Below, one piece after another: positions 1 through 64,000 of a stretch of DNA of 64,000 bases. How positions within the stretch are numbered: position 1 is the first letter of the stretch; each line of letters starts with the position of its first letter. The position numbers and the translations under genes are program-made. The notes under the pieces are model-generated. The model searched no databases, was not told where the DNA came from, and worked only from the letters and a program-made list of their open reading frames with translations. Source of the stretch: Crocinitomicaceae bacterium (GTDB taxonomy: Bacteria > Bacteroidota > Bacteroidia > Flavobacteriales_D > Crocinitomicaceae); assembly GCA_024643725.1 (NCBI GenBank), contig JAHEMJ010000013.1, forward strand, positions 1 through 64,000. The letters run 5' to 3'.

Positions 1-755
1 CTTTGGTGGTTGGTGCAAAAAATGCATTCAACGTGGCCGACAATACTGCAAAGAATGCATTGACTGGACTAAAAGTTACAGACCGTGTATTTGTAAACGA
101 TGATGGAGATACCAAGTGGGCATTATACATTGTTACGGCGGTGACCACAGGAACGGGTTCTACATCAACTTTCAAAAAGATTGCAGATGAAGACTTGTTT
201 ACCAATGCCCTAACAGCAGCTGCGGTAAAAGCTTCATACGAGAGCAACGCTGATACGTTTGCATTCAACGGAACCTACAAAGGCAAGTTGGATAAAATCA
301 CGGTTGCAGCAAACGTGAACCTTGATACCATTAAATCAACCGCTGATTCAGCGCTGTCCAATGCAGCTACGGCACAATCAACGGCTAATAGTGCATCAAC
401 CGCTGCTAGTTCTGCTCAAAGTACTGCCAATAGTGCTTCAACTGCTGCTTCTGCTGCGCAAACAACCGCAAACAACGCTGCTACCGCTGCGGCTACGGCA
501 CAAAGTACGGCCAATGCAAAAGAAGATGCTTTTACCGAAACAATTGAAACGTTCACTGCCCTTACAGGTGCTGCAAATACCGCTGTTTCTGTAACCTTAA
601 CACAAACCCCTAAAGCAGGCTTCAATATTCATGTATTCTTCAATGGAGTTCGTGTAAAAACCACCAGCAACACGGGCGGCTCAAGAAACCTAACATTCAC
701 CGTTCCTTACCTCACTGAGCCAACAGACGACATTGTTGTGAACTACACTTATTAA
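1..755 (+). CDS. Phage tail-fibre-like structural protein, 5'-truncated by window start
   Basis: Open frame runs off the left edge; Ala/Ser/Thr-rich heptad-like repeats (STANSASTAASSAQSTANSASTAAS) followed by a beta-rich C-terminus, typical of fibre-like proteins. Confidence 0.6.
   Translation, partial: LVVGAKNAFNVADNTAKNALTGLKVTDRVFVNDDGDTKWALYIVTAVTTGTGSTSTFKKIADEDLFTNALTAAAVKASYESNADTFAFNGTYKGKLDKITVAANVNLDTIKSTADSALSNAATAQSTANSASTAASSAQSTANSASTAASAAQTTANNAATAAATAQSTANAKEDAFTETIETFTALTGAANTAVSVTLTQTPKAGFNIHVFFNGVRVKTTSNTGGSRNLTFTVPYLTEPTDDIVVNYTY
340..530 (+). repeat. In-frame low-complexity coding repeat (AxTAQSTANSASTAAS)
   Basis: Repeated peptide units read directly from the translation. 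Confidence 0.8.
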
Positions 756-774
756 TCCTAAAATCAACTAACTA

Positions 775-1611
775 ATGGAAAAAATAGCATCCAAACAAGT
801 AGAAGGAGTTGTTGACCTGAATTCATTTCAACGCATCCCCGCCCGCAAAGAATTTTTGGGCGGTGTTGGCGCAGGTTATGGGTCGACGGGACATTTTCCT
901 TTGCTTTCTGGTGGCTTTATTTATTGGGTACTCAATCCCGATTCAGAGCCGCAAGAAAACGATTACAGAATGGGCGTAAGCCCTGATACCAGGCTTTTAT
1001 CACTGCAAGTTTTAAAAAATGGAACTTGGGTAAATGCTTGTTTGGATGGCTGTTCTTCCACCACCACCTCTGGCGGTGGAACAATCGACCCTGGCACAGG
1101 TGGTGGCGGCGGAGGCGGCGGTGGATGTTTGATTTATGGAACATTAATCCTACTTCCAGACGGCTCAACTAAAAAAATTGAAGACCTTGAATTGGGTGAT
1201 TTTGTAAAAACAGTGGCAATCACTGGATTAGACAGTGAGCAGGAAGACGCATGGAAAACATTCTCAACAGATACATTCACACCAAGTGAAGAAAGTTCCG
1301 TTGTTGTGGGAATTCAAAAGTCACAATATGCCTACTACTATTTGATTAATCAGGAACTCAAAATCACGTTCGAGCACCCCTTGCTTGCACTTCGTGAAGG
1401 AATCTATGCCTTTAAAAGAGCTAGTGAGCTTGTTGTTGGGGATCGTATTTACCATTTCACACTGGGATTGCAAGAAATATCAAGTATTGAGCGCATCGAT
1501 GAAACGGTGAATGTAGTCAACATCAACGTGGAAAGTCAAGACACTTATTTCGCTGAAAACTATTTGGTTCATAACCTAATTGATCCCAATCTGGAAAAAA
1601 CATACATCTAA
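775..1611 (+). CDS. Hint (hedgehog/intein-like) domain protein downstream of tail fibre
   Basis: Gly-run then CLIYGTLILLPDGSTKKIEDLELGDFVKT (block A-like), ITFEHPLLAL, and C-terminal DTYFAENYLVHN. Confidence 0.8.
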   Translation: MEKIASKQVEGVVDLNSFQRIPARKEFLGGVGAGYGSTGHFPLLSGGFIYWVLNPDSEPQENDYRMGVSPDTRLLSLQVLKNGTWVNACLDGCSSTTTSGGGTIDPGTGGGGGGGGGCLIYGTLILLPDGSTKKIEDLELGDFVKTVAITGLDSEQEDAWKTFSTDTFTPSEESSVVVGIQKSQYAYYYLINQELKITFEHPLLALREGIYAFKRASELVVGDRIYHFTLGLQEISSIERIDETVNVVNINVESQDTYFAENYLVHNLIDPNLEKTYI

Positions 1612-1621
1612 CAAATAAACC

Positions 1622-1891
1622 ATGAACTCACAAACTCGCTTAAAACTTACACTCTCGGCTGCTGCATTTTTAGCAATAGTCACGCTGCTTTCCATTTATT
1701 CAAAAATGGAAGGTGTCGCTACTGCTAGTATCGCAGGAATCATGACCATTTTATCGGCCTATATCTGGTCGCAAACCACTAGACCCTCAAAAGATGAATA
1801 CGCTCATAAAAATACTCGCAAACAAACAAGTCCAAAAAATACTGTTGCTACTGCTTTTAATAGGCGCAGTTCTGCTGCTTTGGAAAAGTAA
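1622..1891 (+). CDS. Small membrane protein, holin-like
   Basis: 89 aa, two hydrophobic segments, immediately upstream of spanin-like and lytic transglycosylase genes. Confidence 0.5.
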   Translation: MNSQTRLKLTLSAAAFLAIVTLLSIYSKMEGVATASIAGIMTILSAYIWSQTTRPSKDEYAHKNTRKQTSPKNTVATAFNRRSSAALEK

Positions 1892-2411
1892 CCAAGGGTT
1901 GAAACAGGATAATGCAAGATTGACAAACAACATAGAAGCCTTGAATACATCAGTAAAATACATACAAACACAAAACGGAAAGCTCGCAGCTCAAACCGAT
2001 GTGTTGCTAGTACGCACTGGTGAGTTAAAAGAACTTTTTCCTGTCCAAGCCAAAACGGTAACGGATATGGGAATTAAATTAAACAGGGCAACGCAGCTAA
2101 GCACTTCGGTGATTGAAACGCAGAAAAATATCATCACCGTAGTTAGAGATAGCATTGTTCACGACACGGTTCGGGTAAAAGTATTTTCCTACAAGGATCA
2201 GTGGTATCAAATCAGCGGAATCAGTGATGAGCAAACCCAGCAATTGAGCATTTTTAGCACAGATACGCTTACGCAGGTTGTTTTCAAAGGAGAAAGAATC
2301 AAGCCCTGGCTTTGGATATTCTCCCCTAGAAAGCTCCAACAAAGAGTAAGCGTTTCTAATCCTAATTCCACCATAAAATATAGCAGTCTTATTCAAATCC
2401 AAAAACAATGA
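1794..2411 (+). CDS. Membrane-anchored coiled-coil protein, i-spanin (Rz)-like
   Basis: N-terminal TM (ILLLLLLIGAVLLLW) then long periplasmic coiled-coil-like region; lysis-cassette context. Confidence 0.5.
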   Translation: MNTLIKILANKQVQKILLLLLLIGAVLLLWKSNQGLKQDNARLTNNIEALNTSVKYIQTQNGKLAAQTDVLLVRTGELKELFPVQAKTVTDMGIKLNRATQLSTSVIETQKNIITVVRDSIVHDTVRVKVFSYKDQWYQISGISDEQTQQLSIFSTDTLTQVVFKGERIKPWLWIFSPRKLQQRVSVSNPNSTIKYSSLIQIQKQ

Positions 2412-2545
2412 ATAAAATAATAGTTGGCGCAGCAGCTCTGGCCTTGTTGGCATTGCTCAAGAAAAACGCGAAGAGCACAGACGATAATCCCACCATTACT
2501 CCAGCTCAAAAAGCGCAGAGAACGATCACATTTTATAAAGCATAA
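2408..2545 (+). CDS. 45-aa small membrane protein (MNKIIVGAAALALLALLKKNAKSTDDNPTITPAQKAQRTITFYKA)
   Basis: ATGA overlap with the previous gene, continuous frame to TAA at 2543-2545; too short for the supplied ORF track. Confidence 0.55.
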   Translation: MNKIIVGAAALALLALLKKNAKSTDDNPTITPAQKAQRTITFYKA

Positions 2546-2547
2546 GT

Positions 2548-3222
2548 ATGGCAGAGTTAGCAGTTCCAATTCCAATGACCCCACGCATATTTTATCCTGA
2601 AGCAGCATTGCCGCAGAATAAAACAAAGATGGAAACCATTGCCAAAAAGTATTTCAATGAGATTAAGCTCGCTGAGACACTCACCAATGTCCCTGGAGCA
2701 ATAATCCTTTCTATCATTTTCACTGAAAGTGCAGGCAATCCTAGTATTGTAAGCTCGTCAGGCGCTGTGGGTTTGATGCAATTAAAACCACAAACTGGAA
2801 ACGATGTGATTCATTTGGAAAACAAATCCAAAAGGCTGACAGCACCTGAAATTGAGCTGTTGAAAAAGCATTTAGGTGCAAGGGTTAACGGCCCGTTGAA
2901 ACAGCAATACCTATCTCATAAGATCAAGGAAAATAATTACACAGGTAATGTCATGACCCGTGCTGATTTACAAAAGCCAGAACTCAATATTTTGTTAGGA
3001 GCTATGCTTATTGGTATTCTCATAGATCAACATTATGAGCAAGGTGTTTTAAGACTAGATAAGGCGCTGGTTCGCTACAACCAAGGTTACTTTTTTAAAC
3101 CAGGAACAGGAACCGTTGAGCAAGTATTGGATCGCGTAAAAGGTCGCAGCCGCGAGGCGTATTCTTACATCATAAAAGTAGTGGGTAAAAATGGATTACT
3201 AGAAACCCAATCCATGGTATAA
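2548..3222 (+). CDS. SLT-type lytic transglycosylase (endolysin-like)
   Basis: IIFTESAGNPSIVSSSGAVGLMQLKPQTG motif (catalytic Glu plus GAxGLMQL). Confidence 0.85.
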   Translation: MAELAVPIPMTPRIFYPEAALPQNKTKMETIAKKYFNEIKLAETLTNVPGAIILSIIFTESAGNPSIVSSSGAVGLMQLKPQTGNDVIHLENKSKRLTAPEIELLKKHLGARVNGPLKQQYLSHKIKENNYTGNVMTRADLQKPELNILLGAMLIGILIDQHYEQGVLRLDKALVRYNQGYFFKPGTGTVEQVLDRVKGRSREAYSYIIKVVGKNGLLETQSMV

Positions 3223-3980
3223 TGAATCAATTTGAGCTCAATAAACAAATCCAACAGTTGATCCTAAAAAAGGATAAAGCAGGCGAAGCGTATGGTTTCG
3301 ATGAGAAGAAGTTTATCGCTCAGTATGAAGGTTCAGGCGGACAAGGTTCAAAGGGAGCTACTGGCGAAGGTGTGCTGTATGAATTTTTTACGCCTGATTT
3401 TGTTTGTGAGCTCATGTGGAAACTGGCATACCGTTATGGATTTAAAGCTGGTGGAACAGTGCTTGAACCAAGTGTAGGAACGGGCAATTTGCTCAAATGG
3501 GCACCGAATAATTCCAAGTGCTATGGATTTGAAATCAACCCAATATCCAAACGCATCACAGAGATTTTATATCCCGATGCAAAGATTTACGAAGGCTATT
3601 TTGAAACCGCATTTTTACAAGCGCCTCGCTACACGGCAAGACTAAAAGATAAACTCACTTGGCTTGAGGGTTACCCATTTTCATTGATCATTGGCAATCC
3701 ACCCTACGGTAAATACAAAAACAAGTACAGCAGTTATTTCACCAAACCCAAAATGCATCAAATAGAATTGTTTTTTATGCATTACGGATTACAGCTGCTA
3801 AAACCAGGTGGAATAATGGTGTATGTGACGGGTAGTAATTTCTTGCGAAACGGCATCAGCTACCAAAGTGAAAAATTAGAGATTCAAAAGCTAGCGGATA
3901 TTGTCGATGCGTATCGTTTACCTCCTGTTTTCAAATTTTCAAAAGTGCCAACCGACATTATCGTTTTTAAACGCAAATAA
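3222..3980 (+). CDS. N6-adenine DNA methyltransferase
   Basis: VLEPSVGTGNLL SAM motif and GNPPYGKY catalytic motif. Confidence 0.85.
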   Translation: MNQFELNKQIQQLILKKDKAGEAYGFDEKKFIAQYEGSGGQGSKGATGEGVLYEFFTPDFVCELMWKLAYRYGFKAGGTVLEPSVGTGNLLKWAPNNSKCYGFEINPISKRITEILYPDAKIYEGYFETAFLQAPRYTARLKDKLTWLEGYPFSLIIGNPPYGKYKNKYSSYFTKPKMHQIELFFMHYGLQLLKPGGIMVYVTGSNFLRNGISYQSEKLEIQKLADIVDAYRLPPVFKFSKVPTDIIVFKRK

Positions 3981-3982
3981 TT

Positions 3983-4741
3983 ATGAAATACAATCAGCCC
4001 AGCATACAACCACAAATGGTATTCGATAAATCATCCTACAGTGATTTGGAAACCCAAATTGATGAGCTTGATGCAGAATTTAAAGTCCGCGAAATCGAAG
4101 TTACTTTCAATAAGGAAGCCTATTTCTTTGGTCAGGTAACGAGCTCCAATGATGTGTACAATTTCCTAAAGGAACAAATCTTGAAAGGCATTGAAGTTCA
4201 GGAGCATTTTATTGCATTGTACCTAAATCAGGCCAACAAAATCATCGGCTACTACCACCATTCAACAGGGACAATCAACGCCACCATGGTGGATACTGAA
4301 ATTGTAGTGGCCGTTGCTCTGAAAACTCTGGCAAAGTCTGTGATTATTTCTCACAATCATCCAAGCGGAAACTTGCAGCCATCAGAGGCAGATAGGCAGC
4401 TTACCCGAAGATTAAAACAATCATTAAAACTCTTTGATGTGTATTTAGTTGACCACATTATCGTCACCAAAAATGGCTACTATTCATTTGCTGAAAAAAG
4501 TGAAAGTTCGCTTTCTGGTGATCAATCAAAAGTGAATCCAATGGAGCAAAAACTGCGTGAAGAGATTCTCAAGCAGCTCAAAAAAGTAACCCAAGCCAAT
4601 GCCCCAAATTTGTTTGTCATGATGCAGTCGCCCCAGGGTTATGAGCAAGTAGAACAAATGGTCATCCGAAAAGTGCTGCATGAGCAAATGGTTCCTGCGG
4701 CCGTAATTCCTATGCTTGAATCTGAAATGGAAATGATCTAG
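3983..4741 (+). CDS. RadC-like JAB/MPN+ domain protein
   Basis: SHNHPSGNLQPSEAD JAMM motif followed by LVDHIIV. Confidence 0.85.
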   Translation: MKYNQPSIQPQMVFDKSSYSDLETQIDELDAEFKVREIEVTFNKEAYFFGQVTSSNDVYNFLKEQILKGIEVQEHFIALYLNQANKIIGYYHHSTGTINATMVDTEIVVAVALKTLAKSVIISHNHPSGNLQPSEADRQLTRRLKQSLKLFDVYLVDHIIVTKNGYYSFAEKSESSLSGDQSKVNPMEQKLREEILKQLKKVTQANAPNLFVMMQSPQGYEQVEQMVIRKVLHEQMVPAAVIPMLESEMEMI

Positions 4742-5391
4742 TGGACACCCAAAGCCCTGTATATCTCAGAGCCCGAATAGATATGATTCGGGATGTGTTA
4801 TCGAAGTCCGATGCAAAGGACTTTCATGTGGCACTTCTTCGAAACGGAGTGTTTCCAAAGGACAGAGATGAAAAAGGCTTGGTGGAAGTTTATGCCAAAC
4901 AAAAGGATTATTCCAATGAACCGTTGAGCTTCACTGAGCTATGTACGTTCAATACCTGGTTTAATTTATACCCCGAAAAAGTGTGTGGGGAAGAGGTGGT
5001 AACGACCAGTAGAGAGTTTCCGATTTCTATCAAAGGAAATGAAACATGGATTACCAATACCATCAATCATGCACTGGGTGATTTTCAATTGCTGTTGGAG
5101 CTACCAGGTGATTGGTACATTGACTACTTCGATCCGAGCAATGAGGATTTCTCCGTGGACTACCGACTGGGAAACTACAAAATACAAATCTTCTCTCATG
5201 GGGTCGATTACAATTTTCAAATACAAAATGGAGACTTCCTACTGGAAAACATGAATTACCGATACATCGAAGATGCTAATGCCCATGCTTTACGATTTAT
5301 GCAATCTAATCCTGTGGCTTTCACAGATGTTTCGACTTTAGAGATGGAGGCATTGGCACTCGAATACGAACTACAATTAAAAAGACTATGA
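4741..5391 (+). CDS. Hypothetical protein with C-terminal LEMEALALEYELQL motif
   Basis: GTG start overlapping preceding stop; tightly coupled to flanking genes. Confidence 0.65.
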   Translation: MDTQSPVYLRARIDMIRDVLSKSDAKDFHVALLRNGVFPKDRDEKGLVEVYAKQKDYSNEPLSFTELCTFNTWFNLYPEKVCGEEVVTTSREFPISIKGNETWITNTINHALGDFQLLLELPGDWYIDYFDPSNEDFSVDYRLGNYKIQIFSHGVDYNFQIQNGDFLLENMNYRYIEDANAHALRFMQSNPVAFTDVSTLEMEALALEYELQLKRL

Positions 5392-8300
5392 GCTATTTAT
5401 CAGGCATATCAAGCATTCATTCTTTAGGGACATTGAACCCTTATACATCCACAAAAATTAGAGGTAATTCTCAAGTGGTGGAGCGCATCCTAAAACAAGC
5501 AAGCGAACTACAAGGACTTGGCGATACCGAAGGGAAAAAGATTCCCTTTTCTGACGTAGTAGCCAAATACAACAAGGGAATTACCGAACCTGAAATCAAA
5601 GCTTGGGTCTGGTACAAAAGAAAAACTGGCGTTCCCATGAGCGGTTGGGAAACTTACTACTTAAAAGGAACAGGAAAGGCTTTAGAAGAGCAGCTCTTTG
5701 ACTTGGTTCGGGCTGGCGCACTTTTTTACCATGCAGGTGAATTGCTGCCTTTTCCGACCTATACCTATGGCAATATGTACGATAGGTTGACCCAACTTGA
5801 AAATGACAAAGAGGATATTGAAAAACATTTCGGACTAGAAATATGGGAGAATCACAAACAGGTAATTGAAAAAGCAAAGCCTGAATTACTCACTGTTGAA
5901 AATGCCGATGAAAAAGAGCGGCCAATCATTACGGCTATTTCTGATTTTGCTGTTGACCCCCTATTGTTTTATGTAACCAGTGTTCGTGAGGAATACATGG
6001 ACTTAGAAAATGCCGAGGAGCTGAAAAAAGTCAACGGTAAAATCGAACGCAAAAAAGACCGTGAGAAAATCAACATTCGTTTTGACGGTGAAACAAAATA
6101 CACACTGCAACATGTTTTCATCAAGTGGTTGTTCACCTTGAACAATGACACCGATTTTGAAAAAAGTTCCGCCATTGACATTGCCGATTATTACCTGGCA
6201 AACCGATCGCTACGTGATGACAAACTATCCAAGGAAGAAAAAGCAGAGCTGAGAGCTAATGCCCGCATTGAGGGTGAGAAATTGTTCTCTAAATTCCTGC
6301 ATGAGGTCTTGGCCTTTGACGACCAACACAAACTAAACTATGCCTGGAACCGATTGTACAACGGGCAATCCGATATCAATTACTCCAAGGTTCCCATTGG
6401 CTTTGAATGTTCTGCTCGCTTTAAGTCTGGCATTCTACAAATCACAGACATTCAGCGCGAAGGTGTGGCGTTTATGGAAGCCATGGGTTCGGGCATTAAT
6501 GCCTTTGATGTGGGAGTGGGTAAAACCATGACCGCCATTGTGAACCTGGCGCATAACCTGTATTCGGGTAAATGCAAACGACCAATTGTAGTGGTTCCCA
6601 AACCGACTTACAAAAAATGGATGAACGAAATCATTGGTTACAAGGATAAAAAAACGGGTGAATTCGTATCAGGCGTATTGTCTCATACAGGCATTACAGT
6701 AAACGACTGGTATAACCTTGGAACGGACATCATTGATAAAATCAATTTGAATGCGCCTGTGGCCGAACGATCCATTACCATGGTGACATACGAAGGATTC
6801 AAACGCCTGGGATTTGGAGAATCTGTTTCGGATGAGCTATTTACAGAACTGGTAAACATTCTGGGTCAGAGCAAAGAAAAGTCTAGCCGCGATAAAGAAA
6901 TTGAGTACCAAAAATTCAGAGAAATGATTGGCGTGGGATTGAAGAATTCCATTGCCGATATAGACGTGCTTGGTATTGACTATGCGGTGATTGATGAAGC
7001 ACACAGGTGTAAGAATGTATTCGCCTCTGTAAAAAGTGATGATGAAGGAAACAAGCGCTACAACATACAGTCTGCCACCTCTGAAATAGGACAAAAAGCG
7101 TTTTTGATCCTTAGCTTCATTCAGCGCAAATATGGCCGAAATACCATGCTACTGACAGCAACTCCTTTTTCAAACTCGCCACTGGAGATATATTCGATGC
7201 TTTCACTTGTGGCCTATGATTCTTTGCGCGACAACGGTATTTTAAACCTGGATACGTTCTTTGATTTGTTTGTGCTGCCAACCGTAGAATGGGCTGCCAA
7301 CTACAAAGAGGAAATTGTAGAAAAGGAAGTGATCAAAAGTTTCACTAACCGCAGGATTTTACAAAAGCTCATCTACAACCATATCCTATATAAAACGGGT
7401 GAAGAAGCTGGTGTGGTTCGACCAAAAAAAATCAACTTGCCGCTGCTGTATAGTTTTGAAAATGCAAAGGAGCGCTTGACGCAAGACAAGCAGGTGCTTA
7501 CCTACATCAACATGACCCCAAAGCAACGGGAAAATCAAAATGGCATTGTGGCCATGGCGAAAAGTTCTACGCAAGGGAAATTGGATATGGGTAATTTATT
7601 TAGGGCATTGGCGTACAGTTTGGACAATGCACTGTCTCCATATTTATTAAACGGAACACCAGAGGATTACAAAGATTTTGTAGAGCAAAGTCCGAAGATT
7701 GCCTATGTCATGGACTGCATCAAATCAGTAAAAGCATGGCATGAGCAGCACCAAGAAACCGCTAGCGGACAGGTGATATACATGAACCGTGGCAAACTAT
7801 TTTTTCCGCTGATTAAAGAATACTTGGAAAAGGAAGTAGGCTACAAGCGTGGGGTGATGTACGACAAAGTGAAAGTGGATGAAGTAGAAATCATCTCTTC
7901 TGAAATCAACGATACGCGAAAAGAAACCATCAAAGAAGCGTTCCTGGATGGTGTGGTGAAAATCATCATTGGAACCGCCACAATCCGTGAAGGGATTGAT
8001 TTACAAAAACGCGGAACGGTTATTTACAACTGCTATCCTGAATGGAATCCAACGGATATTCGACAGCTGGAAGGCCGAATTTGGCGCCAGGGAAATCAGT
8101 TTCAGTATGTGCGTATTGTGATGCCATTGGTGCAGGACTCCATGGATGTCTTTGTGTTCCAAAAGCTAGAAGAAAAGACCTCACGTATCAATGACATTTG
8201 GTTCAGGGGTGACAGAGGAAACGTGCTGGATTTAGAAAGCATGGATCCTGAGGAGATTAAGCTGGCTCTTATTACCGATGTTGACCGTTTGGTGCGTATG

Positions 8301-9059
8301 TTTTTTGACCAGGCGAAGGAGCAATTGAATCGCGATTACAAAAAAATCGGACTAGCCATTGAGATGCTCAAAGAAGTACAAAGCGATATCAGGGACTATA
8401 AAATTTACCGTGAAAAATCCATTGAAGCCATTCGCAGTTTTTATACGTCATTGTTGGCATCGAATTATTTGGTAGAAACACCCAAAGTAGCGGAAGATGG
8501 CGAAGTGATCAACAAACAATCCAAGAAAGCAAAGGAGCTAAAAGAGGATATTGAAGCGGTACTGAATTCAACGGATCAACAGGACAAGGAAATTCTTGCC
8601 ATCGGTCGAAAAATAGAAAGTTCGTACCAGGTACTTGGCATTTACTTTTCAAACCGCTACTACCTCAATTATTTCAAGGAATATGTAAGCAAGGTGCGAA
8701 AAACAGAACGCACTCTGCTCAAACCAAGAGGATTTTCACTCTCCAGTGATTTAAGTCCTGTAATGGCGCAATACGAAGCGGAGAAACAAGCTGTAATTAA
8801 CCAATCTCAAAGTTATAACGGCGAAGAAAACTCTCCCAAATGGGCGGAGCTTAGACTAGAAATCCAAGCAAAAAAATCAGCATTACAAGTAGAAGGTAGA
8901 AGTGCCCAGGATAGAGCCTCCGAATTTCAGCGCTTGAATTATCTTCTGGAATACCGAACAAACCTGGCTCCAGCTCCAGCAACACCAACATTCAATACAA
9001 GTGAATTAGAGCTCGAAGCTTTAGCCCTTGAAATAGAACTCGAACTTATAAATTTTTAA
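5388..9059 (+). CDS. Large SNF2/DEAD-like helicase
   Basis: FDVGVGKTMTAIV (Walker A-like), IDEAHRCKN, LLTATPFSNSPLEI, GTATIREGIDLQ..IRQLEGRIWRQGNQ helicase motifs. Confidence 0.88.
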   Translation: MSYLSGISSIHSLGTLNPYTSTKIRGNSQVVERILKQASELQGLGDTEGKKIPFSDVVAKYNKGITEPEIKAWVWYKRKTGVPMSGWETYYLKGTGKALEEQLFDLVRAGALFYHAGELLPFPTYTYGNMYDRLTQLENDKEDIEKHFGLEIWENHKQVIEKAKPELLTVENADEKERPIITAISDFAVDPLLFYVTSVREEYMDLENAEELKKVNGKIERKKDREKINIRFDGETKYTLQHVFIKWLFTLNNDTDFEKSSAIDIADYYLANRSLRDDKLSKEEKAELRANARIEGEKLFSKFLHEVLAFDDQHKLNYAWNRLYNGQSDINYSKVPIGFECSARFKSGILQITDIQREGVAFMEAMGSGINAFDVGVGKTMTAIVNLAHNLYSGKCKRPIVVVPKPTYKKWMNEIIGYKDKKTGEFVSGVLSHTGITVNDWYNLGTDIIDKINLNAPVAERSITMVTYEGFKRLGFGESVSDELFTELVNILGQSKEKSSRDKEIEYQKFREMIGVGLKNSIADIDVLGIDYAVIDEAHRCKNVFASVKSDDEGNKRYNIQSATSEIGQKAFLILSFIQRKYGRNTMLLTATPFSNSPLEIYSMLSLVAYDSLRDNGILNLDTFFDLFVLPTVEWAANYKEEIVEKEVIKSFTNRRILQKLIYNHILYKTGEEAGVVRPKKINLPLLYSFENAKERLTQDKQVLTYINMTPKQRENQNGIVAMAKSSTQGKLDMGNLFRALAYSLDNALSPYLLNGTPEDYKDFVEQSPKIAYVMDCIKSVKAWHEQHQETASGQVIYMNRGKLFFPLIKEYLEKEVGYKRGVMYDKVKVDEVEIISSEINDTRKETIKEAFLDGVVKIIIGTATIREGIDLQKRGTVIYNCYPEWNPTDIRQLEGRIWRQGNQFQYVRIVMPLVQDSMDVFVFQKLEEKTSRINDIWFRGDRGNVLDLESMDPEEIKLALITDVDRLVRMFFDQAKEQLNRDYKKIGLAIEMLKEVQSDIRDYKIYREKSIEAIRSFYTSLLASNYLVETPKVAEDGEVINKQSKKAKELKEDIEAVLNSTDQQDKEILAIGRKIESSYQVLGIYFSNRYYLNYFKEYVSKVRKTERTLLKPRGFSLSSDLSPVMAQYEAEKQAVINQSQSYNGEENSPKWAELRLEIQAKKSALQVEGRSAQDRASEFQRLNYLLEYRTNLAPAPATPTFNTSELELEALALEIELELINF

Positions 9060-9062
9060 ACC

Positions 9063-10526
9063 ATGCTAAATACGAACAATTACTTTTCAAAAGCCGCAAG
9101 TATCAACTGGGATAGTCTACCCGAAGCCCTTACAAAAGGACATAAACTTGTAGAAGGAGCATCACAAAATAACTGGGCTGCATACAATTCAAACGAAAAT
9201 ATCAAACGCGTTGTTGATGCATATTTCCAAAAGCTAACGGAATACCTGGATAAAAATCCTAGCTCAGTGGTGGCTACTTCAAAGTCATTGCCAACAAAAA
9301 CCGTAAAGTCAAGTCCAAAACCTGCTGCGGCAAAGCCAGCAGCTGCAACGCGAAATATGCCACCTAAAAAAGCAGCGGTTGAAAAAGAACAATACGATAG
9401 CGAAGATGTAGAACTCATTGATACCGATGTTCAATTTATCAAACGTTATGCAGCCATGCATGGAAAGGTTAAAAGTCAGGCTCAAATATTAACTCTCTTA
9501 CACAGTCTGCAAAAAGCCATTATTGAACGCAGAATAGGAAAGGACTCCCCTTACGCCAAGGAGATTGATATGATGCAGAAACAACTGATTTCCTGTTACG
9601 AAAAAATAGGCGACATGGCAGAAATCAAGATTGACAGCAAAAACTTAAAACGCTACCTTGAAATTGCACATAGTCAGGAAGGCATGTTTTCTGTTTCCTT
9701 ATTAAAGTCCTACATCGCACTCAATGGAAAGAAAGATGTAAAAGACAGGTCGCAAAGGTTATTTAACCGCATAAAAAAGGCTGTTGAGCAAGGAAAGATC
9801 ACTAAATCGGACAAGTATGCCGATAAGTTAAATGAAGCCTACCAAACGCTTAAAAACTACATTGACGGTGATTCGGCGATGCTCAATATCAACAAGGCAC
9901 AGCTTAATGGATTAATGGGCATTTTGGGCGAAAACTTGTTCCATCAAAAAAAAAGCCTCAGCGGTTACGACGATGACAATGGAATGATTGTGAGTTCAGG
10001 TGAATTGCTTGCCATGGATTTCCAAACCATAGGCTTACAAGGTCGATACAAAGAACTCATTGGTGATCCGAGTGTAGGTTTCACAGCCATGGTTTACGGG
10101 CTACCAAAGTCTGGAAAATCAACCATGTGCTTGGACTTTGCAAACTACCTAGCAGCAAACCACGGTAAGGTATTGTACTGCGCCATTGAAGAAGGATTTG
10201 GCTATACCCTAAAAGAAAAAATTGAACGCTTAAAAGCGCATCACTCAAACCTGTATATAACCGACCGTGTTCCTGAAAATCTGAATGATTTTAACTTCGT
10301 GTTCATTGATAGCGTTTCCAAAGCAGGAATGGATGTCAACGACATTGACGCATTAAGAAAAATGCACCCTGAAGTCTCTTTTATTTTTATCTACCACACC
10401 ACCAAGGAAGGAAAATTCAAAGGCGTGAATGAACACGCCCATGAAGTTGATGTAATTGTACAGGTTGAAAAGGGAAAAGCAACTTCCACGGGCAGGTTTA
10501 ATGCTGGTGGGGTGATGGAGATTTAA
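9063..10526 (+). CDS. RecA/RadA-like P-loop ATPase with N-terminal extension
   Basis: VYGLPKSGKSTMCLDFANYLA Walker A; FVFIDSVSKAG Walker B-like. Confidence 0.7.
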   Translation: MLNTNNYFSKAASINWDSLPEALTKGHKLVEGASQNNWAAYNSNENIKRVVDAYFQKLTEYLDKNPSSVVATSKSLPTKTVKSSPKPAAAKPAAATRNMPPKKAAVEKEQYDSEDVELIDTDVQFIKRYAAMHGKVKSQAQILTLLHSLQKAIIERRIGKDSPYAKEIDMMQKQLISCYEKIGDMAEIKIDSKNLKRYLEIAHSQEGMFSVSLLKSYIALNGKKDVKDRSQRLFNRIKKAVEQGKITKSDKYADKLNEAYQTLKNYIDGDSAMLNINKAQLNGLMGILGENLFHQKKSLSGYDDDNGMIVSSGELLAMDFQTIGLQGRYKELIGDPSVGFTAMVYGLPKSGKSTMCLDFANYLAANHGKVLYCAIEEGFGYTLKEKIERLKAHHSNLYITDRVPENLNDFNFVFIDSVSKAGMDVNDIDALRKMHPEVSFIFIYHTTKEGKFKGVNEHAHEVDVIVQVEKGKATSTGRFNAGGVMEI

Positions 10527-10873
10527 TAAGTGCCATCAACGGTTGCAATAACATAAGCACCGCTGCTTGTTTGTTGCGCCAATACTTTTCCGTCTTTGAT
10601 TATTTTGACTGTAACGGTTCCGCTACCTGTGTTGTTTTGAGCAGACATATATAACCATCGCGTACCCGTTTGTGTCCAGGTGTATGTCCATCCACTGCCA
10701 ACATTTGCATACTGGACAGTTCCACTTGGTGCACCTTCACAGGTAATGCTATAATCGTCAGCAGAACCGCTCACTTCATATTTGTAACTTGACTGCATAG
10801 ATTCTTTAGAGCACCCAGTAATTGAAATAAAAATCATAGCAAAAAATGCGAATCCGATTGTTTTGACACTCAT
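10523..10873 (-). CDS. Small lipoprotein
   Basis: Signal peptide with lipobox ISITGC. Confidence 0.65.
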   Translation of the reverse strand: MSVKTIGFAFFAMIFISITGCSKESMQSSYKYEVSGSADDYSITCEGAPSGTVQYANVGSGWTYTWTQTGTRWLYMSAQNNTGSGTVTVKIIKDGKVLAQQTSSGAYVIATVDGTY

Positions 10874-10875
10874 GG

Positions 10876-11421
10876 TTAGAGCATTTTAGTTTTTGCCTGT
10901 TCGAGCAACCCATACAATGTTGTTAGATCAGCAGCTTCAAGCCAAACATAACTTTTCCCATCAAATTTTTCTAGTTTCAAATAACAAGACCAAGCACCTT
11001 TGCTTGTAAAGCATCCTGCCTCAAAACCACCACGACTTCTATAATATACTTCAGTGTAGTTTGTTGGTACAGTGATCATAACCTTTTCTTGCATTAATTT
11101 AATTGATTTCATAAGACCATCAATTTCATCGACATCAAGAACGGCCACTTTTGTGTCTGTAGAATATTGGGTTACAACATCGACTTCAAATTTGAGAGCG
11201 GATTTTTTTACACTCGAAATTAAATCAGTGTAATACAATACTTGAACTTTTGCTTTTTTCAATGAGCCAACTTCCACAAACTCTTTTTGCATAAGTGTTC
11301 CAGCTTTTGCTGAAAAGGCTTCGGCATTACTGATCTCTTTCTCTTTGGTAGGGGTTTGTGCAAAAATCTGTGCAGCAAACAGAACTGACATCATCAGGGT
11401 TACAATTTTTTTAGACTTCAT
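10876..11421 (-). CDS. Secreted hypothetical protein
   Basis: N-terminal signal peptide MKSKKIVTLMMSVLFAAQIFAQ. Confidence 0.65.
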   Translation of the reverse strand: MKSKKIVTLMMSVLFAAQIFAQTPTKEKEISNAEAFSAKAGTLMQKEFVEVGSLKKAKVQVLYYTDLISSVKKSALKFEVDVVTQYSTDTKVAVLDVDEIDGLMKSIKLMQEKVMITVPTNYTEVYYRSRGGFEAGCFTSKGAWSCYLKLEKFDGKSYVWLEAADLTTLYGLLEQAKTKML

Positions 11422-11536
11422 ATTTATTTGAGTTAATTATTAATGTCGACAAAATAACCCAATCTTTTTGCCAAATAGGGTCAACTACTTGGTAGGTTGC
11501 AATCATTTGACTTTATTTGTCAAAATATTTTTCAAC

Positions 11537-12427
11537 ATGTTTAATCAGAATAGAATTTACAGGCTATTTCAGCTGATAAATTACTTGAAAGCTCGCCCTG
11601 CAAAATCGGTGCGAAGCATCGAAACATTCCTAGACACATCTGAAAGAACAGTGTATCGGTATCTCGATTTACTAAAAGACCTTGGTTTTACTATTGAGAA
11701 AGACAGCAACAACAAAATATTTATTGCCGCTTCATCTGATATTGATCTTATTCCGTTTACACCCCAAGAAGCAGACTACCTTAAAAAACTCATATTATCC
11801 ACTGGAAAGAAAAATCAATTGGCCCAGAGTGTTTTGCAAAAAGTGCAGCAATCTAGCGAAATAGAATTAGGGGCTGAAAGCTTATTTAAGGCGCACCTGG
11901 CAAAAATCGTGGAGCAAATTTCAGTAGCAATCATTGAAGGAAAGCAGCTTTTAATCAAAGGGTATAGTTCTGCCAACAGTCAAAGTGTTTCAGACCGCGT
12001 GGTAGAGCCCACATGTTTTACTGATAATTACGATGCTGTTTCAGCATTTGAAATAAAAACAAGGCTCAATAAGTATTACAATATTGAGCGAATGGCTAGC
12101 GTAGAAGTGTTAGAAACACCCATGAAACATGAAGCCCAACATGAATTTTACAAGCCCGATATTTTTGGATTCCAAGGCAAAAGCATAAACAAAGAAATTG
12201 AATTGCAAATGTCCATGCGTGCCTGTTTATTGCTAAAGGAAGAGTACCCAATGAGTGCCGCATTCATAAAGCCAATTCCAGAAACTGGCAAGTATTATTT
12301 CAAGGCAAATGTGCAAAGCTTCAAGGCGCCAGGGCGTTTTGTTTTGGGCTTTTTAGAAGAAGTACAAGTGGTTGGCTCAAAAGAATTTATCCGCTACATA
12401 CAGCGGGTAGTTCAAAAGAATAATTAG
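11537..12427 (+). CDS. HTH / WYL-type transcriptional regulator
   Basis: MFNQNRIYRLFQLINYLK...DTSERTVYRYLDLLKDLGFTIEKDSNN HTH plus WYL-like C-terminal architecture; start moved from 11468 to MFNQ. Confidence 0.75.
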   Translation: MFNQNRIYRLFQLINYLKARPAKSVRSIETFLDTSERTVYRYLDLLKDLGFTIEKDSNNKIFIAASSDIDLIPFTPQEADYLKKLILSTGKKNQLAQSVLQKVQQSSEIELGAESLFKAHLAKIVEQISVAIIEGKQLLIKGYSSANSQSVSDRVVEPTCFTDNYDAVSAFEIKTRLNKYYNIERMASVEVLETPMKHEAQHEFYKPDIFGFQGKSINKEIELQMSMRACLLLKEEYPMSAAFIKPIPETGKYYFKANVQSFKAPGRFVLGFLEEVQVVGSKEFIRYIQRVVQKNN

Positions 12428-12666
12428 TTCTTTTTACGTCTGTATTTCCCTCTCGTTTGATAATAGTACCTGGATCTATTTTGACTTTTAATCGCGTTCT
12501 TTTTGGTACTTACAGGCATGCGTACGTATCCCTTTCTAAATTTGCCTTTATAGTCAATGCTCGGTTTTACATAAACGGGCTTTCTTGCGCTACCTGATTC
12601 TGAATTGTTATCACAGGCGGAAACAAATAGAACAGCAAGTACAATAAATAAAAACTTAATTTTCAT
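12424..12666 (-). CDS. Small lipoprotein
   Basis: MKIKFLFIVLAVLFVSACDNN lipobox; start moved to the internal Met. Confidence 0.55.
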   Translation of the reverse strand: MKIKFLFIVLAVLFVSACDNNSESGSARKPVYVKPSIDYKGKFRKGYVRMPVSTKKNAIKSQNRSRYYYQTRGKYRRKKN

Positions 12667-12911
12667 GAAACCAATATTTGCCAAACCACAAAGACCACCG
12701 CTAGCGGAATGCTTAACAAAAACACCAGGCTAACCAGGCAACCCTTGGAAGTTTTGTTATACACTTTATTGTACAACGCTTTCTTTGGATCCGTTATCCA
12801 TCCCATTCCTCTAGGAGCCTTAAAGCCTAAGTTGTGGCGAATGATACGCTTAACCGAAGTACGGGCAGCAATTCGTTTGGTGAGTGACGGTATGCGGAAT
12901 CCGAATTTCAT
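12663..12911 (-). CDS. Small conserved-looking protein with C-terminal TM segment
   Basis: MKFGFRIPSLTKRIAARTSVKRIIRHNLGFKAPRGMGWITDPKKALYNKVYN...; internal Met at 12911 preferred. Confidence 0.5.
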   Translation of the reverse strand: MKFGFRIPSLTKRIAARTSVKRIIRHNLGFKAPRGMGWITDPKKALYNKVYNKTSKGCLVSLVFLLSIPLAVVFVVWQILVS

Positions 12912-12919
12912 TTTTATTT

Positions 12920-13867
12920 CTATAATTTCTTTTCTGATGCGAGTCTCCAATATTGATAGCCTATTGCTGTTAATCTGCAAGATTTAGAATTCATTGCTGC
13001 ATAATACATGTGTTCTTCATCTACAGGTACAACAAGTCCAATTGTGACATATTCTTGAAGTAGTTTAAACGTTTTCACTTTCTGCATATCATGATTTTCA
13101 AAAGTGTCTTCAAATTCAGGGTCCAAATTAAAATGTTCATTTGGGCTAGGAAATAATTCAACAATCATTCTAAGCTTATCAATTGGAACTCGTGGATTTA
13201 TTTTTCTTAATTGAACAAATTTTGAAACATTGGTTTTAAATATAGGTCTTTGATCCCACGCACCTAATGCTTCATCTACATAAGCATAAACACTACCTGG
13301 AGTTACATTCCCTCTTAAATCGGCTGCTCCACCTTCAAATGCATCTAAAAGAAGGGAAGTGAAAACTCCACCACCATTTACTTCTATGGAAGATTCGTTA
13401 TCTCTACAAGCAGTTAAAACTGTAATACCATCGGAAATCTGTGCTAAAGTTGAATCGCCAAAATTAGGATTCCCAAATATTCCTGAATGACAACAATCAA
13501 GAATAATTACTTTGTCTCTTGCACCTGAACGATTAGCTATTTTAAGAATATCATCCATGCTTATTCCTTCATCATAACTTTTATAATCACTAGTTACAAG
13601 ATAACCGCCAGTTGATTTAATTAATCCATGTCCTGAAAAATAAAAAAGAGCTACATCAGATTTTCCTTCAAATAGTTTTTCAATTGCTTCCCGAATCTTA
13701 ACTTTATTAGCAGATTCACCTGGATCAGTTATTAATTTGACACTAAAGTTTGGTGAGCCGTCCGAATGTTTTTCTAAAACATTTGCAATTTCAATTGCAT
13801 CCTTGACACAGCCATTAAGAGGTGCAGAAGGATAATTATTAATTCCTATTACTAGTGCCTTTCTCAT
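12920..13867 (-). CDS. Caspase-like (peptidase C14) protease, candidate type IV Thoeris effector
   Basis: ALVIGINNYPSAPLNGCVKDA, catalytic FYFSGHG and VIILDCCHSG dyad. Confidence 0.85.
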   Translation of the reverse strand: MRKALVIGINNYPSAPLNGCVKDAIEIANVLEKHSDGSPNFSVKLITDPGESANKVKIREAIEKLFEGKSDVALFYFSGHGLIKSTGGYLVTSDYKSYDEGISMDDILKIANRSGARDKVIILDCCHSGIFGNPNFGDSTLAQISDGITVLTACRDNESSIEVNGGGVFTSLLLDAFEGGAADLRGNVTPGSVYAYVDEALGAWDQRPIFKTNVSKFVQLRKINPRVPIDKLRMIVELFPSPNEHFNLDPEFEDTFENHDMQKVKTFKLLQEYVTIGLVVPVDEEHMYYAAMNSKSCRLTAIGYQYWRLASEKKL

Positions 13868-13870
13868 ATT

Positions 13871-14284
13871 TTACGATAACTTTCTAATGCCTGTAATTAT
13901 TGATTCTGTGTTCCAGCCTACTATAAGGTCTGCTGCATCTGTTACAACCTTACTTGTTCTTTCTGAACCCCAAGGTTCAATTGCTAGAATTGGTTTTTTA
14001 ATTGAAAATTCTCTTGTAGCAATTAAAATTTCCTTATTAATCCATTTACTATGTGTGCTATAAACTCCTGACATTAAAATCACAACATGACTTAATTGAA
14101 TTTGCCTCTTAATAGCCTCATACAATAATTTTTCATTTGGTGCATTATGAATAGGGTCGTCTTTAGGCACAGAAAAATTTTTGTACATAAAGTGTGACCT
14201 ATTATCTAGCATGCTAGTTAGCTTTATGTAAGCATCTGAATAATTCCAGGAATGACTAATAAAAAGATTATGTGTTTTTGACAT
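13871..14284 (-). CDS. TIR-like (MTH538/ThsB type) protein
   Basis: HNLFISHSWNYSDAY...YKNFSVPKDDPIH...VVILMSGVYSTHSKWINKEI (candidate catalytic Glu)...ILAIEPWGSE. Confidence 0.85.
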   Translation of the reverse strand: MSKTHNLFISHSWNYSDAYIKLTSMLDNRSHFMYKNFSVPKDDPIHNAPNEKLLYEAIKRQIQLSHVVILMSGVYSTHSKWINKEILIATREFSIKKPILAIEPWGSERTSKVVTDAADLIVGWNTESIITGIRKLS

Positions 14285-14307
14285 CTTTAATTGTTTAAAA
14301 TTATTTT

Positions 14308-17300
14308 TTACGCTCTCAACATCCTTTTGATTGTATCCTGCATCGCATGTTTAAATCCTTCATCCTGAGAAATTAATCGATACAGATCAAGTTCGTTTTT
14401 GCGTTGTTTACCCATGACTTCATCAAAGATTTTACTGAAAGCAATTTCTCTGTTTTGTACATCAGAATTGTCAGCATACTTTTCTTTGAAGTCGCTATGC
14501 TCTTTCATTTTCTGTGCGAGGTTCACAAACTTGGCTCTTTGTTCATCAGGTGTGGCTTCCCAACCTTGAAACCAGCGTTCGTTAAAGCTTTTAATAATTA
14601 AATCCAACTCGTCTTTTTCAGATTCAGCTCCATGAGCACCTCTTGGATTTGGATTCTGTGGGTCAACTTCTGTTTCTGATGCATCAAGGCCTATAGATGT
14701 ATTAAGCTTTACACGTTCTAAACCGTAGGTCGAAAGGTCAACGGAATTTAATAAACCATCTAAGGCATCTTTTTCATTGTCTACAATGATGAGTTTTGGA
14801 ATTAAGAATTTTAAAAACCAAAACAGTTTTTCCCAAGCCAGAACTTCATACGGCATGATGGAAGCCATCTGCCCGTATATTTTTACAAAATGTTTTGCTT
14901 TAATTTTATAATCTGCTTTTGCCTTGTCTTCTAACTCTAAAGTTGTATTAAATCTTTCAGCAGCAATATCAATTATCGGACTTAACTCTTGGGCATTTAC
15001 CCCTTTAAAATACTTTTCTACAAAATCTTCTACTTCACTCCATTCATAAACACCTGCATCATCCAAATTTGATTTTAATTCGTGAAGCACATTGATGTCT
15101 GTAGCTTTACTTAATGAGGTAGCAGTATAGAATGGGTCGAATGATTTCTTAATATCTTCAGTTGCATTGTAAAAATCAAGAATGAATAAATCTTCGGTTT
15201 TCTTTCCGAGTTTATCAGATGAACGATTTAATCTTGATAGAGCCTGAACAGCAATTACACCTTGCAGTTTTTTATCGACATACATGGCGGTTAATTTGGG
15301 TTGGTCATAACCTGTCAGATATTTATTTGCCACTACTAAAATTCGATATTCGTCCATATCAACATAACGAGCAATCTTGTCGCTGATATATCCAGGGTCT
15401 GTTGGTTTAGCTGTGTCAAGATGAGCAGGAAAGTCATTGATACTTTCCTCCGTATATTCAATTCCTTTTATTTTTTTAACTCCTGAAAAAGCAATTGCAA
15501 TCCTAAATGGATTTCCTCTTTCTTCAAGTAATGTTTTTAAAGAAAAATAATAGTTAATTGCGGATTCAATGCTTTGAGTAGCAACAATTGCTTTGGCTTT
15601 GCCTTTTAGTTTTTTGGTGTTTACCAATTTCGTTACAAAATGCTCCAGCATAATGTCCGCTTTAGTAGCAATGGTTTGCTTGTTTTGCTCTACATAGGTT
15701 CTTAGCTTCTTTTGAGCTTTTATAGAATCAAACAGTGGGTTCTCTTGAATTGACTTTTCAATTTCGTAGTAACTTTTGTAGGTTGTGTAATTAGCAAGCA
15801 CATCTAATATAAAACCTTCTTCAATGGCTTGTTTCATAGAATACAAATGAAAAGGCTTATATTTTCCATCGGCTTGTTTTACGCCAAAACGTTCTAGTGT
15901 ATTATTCTTAGGTGTTGCAGTAAAAGCCAGATATGATGCGTTACCACGCATTTTACGGGAACGCATGGCTTCTAATATCTTGTCTTGTGGGTCTTCGTCT
16001 TCTTCTTCATTCTCATCTGAAGTATTGCCCATAGCTTGGTTCATTTTACCTGCTGCTGTTCCACTTTGACTGCTGTGTGCTTCATCAATGATCACAGCAA
16101 ATCTTTTATCGCTTAAATCGGCAATGCCATCAACAATAAACGGAAACTTCTGAATTGTGGTAATAATTATTTTCTTTCCACTTTCTAAACTTTCTTTTAG
16201 CTCCTTAGATGAATAGGCAGGAGCTACAATGTTTTTTACTTCCGAAAATTCTTTGATGTTTTCTCGTAGCTGTTTGTCTAATAATCTTCTGTCAGTAACT
16301 ACAATTACCGAATCAAACAAAGGATTGGAAATGCCTTTGCTACCTGGTATTGTATCAGTTGCAGGGTATGTTTCAATCAGTTGATAGGCAGCCCAAGTAA
16401 TGGAATTAGATTTGCCAGAACCGGCCGAATGTTGTATTAAATAAGTTTGCCCAACGCCTTTTTTACTGGCATCCGAAATAAGTTTTCGCACCACATCCAA
16501 TTGGTGGTAACGGGGGAAATACAAGGTTTTCTTGTTTAATGGGTCGGTATCTTTTCCATCAAAACGAACAAAATGCTGAATAATATTGGCAACGCTGTTT
16601 CGTGTAAATATTTCTTCCCACAAATAAGCTGTTTTATGACCGAATGTATTGGGTGGATTTCCTTTTCCAAATAAGGGTTCTCGCTGCCCTAAATTAAAAG
16701 GTAAGAAGTAAGTGCTTGCACCATTCAACTTGGTGGTCATATACACTTCATCGGTATCAACAGCAAAGTGAACAATGCAACGCCCAAAGTTTAATAAGGG
16801 CTGCGTAATATCTCTTTTGTATTTGTATTGATTTTGTCCATGCACCTTTGCATTCTGACCTGTCCAATGATTTTTTAATTCCATGGTGGCAAAGGGTAAG
16901 CCGTTTACAAAAAGCACCATGTCTATTTCTTCGCCAGTATTGGTTAAGGAGTAACGAAGCTGACGGGTAGAACTAAATTGATTGCTTTCAAAATTTTCCT
17001 TCACCGTTTCGCTACTGCTGGCTAATGGCAAAGGATACATTAGGGTAAAGTGTGCATCATCTACATCTAAGCCTTTACGAAATGAACGAAGGATACCGTA
17101 TTTTTTTATCATACGGTCTAAGCGTTCCAATATTTTTAATTTCCAATCGCTTTGTTTTTGTAGTTTGGCTAATTCTTCTTTTTGGGTGCTTTGTAAAAAA
17201 TCCCAAAAGCGCTGTTCATCAATTGCATACTTCGCATTATAATCTTCCGGCAAGCCAATGTAGTAGCCATTACCACTGCGATACAATTCTGCGCGTTCAT

Positions 17301-17412
17301 TCACTGTATTGAAAGCAATATTTTGCTCTTTCAACTCTTCAAGGCAAGTACCTGTAAGTTTTTTTTCTATGGCTGACTCTAGAGCTTGTTCGTTGGTTTT
17401 AGATAGACTCAT
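14308..17412 (-). CDS. hsdR: Type I restriction endonuclease subunit R
   Basis: MVLFVNGLPFATMELKN nuclease motif; HSAGSGKSNSI Walker A; IDEAHSSQ; AFTATPKN. Confidence 0.93.
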   Translation of the reverse strand: MSLSKTNEQALESAIEKKLTGTCLEELKEQNIAFNTVNERAELYRSGNGYYIGLPEDYNAKYAIDEQRFWDFLQSTQKEELAKLQKQSDWKLKILERLDRMIKKYGILRSFRKGLDVDDAHFTLMYPLPLASSSETVKENFESNQFSSTRQLRYSLTNTGEEIDMVLFVNGLPFATMELKNHWTGQNAKVHGQNQYKYKRDITQPLLNFGRCIVHFAVDTDEVYMTTKLNGASTYFLPFNLGQREPLFGKGNPPNTFGHKTAYLWEEIFTRNSVANIIQHFVRFDGKDTDPLNKKTLYFPRYHQLDVVRKLISDASKKGVGQTYLIQHSAGSGKSNSITWAAYQLIETYPATDTIPGSKGISNPLFDSVIVVTDRRLLDKQLRENIKEFSEVKNIVAPAYSSKELKESLESGKKIIITTIQKFPFIVDGIADLSDKRFAVIIDEAHSSQSGTAAGKMNQAMGNTSDENEEEDEDPQDKILEAMRSRKMRGNASYLAFTATPKNNTLERFGVKQADGKYKPFHLYSMKQAIEEGFILDVLANYTTYKSYYEIEKSIQENPLFDSIKAQKKLRTYVEQNKQTIATKADIMLEHFVTKLVNTKKLKGKAKAIVATQSIESAINYYFSLKTLLEERGNPFRIAIAFSGVKKIKGIEYTEESINDFPAHLDTAKPTDPGYISDKIARYVDMDEYRILVVANKYLTGYDQPKLTAMYVDKKLQGVIAVQALSRLNRSSDKLGKKTEDLFILDFYNATEDIKKSFDPFYTATSLSKATDINVLHELKSNLDDAGVYEWSEVEDFVEKYFKGVNAQELSPIIDIAAERFNTTLELEDKAKADYKIKAKHFVKIYGQMASIMPYEVLAWEKLFWFLKFLIPKLIIVDNEKDALDGLLNSVDLSTYGLERVKLNTSIGLDASETEVDPQNPNPRGAHGAESEKDELDLIIKSFNERWFQGWEATPDEQRAKFVNLAQKMKEHSDFKEKYADNSDVQNREIAFSKIFDEVMGKQRKNELDLYRLISQDEGFKHAMQDTIKRMLRA

Positions 17413-18949
17413 TTTTTATTTTTTTTAATTCTTCTTGTCCTAATTGGGTAAGACGATACTTCTGTTTTTTACTTTTTGGCTTATCAGGAATTGTCATTTC
17501 AATCCATCTATTTTCTGTTGCAGGATCTAAATAGTTTTCATTAAAATTGGTTCTGTGTGATAATTCGAGTTTTGCCATCATTTCACTTCTGCTAATCTCA
17601 CCTTGCAGTATCCATAGTAACCGATGTGCCAAGTTTTCTATATGAATAAATTTTTGTTCATGTGCGGTATCATGTGCGGTATCATGTGCGGTATCATGTG
17701 CGGTATCATGTGCGGTATCATGTATTCCTTTTGCAGTAGCAGAGGGTCTCCATAAAATTACCTTAAATCCTTCATTAATAATAAATTCGGGAGCAATCAA
17801 ATCTGCTTCTTCAGAGAGTTTAATCATTTCTAAAATACCCGTTCCATACCTTTCAATATCGCCTGTTAAAAACATGCAATTTGCTAATAATGGATTGTGA
17901 GGGTAAGAGCCATGTGCCTTTGGAAGGTCGGATAGCTCTAATTCGTCGGGTAGGCTGCCGGGATTAAATATTTCTATTCGGTTTTTAAAAATGGATACTT
18001 GAATACTTGCCTTGCTATAATAGTCTCTGTGAGCAACTGCATTTATAATGGCTTCGGCAATGGCTCTACGAGGAATTTCATAGGTAGTACTTACCTGATT
18101 ATTTGCTTCTCGAGTACCTGTGCTAAGACTTATTTTAGAGAGTACAAAATCAACTGCGCGCTCTGCCATTTCAAAGGCAGTTCCACTAAATTCTTTATAA
18201 TCAGGAATCGGCTTTTCTACTACGAAACCATGAAAATGGGCACATTTTACAGTTGATGTTGTGAAAAAACGTTGTGGTTTTTTTCCAAAAGCTAAAATGG
18301 CACTGTTGGTTAATTCATGATTTCGGATAAGATTGAGGTGAATCAATACCTGCTCAATAGGGGCTGTCTCTGGCACCGGAAAATTTCGTTTTGCTCTTGC
18401 CGTGCGCACAAATTGCTGAATCAATAAAGGATCAATATCATCTATTGTAGCTTCGCTGTTTATACTTTCATCAAATTCGTGACTATTTATTTTGCCGGTT
18501 TGTTTCAAGTAGCGAACACATGAATTGTACACTTCTTTTTTTAAATCTTCGATGGTTTCAAAACGTTTGCGAGAAACATCATCGCCCACTTTTTTGATAA
18601 ATTTGAGTTCTTTAAGGTGGCGATTTTGATCCGTGTATCCTTTAATAAATACCCATTTTTGCAGAAAATTTCTTTTTGCTTCGTTATACTCATTTTCTGT
18701 GGGAGAAATGCCTTGAGCATCTTCAAATCCATAATCGTTACCCAAAATACCGATATAGATATTAGACGCAGCCACTTCGGCCAAATACACTTGAGACGCA
18801 CTATGACCATTGGCTGCTATTTCTTCAAATAAAAACACCTCAAAAAAACTTCCCAACAAGGCATCATTCCGGATGTATTGACCCAAAGCCTTACGCTCTA
18901 GTTCAAATTCCTTTTGCACACTACTGATGAATATTTTTAAAGGCTTCAT
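17399..18949 (-). CDS. DUF4062 plus GHKL-type ATPase (AlbA/HATPase_c_4-like) protein in the R-M operon
   Basis: IFISSVQKEFELERKALGQYIRND (DUF4062); AIAEAIINAVAHRDYY..IEIFNPGSLPD and GDIERYGTGILEMI. Confidence 0.8.
   Translation of the reverse strand: MKPLKIFISSVQKEFELERKALGQYIRNDALLGSFFEVFLFEEIAANGHSASQVYLAEVAASNIYIGILGNDYGFEDAQGISPTENEYNEAKRNFLQKWVFIKGYTDQNRHLKELKFIKKVGDDVSRKRFETIEDLKKEVYNSCVRYLKQTGKINSHEFDESINSEATIDDIDPLLIQQFVRTARAKRNFPVPETAPIEQVLIHLNLIRNHELTNSAILAFGKKPQRFFTTSTVKCAHFHGFVVEKPIPDYKEFSGTAFEMAERAVDFVLSKISLSTGTREANNQVSTTYEIPRRAIAEAIINAVAHRDYYSKASIQVSIFKNRIEIFNPGSLPDELELSDLPKAHGSYPHNPLLANCMFLTGDIERYGTGILEMIKLSEEADLIAPEFIINEGFKVILWRPSATAKGIHDTAHDTAHDTAHDTAHDTAHEQKFIHIENLAHRLLWILQGEISRSEMMAKLELSHRTNFNENYLDPATENRWIEMTIPDKPKSKKQKYRLTQLGQEELKKIKNESI
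17659..17718 (-). repeat. 12-bp coding minisatellite, 5 full copies (catgtgcggtat on +), encoding AHDT repeats
   Basis: Direct reading of the sequence. Confidence 0.97.
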
Positions 18950-18950
18950 G

Positions 18951-20249
18951 TTAACTCACTTTTATTTTACCCGTTACCGCACTATTTATTAAGGTGGCTT
19001 TGTATTCTTTTAGCTTTTCTATTTCTTGCTCTTTGAGGGAAATGGCGGTATCTACTTTCAAATTTATATTCTCTACATAATTTCTTATTTCATCCATTTC
19101 ATTAATTGGCGGTATTGGCACTTCAATCGAATTCAAATTTCCGATGGTAAGTTGATTAATTGTTGAAGTTAAAAACATACCCGACAGAGCTTTGAATATG
19201 GATGAATTTAAAATACAAAAAATATAAGGATTGATATCCGACCTAAAAACTGTTGTAAATGCCCCAAATGAATGACCAGCATCAATCTTAGTTGCTAAAG
19301 CACATTTGCCAATTAAGTCTCGGCTCCCGTTTCTAGAGCAGATTAAAATATCATTTTCTCTGATTAATAATTTTTCAGGAATTCTTGATTTTACATAAGC
19401 ATTTTCTTTTTCACCATACTTAAACTTTCCCTCGAATAAATTTGAAGATCTTAAAACTAAGGTTCCTTCTTCTATGCCGCATAAATCATTTGGATTATAG
19501 GTTAGCCCAATAATTGAATTTCCTAAATGCTTCAACCTTTTTACCTCCCAACCCTCCGGTATTTCCCCAATCCATTCCACCCCACTATCTTTCATTTTCA
19601 AATTGGGGTTTAACCCACGGGTAACCGCTTTGTGTATGAGTATTTGCCTGCGTTCTTTGAGCAGTTCTATTTGTTTTTGTTTGATGTCGATGGCTTGGTC
19701 TAGAAAGGCAGTTTTGCGGTCGAGAAAGTGAGCAATGGCGGTTTGTTCTTCCATTGGAGGAAAAATCAAATCACAATTAGCAATGTCGTTCCAATTTAGA
19801 GTTTGCCTTACACCTGAACCCAATAATTTCATAAATTCCACATCAAAACGATGCAAAAAATATTTATAAAATGTTTTATCAAGCTTAATTGAATTGCCTA
19901 ATACAATATAACCTGAGCTTACAACAACATCAATATCTGACAAGGCAATTCTCAAACTAATTAAGTCATAGTTTAGATTAAGGGGGTTTACTAAAAAATC
20001 ACCTCTTAATACTACCTGATAGGATTTCTTTGTTGACTCAGGAATTTTTTCATCATCCTTGTAAACTACTTTTCCAAAGCTAATTGAACCACAATTCAAT
20101 TCAGGATTACTTCGTTTCTTTATCTCATGGAAAACTCGCTTGAATTTTTTTATTTCCCAGTGGGAAGGAACATCTACAATCCAATCAACTCCTGAATGTT
20201 TATATGCTGGATATTTATTAACCGTTTTATTTTCTATTACCGTTTCCAT
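18951..20249 (-). CDS. hsdS: Type I restriction specificity subunit S
   Basis: Two TRD repeats each starting (K)xSGVxWIxxxPxxWExKxxK; EEQTAIAHFLDRKTA. Confidence 0.93.
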   Translation of the reverse strand: METVIENKTVNKYPAYKHSGVDWIVDVPSHWEIKKFKRVFHEIKKRSNPELNCGSISFGKVVYKDDEKIPESTKKSYQVVLRGDFLVNPLNLNYDLISLRIALSDIDVVVSSGYIVLGNSIKLDKTFYKYFLHRFDVEFMKLLGSGVRQTLNWNDIANCDLIFPPMEEQTAIAHFLDRKTAFLDQAIDIKQKQIELLKERRQILIHKAVTRGLNPNLKMKDSGVEWIGEIPEGWEVKRLKHLGNSIIGLTYNPNDLCGIEEGTLVLRSSNLFEGKFKYGEKENAYVKSRIPEKLLIRENDILICSRNGSRDLIGKCALATKIDAGHSFGAFTTVFRSDINPYIFCILNSSIFKALSGMFLTSTINQLTIGNLNSIEVPIPPINEMDEIRNYVENINLKVDTAISLKEQEIEKLKEYKATLINSAVTGKIKVS

Positions 20250-22633
20250 TAAGCTAGATTTAAAATTTCACGAATTAAACCATCACTCAATTCTTCCAGT
20301 TTTAAAATATCGGCACTAACTTCATCAATGGCACGTAAAGGTTTGTGGCGGTAGAAGTATTTATTAAAACTTATTTCGTAACCAATTTTGGTGGCATCCA
20401 GGTTTATCCAAGCTTCGGCAACGTGTGGTTTTACTTCACGCAAAAAGTAGCCGTAAATGTTTTCTTTCAGAGGTACATTCTCCGTATCACGTAAATCGCT
20501 TTCGGTTTCGTATTCTATATACCAGCCACGGCTGGTAGGCTCGCCTTTTTTGGAAGTAGCAAAATAACCGTAATCGGCAAGTTCCGTTTCTCTGCAATCC
20601 AAGTGCTCCAGCAATTGTTCTAATTTATCCCCCGTTAATTTAGTAATGCCTTTTATAACTTTTTCGGCTGTGGCATCGTACCAACTTACGGCATTCAAAA
20701 TGGCATTTTTTTCTGAAGCAGAAAGTTTTGCTTTCATCGTTTTCAATGCTTCATCTACCTTTTCTTTGAATACATTAAAGTCGTTGTATTCATCATTGCC
20801 AATGGTTTTCATCAACTCAGTGGCGGTATTTAATAACTCTTCTTGCTTTGTCCAAAGGGCTTCGCTTACCAATGTTTTACTTTGTTTGGCATTGAGGTTT
20901 AACTCATTTTTTTCGCACCATTCCGTTATTTCTTTTTCATGTTTGGCCAGGTCGGTATACACCTTTTCTCCAAATGTTTCATACGCCCACACCATTGGCT
21001 CACGCAAGGTTTTATCGAAACGCAGTTCAGCAATACGTTCAGCGGTAAATTGTGATTTCATTCGCTTAGGTCGTTCAATGGTTACTTTGTAATAACCAAA
21101 GTCGGTATTGTCAAACAGTTTCGATGCGATACCTTGTTCTTCTTTTGTTTCAGGATGTATTACCCGATCAACGGCTTGCATTTTTTCATATACCGATACT
21201 ATTTCACGAATATGTTCGGGTGCAAACTCACAGTTTTTATTTCCTAAGTTCTTACGCAGTTTTCGGAACAATAATCCCGCATCAATCAATTGCACTTTGC
21301 CTTTACGGTTCTTTGCTTTGTTGTTGCTTAAAATCCAGATATAAGTAGTAATGCCCGTATTGTAAAACAAGTTATTGGGCATTTGCACAATGGCTTCTAA
21401 CCAATCGTTTTCAATAATGTACCTGCGAATATTACTTTCGCCACCACCGGCATCACCTGTAAACAAACTACTTCCATTATGCACTGAAGCAATACGAGAA
21501 CCCAAAGGACTTTGTGTTAAGGGTTTCATTTTGTTTACCATTTCCATCAGGAAAAGCAACTGCCCATCAGATGAACGGGGTGTTGCATCAGCGTCTTCTT
21601 CAATACCCCAATAGTTTTTCAGTTTAATTTGAAAACGAGGGTCTATAATATCCTTGCCATCTTTAATAAACTTCTGCTCACTCGCCCACGACTTTCCGTA
21701 AGGCGGATTAGAAAGCATAAAGTCAAAGCTTGTTCCGGAAAACTCATCGGTAGAAAGGGTTGAACCCACACGAATGTTTTCAGGGTTGTTGCCCTTAATC
21801 ATCATATCCGATTTGCAAATGGCATAGGTTTCATCGTTTATTTCCTTACCATACAAATACACATCGCCTTTGGCTTTGATTTCTCCCTCATCATCCTTTA
21901 CAAAATTCTGCGATTCAGTAAGCATACCACCGCTGCCACAAGCCGGGTCGTAAATGGTCATTACGGGTGGGAGTTTATCTCTAACAAGTTCAAAAATAAT
22001 GTGCGTCATCAAGTCAATAACTTCACGAGGAGTAAAGTGCTCACCGGCTTCTTCGTTATTGTCTTCGTTAAATTTCCGAATCAATTCCTCAAACACATAG
22101 CCCATTCCCAAATTGGTTAACGGTGGCAGTTTCCGACCGTCAGGATCATTTTTTTCGAAAGGGGTAAGGTTGATATAAGGCGAAGTGAACTTTTCAAGCA
22201 CATTCAATAAAACATCTTTCGATGCCATGTGTCTCACTTGACTTTTGAGTTTAAATTTTTCAATAATCTCTTTTACGTTTCCACTAAAGCCGTTCAGGTA
22301 ATCTTCAAAGTTGGCTTCCAGTATTTGTTGGTTATTGGTAGCTGTGTCGTGCAAGCGTTGCAAGGTCCATTCGCTAGTATTGTAAAACACAAAACCACTG
22401 GCTTGTCTCAAACCATTTTCGTCCCATTCGGTAAACTTGGCTTCCTCTTTTTGGAAAACCAATTCTTCAAGAACTGCTTCTTTGGTAGGCTCTAGCAAAG
22501 CATCCAGTCTGCGAAGCACCACCATGGGTAAAATTACATCGCGGTATTTTCCTCTTACATATACGTCACGCAAACAATCGTCTGCTATTGACCAAATGAA
22601 GGATATTGATTTATTATGTACGGCTTGGTTCAT
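20249..22633 (-). CDS. hsdM: Type I restriction methylase subunit M
   Basis: GEHFTPREVIDLM, YDPACGSGGML, SNPPYGKSW. Confidence 0.95.
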   Translation of the reverse strand: MNQAVHNKSISFIWSIADDCLRDVYVRGKYRDVILPMVVLRRLDALLEPTKEAVLEELVFQKEEAKFTEWDENGLRQASGFVFYNTSEWTLQRLHDTATNNQQILEANFEDYLNGFSGNVKEIIEKFKLKSQVRHMASKDVLLNVLEKFTSPYINLTPFEKNDPDGRKLPPLTNLGMGYVFEELIRKFNEDNNEEAGEHFTPREVIDLMTHIIFELVRDKLPPVMTIYDPACGSGGMLTESQNFVKDDEGEIKAKGDVYLYGKEINDETYAICKSDMMIKGNNPENIRVGSTLSTDEFSGTSFDFMLSNPPYGKSWASEQKFIKDGKDIIDPRFQIKLKNYWGIEEDADATPRSSDGQLLFLMEMVNKMKPLTQSPLGSRIASVHNGSSLFTGDAGGGESNIRRYIIENDWLEAIVQMPNNLFYNTGITTYIWILSNNKAKNRKGKVQLIDAGLLFRKLRKNLGNKNCEFAPEHIREIVSVYEKMQAVDRVIHPETKEEQGIASKLFDNTDFGYYKVTIERPKRMKSQFTAERIAELRFDKTLREPMVWAYETFGEKVYTDLAKHEKEITEWCEKNELNLNAKQSKTLVSEALWTKQEELLNTATELMKTIGNDEYNDFNVFKEKVDEALKTMKAKLSASEKNAILNAVSWYDATAEKVIKGITKLTGDKLEQLLEHLDCRETELADYGYFATSKKGEPTSRGWYIEYETESDLRDTENVPLKENIYGYFLREVKPHVAEAWINLDATKIGYEISFNKYFYRHKPLRAIDEVSADILKLEELSDGLIREILNLA

Positions 22634-22638
22634 TTATT

Positions 22639-22950
22639 TTATTTTGAAACGGTTCTTAAATATTTTTCTAATGATTCAATAAAAAATGGCTCATTGCCAT
22701 AATCATTTTCAATTTTCTGATTCAACAATTGTATTTGCATTTCTTTGTAGTCCAAATCAAACAGTTCTGATAAGCCATTGAGCATGTGTGATTGAAGTTG
22801 TCTTTCTCCATTTTCAATCTTGCTCAGCAGCGAAATATCTATTCCTAGTTTATCAGCAACAATCTTTAAAGAATACTTTTTCTCTTTGCGCAAACCATGA
22901 ATAAATTTTCCGAATTCAATTGGCTTTTCCATTTCTTTATTAATTATCAT
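22639..22950 (-). CDS. XRE-family HTH regulator (R-M controller-like)
   Basis: FGKFIHGLRKEKKYSLKIVADKLGIDISLLSKIENGERQ; start moved from 23028 to MIINKEM. Confidence 0.8.
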   Translation of the reverse strand: MIINKEMEKPIEFGKFIHGLRKEKKYSLKIVADKLGIDISLLSKIENGERQLQSHMLNGLSELFDLDYKEMQIQLLNQKIENDYGNEPFFIESLEKYLRTVSK

Positions 22951-22957
22951 AATTACC

Positions 22958-22975
22958 TTTGACAAACGTGTCAAA
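22958..22975. promoter_or_regulatory. Palindrome TTTGACA-AACG-TGTCAAA, candidate autoregulatory operator
   Basis: Perfect 7-bp arms directly upstream of XRE start. Confidence 0.6.
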
Positions 22976-23069
22976 AATAGGAAATAAATATTGCTATTTA
23001 ATACCTTATTTTGAAAATTTTCTGCCATTTAAGGTCAAAGTGAGTAATACTGCGGAACCACGTGGTAAA

Positions 23070-23102
23070 AAAGAAAGTCCCACGGAAATCCGCAGGACTT
23101 TT
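23070..23102 (-). terminator. Rho-independent terminator of the primase/helicase gene
   Basis: AAAAGTCC-TG-CGGA-TT-TCCG-TG-GGACTTTCTTTTTT on minus strand. Confidence 0.7.
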
Positions 23103-23156
23103 ACCAGAAAAGGGGGACTAAATCTGGTAATTTCGTAGTAAAAACTCCGAATATTG

Positions 23157-25232
23157 TTAGAAAGGCATGTTAACTAGACAGTATTCTAGCGCATTTGAGG
23201 GGTTTTTCTCGATGATTCCATTCTCGCGCATGAATTTGATATACGACCTAGCAGTTCTCTCTTTTACATCCATGCTTTCCATGAGTGCTTTGTATAGATT
23301 TTGGTTGCTGATGTACACACGGTTCTTGAAAATTTCGTTTGCCACATCCTTCAGCTCACTGGTTTTTCTGATTTCAGAATCCTCTTTGCTTTTTTCACCC
23401 AGGTAAACATGTCGGCCTTCGGTCTTACTCCAGCCAAATTGCATCATGGGCACATCTAATGGCGAACCATCACGAACTTTTAGTGCTTTTACCACGCTGC
23501 AATTGTTGTTATCGTCCTTTTCAATCAATAAAATACCTGCGGCCTTTCGCTGAACCTCTGATCCAAGGTGTCCGCGAAGTTTCATGCCCGATGGCGCAAG
23601 GTGCAATACACAAATAATAACGGTATTGTAAATGGCTGCCATTCTAAAAAGTTCCTCAACCAATTTCACGGAGCTTTCTTCATCGTTTACGGCTCCCAGC
23701 AAATCGGCAATACCGTCAATGACCACCATGTGAATACCACCGTGCTCATAAAAGAACCGATCCATGGATTCCAGGATCAAATTCATGCGCTCACTTCTTG
23801 AAATACCCACCAAGCAAAAAGCTTTGAACCAGGAAGGTGGTTTTTCTTGAGAAGACCTGCGAATAATGTAGGTTAGATTCTTGTACAACTGAAATTCCGA
23901 TTGCTCTGTATCGTAAAGCAATACAGCTCGCTGCTCAATGTTTTCTTTGATGGTGGTTCCTAGGGTGTCAATTTCTATTTCACCTGGTTTAATGGCTCCA
24001 GAAAGAATGCCTCCTAAATAATTGGTTTTACCGCTGCCTTCGGATCCAGCCACACAAACAATGTTTCCAGGTGTACCAATGGTAACGTCGTTTATGGTAA
24101 TGAGCGGTTCGGGTGCTTTTGGTGGATTGTCAAAATCAATTTCGCAGCTCTTCATTACTGCAATGGTGTCCTCGTACAAGTGATCGAGCATTTCACGAAA
24201 CAGCATCATCAAATCATCTGCCGAATGGTTCAAGCGAAAAAAATCTGAAATGTCTTTCTCTGTTTTATCGCCCGATAGTGGCAGGAGTAAACTTTTAAGC
24301 TGGTATTCTTTTAAATCTTTGGTAAGCTTCTCCATAGATGCTTTACCCGTTTGATCAACATCGTATAGTAGGGTGATGTGCTTGAATCGGTAACCCAAGC
24401 CCCTGATTAAATTCTTTGGAATGTGAGCCGTTTCACTGTTAAAACAAATGGCATGAAAACCATGGGAAACCAAACTCAACACATCTTTTTCTCCACCTGT
24501 AATGAAAAGTACATCGCCTCTAATCGGCAATTGGTCAAATCCAAACACATAGCTCTCGGTTACTTCGCCTGTGTACAAAAAGCGCAACTTCGAAAAGGGT
24601 CGATAAAGTTTCGTGTACCTTCTTCCATTGTAACCAAACATGGGTTGCTCATCGGTGCTTCCTAGGGCATATTCACTGCCGTCTTTGCCAATACCAATAA
24701 AGCGTTCAATGGCCGTTACATTGAAGCGATCTAAAATGTCTCTGGTAATTCCGTATTGCGCCCAAAATAGAATTTCACTTTCGTTGAATTCCCTGGTTTG
24801 AATCGGCAATTTGGTTTTCGCTGTTTCAAATCCATCATGAATGGAAGGTAGGGAGGAGGCTCTTTGAACTTCACCTTTGGTATCCCTTACAATCCGATTT
24901 ACCTTTTGGTCGTTATCTTCCAGGCAAAGGCCTAGTTCGTTGTCTATGATTTCTAAGATTTTAATGAAATCTTGTCGGTCATCACAGCTGAGTCCAAATA
25001 TTTTACTGACAAAGAAAAAGCAATCGCCACTGTATTCGGCATCCCCGAAATCCTTGAACTTGTAAATAGATGATTTCTTATCAAAATACAAATAGCATGA
25101 TGCTTTTGAATCCTGATAAAACGGGCTTTTAAAGGATTTCCCAACCTTTGAAAATTTACTTCCGAGGAAGTGTTTAAAAATGCTTAATCCGTTGTTGGTT
25201 GCTTGAAGAATTGAATCTTTATTGAGTGACAT
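23157..25232 (-). CDS. TOPRIM/AAA_25-type primase-helicase (RepA-like)
   Basis: LFITGGEKDVLSL...LLYDVDQTGKASM (TOPRIM); VAGSEGSGKTNYLGG (Walker A); MVVIDGIADLLG (Walker B). Confidence 0.78.
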   Translation of the reverse strand: MSLNKDSILQATNNGLSIFKHFLGSKFSKVGKSFKSPFYQDSKASCYLYFDKKSSIYKFKDFGDAEYSGDCFFFVSKIFGLSCDDRQDFIKILEIIDNELGLCLEDNDQKVNRIVRDTKGEVQRASSLPSIHDGFETAKTKLPIQTREFNESEILFWAQYGITRDILDRFNVTAIERFIGIGKDGSEYALGSTDEQPMFGYNGRRYTKLYRPFSKLRFLYTGEVTESYVFGFDQLPIRGDVLFITGGEKDVLSLVSHGFHAICFNSETAHIPKNLIRGLGYRFKHITLLYDVDQTGKASMEKLTKDLKEYQLKSLLLPLSGDKTEKDISDFFRLNHSADDLMMLFREMLDHLYEDTIAVMKSCEIDFDNPPKAPEPLITINDVTIGTPGNIVCVAGSEGSGKTNYLGGILSGAIKPGEIEIDTLGTTIKENIEQRAVLLYDTEQSEFQLYKNLTYIIRRSSQEKPPSWFKAFCLVGISRSERMNLILESMDRFFYEHGGIHMVVIDGIADLLGAVNDEESSVKLVEELFRMAAIYNTVIICVLHLAPSGMKLRGHLGSEVQRKAAGILLIEKDDNNNCSVVKALKVRDGSPLDVPMMQFGWSKTEGRHVYLGEKSKEDSEIRKTSELKDVANEIFKNRVYISNQNLYKALMESMDVKERTARSYIKFMRENGIIEKNPSNALEYCLVNMPF

Positions 25233-25251
25233 ATAAAAAGTTGTAAGAAGG

Positions 25252-25560
25252 TTAAATGATTGATTTTCTAGCAGGCTGGTAGCCTTTTTTCACATAGTTG
25301 ACCAGGTCTGATAAAATCAGTCGCCGCTGCCGACCCACATGAGTGTAGGGCAATTTGCCGTCTCTCATGAGGATGTACATTTGTGCTCTAGAAAGTCCCA
25401 GGATTTTTGCCGCACTGGCAACATCCAGGTATTTCATTTCCTTCTTAGGTTCTTTTACTTCTTCAGCAAGTTGGCTCAGGATACGCTCAACTTTCATAAG
25501 TCTTTCTTCCAGCAATTTAATGCTAGGTATTTCTGTACTATTGGTTTTGTTTTCCCACAT
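25252..25560 (-). CDS. HTH_17 / excisionase-like DNA-binding protein
   Basis: YLDVASAAKILGLSRAQMYILMRDGKLPYTHVGRQRRLILSDLVNYVKKG. Confidence 0.8.
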   Translation of the reverse strand: MWENKTNSTEIPSIKLLEERLMKVERILSQLAEEVKEPKKEMKYLDVASAAKILGLSRAQMYILMRDGKLPYTHVGRQRRLILSDLVNYVKKGYQPARKSII

Positions 25561-25616
25561 AAGCTGCCTATAAATTAATTAGGCTGCAATGCTACCAACA
25601 CTTTTCAGCTTGCTTA

Positions 25617-25638
25617 TTGTACTACAATTGTACTACAA
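25617..25638. promoter_or_regulatory. Two adjacent 11-bp palindromes TTGTACTACAA/TTGTACTACAA, candidate operators
   Basis: Each unit is a perfect palindrome around a central base; upstream of the excisionase-like gene. Confidence 0.6.
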
Positions 25639-25647
25639 TGATTTTTT

Positions 25648-26494
25648 TCAAAGACCCCTGGCGCAATAATTATCGAAAACCTCCATGAGCTCTTTCAAGT
25701 AGGGCTTTTGTTCAATTTTTCTATTTTTTGCCGCTTGCAACGTAGAATCGATGTTTCCAATCTGGATATTGAAAAACCACATTAGGATCCCAAAAAACTC
25801 CTTCTTGGTGATTTTAGGGCGATCTATCGCCTTAACGGAATTACTCTCGTAAACCGATACAAAAAGCTCAATAAACGCGACTTTATCCCGTTGCCATTGG
25901 ATGAGGGTCATTCCACTTCCTTTTGGAAATAACGATAGTTGACCCGACATGTAGGCCGATAACTCTTGTTTTGTTGGGATGGATAAATCCTGGTTGTTTT
26001 GCAGTGCGACTTGCCTTGTGGCATATTTGTTCAAATGCGAGATGCGATGCAAGTAGAGCTGTTCTAAAAGTTCGAGCATTTGATACTGAACGGTAAAATA
26101 GTCAAGAATTTTTTTTTATGACTTCACTGTTTACGAGCTCCCTGGAAATGGATTTATGGAGCTCAACACGATGAAGCAATACCTCGACATAATCTTTGGG
26201 AAAATACCGTTGTCGAAATTCCCTGATCTCAAAACAGTACAAGTCAAATTCCCTTTTAATCGAATCAGCTTGATGGAGTGAGTTGTTCATCATTTCATCT
26301 ACCAGCCTTTTACAGGGTAGGTAGAAGGTGTAGAGGTACTCGTGATAGGTGACGGTTGATTTTAGGCCGTTAAATTCCACTTCTTGGGAATCGTCAATCT
26401 CAAAAAGTGAAATCTGTTTTCTAAGGGATCGCGGATTGACATTAATTCGGGCAATTTTCAATTGCGCCAATGCATTGTTTAATAATTCTTTCAT
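25648..26494 (-). pseudogene. RteC-like regulator split by a one-base frame difference in an A9 tract (ORFs 26102..26494 and 25648..26079)
   Basis: C-terminal half WQRDKVAFIELFVSVYES...FFNIQIGNIDSTLQAAKNRK...YLKELMEVF resembles the RteC C-terminus; removing one A joins both ORFs (...SEVIKKILDYFTVQYQMLELLEQL...). Confidence 0.6.
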
Positions 26495-26600
26495 GACTTA
26501 TACGTTTTGTTAAAAAATGATAATAATAACGAAAGTCATTTGTCAAATGAGGTCAAAAAGAAAATTACTTTTGATAGGCCAAAATGGTAAAATCACCTAC

Positions 26601-26645
26601 TTGGCAATTGGCAAGGGTATATATATACACCTTGCCATTTGCCAA
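26601..26645. repeat. Palindrome with four TTGGCAA-type half-sites around a TATATATA core
   Basis: TTGGCAATTGGCAAGGGTATATATATACACCTTGCCATTTGCCAA; 15 of the 16 outer pairs match. Confidence 0.85.
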
Positions 26646-26856
26646 CCTAGATATGATTTCGCGCAATGCCTGTAAACAGTGGGTTTGAGGGTGTTTTTGA
26701 GGGGATTGATGATTTTTGTCAAATACTTATCGAAATCTCAAGAAATTCGGAATTTCCGAATGTGTATATTAAACTCTAAATAGACTGATTTCAATGTTCA
26801 TTTGTTCAAAGTTCATCGGGTAGTGCTGCGAAAAGTCAACATAGATAAGAGAGTTT

Positions 26857-26892
26857 TCTTGTGACAAAGGATATTATAAATTTGTCACGAGA
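26857..26892. repeat. 12-bp inverted repeat, 12-bp spacer (TCTTGTGACAAA-n12-TTTGTCACGAGA)
   Basis: Direct reading; one G-T wobble. Confidence 0.85.
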
Positions 26893-26940
26893 AAGATATA
26901 AGTTAACCGACTACTAAATCTTTTACACTAAACGGACGTG

Positions 26941-27864
26941 CTATTTCCAAATTGGTTGTTTTTGCCAGTTATTTAAAAATCCTAGTTTATAAATTGGCAA
27001 GTTTGGATTGGATGCAAAAAGGTCTAAAATTTTAATTTTAATTTGATGTGTCGGCGTTACTTTATTGCATAAATAAATCATTGAAGTTATAATTAGAAAT
27101 GGTTTTTTGCATTGCACGGGAAGCAATGAACTATTTAACCAGTCCGCTTTGGGATTATTGAGGGTTTCAATAGGTATTTTTACCAAATTTCTACTCCAAA
27201 GTCTTGAATGATGAGCAATTATGTTTCTAACATAGGTTATTGATTCAAGCCAGCTAGAAAGCTCACTATGCAAGTTTAGCCCCATTTCCTTAGCAATGGT
27301 TGCTTTTTCAGGAAGCTGGTGTTTTAAATTCTTGTAAAGTTTAGATAGCGTCCCCATTGAGGCAATTTCTAAAATTTTCCAGGAATCTGAATCTTGATTT
27401 GGATATCTTCTTTTTTGGTCTTTAATGAAAATTTCTTGACTTCGGTTGAATTCCTTCTTAAGTTCAGATACTATATTTTGATGAATGGTAACAGTTGGAT
27501 CAGATGGCAATGGCGTATTTTCAAATAACTTATTGTCTAAATACCATAAACTCCCATATGCAATTGACATATGGTAAATCATCTTTGTTCGTAACGCAAT
27601 TTCAATTCTTTCAATTGCATCAAACAGTATTAACCTTAATTTTCTATCGAAATTGTATCGTTCGATAACATCCTCAAAATAAGTGTTTGGCTTCAAGGCA
27701 TGGGAAGAAACATCTTCTTGCATATCCCACCAATATCCCTTTAAACGGTAATAGCTAATGTTTTCTAAAAAATGGTATGCAGACTGCTCATCATTGAAAA
27801 GCATACCTCGTTGCTTTAACAAGGCAATTTGATCTGCTATGGAGTAAGGAGTTTTATTTGCCAT
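26941..27864 (-). CDS. Abi_2 (AbiD/AbiF) family abortive infection protein
   Basis: SIADQIALLKQRGMLFNDEQSAYHFLENISYYRLKGYW...ITYVRNIIAHHSRLWSRNL (RxxxxH HEPN motif). Confidence 0.88.
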   Translation of the reverse strand: MANKTPYSIADQIALLKQRGMLFNDEQSAYHFLENISYYRLKGYWWDMQEDVSSHALKPNTYFEDVIERYNFDRKLRLILFDAIERIEIALRTKMIYHMSIAYGSLWYLDNKLFENTPLPSDPTVTIHQNIVSELKKEFNRSQEIFIKDQKRRYPNQDSDSWKILEIASMGTLSKLYKNLKHQLPEKATIAKEMGLNLHSELSSWLESITYVRNIIAHHSRLWSRNLVKIPIETLNNPKADWLNSSLLPVQCKKPFLIITSMIYLCNKVTPTHQIKIKILDLFASNPNLPIYKLGFLNNWQKQPIWK

Positions 27865-27880
27865 AGCTATAAAAAGAATG

Positions 27881-27914
27881 ACCCGCTAGCAGATCTTACG
27901 GTATGCTAGCGGGT
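27881..27914 (-). promoter_or_regulatory. Perfect 11-bp hairpin followed by U-rich run, directly upstream of the abi start codon
   Basis: ACCCGCTAGCA-n12-TGCTAGCGGGT, then CATTCTTTTT on minus strand. Confidence 0.75.
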
Positions 27915-27923
27915 ACTGTTGGT

Positions 27924-27955
27924 ACAAATGTACAACAATTTTTAAATTCTCTACA
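27924..27955 (-). promoter_or_regulatory. Bacteroidota-type promoter TTTG-N21-TACATTTG for abi
   Basis: Match to the TTTG / TAnnTTTG consensus on minus strand. Confidence 0.55.
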
Positions 27956-28136
27956 AATTCAAATTTTTTTTAACTCTAATTTTTTTTAAAATTTAATTAG
28001 GTTCATTATCTTTGTGAAACCCAAGGGAACTCAATCTGGACAATCAAGCCCTCCTTTTGGCTGCTTGGTTTCTAAGGGGGTTTCCAAAGGAAAATAGAGA
28101 AGTAAAATACTTGATATATAGGATTTTAGGGCTTAT

Positions 28137-28160
28137 GGTTCATAATCCTCTCTCTCCGCC
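28137..28160 (+). other. tRNA-Ser 3'-end remnant, candidate att site and right boundary of the integrative element
   Basis: GGTTCATAATCCTCTCTCTCCGCC resembles a tRNA-Ser T-arm/acceptor 3' end; no matching 5' half nearby. Confidence 0.6.
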
Positions 28161-28340
28161 CAAGAATCAAAAAGCTAGCCGTTAGGCTGGCTTTTTTTGT
28201 TTTCAAGCGCGTCAAAAGCTTGCTTTTGTAAGCGTATTGAAAACAAAAAAAGCCAAAGTTGCGCAGCAACTTAGCTTTTTAGATTCTTGATGCGCCTCCC
28301 CAAAAACGGGATCACGAGCGGCAGCGAGTACTCCGGAGTT
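28161..28340. repeat. Structured dispersed repeat, copy 1 (multi-hairpin), downstream of tRNA-Ser remnant
   Basis: GGCTTTTTTTGTTTTCAA/TTGAAAACAAAAAAAGCC perfect 18-bp arms (28189-28206/28237-28254), CAAAAGCTTGCTTTTG and AAGTTGCGCAGCAACTT hairpins; resembles 60918-61330 on the other strand. Confidence 0.75.
28169..28199 (+). terminator. Rho-independent terminator after the tRNA-Ser remnant
   Basis: AGCTAGCC-GTTA-GGCTGGCT-TTTTTT. Confidence 0.75.
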
Positions 28341-28369
28341 AATGTGCTAATTTGCCAATGTGCTAATGT

Positions 28370-28757
28370 GCCAATGAGCTTCGCGTAGTTGATTTATCGC
28401 ATCATCTTTTCAGAGCAAAGCGATGAAAACAAACCTTTCCAACAGAACGTGCAAGTGAGCAGAGCGAACAAGAAAAAACAATCACCAATACAAATCAATT
28501 GAATCTGCCAATGAGCTTCGCGTAGTTAATTTATCGCATCATCTTTTCTGAGCAAAGCGATGAAAACAAACCTTTCCAACAAAACGTGCAAGTGAGTAGA
28601 GCGAACAAGAAAAAACAATCATCAATACAAATCAATTGAATCTGCCAATGAGCTTCGCATCGTTAATTTATCTCATCATCTTTTCTGAGCAAAGCGATTA
28701 AAAGAGTCCTTTCCAACAGAACGTGCAAGTGAGCAGAGCGAACAAGAAAAAACAATA
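28370..28757. repeat. Tandem repeat, 3 copies of a 137-bp unit
   Basis: gccaatgagcttcgc anchors at 28370, 28507, 28644. Confidence 0.95.
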
Positions 28758-28801
28758 AGAATGATGAATTTTCGTTATTTTTATCCCACAATTTATCGAT
28801 T

Positions 28802-29305
28802 TTGACATTTCACACAAGCATTCGTACCGTCTATTATTGCTCACTTGAGCGCGCTTTTAAATCACCGATATTGTGCGATGTAACGAAAGTACATACTGGA
28901 TTTGGGCTCATGCCCAAAATAACGCATTGCACGGACGATGAACATTGGGGTCAAGTTCCATCGTCCAAAAAAGTATATGCCGCAAAATCTTTCACCCAAA
29001 AAGGCGGCTACGTCTCGATGGATCATGTCCTAGAGCGAATCGAAAACCAATACTGGAAAATTAAAGTGGATGATTTTCAATCGTGGATGCTTGGTTTTTA
29101 CCAGTTTGTTGGGGAATGGAAAACGACGGAAATCGAACCTAACGTCATTCAAATTGATTACTCGTACACGATGTATGCGAAAGGCATTCTATATTATCCC
29201 TTAAATTGGCTTTTCACCAAACTGTTTTGGAAAAGGTACATGAAGCAAGTAATTCGAAATATTGAAGAACTGATTCGGACAGAGGAAGAATATAAATACC
29301 TTTAG
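28802..29305 (+). CDS. SRPBCC-like hypothetical protein
   Basis: Translation pattern (single domain, C-terminal helix); low-certainty family call. Confidence 0.5.
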   Translation: MTFHTSIRTVYYCSLERAFKSPILCDVTKVHTGFGLMPKITHCTDDEHWGQVPSSKKVYAAKSFTQKGGYVSMDHVLERIENQYWKIKVDDFQSWMLGFYQFVGEWKTTEIEPNVIQIDYSYTMYAKGILYYPLNWLFTKLFWKRYMKQVIRNIEELIRTEEEYKYL

Positions 29306-29382
29306 CCAATGGTATTTAATACCTAACTCCCTCCATGTGTAACTTTTCGCGTTATACATTTGTCTAACTTACAAAATACTAC

Positions 29383-30687
29383 ATGCATAAACGGCTATTT
29401 GTCCTCTTATTTTTCACGAACCTCCTTGGCTTAAAGGGACAAATTGAAAAACAAAAACCTCGTGTTTCCGAATTAGATTTTTCTTATTCTACTGGCTATC
29501 AACACGTCCGAATGGAGAACATGAATCGTTATTACTTGGACACTTTTGCAAAACCCAACGATATTTTTACAAAAAATGTGCACCACACATTGAGTCGTAA
29601 TTTTCAGTTATGCTATCATTTTAGTCATTATTTCGGAATTGGGATGATGGCTAAAACGGATCTTTTTCAAATGGATCATTCATCGCCAACTTATGTTATG
29701 GATGAAGTCGGCACAATCACTGATACCTTTTCCACCAAAAGTCAATTAAACTTTCGGAAAGCATCTATTGGTTTATTTGGTGCATTTGATTTGGGGGAAT
29801 TTGTGCAAACAAAAACGAAACAAGCCTATTTTAAGAAATGGAAAGCAAATGTCCTAGGTGGAGCCTCAATCGACTTGTACAACATCGAATTGGGATCGAC
29901 TTCGCCATATTTCTCCCACAACTATTTATATTTCGCACCGTGTATTGGTGGATTTGCTCAATTAAAAATAAACTACCCCATTTTCTCGTGGAAATTCGCC
30001 GAAATGAGATTGGGATTGAATTTGGGCTATCAATTCTCAAAAACAAAGACACTGCGAACAGACCAAAGTGGTGATTGGATTGTTTATGGCAAATATCCCA
30101 TCAATGCAGATTTTTCAGGAATCAACCTTGGACTTGGCCTATCCATTGAATTAACGGACCACAAATTTTCCGCACGCGACAACGCTCCATCAAAAAATGC
30201 GCTTTACTTGGATGTTTTCGGTCAAAGCACCTACGGTTCTTTCATCTATGAGCGGATATTTAACGTGGAATCAACAAGGGCTCAACATGCCCTTTCTGTT
30301 GGATTCATGCGCTTAAACCGCATTCCATGGGATTATTTAGGCGTTCTCTCCATTCCCTTGGCCTACAATGCGTATTTTGATTTCAATCGAACAAAGAACA
30401 AACCCAGTAAATTGGAACTTGGCTTTGGTTTAACTGCTTTAGGAATAACGAGCTTTGACTACGACCCCAACCAAAAGACACAATACCTTTATCCAAGCTT
30501 AAGATTCGGCTACTGCTACCACAGTTATCACAGTGGACTATTATTCAAAGCCACATTCACTCCATTGCTACCAGGATTTGTCAGAGAGGAATTTATGAGT
30601 GGACACGAAACCTATTTTGGTTCTGCTGGATTTTTTGATGAATATGTTATGCCTTGGGTAGGATTAAGCATTGGGAAAACGTTTTGA
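29383..30687 (+). CDS. Outer-membrane beta-barrel-like hypothetical protein, paralogue 1
   Basis: Signal peptide, alternating beta-strand pattern, C-terminal GLSIGKTF. Confidence 0.6.
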   Translation: MHKRLFVLLFFTNLLGLKGQIEKQKPRVSELDFSYSTGYQHVRMENMNRYYLDTFAKPNDIFTKNVHHTLSRNFQLCYHFSHYFGIGMMAKTDLFQMDHSSPTYVMDEVGTITDTFSTKSQLNFRKASIGLFGAFDLGEFVQTKTKQAYFKKWKANVLGGASIDLYNIELGSTSPYFSHNYLYFAPCIGGFAQLKINYPIFSWKFAEMRLGLNLGYQFSKTKTLRTDQSGDWIVYGKYPINADFSGINLGLGLSIELTDHKFSARDNAPSKNALYLDVFGQSTYGSFIYERIFNVESTRAQHALSVGFMRLNRIPWDYLGVLSIPLAYNAYFDFNRTKNKPSKLELGFGLTALGITSFDYDPNQKTQYLYPSLRFGYCYHSYHSGLLFKATFTPLLPGFVREEFMSGHETYFGSAGFFDEYVMPWVGLSIGKTF

Positions 30688-30876
30688 TAAAACCAAACAC
30701 CACTCAAATTAGAACTTGTTCTATTTTTAATCCCTGATTTTAAGCAGACTACATTTAAATCACTATTTTTGATAGGATGTACTTCAAGAATCATGTTTCA
30801 TGAACTATTTTCAACGCACCACTGAATGATTCTTTCATACGTTAAGAAAACCAGCTATGCATTTTTTGATTTTAAT

Positions 30877-32100
30877 ATGAAAAAACACCTATTTATACTT
30901 TTCCTTACTTTTTCCGTTCAAATGCTCTTCGCTCAAGAAGCAAAGAAAAAAGGCTTTTCAAATTTAGATATCACCTTGAATAGTGGATACCAAAGAGTTG
31001 ACATGAAAGACTTGAATGCGTTTTACGGAGATTCAATTTTCGTCTCCTCGAAGGCCTATAAGCCTTTACACCATGCGTTTTATAAGGCGTTGCAACTGAA
31101 CTACCGATTGACACCCTTTTTAAGTGTTGGAACTCAATTAAAGATGGATCAAGCAAGCGTAGAGGATCGTTTCACGGTGTTAAATCGATCCATCGCAGTC
31201 ACTGGTCAACTAGATGGAATGGCGCTCCTACAAAAACTGATTCGTAAACCAATAAAGGATGATTGGGATCTTCAACTTCAAGCGGGATTGTCTTTCAACG
31301 TTATGCAAATTAAAGAAAGTGACCCTCCTTATTTTTGGAGCTGCATTCCTGAATCGTGGTACTATTCGGCTAATTTAGGTGGGAACGCACAGTTAAAATT
31401 GAGTTATCCAATTTTTAAAGGCTCAAATATGCAGTGGCGACTTGGGTTGAATGTGGGTTATCAATATGCACATTCAAATGAGATAGTCGCATACCGAGAA
31501 TACGCAAGTAGCGTCATTCATAAATCCGTTTCCTTGGGTTTCTCGGGATTTAATTCTGGATTAAGTCTGAGCTGTGAAATCAACAAATTCAAATCTCCCC
31601 GTCGCGCTGGCTCATCAAATAACGCCATTTATGTGGACTTGCTAGGTCAAACTTATTTTGGAGCAATCGTTTACGAACGTAGTTTGAATGTCGCTTCAAA
31701 TGGTGTTCAACACAGTGTTTCTGGAGGATTTCTTTCCTTAAGACAAGCACCATGGTATTTCTATAATCATTCAGTAGTTTATCTACCATTTTCATATAAT
31801 GCCTCATTTGATTTTAATAAAACTAAAAATCTGCCAAGTAAATTGGAGCTTGGTGTAGGTCTTACCGCTTCGCTGTTAAAGGGCTATGGTGCCTCCATTC
31901 CTTATCGCGATCAAACAATTCATCCATGTCTGCGCCTTGGTTATACATACCATAGTTACCGAAACGGCTTGCTATTTAAAGCTACGATTATTCCACAATT
32001 ACCAGGAATTTCGAACACTTTTATTAATAATACGAGAAAGACAAGTTACAATTCCCCACTAATTCCTAGTTTCTGCATCAGTATTGGAAAAACGTTTTAA
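30877..32100 (+). CDS. Outer-membrane beta-barrel-like hypothetical protein, paralogue 2
   Basis: Similar to 29383-30687 throughout (FDFNRTKN/FDFNKTKN.PSKLELG.GLTA, IGKTF end); start moved to MKKHLF. Confidence 0.6.
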   Translation: MKKHLFILFLTFSVQMLFAQEAKKKGFSNLDITLNSGYQRVDMKDLNAFYGDSIFVSSKAYKPLHHAFYKALQLNYRLTPFLSVGTQLKMDQASVEDRFTVLNRSIAVTGQLDGMALLQKLIRKPIKDDWDLQLQAGLSFNVMQIKESDPPYFWSCIPESWYYSANLGGNAQLKLSYPIFKGSNMQWRLGLNVGYQYAHSNEIVAYREYASSVIHKSVSLGFSGFNSGLSLSCEINKFKSPRRAGSSNNAIYVDLLGQTYFGAIVYERSLNVASNGVQHSVSGGFLSLRQAPWYFYNHSVVYLPFSYNASFDFNKTKNLPSKLELGVGLTASLLKGYGASIPYRDQTIHPCLRLGYTYHSYRNGLLFKATIIPQLPGISNTFINNTRKTSYNSPLIPSFCISIGKTF

Positions 32101-32281
32101 TGTGCTTCCGCTGCTCCGCCTCGGTGGAGGAGTACCAATGTTCTATTGGGCTTGGATCGTGTAGGCTTGCTCATGAGATTTACTTGAAACAATCATTGGT
32201 TTAACTAGATTTCATCACATCTTAAACTACCAATCTCTCGGAGTTCTGTATCTTTGCGACTCAAACTAGACCCAAGATCCC

Positions 32282-33553
32282 ATGAATGTCATCAATCCGA
32301 AATCGGCTTTGCTTTTTATTTTAGTAACGATATGCTTAGACTCCATTGGTTTGGGAATTATCATTCCTTCCTTTCCAATCTTGGTTTCTGAAACGGCTCA
32401 TGTCCCAATTGGTCAAGCCTCACAATATTTCGGATGGGTCATGGGCGCGTACGCATTCATGCAATTCCTCTTTTCGCCATTGATTGGAAATTTAAGTGAC
32501 CGCTTCGGACGTCGTCCCATTTTGTTGATCTCTGTCCTTGGAATGAGCTTGGATTATATGGTCATGTATTTCGCTCCGGATTTATGGTGGTTGGTGATCG
32601 GACGTGCAGTCTCTGGAATCTTTGGTGCGAGTTTCACTTCCGCTTCGGCCTACATAGCAGATATTTCCACACCGGATAAACGTGCACAGAATTTCGGCAT
32701 GATCGGTGCAGCCTTTGGCATTGGATTCGTCATTGGACCGGCAATTGGTGGACTCCTTTCAGACTTTGGTGCACGCACACCGTTTTTAGTCGCAGCCTTC
32801 TTTTCGATGGCAAATTTCATCTACGGATTTATCGTTTTGAAAGAATCCTTGCCAGTGGAAAACCGACGTGCATTCGAGTGGAAGCGTTCGAATCCGTTTG
32901 GAGCATTGCAACAAATAAAACGATTCAAGAAACTAAAGTATTTATTCCTTGTTTCTTTCTTGACCATCTTAACAACGATGTGCGTTCATTCCACTTGGAA
33001 TTTCTATACGATGGAGAAATTTGGTTGGACAACCAAAGAGGTAGGCATTTCTCTCGCCGTTGTTGGGGTTTGTTTTGGGGTCGTCCAAGGAGCACTTACC
33101 GGTAAAATCGTCGCGAAATTCGGACAGAAAAACGCAGCGAAAATAGGTTTATTCTTATCCATTTTTGTGTTAATTGGTTTGGGACTCATTTTTCAAGGAT
33201 GGATGATGTACGCCATCATTCTTCCATACGCATTCACTGGAATTGTTGACCCTGCCATTCGTTCCATCATTTCTGGTCAAGTTCAAAGCAATGAGCAAGG
33301 AGAATTGCAAGGAATCTTCACCAGTTTGATGAGTTTAGCTGAAATCATCGGTCCACCATTGTTCATGTGGTTCTATTACAACTTCAAAACAAGTGTACCT
33401 CATTCCAACATCGGACTCGGAACACCGTTCTGGATAGCCGCGTTTATTGCGCTATTGGCATTCGTGTTGATTTCTTGGACACTGAAAGGATATGCAAAAT
33501 CGGATAATGATTCAGATTCTCAACCTGAAGGTAAAGAGCTATTGAATCACTAA
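32282..33553 (+). CDS. MFS transporter, TCR/Tet-like family
   Basis: FSPLIGNLSDRFGRRPILLIS motif A, 12-TM pattern. Confidence 0.85.
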   Translation: MNVINPKSALLFILVTICLDSIGLGIIIPSFPILVSETAHVPIGQASQYFGWVMGAYAFMQFLFSPLIGNLSDRFGRRPILLISVLGMSLDYMVMYFAPDLWWLVIGRAVSGIFGASFTSASAYIADISTPDKRAQNFGMIGAAFGIGFVIGPAIGGLLSDFGARTPFLVAAFFSMANFIYGFIVLKESLPVENRRAFEWKRSNPFGALQQIKRFKKLKYLFLVSFLTILTTMCVHSTWNFYTMEKFGWTTKEVGISLAVVGVCFGVVQGALTGKIVAKFGQKNAAKIGLFLSIFVLIGLGLIFQGWMMYAIILPYAFTGIVDPAIRSIISGQVQSNEQGELQGIFTSLMSLAEIIGPPLFMWFYYNFKTSVPHSNIGLGTPFWIAAFIALLAFVLISWTLKGYAKSDNDSDSQPEGKELLNH

Positions 33554-34537
33554 CTTCTCTGTGTAACGCAATTGATTTTCAGAGGAGACTTTCAAAATGT
33601 AAGTTCCTTTGGGTAGATTTAAATCCAACTCTTGGATTTTAGCTGTTGACTTTCCACTGTAAACCAGGGATCCTGAGATGGTAAAAATCTGCACATCATT
33701 TTGCTCGAAAGGAGAAACCAAGGTGATAAAATCTGCAGCTGGATTTGGGTAGAGTAGGTATCCATTTTCATTCAATTCAGGCATACCAACATGATTTATG
33801 TAATATTCACAATCAACATTGTTTGGATTTACTGTTAAACTGTCATCTTGGAAACAGCGAAATCTGAGGTATGTCCATTCAAATAATAAGGTTGTATCAC
33901 AAGAAGAAACAGGTGCACCGACCCCTGGGAAATATCCACCTTTCATTGGGAAAAGCCAAGCTCGAGCAGAATAAGTGGTATTGTGGTTGCCATACCGGGC
34001 ATTCACGGAGCCATTCAATTGAGTTAAATTCGACAAGCTGGATTGGAGTTCCATGGTAGGATATGATTCATTTCCTATCTGCATGCTACCGGTGCTTATT
34101 ACCGAAGTAGATGAAATAGGGTTGCAGAAATCTACTGGATCCTCATAGGTTACAATGGGATAATTTTCCCCTGGGTTTTTAGTGAAATCGTACAATAATT
34201 CATATTGTTGGTCTACCAAATAATATACTTGATGGTCGTTATTCCAAGTATATTGATCGGCGAGCGGCGTAATAGTCGAAAGGTGGACTATCTGGTTTTG
34301 ATCTGTGAAAAAACGATACCTGGTAGATGAGAACACTTTTGACTGATGTCCATACAGCATGGTATCTCCCACGTGCTCTGTTTTTATAAAACCAAATGAA
34401 CCATTTAGATAATCAAAATCATAATGCCAAACCGCATTGTTTTGAACCCAAATACTCGATTGAGCCTTGATTTCCACTCTGAAAGAAACGAATGAAATCC
34501 ATACAAATAAGAAGAAGGAGAAGGGTGTATTTTTCAT
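33539..34537 (-). CDS. Secreted protein with T9SS C-terminal sorting domain
   Basis: YPNPAADFITL...LPKGTYILKVSSENQLRYTEKLVIQ. Confidence 0.85.
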   Translation of the reverse strand: MKNTPFSFFLFVWISFVSFRVEIKAQSSIWVQNNAVWHYDFDYLNGSFGFIKTEHVGDTMLYGHQSKVFSSTRYRFFTDQNQIVHLSTITPLADQYTWNNDHQVYYLVDQQYELLYDFTKNPGENYPIVTYEDPVDFCNPISSTSVISTGSMQIGNESYPTMELQSSLSNLTQLNGSVNARYGNHNTTYSARAWLFPMKGGYFPGVGAPVSSCDTTLLFEWTYLRFRCFQDDSLTVNPNNVDCEYYINHVGMPELNENGYLLYPNPAADFITLVSPFEQNDVQIFTISGSLVYSGKSTAKIQELDLNLPKGTYILKVSSENQLRYTEKLVIQ

Positions 34538-34578
34538 TTTTAATGATTTTTTTACACCCTAAATATACAACATTCTTT

Positions 34579-36792
34579 CTACAATCGAATCGTCATCGTC
34601 CCGTAAATCGATCTTCCTTGAGAAGGCAATAATCCTGGACCAGGGAATCCACCACTTCGACGTGTGGCGTATATTTCGTTCATGAGGTTGTTCACACCGA
34701 ATTTCAATTGGTAATTTTTATTGAACTTGTAGGAAATAGAAACATCGTGAAGTCCATACGCTTTCAATTGTCCAACAGTCGCATTGCTATTTGGAAGAAC
34801 CGTATTTGCCGCATCTGTAAACACACTTCCGGTGTAGGAATATTGGTAATTGAAGGACAATCCTTTGAAGTCGTAGTTCAATCCCGTTCGCAAGAGTTGA
34901 CTTGGCGCATATTCTACTTTTTTTCCTTGGATGGAAGTCGCTGGATCTTGTGCCAACAAAGGATTGTTCCATCGCACATATTCAGCGGATTGTAACGTTC
35001 CACTCACATAAACACTCAATAGCTCGCTTGCAGCTGCTTCTTTCGAGAATGGATTGAAGAACGTGTATTCTCCGTACAATTCAATTCCTTTACTGACAAC
35101 ATCTCCAATGTTCGTTTTATACGGAGCATTGTTCACCGTTAAGGAACCAATTTTACCATTGTACACCAAGTAAAAAGCATTGAGGTCAAAAGATAGCTGA
35201 CCATGTCGACTCGAGAATATACCTTTCGTTCCTAATTCGGTCGTGTATCCATGGACATCTTTCATATTCGGATCTACTACCTCTGTGGTTGAAGAAGGAA
35301 TGAGTTCGCTGTACATGACTGGTCGGTAGTTTTGCGTGGCGTTTCCGTAGAGAGACCAATTCATGCGCTCTTTTTGAACCAAGGAAAAAGTACTACTGAT
35401 CCCACCCAATAAAATCATGCGCGTTTTTTCTTGTTTGGCAAGGATGCCTCCCGTCACATTGTTTGTGCGTCCGGAAAGTTGATTCGCTAAATACTCAAAA
35501 CGGAATCCAGGCGTAATACTTGCTCGTTTTCCTATCCTAAATAAATGCTCCCCAAATAAAGCGGCATTTTGTGTTCCCAATTGCAGTTCTTTTGGAAAGG
35601 CATTCCCAACGATGTCTGGTTTGACAGTGATATCGAAAGCGGTTCCAGTGGTACCAACTCCTTGTTGTTTGCGTCCAATTTCGCTATTGCACAAACGTGC
35701 ACCCAAGGTCCAAGTTTGCTGCACACCAGCTATTTTGTAGTAATTCATCCAACGTACTTCGGTAGACTGAGTGAGGTAATGATCCACATCGACTTGACGC
35801 GTCGCATATTGTCCGGTACTTGTATTGATGGTATCCAACACCGAAAGCGGCTTCAAGAATCCAACACTGTTACGATCCGAAAAGGTATACGCCGTGTAAA
35901 AGTTCAACTTTGACTTGTTTTTCAGTGTAAATTCTCCCTGTATGGATGCCGTATTCCAAAATAATTGAAACCAGTTTCTTGAACGAACGGAGGTGTCCGC
36001 ATGGGAATACAATAGACTGTCATGGATACCGCCTGCTTGCTGCGACAAGTATTGACTTTTGGAGTATTCTGCGGAAATTTTTCCATTCTTGAATTGATAA
36101 CTGACTTTTCCAAAATAACTATTCGTTTTGTACTGACTGTTTTGACGGAATCCATCTGCATCGCGGTGATGAACGAAGCCATAGTAACTCCAATTTTTCT
36201 TCGTCCCGCCGATGGCCGTAAAACTATTGAAGAGTCCATACGAACCGACAGTTTGCGCATTTTCCATCGAAAATGCTTGATCGCTCAATTTGTCTTTGAA
36301 TTGATAATTGATCATTCCTCCGAATTGCGTTCCATATTGAAGCGCTGATGATCCACGGTGAACTTCGATTTTAGAAACAGCATCCAAAGTAGGGGTGTAG
36401 TACGATTCAGGATACCCCGATGGATCCGCTGCAATATCGTAGCCATTTTGACGCATGTTAAATTCCCATGAGCGATTGGCGCTTAATCCACGTGTGGAAA
36501 TACTTGTTTGTAGTCCAGATGCATCGTGCTCACTCACGTATAATCCCGGGGTGCGTTTGAATAATTGTCGGTAGTTGTTGGTACTGAGATCCATTTGTTG
36601 TGGATTTAAGATCAACAATTCCATTTTCTTTCCAGCCACAATTTTCATGTTGTAGGTACTGTCAGAAGTCACACGCGTATTTTGATAAGTACGCACCAAA
36701 ACATCTGCTTTTGTAATGGTTTTTTGATTGTCTTGTCCGAATGCACTTGATCCGAATCCAATGGCTAGAATAACTAATATGTATGAACGCAT
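34579..36792 (-). CDS. TonB-dependent receptor (FecA-like)
   Basis: Plug motifs (RTPGLYVSEHDASGLQTSISTRGL, EVHRGSSALQYG) and C-terminal barrel. Confidence 0.87.
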   Translation of the reverse strand: MRSYILVILAIGFGSSAFGQDNQKTITKADVLVRTYQNTRVTSDSTYNMKIVAGKKMELLILNPQQMDLSTNNYRQLFKRTPGLYVSEHDASGLQTSISTRGLSANRSWEFNMRQNGYDIAADPSGYPESYYTPTLDAVSKIEVHRGSSALQYGTQFGGMINYQFKDKLSDQAFSMENAQTVGSYGLFNSFTAIGGTKKNWSYYGFVHHRDADGFRQNSQYKTNSYFGKVSYQFKNGKISAEYSKSQYLSQQAGGIHDSLLYSHADTSVRSRNWFQLFWNTASIQGEFTLKNKSKLNFYTAYTFSDRNSVGFLKPLSVLDTINTSTGQYATRQVDVDHYLTQSTEVRWMNYYKIAGVQQTWTLGARLCNSEIGRKQQGVGTTGTAFDITVKPDIVGNAFPKELQLGTQNAALFGEHLFRIGKRASITPGFRFEYLANQLSGRTNNVTGGILAKQEKTRMILLGGISSTFSLVQKERMNWSLYGNATQNYRPVMYSELIPSSTTEVVDPNMKDVHGYTTELGTKGIFSSRHGQLSFDLNAFYLVYNGKIGSLTVNNAPYKTNIGDVVSKGIELYGEYTFFNPFSKEAAASELLSVYVSGTLQSAEYVRWNNPLLAQDPATSIQGKKVEYAPSQLLRTGLNYDFKGLSFNYQYSYTGSVFTDAANTVLPNSNATVGQLKAYGLHDVSISYKFNKNYQLKFGVNNLMNEIYATRRSGGFPGPGLLPSQGRSIYGTMTIRL

Positions 36793-37004
36793 CGCTTATT
36801 GTTTTTGTGGGGACAAAGTTAGCGGGACGATGCAGCGGAGTCAATACCACTTTTAAGGTATTTTAGAATGATTCTAAATAAGATGTATTTAAAGTAAGTA
36901 GGGAAAGCGGAAGAAGCGTAAATGAACTGTCTTTAAACTAAAAATCGCTCTTTCAAAAAGTTGGCTTTTCAAAAGAGCGATTGACTTGCTACGAAAAAGA
37001 ACCG

Positions 37005-37775
37005 TTATTTCTCGTTAATCATCACAGGAAGTTTTCCATCCGTAATAATCACTTTGGCATTTGGCGATGTCGACAATCCTTTTAACATTTCGATGTAGTT
37101 GTATTTCAACAAGGATTCTGTTAGTGAGCTATCGATGATGTTTTGCGCTTTCTTGATTCCTTCTGCTTCAATGGACAATCTTTCCGCTTCTTTCACGGCT
37201 TTTTGAATGACAAATTCCATCTGTAAAGCCGCTTGCTCTGCACTTGCTTTCGCTTGAATCGCTTGAGTCATGGCATTTGGCAAACTAATTTCTTTCAATA
37301 AAACAGCATCTATCACGAAACCTTTATCGCCGATATCGGAAGTCAATTCTTCCACCATGACGTGCTCTACTTTTTTACGGTCCACCGCGTATAATTCCTT
37401 TGCATCGTAACGCGCGGAAACTTGTCTTGCAGTAGCAATGAAGTTACTTTCCACAATAACTTTCTGGTAATTCAATCCGTAGTTTTGGTAGATGGATTTC
37501 ACCATGGAAGGATTCACGTGGTACAGCAAAATGATTTCCGTTTTAACACTTAATCCTTCTTTCGTTGGAAGCTCCAATACCTGGTACAATTCAACCGTTC
37601 GCACGTTGATTTTAATGACTTTCGAAACAAAAGGATTAAACACGCGAGGACCTGCATTTAATGGATTTTCGCGCAATTTTCCAAAGGTTTGTTTTAGTCC
37701 AATTTGTCCTGGACGAATAACCGTGCAAGATGCCAAAGCGATTCCTGCAAGGAGGGTGAGGGTGATTTTTTTCAT
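37005..37775 (-). CDS. Prohibitin/SPFH-domain lipoprotein
   Basis: MKKITLTLLAGIALASC lipobox; GPRVFNPF...VELPTKEGLSVKTEIILLYHV. Confidence 0.8.
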   Translation of the reverse strand: MKKITLTLLAGIALASCTVIRPGQIGLKQTFGKLRENPLNAGPRVFNPFVSKVIKINVRTVELYQVLELPTKEGLSVKTEIILLYHVNPSMVKSIYQNYGLNYQKVIVESNFIATARQVSARYDAKELYAVDRKKVEHVMVEELTSDIGDKGFVIDAVLLKEISLPNAMTQAIQAKASAEQAALQMEFVIQKAVKEAERLSIEAEGIKKAQNIIDSSLTESLLKYNYIEMLKGLSTSPNAKVIITDGKLPVMINEK

Positions 37776-37925
37776 GTGATTTAAATTAAAAATGATGTTG
37801 GTTGATGAACGTTTGTTGCACGCGTGTAGCAAACGCATGAAATAAACATAATTGGGTGCATTTTTCGGATGATTGCAGAAAATGGGGCGCTTAATCGATC
37901 AAATTTTCATTCTCCGATGGAAATC

Positions 37926-38315
37926 CTATATCAAATAGGAACAATACTGAATGTATTTCGGAAGGCTTGTTGCAACGACTGATGCCTGAACCAAGTTTTT
38001 CTTCTGTTTTGAAAAAGCATCAATGGACCGATCTTTTACGAAATGATGAACGAAAAAGGGCAGGTGATCACTTGCGTCTAAGTCATCCGCTTCGTCGTTT
38101 TCATCGCAATCCATACCATCAATGTCCAAAGCGTAGGCTTCGTCGTGGCAACGATGTGACTTATGCTCACCTGAATCACACGAACAAAATCCCTCGTGAT
38201 CTCCGAAAAGCGAAACTGACTTCAACGCATGCCCACAGTAATGAAAATGAACAGAACCTTTCAGTGCAATGCTCAAGTAAATGGGGATGAATAAAAAATG
38301 AATCAGTCGTACCAA
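37926..38315 (-). CDS. HYC_CC_PP-like Cys/His-rich protein
   Basis: HFHYCGH...FCSCDSGEHKSHRCHDE pattern. Confidence 0.6.
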   Translation of the reverse strand: MVRLIHFLFIPIYLSIALKGSVHFHYCGHALKSVSLFGDHEGFCSCDSGEHKSHRCHDEAYALDIDGMDCDENDEADDLDASDHLPFFVHHFVKDRSIDAFSKQKKNLVQASVVATSLPKYIQYCSYLI

Positions 38316-38399
38316 GGTATCTTTTTTAACGAATGTACACTTTTACATCAATCAAGCCTTTGAAATCAAACTATTTAACAAGAATTTAAGAATTGGAAA

Positions 38400-38825
38400 C
38401 TACGCGCGTTTCCCCAAACGATATCCCAAGTATGCCATTGGAACATACGCAACGATTAAATCCAAAAGTACAAACCAAATGGGCGTTGTTGGCAACATGA
38501 CCACCATGGATACGCCGCCCATTAAGAAAAGGATTCCAGCCATCATGGAGAAAATCAATTGTTGCGATGTTAAAAAGCGTGAAATTAAAATCGCTGCAAT
38601 CAAAGTTCCCAAGGCATGTGCAAGAAAAGGAAAAACAAAATGTTCTGGACCCATGTGCGGCATGGCAGCTTGAAGACCTTCCATTGTTTTTAAATCAAAT
38701 CCTTTGGGTGGAGAAATGACCTTATTGCTGATATTAATGATCGCCCCATTTAACATGGCACCACTAAAAATGGCGATAAAAATGACAGTAGTGCGTTTGA
38801 GAATGTGTAATAATGTAGTGAACAT
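38400..38825 (-). CDS. Small multi-TM membrane protein
   Basis: Four hydrophobic segments. Confidence 0.65.
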   Translation of the reverse strand: MFTTLLHILKRTTVIFIAIFSGAMLNGAIINISNKVISPPKGFDLKTMEGLQAAMPHMGPEHFVFPFLAHALGTLIAAILISRFLTSQQLIFSMMAGILFLMGGVSMVVMLPTTPIWFVLLDLIVAYVPMAYLGYRLGKRA

Positions 38826-38837
38826 GATTTTAATTTA

Positions 38838-39938
38838 TTATCCTGCAATCGAAACACCAATAACGTGTCCAATTCCAAATGTGATGGCTGCTGCCGCCAG
38901 TCCAAAAATAACTTGTCGCATCCCTGAAAAAAGCAAGCTTTTACCTGTAAAAAGTGTAATGGATCCACCGATTAAAAAGAGTCCAGCAGCACTTAAAATG
39001 GAACTAAATAAAACTGCTTTCATTCCACCAATAAAGAAGAATGGAATGACCGGCAAAATGGCACCAACCGCAAAAAAGATAAAGGAGGCAAGCGCTGCTT
39101 CCATCGCAGATCCTTTCAAATCTTCCGCGTTGATGCCTAATTCTTCCTTCACTAAAATTTGGTGTGCATGGTCTTTATTTTGCATGATTTCCTTTGCCAT
39201 GGACATCGCCTGTTCTTCTGGAATTCCTTTGGAAATGTAAATCAAGGCCAATTCCTTTTCTTCACCTTCTGGATTGTGTTCCAATTCTTCCATTTCGAGT
39301 TCCATTTGATTCTCAAATAACTCCTGTGAACTTTTTACGGAAATCCACTCACCTAAAGCCATGGACAAAGCACCAGCTAATAATCCTGCGATTCCCGTTA
39401 ACAATACTTCTTGTTGTCCGCTTGATGCTCCTGCGATTCCCATCACCAAACTGAAATTGGAGACCAATCCATCGTTTCCGCCCAATACGGCTGCTCGAAG
39501 CGCATTTCCACCTACGGATCGATGTCGTTTTTCGAAGCGAGCCAAGTTGGAGCCAGAAACGTTTTTATTGTGGTTTAAAATATTTCGTAGAATAGTCACA
39601 TGGGCCGTATCCGAAATGGAGGATTCCGTTTTGGTCGTTTTACGCGCATTGACTACCGCAGATGAAATGCTTTTCTCTGTGTCTAACAACACCCCTAAAA
39701 CATAATCGTATCCAAGTACTTTTCCAATGCGCGCTAAGGTTTTTGCGCGCCAAGATGGACCCGGAAGTTGATCCAACGGCAATTGATTGCTGTGCGCAAA
39801 CGCTTCTGCGTGACTTTGTTCAATGGCACTCATTTGCTCGAAAACCTTTGCTACGTTTTCATCCTCTTCATGTTTTGCCAATAGAGCATAAAGGAAACTC
39901 GCATCAATTTCCGTTTGGATACTTTTTAAATTAATCAT
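38838..39938 (-). CDS. Ferritin-like domain fused to VIT1/CCC1-family transporter
   Basis: N-terminal EIDASFLYALLAKHE...EQSHAEAF; GGNDGLVSNFSLVMGIAGAS..GALSMALGEWISVKSSQE. Confidence 0.85.
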   Translation of the reverse strand: MINLKSIQTEIDASFLYALLAKHEEDENVAKVFEQMSAIEQSHAEAFAHSNQLPLDQLPGPSWRAKTLARIGKVLGYDYVLGVLLDTEKSISSAVVNARKTTKTESSISDTAHVTILRNILNHNKNVSGSNLARFEKRHRSVGGNALRAAVLGGNDGLVSNFSLVMGIAGASSGQQEVLLTGIAGLLAGALSMALGEWISVKSSQELFENQMELEMEELEHNPEGEEKELALIYISKGIPEEQAMSMAKEIMQNKDHAHQILVKEELGINAEDLKGSAMEAALASFIFFAVGAILPVIPFFFIGGMKAVLFSSILSAAGLFLIGGSITLFTGKSLLFSGMRQVIFGLAAAAITFGIGHVIGVSIAG

Positions 39939-39994
39939 GCCGTTGCTTCGTTAAATAGATGGTTGAAATTAAGGATAATTTCCGATTTCTCCTG

Positions 39995-40753
39995 TTACTC
40001 GATGGGTCCTGGTTTGAAAATCAAGTTCCGCGCTCGTTTGTAAGGAAGAAAATACTTGAAATCCACGGAGAGATACGATCCGTTCATATTGCCATATACG
40101 ACACGAGCGTCGTTGACATATTTGTATTTTCCAACGAATTGAAAGACGGGGGACATCGCCACTCTGGCCGTTCCACCAATGTAAAACACACCACTTTTTT
40201 TCGTGCGAAATTCGAATCCCGTACTTGCCGTTAAATCAAGGGCGTTTTTTTTGTGAATGTCAACAATTCCCAAATGAAAAAACTCATGTATTCCATAAGG
40301 ATGATCAATAATCCCAACATTCGAAGGCTTGTTCTGCAAGGCAATTCCAAGGGAAGCATTCGCGAAAACGACTTTGCTTAATTTCACGTTGATCACTGCC
40401 GCCAACGGTATGTCGTACTGAATGAAGTGCATCGTATTGTGCGCGACAATATTCGAGTCCGTTCGCTGCATGGTAATGCCATAAATGCGCTGCACGTAAT
40501 TTAGTCCCGTTTCGATGGAAATCAATTCACTCAATCCGAGTCGAACAACTCCTCCAAACGTATAGCCGACTTGCTGTTGAATGGTTGTAGTGAAGTAATC
40601 TTTTGTTAAGGTCATGGAGTTCGGTCCAATCGTATTCGACGGAATAATCATGCGTGTTTGAAAACCAAAATAATTGGGAACACCGAACTTATTTTCCTTT
40701 TGGGAAAACAACGAAAAGGGCAGAAGAAATAAGATGATAATGATTACACGCAT
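39995..40753 (-). CDS. Outer-membrane beta-barrel-like hypothetical protein
   Basis: Signal peptide and beta-strand pattern. Confidence 0.55.
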   Translation of the reverse strand: MRVIIIILFLLPFSLFSQKENKFGVPNYFGFQTRMIIPSNTIGPNSMTLTKDYFTTTIQQQVGYTFGGVVRLGLSELISIETGLNYVQRIYGITMQRTDSNIVAHNTMHFIQYDIPLAAVINVKLSKVVFANASLGIALQNKPSNVGIIDHPYGIHEFFHLGIVDIHKKNALDLTASTGFEFRTKKSGVFYIGGTARVAMSPVFQFVGKYKYVNDARVVYGNMNGSYLSVDFKYFLPYKRARNLIFKPGPIE

Positions 40754-40801
40754 ATCGACAGAACGTAAAAATACGAATAGTTGTATAGTGTGACTCGATT
40801 T

Positions 40802-41389
40802 TTATTCAGCGATCCAAGTCGTATTGTATTCTATTGGACGCCGGTGCGCTTGTGGCCATTCAATTTCCGGATATCCTACATAAAAGATTCCCAAGCACTT
40901 ATCACGATCACTTAAACCTAAGAACGAAGTCATTTCACTGGAGTAAATCAATTTTGGCGTTGCCCAAAATCCACCCAATCCATACGCTGTGCAACTCAAA
41001 TGCATGTTTTGAATGGCACATGCAACCGCTTCAATTTCCTCGATTTCTGGAATTTTCTCTTCCTCTTGACGTTTCATACTCACGACAATCACCGCGGATG
41101 AAATCAAGGGACGACGCAACAACTTTGCTAATTTCGCATCGTTCTGCTGTTCAGTTGGCGTTAATTTCAAATACGTTTCTCCGAGAAACGTGCTCAATTT
41201 TTGTAATCCTGCATCCGTGAATACATGAAAGCGCCATGGTTGTGTATTACCATGTGTCGGAGCCCATTGCGCATTCGTTAGGAGCATGTCAATTTGTTCC
41301 TTATGGACTTTCCGAGTGGAAAACTGCTCTGGATAAATCGTTCGACGACTCTTAATTAGCTCATTGATTTCGGATAAATTGAAACGCAT
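40802..41389 (-). CDS. Nitroreductase family protein
   Basis: IKSRRTIYPEQFSTRKV...NAQWAPTHGNTQPWRFHVF. Confidence 0.88.
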   Translation of the reverse strand: MRFNLSEINELIKSRRTIYPEQFSTRKVHKEQIDMLLTNAQWAPTHGNTQPWRFHVFTDAGLQKLSTFLGETYLKLTPTEQQNDAKLAKLLRRPLISSAVIVVSMKRQEEEKIPEIEEIEAVACAIQNMHLSCTAYGLGGFWATPKLIYSSEMTSFLGLSDRDKCLGIFYVGYPEIEWPQAHRRPIEYNTTWIAE

Positions 41390-41404
41390 AAATTGTATTT
41401 TTCA

Positions 41405-41412
41405 CAAAGATA
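41405..41412 (-). promoter_or_regulatory. TATCTTTG -7 element for the nitroreductase gene
   Basis: TAnnTTTG consensus, 15 bp upstream of ATG. Confidence 0.5.
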
Positions 41413-41449
41413 ACTTAATTCAATTGGAAGGAGCGCTAGGTGGATTTTG

Positions 41450-41457
41450 TATCTTTG
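41450..41457 (+). promoter_or_regulatory. TATCTTTG -7 element for the GH38-like gene
   Basis: TAnnTTTG consensus; TTG 23 bp upstream; supports start at 41476. Confidence 0.5.
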
Positions 41458-41475
41458 AAAAAACCTAATTGTTTC

Positions 41476-44190
41476 ATGAAATACGTATTTCTTCTTTCCA
41501 TATGTAGTGTATTGTTCAGCTCATTCGGACAAAAAATCAATCAAGTTGACGGATATTCCTCCAAAATTACGGGAGAAGTCCTTCGTTATTTTTCTCCATT
41601 GCACGAATTTGCGGATAGTTCTTTATTGACCCGTTGCAATGGATCATCGCCGATTGAAATGAATGGACAAATATCCACCGGCAAAGGAAAAACGACACAA
41701 TTTCGTTTTTTAATTGGACACTCATCCGGAACGAGTGCAGCGAATCGTCATTTCAACATCAGCCTCAACGGACAATCCTTGTTTATCCTGGAAACACAAC
41801 AAAAACGAACGGGAATTTTCCGTGAAGAAAAGCAAGTAAATTCCAATATTTCCTATGCATTACAATGCATCGAATACGATATCAACAAAGATGTATTTGC
41901 TTGGTTATACATCACTGTTCCCACATCCTGGGTCACCGAAAAAGCCCATTTTCAATTCAAGGGTGCAGATGAACAAAGCAGAGATTGGCTCATGGTTTTC
42001 ATGCAGGAAAGCACATGGAAGTTTCAATTAGAAGCAAGTAATTTAATCCTCAAAAACGCCAAATTACGTGAGTTAAACTTGCGTTTGCAAAATCCACTTT
42101 ACACGGAGTCAAAAGTCATTCGGGTCGACTCTCGTTTTTTTCACAAAGAATTCAAGGTAAGTCCGGGATATAATCATTTGTCTTTCGCTGGATACCCCAT
42201 GGATTTCATAGGAACGGATACGGTTCGCATCACCATGGAAAATCAAAAATTCCAGCAAATCATCCAACTTCAAGCTACAAAAAACTACCAATTCCACATC
42301 ATTCACCATTCGCACAACGATATCGGATATTCGTATTTGCAAACAGAAGTGGAACGCATCCAAACGAAAAACATCCGTGATGCGCTGAGTTGGATTTCCA
42401 ACAATCAAGCGAGCACCGTTGAAGCAGTGTGGCACATCGAATCACTATGGGCAGTCGAGAATTTCCTGCGCAACGCCACGGAAACTGAGACCCAAAATTT
42501 TATTAAGGCCGTAAAAGCCGGAAACATTGTCCTCTCGGCGAATTACGCAAACGTTCTCACTGGACTTTCCCAACGAGAAGAATTGAATTGGTTGGTCGAA
42601 TATGCGAAACAACTCGAACAAACCTATGGCATTCATGTTTCCAATGCGATGATCACTGACATACCGGGAATTACCCACGCTGGACTTGAAAATTACACCC
42701 GAAATCACATCCCATATCTGTCACTTGGACCAAATTACGTCGAGAACTTACCGGATCATGGAGATCGAGTAGGAGGGGTCATCAAAGAAAATGGCGATCG
42801 CGTTTTTTATTGGAAAGCGAGTCCAGATTCGAACGAAAAGCTACTCGTTTGGACAGCAGGCAAAGGATATTCCTACTTTCACAACATTCAGGACAATGAA
42901 AAAGAAGCGAAATGGGAATCGCGCATTTCTGCGTATGTGCATCAATTAGAATCGACAAATTATCCATACGACATCGTACAATTGCGCTATACAAAGAATG
43001 CGGATAATGGCCCGGTTGACACGAACTTATGTCAATTCGTCAAAGCTTGGAACGAACGATATGAATCTCCAACCTTGGTGTTGAGTAACGTGGATAGTTT
43101 GTTCGCCCAATTTGAACAAAAGTACGGGAATCAAATCCCCGTTGTAACTGGAGAGATTAGTCCATACTGGGAAGACGGCGCATATTCCACCGCTGTCGAA
43201 GAAATGGAAAACCGCAGCCTTTCCGTGAAAACAATTTCCATGGAAGCTTTTGCAAAAAAATCCAAGCAATTCGACCAACACGCAAAGGAATTTTACCAAT
43301 TACACCGAAACATCATCCTGTTCCATGAACACACCTGGGGATCCTGGTGTAGCATTTCCGATCCCGAATTATTTTTCACGACAGAACAATGGCGCATTAA
43401 GAAGTCCTTCCTTGACTCAGCCCGTCAACAATACGAGCGATTGAGCAAAACACTTGGATTTAATGCTGTTTCAACAAGCATCGCACCGACTGTCACAAAG
43501 AGCATCATCACTGATTTCCAAGTGGATTTGAGCACCGGAGGTATTTCCAAATTGATTGTTCAAAACGAAGACTTAACAGCCCAAGATCTACCGGATGATC
43601 TCATGCAATTCATCTACAGTAAAGGAATCGCACCGATGGAATTCTATCGTCCACAAAACATTCAACCGTCCAACGAATGGGAGGATGAAAATCGAAAATC
43701 CATTCAACTGAACATGGAATTGGAGGGTGTTCAAAATTTAGTCGTTCAATACAGTTGGATGAAAAACACCAATCGAATTTCGGTTCATGTAGCATTCGAT
43801 AAAAACGAGACATTGGAAAAAGAATCCATGCACATGGCCTTTCCATTTGAACATTCCAATTGGCAATTGCGTTATGGTGACAACGATAAAATGCTGAACT
43901 ATCCAGCAGATCAACTACCAGGATCAAACAAAGAGTTTATCTGTGCGAGTCAGAAGGTAGCATTAAGCAACGGCAAACGAACGATCAGCATCCAAGCGCC
44001 AGCTTTCAGTTTGTTTGAAGTCGGAGGACTGATCAATGAAGAAAAAGTCAATGGAGCGAAAGTTTGGACAAGATCAAACGCACCGGTAAATCCATTATAT
44101 TTGTATGTGCTCAATAACTATTGGCACACCAATTACAAGGCATCACAAGGTGGACACTTTTCCTACGATGTCTATTTGGATATAGAATAA
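41476..44190 (+). CDS. Secreted glycoside hydrolase family 38-like protein (alpha-mannosidase-like)
   Basis: YQFHIIHHSHNDIGYSY...WHIESLWAVENFL and middle/C-terminal beta domain. Confidence 0.78.
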   Translation: MKYVFLLSICSVLFSSFGQKINQVDGYSSKITGEVLRYFSPLHEFADSSLLTRCNGSSPIEMNGQISTGKGKTTQFRFLIGHSSGTSAANRHFNISLNGQSLFILETQQKRTGIFREEKQVNSNISYALQCIEYDINKDVFAWLYITVPTSWVTEKAHFQFKGADEQSRDWLMVFMQESTWKFQLEASNLILKNAKLRELNLRLQNPLYTESKVIRVDSRFFHKEFKVSPGYNHLSFAGYPMDFIGTDTVRITMENQKFQQIIQLQATKNYQFHIIHHSHNDIGYSYLQTEVERIQTKNIRDALSWISNNQASTVEAVWHIESLWAVENFLRNATETETQNFIKAVKAGNIVLSANYANVLTGLSQREELNWLVEYAKQLEQTYGIHVSNAMITDIPGITHAGLENYTRNHIPYLSLGPNYVENLPDHGDRVGGVIKENGDRVFYWKASPDSNEKLLVWTAGKGYSYFHNIQDNEKEAKWESRISAYVHQLESTNYPYDIVQLRYTKNADNGPVDTNLCQFVKAWNERYESPTLVLSNVDSLFAQFEQKYGNQIPVVTGEISPYWEDGAYSTAVEEMENRSLSVKTISMEAFAKKSKQFDQHAKEFYQLHRNIILFHEHTWGSWCSISDPELFFTTEQWRIKKSFLDSARQQYERLSKTLGFNAVSTSIAPTVTKSIITDFQVDLSTGGISKLIVQNEDLTAQDLPDDLMQFIYSKGIAPMEFYRPQNIQPSNEWEDENRKSIQLNMELEGVQNLVVQYSWMKNTNRISVHVAFDKNETLEKESMHMAFPFEHSNWQLRYGDNDKMLNYPADQLPGSNKEFICASQKVALSNGKRTISIQAPAFSLFEVGGLINEEKVNGAKVWTRSNAPVNPLYLYVLNNYWHTNYKASQGGHFSYDVYLDIE

Positions 44191-44205
44191 CTAAACCTAC
44201 TTGAG

Positions 44206-44373
44206 ATGAAAAAAATGCTCGCTATCATTGTTGGACTTGTTACTGGAACTAGCGTGATGCTTTTATTCGGATATCCATTGACACAAGCGCTTGTCACAGG
44301 AAGTTGCGCGATGATTGGTATGTACATTGGACAGTACCTTAGCAAACGTCGAGCAGAAAAGAAGGCAAATTAA
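44206..44373 (+). CDS. 55-aa small membrane protein
   Basis: MKKMLAIIVGLVTGTSVMLLFGYPLTQALVTGSCAMIGMYIGQYLSKRRAEKKAN; not in the ORF track. Confidence 0.6.
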   Translation: MKKMLAIIVGLVTGTSVMLLFGYPLTQALVTGSCAMIGMYIGQYLSKRRAEKKAN

Positions 44374-44453
44374 TATAATAGAATGAACTTGAAATTATCG
44401 TTTCATTTTCATTAAGACGCAACATTTCTTATCATTCAAATTGAACCTCTTAT

Positions 44454-47144
44454 ATGCGAAATCTACTCAAATTTATTTTCACAAGTTTCTTCATTCTTTG
44501 TGAAGTAGAATCAATAAATGCTCAAGTTGCTGAATGGACAGCAGTGAATCCAGGGGTCGGCACAAGTACTTGCATGGATCAATTTAATAACTCCTTCACT
44601 TGTGGTCAATATATCGGCCCCGCAAACATTGGAAACTATACATTTCAAGGTTTTGGTTTACAAGATGTAGTTGTTCAGAAATACAGTCCTTCTGGAAACT
44701 TGCTTTGGGCAACAGATTTTGGCGGAACACAAAGTGATTATTCTCAAAAGATGACATACGACGGACAAGGGGCTGTTTGGATCACAGGACAATTTTCAGG
44801 AACGATGACCGCAGGAGCATTTACCCTAACTTCCGCAGGAGGTTCCGATGTCTATTTAGTAAAAATCGATGCTGCCTCCGGTGCGATTCTTTATGCACAA
44901 AGAGCCGGAAATAGCGGGAATGATGTTGGAATGGCGGTAGCAGCAGACGCAAATGGTAATATCCTTTTATCCGGGACATTTAATACAAATTTCAACTTCG
45001 GTTCTGTTTCCATTTCAGGTCTTGGAACTTATGAAGTTTTCTTAGTGAAATTAACGAATGCAGGTGTTCCTCTTTGGGGAAGCGGAATCAAGGGCACGTC
45101 TATAGAAACCATGTGGAGCTTGGCTGTAGACGCGAATGGAAATAGTTACATTGGTGGATATTCAAGTTCAGCCGTTGCAAACTTTAATGGTGTCAATCAA
45201 AATTTTAGTGGTCAAACGCATTTTATCGTAAAATTTAATCAACTCGGAGTTTTTGATTGGATCTCCACTTCTGTTTTCTCCGGAGAACTAGATGGCTTAG
45301 CCACAGACAATGCCGGAAATGTATATTTTACTGGGAATTTTGATACGCAAGCAAGTTTTGGAGCCATCAATTTAACCGGTGTAGGAATGGATGATATTTT
45401 AGTCGGGAAAATTGATCCATCAGGTGCATATTCTTGGGTGACTTCTTATGGAGGAGGAGGAAATGATGACGGATATGGAATAGCGAGTACGGGAAACGGA
45501 GAATTGTTCATCGTTGGAACGTTTCAAGGAGCATTTACGCTTGGTTCGTGTAATTTTAGTTCTGGTAGTTTTTCAAAGTCATTTATTTTCAAACTAAATT
45601 CCTCGGGCGTTGTCCAATGGGCAGCACAATCATCCGGGGCTTCAAGCTCCCATATTTCCAAAGGAATAATTGTAAATGATTTTGATGATATTTATTTGAC
45701 AGGATGGGGCAGTGGAACCTTTAATATGGGAGGTAATGCTGTCAATTTAAGTGCTGGTGGGTATTTGGTGAAAATGAGTGACAACGCAAACATAATCCAA
45801 GGAACTGTATTTACGGATGTGAATGCTGACGGACAGTATAACATAGGTGAACTGGGAATTCCAAATGTAATCCTTGCTTTGAACAGTGGACCAGCAGTTA
45901 CTGCTTCCAACAATTTTGGAAATTACAACATGTTTACTGTCAGCGGAAGTCAAACGGTCTCAATTCCAAACTTACCACTATATCATACCCTTTCGACTCC
46001 AGCTAACATTACGGTTAATTTTACAGGAATGGGAAATCTGGACACAGCCAATGTTTTTGGACTTATCCCAGTGCCTAATATGAAGGATTTAAACATTGAT
46101 ATTACTCCGATTTCCGCACCAAAAGCAGGACATGTACTGACGTATTTGATAACATACACCAATCAAGGGACTATAAGTCAAAATGCGAGCGTGACATTAC
46201 AAGCGTCATCATTGATGTCTTATTTGGGGACTTCGCCCGCGGCAACATCTGTAAGTGGACAATCCATGACTTGGGATTTGGGCTTACTTATTCCTCAACA
46301 AAGCGGAACCTTGTTTGCGCAGTTTAATATTCCTGCAAATACTTCTATTGGAACCATGATTCAGTCCACAGCTAGTATTTCACCAACAATAAACGATCAA
46401 ACGCCTTCCAATAACACACAGCTCAATTCCGTTGCTGTAACTGGGCCATTTGACCCGAACTATAAGGAAGTCAACGCAGATACATTGTACGATGTAATGG
46501 GATCCGATTATTTAGAATACCTCATTCATTTTCAAAATGTAGGCAATGACCTTGCATACAATGTTATCATCATTGATACGATGTCCACTCTGTTGGATTT
46601 AACCTCCTTTGAATTGATTTCGAAAAGTCATCCGAACTTAGATTTCAATATCAAGAACGGCAACATTGCTGAATTTCGTTTCAACAACATTATGTTGCCG
46701 GACTCTTTATCAGATCCAATTGGATCTCAAGGCTTTGTTAAATTTCGAGTAAAGTATGTGAATGCTATTCCTTTATACACTAATCTTGAAAATTTCGCAG
46801 ATATTTACTTTGATTACAATACGGCAATTCGTACCGATACGGCCAATACTTATTTTTCTACCACAGCGTCTTTTCACGAATCGAATGAATCCATTTCCAA
46901 CTTGGCGGTTTATCCAAATCCGGCATTGGATGAAGTCCATCTTGCGTTTGAAAAAATTGCTGGTACTTTGGCGACTATGGAGCTTCGTTCTTTATCCGGA
47001 TCTATCTTTTTAGTTCAGAATTTTGATGTTGATTTAACGAACGTTGACACAACACTATCTTTCACTTCACTTGCAAAAGGTGTTTATTTCTTGTCCCTTT
47101 CGGATGGAAAAAACATACAAGTTGTGAAACTGATCAAGCCATAA
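44454..47144 (+). CDS. SBBP-repeat-like surface protein with DUF11-type repeat and T9SS sorting domain
   Basis: Repeated DANGNxYxxGxF-type units; C-terminal YPNPALDEVHL...LAKGVYFLSLSDGKNIQVVKLIKP. Confidence 0.82.
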   Translation: MRNLLKFIFTSFFILCEVESINAQVAEWTAVNPGVGTSTCMDQFNNSFTCGQYIGPANIGNYTFQGFGLQDVVVQKYSPSGNLLWATDFGGTQSDYSQKMTYDGQGAVWITGQFSGTMTAGAFTLTSAGGSDVYLVKIDAASGAILYAQRAGNSGNDVGMAVAADANGNILLSGTFNTNFNFGSVSISGLGTYEVFLVKLTNAGVPLWGSGIKGTSIETMWSLAVDANGNSYIGGYSSSAVANFNGVNQNFSGQTHFIVKFNQLGVFDWISTSVFSGELDGLATDNAGNVYFTGNFDTQASFGAINLTGVGMDDILVGKIDPSGAYSWVTSYGGGGNDDGYGIASTGNGELFIVGTFQGAFTLGSCNFSSGSFSKSFIFKLNSSGVVQWAAQSSGASSSHISKGIIVNDFDDIYLTGWGSGTFNMGGNAVNLSAGGYLVKMSDNANIIQGTVFTDVNADGQYNIGELGIPNVILALNSGPAVTASNNFGNYNMFTVSGSQTVSIPNLPLYHTLSTPANITVNFTGMGNLDTANVFGLIPVPNMKDLNIDITPISAPKAGHVLTYLITYTNQGTISQNASVTLQASSLMSYLGTSPAATSVSGQSMTWDLGLLIPQQSGTLFAQFNIPANTSIGTMIQSTASISPTINDQTPSNNTQLNSVAVTGPFDPNYKEVNADTLYDVMGSDYLEYLIHFQNVGNDLAYNVIIIDTMSTLLDLTSFELISKSHPNLDFNIKNGNIAEFRFNNIMLPDSLSDPIGSQGFVKFRVKYVNAIPLYTNLENFADIYFDYNTAIRTDTANTYFSTTASFHESNESISNLAVYPNPALDEVHLAFEKIAGTLATMELRSLSGSIFLVQNFDVDLTNVDTTLSFTSLAKGVYFLSLSDGKNIQVVKLIKP

Positions 47145-47154
47145 TAAAGAAGAA

Positions 47155-48147
47155 TTACAGCGCCAACTTCGATTTATTCAACCAAATCAATTGTACTTCG
47201 GTTGTTTCTTGTAGTCGTTCCGCAAGTTTAAAATAGCGTTCGGACAAAGAAGAAAGAAAGTCCTGAGCTTTGTTGCCTTCATCGCTCAATCCTTTCAGCT
47301 TGTCAATTCCCCAGAATTTCACCAAGTGATCGATGATATTCGCGTAGTCGTGACTCGTGTACACGCCAATTTTTTGTGTTATGGAAGCGTAATTCACGTA
47401 TTGTTTTTTCTCCGTACCAAAGTCCATAAGAGAAGCAGGCATGACAATTTTTTTCTTCATCATTTGAACGAAGGCAGCTAATCCACCATTCGGATCCGCC
47501 TCCAAAACTTTACTCATAAAAAACTTGTACGCTCTTTCGTGCAAAGCTTCTTCACCTGCGATGGTGTTACAGATTTTTGCCAACAATTTATCGCCAGATT
47601 TAAAGGCAATTTTCCCTGTGTTTACATGGGATATTTTTGTGGCACGTTCTTGAAAAGAAGTGTATATCAATCCATTATATGGATCTGCAGCGGTTTGCAA
47701 ATCGATGCCATTGTGAATCAACCGTTGGATGGTGATTTCCACTTCTCGCATGTCCACGCGTCCACTGAGGTACAAATATTTGTTCAACAAATCACCATGA
47801 CGATTTTCTTCTGCTGTCCATAATCGCGACCAGCGCACCCATGAATTTGAGCTCGCCACATTGCGCTCTTCGTTGACACCTTTCAACAAATTGAAGAAGG
47901 TTTGATAACTTGGTAACGCTTCTTCGGTAATCATGTTTCCCACCAAGGAAACCATGACAGTATCTGGAACTTGTGCAATTCCTTCTTGTAAAACACGTAC
48001 TTGATCAGCAAAATCTGCATCCGCCGCATTGGGGATGAAGTCCGTTGGTTGCCAGCTCGTTTCAGGCGTTTTCATTTTTTCATCGATGAACTGCTCAACG
48101 TGTTGTTCAATCGACGCGATCACTTCCATTTTTTCTTCGAATGCCAT
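47155..48147 (-). CDS. Acyl-ACP desaturase family protein
   Basis: TAEENRHGDLLNKYLYLSGRVDM and GEEALHERAY di-iron ligands. Confidence 0.85.
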   Translation of the reverse strand: MAFEEKMEVIASIEQHVEQFIDEKMKTPETSWQPTDFIPNAADADFADQVRVLQEGIAQVPDTVMVSLVGNMITEEALPSYQTFFNLLKGVNEERNVASSNSWVRWSRLWTAEENRHGDLLNKYLYLSGRVDMREVEITIQRLIHNGIDLQTAADPYNGLIYTSFQERATKISHVNTGKIAFKSGDKLLAKICNTIAGEEALHERAYKFFMSKVLEADPNGGLAAFVQMMKKKIVMPASLMDFGTEKKQYVNYASITQKIGVYTSHDYANIIDHLVKFWGIDKLKGLSDEGNKAQDFLSSLSERYFKLAERLQETTEVQLIWLNKSKLAL

Positions 48148-48360
48148 GCTGTTTGTTTGATTAATAGTGCGTGATCGGAAAAGAATATGCGTGCAAAAGT
48201 ACCCTTAATTAAGCACTAAAATTCGAATTTTTAAGCCAAAATTGTTAGATGGTTAGTCCTCAAGGTGTTAAAGATTTAAATGATTGCTTTACCCCATCAA
48301 AAACCGAACAAAAACCTTTGTCCTAACAAGGAAAATCACTAAATTGGTAAACTGAAAAAT

Positions 48361-49305
48361 TTGATTAAAATGAGTATTATTTTACAAGACACAAAAGAGA
48401 TTCGTAAATTGATTCCACATGAACGTTCGAGCAAATTACATCGCATCAATGATTTCAAAGGTATTGCTTCTATTTTACTAGAATGGACCTGTATCCTCGC
48501 ATGTGCTTGGTTATGTCAAACCTATTTCTCTTGGTACTTTTATTTGTTTTCGGTGATCTTCATTGGTGCACGCTATTTAGCTTTGGGATTAATCATGCAT
48601 GAGGGCGTTCATCAACTCGTTTCGAAAAACAAATTTGTCAACGATTGGTTATCTGAAATCCTATGCGCTTGGCCTTTGATCATTTCCATGCGTTCTTATA
48701 GGGTGAAACATTTGGCGCATCATGCAAAACTAAATTCAGATGAAGATCCGGATTTCGTTGCGAAGTTTGATCCAAACTGGCGCTTCCCGATGAAGAAGAA
48801 GCAATTCTTTAAAGTGTTGGCGATTCAACTATCTGGAATCGGTGTATTTGAAACATTCAAAGTGATGTCAAGCGCTCAGATGAAAACAAAGAAGGACAAA
48901 GCTCCACGCTGGTATACGTTTTTACGGGTATCTTTTTACCTATCTGTGTTAGCTGGATTTATTCTCACTGGACACGGAATGACCTTGGTTCTTTATTGGT
49001 TGATTCCTTTCGTTACCTGGACCCAAATAGCCAATCGCTTGCGTCGCATTGCGGAACATTCAGGAATTCCAGATAAACCGGCTGACCTTCAGACCAGAAC
49101 GACAACTCACGGATTGCTCACACGTATTTTTCTTGCTCCGAAGTACATTTCCTATCACAATGAACACCACATATATCCAGGGATTCCATGTTACAATTTA
49201 CGTGCAACCCATCGGATGTTCAATCAACATGATGTCATCAAACAAAACTTGCACGTATCAAAGTCCTATTACGATGTGTACAAGGAATGTATTTCAGCCA
49301 AATAA
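48361..49305 (+). CDS. Membrane fatty acid desaturase
   Basis: His boxes HEGVH, HLAHH, NEHHIYPGIP. Confidence 0.85.
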   Translation: MIKMSIILQDTKEIRKLIPHERSSKLHRINDFKGIASILLEWTCILACAWLCQTYFSWYFYLFSVIFIGARYLALGLIMHEGVHQLVSKNKFVNDWLSEILCAWPLIISMRSYRVKHLAHHAKLNSDEDPDFVAKFDPNWRFPMKKKQFFKVLAIQLSGIGVFETFKVMSSAQMKTKKDKAPRWYTFLRVSFYLSVLAGFILTGHGMTLVLYWLIPFVTWTQIANRLRRIAEHSGIPDKPADLQTRTTTHGLLTRIFLAPKYISYHNEHHIYPGIPCYNLRATHRMFNQHDVIKQNLHVSKSYYDVYKECISAK

Positions 49306-49308
49306 ATC

Positions 49309-50241
49309 TTAGAATTTCTTTCCCGTTTTGGCGGAAGTTCGAAAGACATAATCTTCACCTTTCATGGACTTTGCCTGAACAAACCAATGGATGTAGCTCG
49401 GCTCTTTTGGTAAATTTATATCAATTTTTTGCAGGTAATACGCTGGAATTCCAGGGTACACATGGTGTAATTCATGGTGATTGAAATTGAAGAGAAAGAG
49501 TGCTTCAAACCAAGCATTGACATAAAAGCTACGTGTATACGTTACTTGATCTACATAAGGAACCGGTTTCACTTCTGCTCCGTTCGAAATGGGAATATCT
49601 ATGTGAGAATGTTGAGTCATGATGACCAATTCCTTCCATATCAAACTAAGAAGAAAAGCAGGAAGGACGAAGTGGATCAAGAATGCGTTAAAAAACAAAC
49701 CGAGTAGGAAATAAAACGCCACGTACGCAACCATATGCAAAATCGTCATCCGAAATTTCTGAGCGTTTAAATGACGCTTTATTTTCATTACATTCCAGTA
49801 ATTACTGACCATGTACGACAAAAAGAAAAGAGGGATAAATAAAAACCAAGACACATTGACCACCCATCGCATTATTGGAGAATCTTGTGGTTCTACCGTT
49901 TTCTCCGTGGTCGGATCTTTGTCTCGCCAGCCTGTCCACTTATGATGCAGGTTATGCATGTGCGTCCACGAATAGAATGGAATCACCGTTAACAATCCGA
50001 GAACATGTCCAAAAAACGTATTTAAAAACCGTGTTTTAAAAAAATTCAAATGTCCACACTCATGCAGTAAGATAAAGGTTTGCAAGAAAAAAAAGGATAA
50101 AAGCAATTGACCTGTCGAATAAAGAAACATGTTCGGTTGCAGGGACAAAAATACACCGAATACGCACAACGCTGTTGGGACAAGTAAACTTAAAAAAGCC
50201 TTGTCATCACGTGCCTTCCATTGACTGATATCCTTCGTCAT
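49309..50241 (-). CDS. Membrane fatty acid desaturase
   Basis: His boxes HECGH, HNLHH, HHELHHVYPGIP. Confidence 0.85.
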   Translation of the reverse strand: MTKDISQWKARDDKAFLSLLVPTALCVFGVFLSLQPNMFLYSTGQLLLSFFFLQTFILLHECGHLNFFKTRFLNTFFGHVLGLLTVIPFYSWTHMHNLHHKWTGWRDKDPTTEKTVEPQDSPIMRWVVNVSWFLFIPLFFLSYMVSNYWNVMKIKRHLNAQKFRMTILHMVAYVAFYFLLGLFFNAFLIHFVLPAFLLSLIWKELVIMTQHSHIDIPISNGAEVKPVPYVDQVTYTRSFYVNAWFEALFLFNFNHHELHHVYPGIPAYYLQKIDINLPKEPSYIHWFVQAKSMKGEDYVFRTSAKTGKKF

Positions 50242-50244
50242 TCC

Positions 50245-51213
50245 TTACTTTGCTTTTTCCAACACAATGGTTTGCATGGATAGATTTAATACTTTTTGAA
50301 AAATCAACACAGGTGTTAAGAGCAATTGTCCCAAGAAATAAGGGAATATGATCTTATTCAAATTTAATCCTTTGCCAATTAACTTGAAATAAGCACCCGC
50401 GAAAATATAGAAATACGGAGGAAAGGCACCCCATGCTCGGTATTTCACAACCTTGAAACCGTTCCGTTCCATCATTTCAACAAACTTCTTTTTATCAAAT
50501 AGGATGGTGTGTTGTGGCGCTTGGACACCTGGCCATTTTTTTCCAAATAAACGGTAGGTGAAACTATCCAATCTCGGTACTTCGATGATTAATTTACCAT
50601 CATCCTTCAGTACTTCTTTGGCTTTCTCCAAGGTTTTAATTGGATCGTAATCATGCTCTAGAAAATGCCACATCGTGATAAGGTCGTAGCGTTTACTTGA
50701 CATTTCTTGTTCGTAGAACAATCCTTCGTAAAATTCAATTTTATCAAATCCCGGATATTCGAGTCCTTCTTTGAAATCTACACCGCTGATCTTGCAGTTG
50801 TATTTCTTGTTCATGTGCAAAAGAAAAGTACCGACAGCGCATCCAACATCTAGAATTTCTGTTTCTGAATCAAAACGCACATGTTTGGAGACCAATTTAT
50901 CTTTTTCACGATCGTGTTTATTCATTGTCCACTCATACAGAGGTGTAAGTACTCCCCAATTTTTTTTCTTGCGATGAGCGATGTATTCTCCATCATAAAA
51001 TTCTTTGATTTGATCCACGGAAATCCTTGGATTTTGATACACCAATTGACATTGATTGCATTTCACATATTGAAACTCCCCATCTTTTCCCGTAAGGTCT
51101 TCTTGACCAATGAGAAATAGGGAATAATCATCCGAGCCACAAGAATAACAATTAACTTTTTCAAAGCGATAATGCGCAGGATTGTTTACTTTTTTTAGAA
51201 ATAGTTCGTTCAT
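50245..51213 (-). CDS. Class I SAM-dependent methyltransferase with N-terminal zinc-ribbon-like Cys pairs
   Basis: CYSCGSDD...CNQCQLVYQNPR; EILDVGCAVGTFL; MWHFLEHDYDP. Confidence 0.83.
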   Translation of the reverse strand: MNELFLKKVNNPAHYRFEKVNCYSCGSDDYSLFLIGQEDLTGKDGEFQYVKCNQCQLVYQNPRISVDQIKEFYDGEYIAHRKKKNWGVLTPLYEWTMNKHDREKDKLVSKHVRFDSETEILDVGCAVGTFLLHMNKKYNCKISGVDFKEGLEYPGFDKIEFYEGLFYEQEMSSKRYDLITMWHFLEHDYDPIKTLEKAKEVLKDDGKLIIEVPRLDSFTYRLFGKKWPGVQAPQHTILFDKKKFVEMMERNGFKVVKYRAWGAFPPYFYIFAGAYFKLIGKGLNLNKIIFPYFLGQLLLTPVLIFQKVLNLSMQTIVLEKAK

Positions 51214-51932
51214 TTGATTAGGGAATTAATGAATATACACAAAGGATAATAGGCGATGGGGAGGTAATGTAGGTACTTCCAACGAGGAAAGAACCAAACA
51301 AGTAGCATCGGAATCAATATGAAAACTGGAGCGAAGGGAAACGAAATGGAAAACAAAGTAAAGAATCCAGCCGTTGCCAAAGCGCCCAAAGCGACAAATC
51401 GTTTCAGGTCGCCGATCTTTTTGTCCTCCAGTAAATCATACGACAACAGGATGAAAAAGGAACTCAAACAAATAAAAATTAGCGCATTCGAGGCATACTG
51501 AAATACCAAACAATAGAGCAGGACTGGATATTTCAACAAGGGAATCAGCGAAAGAACGGAAAATTGTTTCTGAAAAAGGACATACAACAACAACGAAGCA
51601 AAAATGAATAAGGAAACAATCAGACCAATTTCTTTGGAATACATGAAAAGCAAGGATTGATAAGCCAAGCAACTAACTGCGGTAAAACGAAGAAAAGTTG
51701 GATAGTTTCCGGGGGATAAATAGCTACGATCTGGGTGATGGCTTCGATCGTAAGAAACGGAACAGGCATCGTCGAGTAAACGAAAGATAAAAAACGATAG
51801 CACTAAAAAGATTACCCGCGAAAGCTCATCCACTGCTTTCAATCCTGGAGAGTAAATCAACAAGGAAAACAATATGGCCAATCCCAAGAAAGACCAAGAC
51901 TTTAAACGTGTCTGTAAGTAATGTTTAATCAT
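51210..51932 (-). CDS. Polytopic membrane protein, possibly UbiA-like prenyltransferase
   Basis: FRLLDDACSVSYDRSHHPDRSYL Asp-rich loop in a multi-TM protein. Confidence 0.45.
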   Translation of the reverse strand: MIKHYLQTRLKSWSFLGLAILFSLLIYSPGLKAVDELSRVIFLVLSFFIFRLLDDACSVSYDRSHHPDRSYLSPGNYPTFLRFTAVSCLAYQSLLFMYSKEIGLIVSLFIFASLLLYVLFQKQFSVLSLIPLLKYPVLLYCLVFQYASNALIFICLSSFFILLSYDLLEDKKIGDLKRFVALGALATAGFFTLFSISFPFAPVFILIPMLLVWFFPRWKYLHYLPIAYYPLCIFINSLIK

Positions 51933-54363
51933 GTTGAATCAATTGAATTCTACCTAGATTGCCGTCCAAAATGACTTCATCATTGTCTTTTAACGATCGT
52001 GTGATGTGGTCGATACCAATCACTGCTGGAATCCCGAATTCACGTGCAACGATAGCTCCGTGGGACAAGGCTCCTCCGCGTTCGACAATCAGTCCACCGA
52101 TTAATGGAAAAACCATCGCCCAACCCGGATCCGTTTGCTTGGTGACCAAAATATCACCTTGTTCAATTTTATTTCCTTCCAAAACCGATTCCAACACTTT
52201 CACTCGTCCACGAATACGTCCACCACTCGCTGCAAGTCCACGAAATTCTGTCGCGCCTTCTACAAATGAAACCTCACCTGCGATGGATTCAGGTCGTTCG
52301 CCAAAATTAGTGGAGAAATTACTCGGAAATTCCTTCTTTGATTCCTCCTGAAAATGCTGTATTCGTGTCGATATTTTTTCTTTCAAGAGCCCGCTATCCA
52401 TGGCCGAAGAACCAATAAGTTCTCCAATTTCCTTGTAACTTAAATACAAGATATCTTCTGAATCACTAACATTTCCTTTATTGACCTCCTTTGCGCCAAT
52501 TCGCTTAACGACCACTTTGAATTTGTAATACATCTCTGCTTGCTTATATCTCACTCGCTCTCGACTAGAAATTGCATTTTTACAAAGGGTTGCAACTAGG
52601 TAAAGTTTAATAACCTCAAATAAAGTCACAGGCAACAAAACATGCCATTTCTTAACGATTTTCCAGACAAAAGTGCGCATCGCTTTTTTTCGTTCTTGGT
52701 CCTTTTTTTCAATGACCGCACGTGGATTAACTGCATCGTTTCTCATATAACTTTGCACTAATTCCACGAATTTAAGAGGTTCCTCGATGTAATTGCGCTT
52801 AAAGAACATCAATTCGCCTGAACAGCGAAAACCCCATGTTTTCAAGTAGTGCTGAAATCCATTAAAAACCGTTTTCCACTCAGGTGCATATTGAACTTTT
52901 TCCCAAACGACATCGGTTGGATTTTCAAGGAAAAAGGACTTTCCTCCTTCGACTTGATCGATTTGAACGACTAAGTCCCAAATGTCATTTAAAGGCTCAC
53001 TACTGATGAGACCAGGAATGGCTTGTATCAAGGTATTGTGGACACCCACGCTTTCTTCACCAAAGTACGAATGTGCCATTTTTCCCAAAAGCTTGTAATG
53101 AATCATCGAAAAGAAGTCCGCAAGACTTGCGTGATACCATTGATTGAAACGCAAATCCAGGAATTCGTAGAACAATTTGGCATCCATTTGATCCCCTTGT
53201 TCTTCGTCTACTTTTTGTGAAAAACGACTGACTTTCCCTTCAATATTTTGCACATGGCTTTCCAAGCGAATGTTCAAGTAAATCAAACGCCACACCAATT
53301 TCATTAAGGAGGTTCGATTCACACTTGAATGTGTTGCCACATCTTGATCAGAATATCCAACGAATTGATTAAATGCCTCTTTAAAATAAGCCCTCAAAGG
53401 AGAACTAGACATGACGTTGTGAATGTTTGTCATGTTGTAGTAAATGCGGTTTCCCCAAATACCTACCGTATTGCTAAAATCATATTCCAAAGAACGCAAG
53501 GTTTCTCCGTCAATTTGTAGAAGCTTCGAAATGTTTTTGAAATAATGGTAATAGGAATCCCGTGCAATCGAATACAGTAGGGGAGAGATTGGATCTGGAT
53601 AATTTTCGTTTAGGTTGGTATTCGACCAATAGACTTTTTTCGTCACTTGAACCGTAATCGGACGTGCTTGTACAAAATAAATCTGATCTCCTTTCGAAAC
53701 CCATTCAATATCCAAATGACAACCATATTGATCTTTGAGTTGGAAACTTTTCGAAATCAATACTTTGGCATTGAAAGGCAAGTCTAGCTGATCGATATTT
53801 GCTCTTTTAACTGAAAAGTTTTTCGGAGTAATTTTTCCTGCAACGAGTTGTTCCCCGGCCCCTTGGACATATTCCGTATAAGAAGAAAACTCATCGGTTG
53901 GTGATTGCGTGAAGGTTACTCCGGCGTAATCCGCTTCCAAAAAGACTTGAATCACGAGTGCCATTTCGGTCAGTCGCTTTCCTGAAATCTGTTCATAAGC
54001 TTTTACGCGCTCGTTTTCGAGTCCTTTCCAACATTGCAGAATGGTCGCTTCCACGGCGGATAGTTCATTTTCAACTACAATGGAATCCAATTGTCCGGCA
54101 AAAGAATGATGCGCAGAATCCTCGCCAATTGCCGAACTTCTCACGATAAGCTTTGCACTATTCAATTCAGCAATGGCATGTTTCAACTCCTGTTGAAATC
54201 CAGCGGGCCAATGTTTAGCAGCTTGATAGTCCGTTAATAGAGCCTTAGTTATGGCAAAACCTTCCGGCACATCAACACCATATTCCAATAATTTGGATAA
54301 ACTAGCGGCTTTACCTCCAACTAAAATTTCGTCCAATGAATGAGTTAACTTACGAATGTACAT
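51925..54363 (-). CDS. PEP-synthase/PPDK-like (dikinase-type) phosphotransferase
   Basis: LVGGKAASLSKLLEYGVDVPEGFAIT, LIVRSSAIGEDSAHHSFAGQ, swivelling His domain GGALSHGAIVAREFGIPAVIG. Confidence 0.85.
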   Translation of the reverse strand: MYIRKLTHSLDEILVGGKAASLSKLLEYGVDVPEGFAITKALLTDYQAAKHWPAGFQQELKHAIAELNSAKLIVRSSAIGEDSAHHSFAGQLDSIVVENELSAVEATILQCWKGLENERVKAYEQISGKRLTEMALVIQVFLEADYAGVTFTQSPTDEFSSYTEYVQGAGEQLVAGKITPKNFSVKRANIDQLDLPFNAKVLISKSFQLKDQYGCHLDIEWVSKGDQIYFVQARPITVQVTKKVYWSNTNLNENYPDPISPLLYSIARDSYYHYFKNISKLLQIDGETLRSLEYDFSNTVGIWGNRIYYNMTNIHNVMSSSPLRAYFKEAFNQFVGYSDQDVATHSSVNRTSLMKLVWRLIYLNIRLESHVQNIEGKVSRFSQKVDEEQGDQMDAKLFYEFLDLRFNQWYHASLADFFSMIHYKLLGKMAHSYFGEESVGVHNTLIQAIPGLISSEPLNDIWDLVVQIDQVEGGKSFFLENPTDVVWEKVQYAPEWKTVFNGFQHYLKTWGFRCSGELMFFKRNYIEEPLKFVELVQSYMRNDAVNPRAVIEKKDQERKKAMRTFVWKIVKKWHVLLPVTLFEVIKLYLVATLCKNAISSRERVRYKQAEMYYKFKVVVKRIGAKEVNKGNVSDSEDILYLSYKEIGELIGSSAMDSGLLKEKISTRIQHFQEESKKEFPSNFSTNFGERPESIAGEVSFVEGATEFRGLAASGGRIRGRVKVLESVLEGNKIEQGDILVTKQTDPGWAMVFPLIGGLIVERGGALSHGAIVAREFGIPAVIGIDHITRSLKDNDEVILDGNLGRIQLIQHD

Positions 54364-54887
54364 CAGATGGAACGTTTAATTTTTAACGAATACAGGATCA
54401 CTGAAGTGACAAATGAAATGACCATAGCACTGATAAACAGGATGAAACAATCCAATAAAGGACAATTAGTTACTACGTAATAATACAAAAAAATGGCTAG
54501 AAGTGAATCCGCTCGATCGATGATAATTTGCAACACTTTGTATTTCTCCGAATGTCCACCATTTGGAATGTGTAACTTCCGTTTTACATACGAATTTGGT
54601 AATTCTGCTAATAAATATACGATGCCCATACCTAATCCAAAAAGAATCACATTCAAATGATTACCGAGAAATGGTCCAGACAAAACGCTTCCCATCCAAG
54701 CGAAAAATGCACTTAAAATGGGTAGTATGATAAATCCACGCCATGTTTTATTCTGTCCAAACAATCGCACTGAAATGGGGATTTTGAAAGAACGAAGCAG
54801 ATCCCATTTCACGAAGACCATGTGAATGGAGTTTGCTAGAATCATGGGAATGAAAATCAATAGGATATGTTGGGGTAGGTTTGCCAC
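54363..54887 (-). CDS. CDP-archaeol synthase (CarS/CdsA)-like membrane protein
   Basis: FGQNKTWRGF...LLAELPNSYVKRKLHIPNGG...IDRADSLLA. Confidence 0.65.
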   Translation of the reverse strand: MANLPQHILLIFIPMILANSIHMVFVKWDLLRSFKIPISVRLFGQNKTWRGFIILPILSAFFAWMGSVLSGPFLGNHLNVILFGLGMGIVYLLAELPNSYVKRKLHIPNGGHSEKYKVLQIIIDRADSLLAIFLYYYVVTNCPLLDCFILFISAMVISFVTSVILYSLKIKRSI

Positions 54888-54897
54888 GTTAAGTGTT

Positions 54898-57216
54898 TTA
54901 GATGGATTGAATCATTTTAAGAGCGACCGCAAACACACGGTTAATGAATGGATAGTGAACCAAGGTACTTCCAGCTAAATAAAAGCTCACACGTGTCAAT
55001 AAAAACTCATCTCCAGCGATTTTAAAATCGTCCAAATAATCTTGGTAGGAGTAAGTCGTATCGTTCCATTCTTTCATCAAGTGAAAATGTTGTTTGAGAA
55101 CACTTTCCAATTCAGTGGTTGTAAAATCTTCCAGCAATGTAAAGGCTAAAAATTCAAATACATCTCGTTGTGGAACGTTAAAGGAGGCTAGTTCCCAATC
55201 ATACATGCAAAGTCTTCCATCCATTCGAACGCCGACATTCCTTGGATTAAAATCATTGTGGACGAGCGTCAACTTGCTTTTTTTCATTGGCATTTCTTTC
55301 ATCCATTGATCGAGAACTGAATCCAAATACTGAAAGGCTTCTTCCATATTTAAAAATTCATAATCCTTGGAATTCAAACGATTGAATTGCCTGTATAATT
55401 CCAACGCTTTCGAAGGATCAAAAACAACCACCGCCGGAACTTGTCCTTTGGTTTCCTCATTAACGAATTCGGAATGTATCGCATGAATGGCTTGAATGGC
55501 ATTCATTTTCAGTTGTTCCGTCCACTTTTCAGGATGGTTCTCAGAATTAAAGAGTTGCATAGTTGTCGCTTCCAATCGTTCCATGAACAACAAATAAATC
55601 TCGGCTTGTTCATCGATTTTTGAACCGTAAAAGGCAGGAATTGATCGATTACCCAAATTCGTGAGTGCTTGATATACTTGAATTTCCTTTTGTTCACAAT
55701 TGGCGTATTCCAAATATTGGCGATGTTCAAATAAGGTGTCTGAAAGTTGAACATTTAAGTTACTGGCCATAAACCGCAATCCATCAATGACTTCCGTTCC
55801 CAATGCTTTGCTTTTCATCAACACGGGAATAAGCGATTCATCCGCCAAAGTCAGATCTACTTCAATGAATCCAATGATTTTCTTGGAAACCCGACTGGTA
55901 AGATCCATCAGGATGCCATTCTCCAAATTGGAGTCGTTCCGAAACTTGAACGAAGTAATTTGAGGGTGAAATAAGTTCATTCCCTTTGAGATAAACGCCA
56001 AATCAATGTCCGATTTCAACAACCAACTAACGGGCTTATTACGTCCTAACTTCTGATGCGCTCGTACAAATTGTCCACTAACAATTGCTGCCAGCGTAGA
56101 AACCTCTAAGGATAATGCAAATCCAGCAATCAATTTTGAAAAGCGTTCAACCTTACCAATTCCTTTGCAACCCATTAATTCGAGCATCTTCGAAAAAGCC
56201 GGTAAATGTGTTCCGCCCCCAACAGTTCCCACGACTAAATTTGGCAAACTCAAAGAAATGTACAATCCTTCGGATGTCTGTTCCATTTGCAAAATACCAG
56301 TAGAGGATTCATGAATGCATGCTAAATCTTGTCCGGTAGCAGCAAAAATTCCTGCAATGGTATTCGCCACATTAATGTTGTATCCAATCATCCCATCCAT
56401 GCGACTGATAGCCATGGAGTGATTGTAGGAACGAAACATATCGTCCGCGGTTGTTCGCAACGTTTTTTCAACGATTTCATTCGATAAGAAACATTCACTG
56501 ATAACGTGTGTTCCTCGTCCATTTTGCATGGAATAAAACGATACTTTTTTATCCGAAGCACCGTTTCCATCAATGACAAAATGCAGGATTTCGATTTCCG
56601 TTTCCTGCTGAAAATGTTCATCAATCCACAGGCAAGCATGCCAAGTACAACTTGTTGTCATATTTTGTCCAGATGCATCGCTGGTGGAATAAATAAACTT
56701 CAGGTGGGCAATTTTCCCAATGATCACCGAAGAAATCTCCATCAAATCTGCGTAATTGGAATATTTTTGAGTGACCTTTTTAATTTCTGTGAAGTTCTTT
56801 TTGATCCATTGATCAAAAGCAATAGCTTCGGACATTTGTCCAAATGTGAACATTGGTGTTCGAAGCATTTTTTGATGAACAACATGCGCTTTAAATCCAC
56901 CACATTCACTTATCGCTTTTGCACCTCGATTCATGCTAGCGGCCAAAGCTCCTTCCGTGGTTGCCACTGCTGCATGCACCATTTCCGATTGATCTCCATC
57001 CACAAAACGCAGTGGACCAATAAGTCCAAGAGGGATTTCAACCGTTCCAATGAAACTTTCAATGTTATTTTGAATATTTTCGAGGCGAATGTTCACAGAG
57101 TCCAACTCTCCATCTAACTCAACCATAGACTTCAAGTAAGCCATTCTAAGTTCATATGCCGTTTGATTCATTAATCCACGTCCTGGCGCCAACTGATAAT
57201 CATTCTTCATCTTCAT
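54898..57216 (-). CDS. HMG-CoA reductase fused to APH-family kinase-like domain
   Basis: HMGR: IPLGLIGPLRF, ATTEGALAASMNRGAKAI, DASGQNMTT, GASDKK, ATGQDLACIHESS, GTVGGGTHLP, VRAHQKLGRN. APH: LTLVHNDFNPRNVGV, MYDWELA. Confidence 0.88.
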   Translation of the reverse strand: MKMKNDYQLAPGRGLMNQTAYELRMAYLKSMVELDGELDSVNIRLENIQNNIESFIGTVEIPLGLIGPLRFVDGDQSEMVHAAVATTEGALAASMNRGAKAISECGGFKAHVVHQKMLRTPMFTFGQMSEAIAFDQWIKKNFTEIKKVTQKYSNYADLMEISSVIIGKIAHLKFIYSTSDASGQNMTTSCTWHACLWIDEHFQQETEIEILHFVIDGNGASDKKVSFYSMQNGRGTHVISECFLSNEIVEKTLRTTADDMFRSYNHSMAISRMDGMIGYNINVANTIAGIFAATGQDLACIHESSTGILQMEQTSEGLYISLSLPNLVVGTVGGGTHLPAFSKMLELMGCKGIGKVERFSKLIAGFALSLEVSTLAAIVSGQFVRAHQKLGRNKPVSWLLKSDIDLAFISKGMNLFHPQITSFKFRNDSNLENGILMDLTSRVSKKIIGFIEVDLTLADESLIPVLMKSKALGTEVIDGLRFMASNLNVQLSDTLFEHRQYLEYANCEQKEIQVYQALTNLGNRSIPAFYGSKIDEQAEIYLLFMERLEATTMQLFNSENHPEKWTEQLKMNAIQAIHAIHSEFVNEETKGQVPAVVVFDPSKALELYRQFNRLNSKDYEFLNMEEAFQYLDSVLDQWMKEMPMKKSKLTLVHNDFNPRNVGVRMDGRLCMYDWELASFNVPQRDVFEFLAFTLLEDFTTTELESVLKQHFHLMKEWNDTTYSYQDYLDDFKIAGDEFLLTRVSFYLAGSTLVHYPFINRVFAVALKMIQSI

Positions 57217-57416
57217 CCACTTTATGTCAACAAGAAAGGGAAACTTCCTTTCCGTTTTTAGTCATTTCATACAAACATAAGTGAATTTCGCTAATTTCAT
57301 TCCGCTAATTCCGCAATCTACCCGTGGTAATTTGCGCAAATCGCAAATTTTAAAAAATTAGGCTAAAGTTTAAAGGAGCAGGTATGAACGATTAATTTTA
57401 ATTTCAGATTTTGAAA

Positions 57417-58325
57417 CTACTTCAACACCTGAATTCTCTGCAAGTTCATGACCCCATTGAATTGAGTGAACAATAGATAGCTGCCTGATTTTAGCGAACT
57501 GATGTTCATTTCAGATTTCGTACTTCCAGTTAAAACGGAATTCCCAAGTAGATCAATTATATTAAACAAGATTTCCGCATCGTTCTCCGCAGCCAAATAA
57601 ATCAAGCCCGAAGCTGGATTTGGATAAACGAATTGTTGATTTAGTTCTTTCTCTTCGATTCCAATGGTAGCTTGAAAATCACATGCGCTTGTCAAACCGG
57701 TAGAGTACAACGGCATATTTGGATCTTCATAACAACGAAGTCCAGAAATATAGGACTCATCGCAAGTATAACTCCATTCTGGAAACAGGTTAAACATATA
57801 ACGTGTATCTCCAATTCTTTCGATGATCTCGGAGTCGTAAGAAAAGTTGGACATGTTGTCAAATTGCGTGACATAGGATACGTGAAGACGTTTTAATGGC
57901 TCACCATTTATGCTAACAATGTCCGTTGAATTGACATGAACAGAAATGGTATCTTCGTCGTTCATATCAGGTACACGAATAGACCATGAATCACCTATGG
58001 AAACATTCATGCAATATAAAAGCTGAAAGGAATCGTAAGCTGGTTCGTAGAAATAAACCGAATCGTTCGAATAATAAGTAAATTTCGTTCCTTGTCCGTC
58101 ACCACATAGAATGGGCATGTTGACGTGAAGACGGTTACATAATTTACCATGAATGATACTATCACCATCTGAAACAATCTGGACATAACCTTCCGTTATT
58201 GGACCTGGAACAACGTACACCCTTGAATAATACCAGGTAGCACCTTGATTACCAAAGTATTGCGCTTGTGATTTCGTGAAAATAAAGAGGAAAGCGACGA
58301 CGATAAATTTGAGAAGATTTTTCAT
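57417..58325 (-). CDS. Secreted protein with T9SS C-terminal sorting domain
   Basis: YPNPASGLIYL...LKSGSYLLFTQFNGVMNLQRIQVLK. Confidence 0.82.
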   Translation of the reverse strand: MKNLLKFIVVAFLFIFTKSQAQYFGNQGATWYYSRVYVVPGPITEGYVQIVSDGDSIIHGKLCNRLHVNMPILCGDGQGTKFTYYSNDSVYFYEPAYDSFQLLYCMNVSIGDSWSIRVPDMNDEDTISVHVNSTDIVSINGEPLKRLHVSYVTQFDNMSNFSYDSEIIERIGDTRYMFNLFPEWSYTCDESYISGLRCYEDPNMPLYSTGLTSACDFQATIGIEEKELNQQFVYPNPASGLIYLAAENDAEILFNIIDLLGNSVLTGSTKSEMNISSLKSGSYLLFTQFNGVMNLQRIQVLK

Positions 58326-58472
58326 ATCTTAAAATTGTTTGAATAAAACGCTAACGTTAAAATTAATGAAAAGGAAATTAGAACTTATTCTATTAATAAA
58401 ATTCTGTTTTATCCTAAGCTGAGTGATGATGAATATCCGACATCCCCATCATTCTATTTTAATATGCTGGGA

Positions 58473-59054
58473 TTATCTTTCATCACTCAACACATCGCTC
58501 TTATCTGCGTTTGTAAAGACCAAATCTTTTCTATCCTGATACAATGAAGCCGATTTGTGATGCTCTTCTAAAAATAACAAGGGAGGTAGTTCCTCTTGTG
58601 AAACAAAGAGTTCTCTCCGTTCGGTAAAGGATGGATTGAATGAAGATTCTTCTACCTGCATGGTTTTCCCATTTAATAATTGGATGATTGTATCCACTTT
58701 CGGAACGAAGATAGTGTCCGCCATTAAATAAACTGGCTTCTGTATAATTTTCATAGAATCAAACTGCTGAGAAATGCTGTTATAAGTGATTAAAGCAGCG
58801 GCTGCCGCTGATGAAATGGAAACCGAGATCAAACGTAGAATATGACCATTTTTTTTCGGAAGAAGTAAGGGCTTCGGTATGACATCTTTATAAAGATACT
58901 TACTTTCGAAACGAAGTTTATGCTCAAGATTAAACGTATCTTCAGAGATGTTTTTTAGCACAAATTGCTGTTCCTCGAGGGATAATTCATGGTAAAAACC
59001 TTTTTCAAAAAGGTCCAACAAACGTTCTTCCGTATGTGTCAAGTTCGTTTTCAT
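58473..59054 (-). CDS. Single-TM protein downstream of ECF sigma factor, anti-sigma-like
   Basis: Cytoplasmic N-terminus, single TM (ISVSISSAAAAALITY); position after sigma gene. Confidence 0.5.
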   Translation of the reverse strand: MKTNLTHTEERLLDLFEKGFYHELSLEEQQFVLKNISEDTFNLEHKLRFESKYLYKDVIPKPLLLPKKNGHILRLISVSISSAAAAALITYNSISQQFDSMKIIQKPVYLMADTIFVPKVDTIIQLLNGKTMQVEESSFNPSFTERRELFVSQEELPPLLFLEEHHKSASLYQDRKDLVFTNADKSDVLSDER

Positions 59055-59055
59055 T

Positions 59056-59655
59056 TCAACTTAGTTTAAATTCTTTTCCAGGTTGTTCGGGTTTAAATTC
59101 ATTTAGATCCTTAGCAATCTTCTTTGTTGCGTAGAATAAACGAGATTTAACGGTCCCTTCAGAAATTTCCAATATTTCAGCAATTTCCTTTACGCTGAGT
59201 TCTTCCATATAGCGAAGAACAAAAGGTAATCTTTGAAATTCCTCCAATTGATTTATGGCTTGTTTCAAGGTGTCATGAAATACAGATATGTCGATTTGGT
59301 TATCAGACCAATGAATCCCGTATTCGATATTTTGATTCTCTTCGTCAAAATCTATAAAGGACTTTTCACGATAAGAAGTTTTGACCATGTTACTTGCTAT
59401 GGTGTACATCCAAGAGTAAAATCTTTTTTGTGAGTCAAAAAAATGGTGTTTTTCCAATAAGCGAAGAAACAAATCTTGAACTAAATCTTGTGATTTTAAC
59501 TCGTTTCCATTCGTCATACGCATAAAGAATCCAAGTAGTTTTTTCGCATACCTAGCATGGAGTTCCGTTAAAGCGTCATTGCAGTTTCGTGTGGACAACA
59601 ACTGCATCAACGCTTCATCAGAAAATGAAGTGAATTCTTTTTTAAATCCAAACAT
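59056..59655 (-). CDS. ECF RNA polymerase sigma factor
   Basis: SQDLVQDLFLRLLEK...RFYSWMYTIASNMV; LPFVLRYMEELSVKEIAEILEISEGTVKSRLFYATKKI. Confidence 0.9.
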   Translation of the reverse strand: MFGFKKEFTSFSDEALMQLLSTRNCNDALTELHARYAKKLLGFFMRMTNGNELKSQDLVQDLFLRLLEKHHFFDSQKRFYSWMYTIASNMVKTSYREKSFIDFDEENQNIEYGIHWSDNQIDISVFHDTLKQAINQLEEFQRLPFVLRYMEELSVKEIAEILEISEGTVKSRLFYATKKIAKDLNEFKPEQPGKEFKLS

Positions 59656-59656
59656 G

Positions 59657-60790
59657 CTATTCCGTCATGGCTTTTTGGATTTCAGACTCAATATGAAGCT
59701 CAGCACCGATAGACTCTAGTAAATTTTTGTAGCGAGATATCCCTTCCAAATCTTCCACTGCTTTTGCGTTTTGATATAACTTAATCAATCCAGGGACATA
59801 CATGTATTTGATGCGTGAATCTAAATCTCCAATGCTATATGAAAAAGTTCTTGTAAGATGATCTAAAAGAAATTTCTTTTCAAAGTTGCGTTTTAGAACA
59901 GATACATTATCTACGATTTTATCGCTGTAGATGTAAGTTAATCCTGTCAAATACAAATGATCCAAAATAATCGAATCGTTGAATTGCCCGGATGCAGAAG
60001 TAGAAACATGAACGGGAATATTTACCGAATTACTAAAAATATGTTGAAAAATTGCATGCTCAGACATGGATACAGGCGCCCAATTAAATGGTGAAATTCC
60101 TTTTTCAGTAAATATTTTTGAACGATAATCACCCATCTGAATCAAAGACGTGTTAATCACGGTGACATCCTTTCTATAATTCATTCCTTCTTGTGTAATC
60201 CATAGCGCGTAGGTATCATTATCTCCCGCTGTAAACACAATACCATTCTCAGAAACTTCGGTCAGTACATTATAGGCCCAATTAATTGCACCTACTGGCA
60301 TTCGGTTCATTTCAAAAAGTTTTTTTGCGGTATTTGTAAACATCAATTTATCCCTTTTTAATTCCGAGAGAATGAGGTAATCCAATAAAACTCTTGGATC
60401 ATTTGGTCTTAATTCATAAGCCTTTTTTAGGTTTTTTTCATCACTATTACCAAGTCCACTATCCCAATACATCACATAATTAGCTTCAAAACTTTCAGGT
60501 AAAGCCTTCATTAAATCCTTTGCAATTTGATGACCTAACTCGTTATAAAAGCCACGCTCTTTTGAATCATCACTACAATTTCTCAAAGCCCTAACAGCAC
60601 TGTAATAGTTGATCCATGCTTCAGCATCCTTTTTATTTTTATCAATATCCGCTTTCCACAATTTCTCTTGTGATTTGTACCAATCTACTTCGTGCCATTC
60701 GACAATAATACTGTGCACCATTTCTTTTTTCTGTGCCATTAAATTTGACACCATCAAGAGTAAACATAAACTTCCTACAATCTTTTTCAT
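59657..60790 (-). CDS. Secreted TPR-like hypothetical protein
   Basis: Signal peptide; AYELRPNDPRVLLDY; AGDNDTYALWITQEGMNYRKDVTVINTSL. Confidence 0.6.
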   Translation of the reverse strand: MKKIVGSLCLLLMVSNLMAQKKEMVHSIIVEWHEVDWYKSQEKLWKADIDKNKKDAEAWINYYSAVRALRNCSDDSKERGFYNELGHQIAKDLMKALPESFEANYVMYWDSGLGNSDEKNLKKAYELRPNDPRVLLDYLILSELKRDKLMFTNTAKKLFEMNRMPVGAINWAYNVLTEVSENGIVFTAGDNDTYALWITQEGMNYRKDVTVINTSLIQMGDYRSKIFTEKGISPFNWAPVSMSEHAIFQHIFSNSVNIPVHVSTSASGQFNDSIILDHLYLTGLTYIYSDKIVDNVSVLKRNFEKKFLLDHLTRTFSYSIGDLDSRIKYMYVPGLIKLYQNAKAVEDLEGISRYKNLLESIGAELHIESEIQKAMTE

Positions 60791-60917
60791 GTTATAACGA
60801 TTTTAAAATTTGGTTGTGCACGACCTTTTTTTGGTTAAACTTATAAGTAATACTCAGCTTGATCATAAACGTTCACGAAAATGACTTAAAAATACAGAAG
60901 TTGGGTTGTTTCGATGA

Positions 60918-61290
60918 GAAGGTTCAGGATTACACTACCGCGTATTCCTTGGTGGGAGTTCTTGACAAGCACAAACCCTAAATTGCTGCGCAATTTGCGG
61001 TTATTTTTGTTTTTATACGCTTATCAAAATAAATTTTGAACGAAGGTTCAGGATTACGCTACCGCGTATTCCTTGGGGGAGTTCTTGACAAGCCAAACCC
61101 ATAATTGCTGCGCAATTTGCGGGTATTTTTGTTTTTATACGCTTATCAAAATAAATTTTGAACGAAGGTTCAGGATTACGCTACCGCGTATTCCTTGGGG
61201 GTAGTTCTTGACAAGCCAAACCCATAATTGCTGCGCAATTTGCGGGTATTTTTGTTTTTATACGCTTATCAAAATAAATTTTGAACGCTT
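60918..61290. repeat. Tandem array, 3 copies of a ~122-124-bp unit; dispersed repeat copy 2
   Basis: gaaggttcaggatta anchors at 60918, 61042, 61164; each unit holds a terminator-like hairpin (ACCCATAATTGCTGCGCAATTTGCGGGTATTTTTG). Confidence 0.95.
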
Positions 61291-61297
61291 TAAAAAC

Positions 61298-61328
61298 AAA
61301 AAACCCGGCACTTGCGTGCTGGGTTTTT
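61298..61328 (-). terminator. Rho-independent terminator of tRNA-Arg
   Basis: AAAAACCCAGCAC-GCAA-GTGCCGGGTTTTTT on minus strand. Confidence 0.85.
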
Positions 61329-61333
61329 GCTTG

Positions 61334-61407
61334 TGACCTTGTCAGGATTCAAACCTGAAACCTTCTGAGCCGTAATCAGATGCGCTATTCAGTTGCGCCA
61401 CAAGGCC
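61334..61407 (-). tRNA. tRNA-Arg (anticodon ACG)
   Basis: Cloverleaf read by eye: acceptor GGCCTTG/CAAGGTC, anticodon arm TCTGA-TTACGGC-TCAGA, T arm TCAGG-TTTGAAT-CCTGA. Confidence 0.93.
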
Positions 61408-61578
61408 GTTTCTGAGTGCAAAGATATACAATTTTCGATAATGGTGTGATTATTCGTGAAAAAAATGCGGTAAACTAGCCATTTTGTTGTGTTTTAAGTG
61501 TCGATATCGCTTGACTTCAGGTGATTATCCATGAAATTTGAACTTATATCGCTAACAATTGTTCTAAAAAGAAAACAC

Positions 61579-62169
61579 ATGAAAAAAATGACCTATATCC
61601 TCGTTGGTTTTGTTGGCATCATTGTCTTATTCTTTGTCGTTATGTCCTTCCGTTACCAAAATATTGAATCTCCAGATTATGTTGTATTGAAATCATTCGA
61701 CAAAAATATTGAGTTGAGAAAATATCCTCAGATGATCGTTGCGAAGACAAACCTGAAAGATAAATCTTTCGACAATTCAGGAAGCGATGGATTCCGCAGT
61801 ATCGCGGGATATATCTTTGGTGGAAATGAAAAAGCGGAAAAAATCGCCATGACTTCCCCTGTTATCATGGAACTAAGCGACTCTGCAACGATGTACTTTG
61901 TCATGCCCAGCAAATACAAGAAAAGTGATTTGCCGAATCCATCGAATAAAAACGTGGAAATACAAGAAGAGGCTTCAAAAGTATTGCTAGTGGTTCGGTA
62001 CGGTGGATTCTCTAACGATGAACGCATTGAAAGTCACACCGAAGTCCTTCGTCAAATCATTCAAAAACATCACTTGAACGCAACAGGACCATTCATGTAC
62101 ATGGGCTACAACGCTCCGTGGGACATCATCAACCGTCGCAATGAAGTAGCGGTGGAAATCATCCCGTAA
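61579..62169 (+). CDS. SOUL heme-binding family protein
   Basis: IELRKYPQMIVAKT...GFRSIAGYIFGGNEKAEKIAMTSPVIME...GPFMYMGYNAPW. Confidence 0.88.
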   Translation: MKKMTYILVGFVGIIVLFFVVMSFRYQNIESPDYVVLKSFDKNIELRKYPQMIVAKTNLKDKSFDNSGSDGFRSIAGYIFGGNEKAEKIAMTSPVIMELSDSATMYFVMPSKYKKSDLPNPSNKNVEIQEEASKVLLVVRYGGFSNDERIESHTEVLRQIIQKHHLNATGPFMYMGYNAPWDIINRRNEVAVEIIP

Positions 62170-62252
62170 ATTCATGTTGCTTTTATGCTAACATCTGATT
62201 GATTATTGCTAATTTTCGGAAAGAACCTTTTGTATTTTCGACAAATAAAGCA

Positions 62253-64000
62253 ATGACCATGTATCCATACCAAATCAAAAGCCTTGAAGCTTACCAGCAA
62301 GCATATCAAAAAAGTGTTGATCATCCTGAAGAATTTTGGGCAGAAATAGCCGAGAATTTCGTTTGGAAAAAGAAATGGAACAAAGTCCTGGAATGGAATT
62401 TCACAGAACCTTCTGTCAAATGGTTTCAAGGTGGAAAGCTAAACATTACGGAAAATTGCTTGGATCGCCACTTGGCTAATCGAGGTCAAGAAACGGCCCT
62501 GATTTGGGAATCCAATAATCCACAGGAAACATCTCGGACGTTTACCTACATCGAATTACACCACAAAGTCATGCAGTTTGCTCACGTCCTTCAAAACAAT
62601 GGCGTGAAAAAAGGCGACCGTGTGTGCATCTATATGGGAATGATTCCGGAATTAACGATTGCCACTTTAGCCTGCGCTCGCATTGGTGCGATTCACTCCA
62701 TTATTTTTGGGGGATTCTCCGCTCAAGCCATTGCTGATCGCTTGGACGATGCCCAAGCAAAGTTCATTGTGACCTGTGATGGTGCTTTTCGCGGTGCAAA
62801 GGACATTCCATTGAAAGCGGTCATTGACGATGCTTTGGTTGGGAATGAATTCATCGAAAGGGTCATTGTTTGCGAGCGAACATCGACACCAGTATCGATG
62901 CTAAAAGGACGCGATGTCTGGTGGACCGATGAAATTCAAAAAGTGGAGGATGCTGGAAACCCATTTTTCCCTGCCGTGGAAATGGATGCCGAAGACATTC
63001 TCTTTATTCTATATACTTCCGGTTCTACTGGAAAACCGAAAGGGGTCGTGCATACGGTTGCCGGCTATTTGATTTGGACCAATTACACCTTCGTGAATGT
63101 CTTTCAATATCAACCTGGACAAATTCATTTTTGCACAGCGGACATCGGCTGGATCACTGGTCACAGCTATATTGTATACGGACCTTTAAGCGCCGGAGCA
63201 ACTTCACTGATGTTTGAAGGAATTCCAACGTATCCGGATGCCGGACGATTTTGGGATATCGTAGATAAATTTAAAGTGGACATTCTGTACACCGCACCAA
63301 CTGCAATTAGAAGTTTAATGGGCTTTGGCTTGGAACATGTGGTGGACAAAGACTTAAGTTCCTTAAAAGTACTCGGGTCCGTGGGAGAACCAATCAACGA
63401 AGAAGCATGGCATTGGTATGCTGAACACATTGGTAAAAATAACTGTCCTGTCGTCGATACATGGTGGCAAACGGAAACGTCCGGCGTACTCATTTCAAAC
63501 TTAGCGGGAGTCACCCCAAGTAAACCATCTTTCGCTACATTGCCATTGCCAGGAGTACAACCTTGCCTAGTGGATGATGCCGGTAATGAAATCGAGGGAA
63601 ATGGCGTGAATGGAAACTTGTGCATCAAATTTCCTTGGCCAGGAATCATACGCACTACTTACAATGATCATGAGCGCTGCCGTCAGACGTACTTTTCCGT
63701 CTATGAAAACTATTATTTTACAGGTGACGGATGTTTACGCGACGAAGATGGTATGTATCGCATTACGGGACGTGTAGATGACGTGTTGAATGTTAGTGGA
63801 CACCGAATCGGAACAGCGGAAGTGGAAAATGCCATTAACATGCACACTGGTGTCATTGAAAGCGCTGTAGTTGGATATCCACACGACGTGAAAGGACAAG
63901 GAATCTACGCATATGTCATTATGGAACAGCATCATGCGGATGCCACGATGACCAAACAAGATATTCTTCAAACCGTTTCACGCATCATTGGTGCCATTGC
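62253..64000 (+). CDS. acs: Acetyl-CoA synthetase, 3'-truncated by window end
   Basis: MTMYPYQIKSLEAYQ...; YTSGSTGKPKGVVH, WWQTETSG, TGRVDDVLNVSGHRIGTAE; frame open to 64000. Confidence 0.93.
   Translation, partial: MTMYPYQIKSLEAYQQAYQKSVDHPEEFWAEIAENFVWKKKWNKVLEWNFTEPSVKWFQGGKLNITENCLDRHLANRGQETALIWESNNPQETSRTFTYIELHHKVMQFAHVLQNNGVKKGDRVCIYMGMIPELTIATLACARIGAIHSIIFGGFSAQAIADRLDDAQAKFIVTCDGAFRGAKDIPLKAVIDDALVGNEFIERVIVCERTSTPVSMLKGRDVWWTDEIQKVEDAGNPFFPAVEMDAEDILFILYTSGSTGKPKGVVHTVAGYLIWTNYTFVNVFQYQPGQIHFCTADIGWITGHSYIVYGPLSAGATSLMFEGIPTYPDAGRFWDIVDKFKVDILYTAPTAIRSLMGFGLEHVVDKDLSSLKVLGSVGEPINEEAWHWYAEHIGKNNCPVVDTWWQTETSGVLISNLAGVTPSKPSFATLPLPGVQPCLVDDAGNEIEGNGVNGNLCIKFPWPGIIRTTYNDHERCRQTYFSVYENYYFTGDGCLRDEDGMYRITGRVDDVLNVSGHRIGTAEVENAINMHTGVIESAVVGYPHDVKGQGIYAYVIMEQHHADATMTKQDILQTVSRIIGAI

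Follow-up and report, generated by a model that had tools for sequence, protein, structure and literature searches.

A conserved six-gene operon with an HMGR-kinase fusion

What would a bacterium make with an operon in which HMG-CoA reductase (HMGR), the target of statins and among the best-studied of enzymes, is fused to a kinase and encoded with a CarS-like protein, a dikinase, a UbiA-like membrane protein, a methyltransferase, and a desaturase? This question is raised by a 64,000-nucleotide stretch of Crocinitomicaceae DNA (hereafter the window), in which a first-pass annotation had read six minus-strand genes at 49309-57216 as an isoprenoid/ether-like lipid or small-molecule pathway. As shown in Table 1, the coordinates of the six open reading frames were confirmed to the base, as were the junctions: 10 bp between the HMGR-kinase and CarS-like genes, a 1-nt overlap between the latter and the dikinase gene, an 8-bp overlap between the dikinase and UbiA-like genes, a 4-bp overlap between the UbiA-like and methyltransferase genes, and 3 bp between the methyltransferase and desaturase genes. 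Judged from this spacing, the six genes are probably transcribed as one unit. Five of the six family labels were borne out by family or profile matches, although the dikinase was not the "PEP-synthase" it had been called; the UbiA-like protein was the only one of the six with no Pfam match. The operon is adjoined by DES2 (48361-49305, plus strand) and an acyl-ACP desaturase gene (47155-48147), which lie outside the conserved set.

Table 1. Features of the operon in the window
Feature	Position	Strand	Evidence
HMGR-kinase fusion, 772 aa	54898..57216	-	Pfam HMG-CoA_red 4.9e-100 and APH 5.1e-12
CarS-like membrane cytidylyltransferase, 174 aa, GTG start	54363..54887	-	Pfam CarS-like
Dikinase-type phosphotransferase, 812 aa	51925..54363	-	PPDK_N and PEP-utilizers mobile domain
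UbiA-like membrane protein, 240 aa, short form, partly degenerate Asp motifs	51210..51932	-	Profile and structure comparison
Class I SAM methyltransferase, 322 aa	50245..51213	-	Methyltransf_23 1.1e-23
Membrane fatty-acid-desaturase-type di-iron enzyme, 310 aa	49309..50241	-	FA_desaturase 7.5e-33
Gap upstream of operon	57217..57416	-	One TAnnTTTG (Bacteroidota -7-like) match at ~57279, pattern match only

The gene order, whose absence from every other genome was to have counted against the first-pass reading, recurred in five further genomes from the phyla Bacteroidota and Bdellovibrionota, with HMGR-kinase identities of 38-61% and junctions that were again mostly tight or overlapping. Because the same order and tight junctions are found in five genomes of two phyla, the arrangement is not due to chance, and the operon is real, conserved, and coherent. 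Its most conserved protein is the methyltransferase (63-73% identity to those of the five other genomes), whose N-terminal part has CxxC...CxxC and whose C-terminal tail is hydrophobic; the three histidine boxes of the desaturase are conserved in all six genomes. A PlsC acyltransferase of one subfamily was present in all five sister operons. The matching PlsC of this genome is encoded on another contig (C12) and had no close match in the sampled congeners, 34 of which are without the operon and have only distant PlsCs. Neither the PlsC component nor the wider cluster family described below figured in the first-pass annotation.

Catalytic features of the encoded proteins

The fusion protein consists of a class I HMGR domain (about residues 1-395; 56032-57216) followed by an APH/choline-kinase-type domain (about residues 403-772; 54901-56010). 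In an alignment to HMGRs of archaea and plants, the catalytic Glu559, Lys691, Asp767, and His866 (human numbering) are all kept. The position before the catalytic Lys is Glu or Asp in all cluster HMGRs, in contrast to the Ser (human Ser684) of the archaeal and plant enzymes. We considered this residue as proof of a different substrate and rejected it, because most of the other bacterial class I HMGRs compared share it. Hymenobacter HMGRs are among those with Glu/Asp here, and they are not safe mevalonate controls because one Hymenobacter genome (G469) has Dxr and no mevalonate diphosphate decarboxylase (MVD). The kinase domain has the HxDxxxxN and DxE/DFG-like motifs and the fold of the APH/choline kinase superfamily: HNDxNxRN and YDWEL were invariant in 16 aligned fusions, and the fold model (pLDDT 92) matched choline kinase LicA and other APH-type kinases in the PDB.

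The CarS-like protein matched Pfam at 1.7e-4, just over the cut-off, and the NCBIfam CDP-archaeol synthase model at 1.1e-11, below the cut-off of that model. In the CarS-like family of 14, NKTWRG-type, ELPNSxxKRRxxIxPG-type, and DxxDS-type motifs are kept, and the alignment contains the KTW.G and KRR...DxxDS-type signature of the CDP-archaeol synthase/CdsA superfamily. The sole PDB match of the CarS profile was CDP-archaeol synthase 5guf (3.4e-6).

The dikinase is composed of an ATP-grasp domain and a C-terminal phosphohistidine domain. Its only Pfam matches were PPDK_N and PEP-utilizers, the PEP/pyruvate domain being missing, and the solved structures closest to it are of rifampin-phosphotransferase type: 5hv1-5hv3 and 5fbs-5fbu, which were deposited under the name "phosphoenolpyruvate synthase"; we take both sets to be the Listeria rifampin phosphotransferase. 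The phosphohistidine motif aligns with these structures, and VRSSA..ED, VQARPIT, and GGALSHGAIVARE, which are conserved in the cluster homologues, align with 5hv2 and 5fbs.

For the UbiA-like protein, RxxDDxxxxxxD was conserved in six homologues, and hhalign to the UbiA proteins of related clusters gave 93% probability over 89 columns, covering the first motif region only. The UbiA profile had DGGGP synthase as its best and chlorophyll synthase as its second match in the PDB. The top Foldseek matches were DGGGP synthase (7bpu and 6m31) and other UbiA folds, with a best E of 0.12 from a low-confidence model (pLDDT 67). Relative to the Asp motif positions of UbiA prenyltransferases (PMC9385802), the short form retains, of the acidic residues in motif 1, the first and the last, with Ser, Gln, or Cys in place of the middle Asp, and is variable in motif 3; the long form in other clusters carries D-x3-D-x3-D.

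A wider family of clusters

HMGR-kinase fusions form a large clade, recovered at about 40 loci in many phyla. The wider clusters retain HMGR, dikinase, and UbiA genes and add CDP-alcohol (serine-type) phosphatidyltransferases; loci that combine HMGR-kinase, CarS, UbiA, dikinase, and PssA-like genes are found in Moraxellaceae, Paenibacillus, and Desulfobacteraceae. A phosphatidylserine decarboxylase (Psd; PRK00723, 2.3e-93) was found in one Desulfobacterales cluster only. The phosphatidyltransferases and Psd in the wider clusters thus point to a phospholipid analogue; the window operon itself has no CDP-alcohol phosphatidyltransferase. When fused kinases were scored per cluster by kinase motif and length, a phytol/dolichol-kinase-like gene was present in none of the 17 fusion clusters compared with 15 of the 17 non-fusion clusters, a contrast for which a p-value is too strong because the lineages are not independent. 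Sister clusters with DUF3419, phytol-kinase, or AMP-ligase genes may make a product different from that of the window operon. Three fusion loci (L053, L057, and L061) sit with other genes, and a fourth (L088) adjoins PKS/NRPS-like genes. Olefin (Ole) genes at one Paenibacillus cluster (L080) were dropped as members because they are not kept in L083 and L084.

A proposed phospholipid-analogue pathway

The reading that we favor, at somewhat short of even odds, is that the operon encodes a dedicated phospholipid-analogue pathway, one version of a cluster family that is widespread and apparently undescribed. By reducing a 3-hydroxyacyl-CoA, either HMG-CoA or a related compound, the HMGR domain would form a primary alcohol, which the fused kinase would phosphorylate to give a backbone replacing glycerol phosphate. 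The dikinase may use histidine-mediated phosphoryl transfer to activate an intermediate, the UbiA-like protein would add a prenyl chain, and the PlsC-family acyltransferase would add an acyl chain. The CarS-like enzyme could then convert the lipid phosphate to a CDP-lipid, the head group coming from a CDP-alcohol phosphatidyltransferase, which lies within the sister clusters and here is presumably a housekeeping one, and the methyltransferase and desaturase would tailor the product. We regard as possible, though doubtful, the fuller proposal of a class of membrane lipids, widespread in bacteria, whose backbone is not glycerol. In that proposal, HMGR-type four-electron reduction and the fused kinase would yield a C6-type (mevalonate-like) alcohol phosphate, branched or hydroxylated, in the place of glycerol phosphate; it would undergo prenylation, acylation, and CDP activation and receive a head group of serine/ethanolamine type.

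Of the first-pass proposal, lipid-type chemistry thus stands as the best reading, given the CarS-like and UbiA-like proteins, PlsC, and the PssA and Psd of sister clusters, whereas mevalonate supply and an archaeal ether do not. Its statement that it knew of no described pathway with this gene set agrees with the papers searched, most subscription journals lying outside that search. If the proposal is right, the HMGR fold has been put to a new use outside isoprenoid supply, probably for a new membrane lipid, which would be relevant to the "lipid divide" and to the presence of HMGR genes in bacteria that have the MEP pathway. Cultured carriers (Aestuariivivens, Kordia, Phaeodactylibacter, Paenibacillus, Sphingobacterium, Dyadobacter, and Portibacter), among which Aestuariivivens insulae has the operon of the window type, make the model testable now.

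Alternative readings

First, reduction of an isoprenoid or fatty acyl-CoA by the HMGR might give a long-chain alcohol, which the kinase would convert to a monophosphate and the dikinase to a diphosphate used by the UbiA-like protein as donor. We consider this unlikely. The phytol/dolichol-kinase-like gene appears where the APH domain is missing, but the fused kinase resembles small-alcohol kinases, e.g. choline kinase; AMP-ligases accompany many clusters but are absent from the window operon type. The chlorophyll synthase match of the UbiA profile is consistent with such a donor, as is the Glu/Asp before the catalytic Lys, but Glu at the Ser684 position is also frequent among other bacterial class I HMGRs, and the other HMGR pocket residues are kept.

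Second, the product might be a secreted or pigment-like small molecule, with the dikinase as a PigC/RedH-type ligase joining two halves that are prenylated by UbiA, methylated, and desaturated. The NCBIfam matches of the dikinase do include PigC and RedH, and one fusion locus has the PKS/NRPS-like neighbors noted above, but the best solved-structure matches of the dikinase and the partnership with CarS, PlsC, PssA, and Psd, which are membrane-lipid enzymes, make this reading rather improbable.

Third, the UbiA-like and CarS-like proteins might be the DGGGP synthase and CDP-archaeol synthase of a canonical archaeal-type ether lipid pathway. These are their nearest solved structures, archaetidylserine-synthase-like partners occur, and several cluster genomes have GGGP synthase. 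However, a PF01884 search detected no GGGP synthase in this genome (G000, 95% complete) or in three of the five genomes with sister operons (G452, G456, and G459, all metagenome-assembled). The negative search in this genome disfavors the pathway, and with it the archaeal sense of "ether-like," and makes action of the CarS-like enzyme on archaetidic acid unlikely. Such a pathway also has no place for the HMGR-kinase or the dikinase, and the UbiA motif is incomplete; we give it little credence.

Finally, mevalonate supply for isoprenoids, which the first-pass annotation implied and which the intact HMGR catalytic residues would allow, is very improbable and is largely refuted by genome content. 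This genome has Dxr (MEP), a family search of it detected no MVD, and its only two GHMP kinases read as GalK and IspE, leaving none to spare. A second HMGR was present in all nine MVD-positive cluster genomes, whereas the cluster HMGR was alone in 13 of the 14 that are MVD-negative and Dxr-positive. Together, Dxr, the undetected MVD, and the second HMGR of mevalonate-pathway cluster genomes indicate that the cluster HMGR does not feed isoprenoids. A search for HMG-CoA synthase (PF08540) was dropped as a test because it misses most MVD-positive genomes as well.

Comparison with known systems

Compared with the class I HMGR of the mevalonate pathway, the cluster enzyme has the same fold and catalytic Glu/Lys/Asp/His but is fused to an APH-type kinase, forms its own clade (99*), has Glu/Asp at the Ser684 position and, in almost every member of the fusion clade, Asn for the His of human position 752, and has no tie to the mevalonate pathway. 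The dikinase shares ATP-grasp and phosphohistidine domains and the lack of a PEP barrel with rifampin phosphotransferase (Rph) and the PigC/RedH ligases, but differs in its middle region and operon context. Sister clusters with a phytol/dolichol kinase and BtaA (DUF3419) have HMGR, UbiA, and dikinase genes in common with the window operon, which lacks the former two and has the fused kinase and a methyltransferase. The archaeal phospholipid pathway consists of GGGPS, DGGGPS, CarS, and archaetidylserine synthase and decarboxylase (PMC9385802). In common with it are a UbiA-superfamily enzyme, a CarS-like protein, and, in sister clusters, a serine-type CDP-alcohol phosphatidyltransferase and a decarboxylase; the operon type adds the HMGR-kinase, dikinase, PlsC, methyltransferase, and desaturase, and its UbiA motifs are partly degenerate. 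In FCB-group bacteria, putative archaeal-type lipid genes comprise GGGP and DGGGP synthases, with CarS reported missing (PMC7852524). The superphylum is the same and both sets have an archaeal-like UbiA protein, but here GGGP synthase was not found and it is the CarS-like protein that is present.

Conservation of the operon

ORF calling recovered the six minus-strand genes at exactly the coordinates of the first-pass annotation and confirmed the junctions reported there (10 bp, overlaps of 1 nt, 8 bp and 4 bp, and 3 bp). By family search, the operon encodes an HMG-CoA reductase (HMGR; 4.9e-100) fused on its C-terminal side to an APH-type kinase, a CarS-like protein as the second gene, a dikinase (PPDK_N and PEP-utilizers mobile domain), a 240-aa UbiA-like membrane protein for which a Pfam search returned no match, a methyltransferase (Methyltransf_23), and a desaturase (FA_desaturase). 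The dikinase lacks the PEP/pyruvate domain, and the earlier label "PEP-synthase-like" is not supported; we take its nearest solved structures to be of the rifampin-phosphotransferase type. The GC content of the operon (0.393) equals that of the window (0.392).

Scanning an HMGR alignment against 85,462 species genomes yielded 80 loci, ~40 of them kinase fusions. The proposed co-occurrence of the six families was borne out: the same gene order recurs in five other genomes, namely Aestuariivivens insulae (L048), two Flavobacteriales MAGs (L050 and L060), a Bacteriovoracaceae MAG (L066), and a Pseudobdellovibrio MAG (L072), with junctions mostly overlapping or ≤10 bp. Identities to the window are 38-61% for HMGR-kinase, 35-40% for CarS, 40-58% for the dikinase, 26-33% for the UbiA-like protein, 63-73% for the methyltransferase, and 39-57% for the desaturase. 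The dikinases of all six genomes form one clade (support 100). The two Bdellovibrionota HMGRs lie inside or next to the Bacteroidota fusions in the HMGR tree, a placement that suggests transfer between phyla.

Locations of the operon and of other features in the window and on contig C12 of the same genome
Feature	Position	Observation
Six-gene operon	window 49309-57216, minus strand	
Acyl-ACP desaturase (FA_desaturase_2) and second membrane desaturase	window 47155-49305	adjoin the operon; not conserved with it
PlsC/aminotransferase/SDR locus	C12:55126-58082 (= L129:7127-10083)	
Caspase-like and ThsB-like (TIR-like) proteins	window 12920-14284	adjoining; possible Thoeris-type defence pair
Type I restriction-modification locus	window 14308-22633	beside the caspase-like/ThsB-like pair
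AbiD-family abortive infection protein	window 26941-27864	
Protein with weak intein/Hint-like splicing domain match	window 775-1611	near an apparent mobile or phage-like region (1-10.5 kb)

The operon HMGR and isoprenoid supply

The first-pass annotation had suggested mevalonate supply as one function of the operon. We reject a role as isoprenoid supplier, because the genome of the window (95% complete) encodes the MEP-pathway marker Dxr, gave no match to mevalonate diphosphate decarboxylase (MVD), and contains only two GHMP kinases, which by sequence and neighbours read as a galactokinase (adjoining a GalT-like gene) and as IspE. The operon HMGR is the sole HMGR of this genome, and none was found in 34 congeners without the operon. 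When HMGRs were counted in 23 cluster genomes, all nine with MVD had at least one HMGR beyond the cluster copy; in 13 of the 14 with Dxr and without MVD, the cluster HMGR stood alone. Separately, Hymenobacter persicinus (L108 in G469) encodes a class I HMGR, with Dxr present, MVD not detected and no cluster, and is a further case of an HMGR without an assigned role.

Enzyme motifs and proposed pathway

In the alignment, the fusion HMGRs retain human Glu559, Arg590, Asp690, Lys691, Lys692, Asn755, Asp767, and His866; the His752 position is Asn in nearly all fusions and in no HMGR of the kinase-less type C clusters. Sixteen fusions compared all share the kinase motifs HNDxNxRN and YDWEL without change, and structural matches of the kinase domain model (pLDDT 92) include choline kinase LicA and other small-alcohol kinases. 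The CarS family retains its signature, with CDP-archaeol synthase as the sole PDB match of its profile. The profile of the long UbiA form matches DGGGP synthase first and chlorophyll synthase second. Motif 1 is incomplete in the short form of the window (reference motifs: PMC9385802), so the activity of that form is uncertain.

A PlsC-family acyltransferase is encoded in all five sister operons, between methyltransferase and desaturase or immediately before HMGR. The window has no PlsC gene, but contig C12 of the same genome encodes one of the sister-operon subfamily, 29-48% identical to those of the five operons; after it come genes for a class III aminotransferase (HemL-like) and an SDR (KdsR-like). 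Among the 34 congeners, the best matches to this PlsC were generic (E 4e-8 or worse, ≤29% identity), and the aminotransferase had no close counterpart in those searched. The C12 PlsC and the operon are an independent co-occurrence, and the lipid pathway may have its second locus on C12.

In the pathway we propose, HMGR-kinase would form a backbone alcohol by reduction and then phosphorylate it; judging by family, the UbiA-like and PlsC proteins would attach chains. The CarS-like protein, from its signature, would carry out CDP-activation, partners in sister clusters point to head-group exchange, and the methyltransferase and desaturase would tailor the product by methylation and desaturation.

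The wider cluster family

Type B clusters (Moraxellaceae) comprise UbiA, HMGR-kinase, dikinase, GNAT, AMP-ligase, CDP-alcohol phosphatidyltransferase, and CarS. Type C clusters, found in many Bacteroidota and some Gemmatimonadota, Verrucomicrobiota, and others, comprise HMGR without kinase, UbiA, dikinase, DUF3419, a phytol-kinase-like gene, and GNAT, sometimes with SRPBCC and AMP-ligase, and in some cases with CTP_transf_1 and CDP-alcohol phosphatidyltransferase. Type D clusters (Paenibacillus and Desulfobacterales) comprise HMGR-kinase, dikinase, UbiA, and CarS, plus a PssA-like gene or, in L081, phosphatidylserine decarboxylase. The top models for the type B and D CDP-alcohol phosphatidyltransferases are PssA and archaetidylserine synthase, all below model cut-offs. 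Three groups are resolved in the HMGR tree, each with support 99: the kinase fusions, the type C enzymes, and the remaining bacterial class I HMGRs.

A phytol/dolichol-kinase-like gene is present in 0 of 17 fusion clusters versus 15 of 17 whose HMGR lacks the kinase, the two exceptions lying on a short contig or missing the rest of the module. This swap may reflect two ways to phosphorylate the new alcohol, with the fused kinase acting while it is still a small molecule and the membrane kinase acting once it is part of a lipid. The pattern is suggestive only, because the clusters counted come from non-independent lineages and DUF3419 varies together with the kinase gene.

We also note that same-order genomes hold type C-clade HMGRs (L041 and L043) with catalytic Glu559 replaced by Gln, and in L043 also Lys692 by Met, apparently without cluster partners. 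Fusions L053, L057, and L061 have neither CarS nor UbiA beside them; their partners are a divergent dikinase, an NTP_transf_5 protein, and P-loop kinases, by gene content a different association from that of the window. In L088, the fusion adjoins a UbiA gene and PKS/NRPS-like genes.

Comparison with known systems

Searches of openly accessible papers turned up no account of such a set of genes, which does not prove that none has been published. The late steps of the operon resemble archaeal and bacterial phospholipid synthesis. We do not assign it to the archaeal pathway, because GGGP synthase was not found in the genome of the window. FCB-group bacteria are reported to have GGGP and DGGGP synthases with CarS missing (PMC7852524), a set different from that of the operon.
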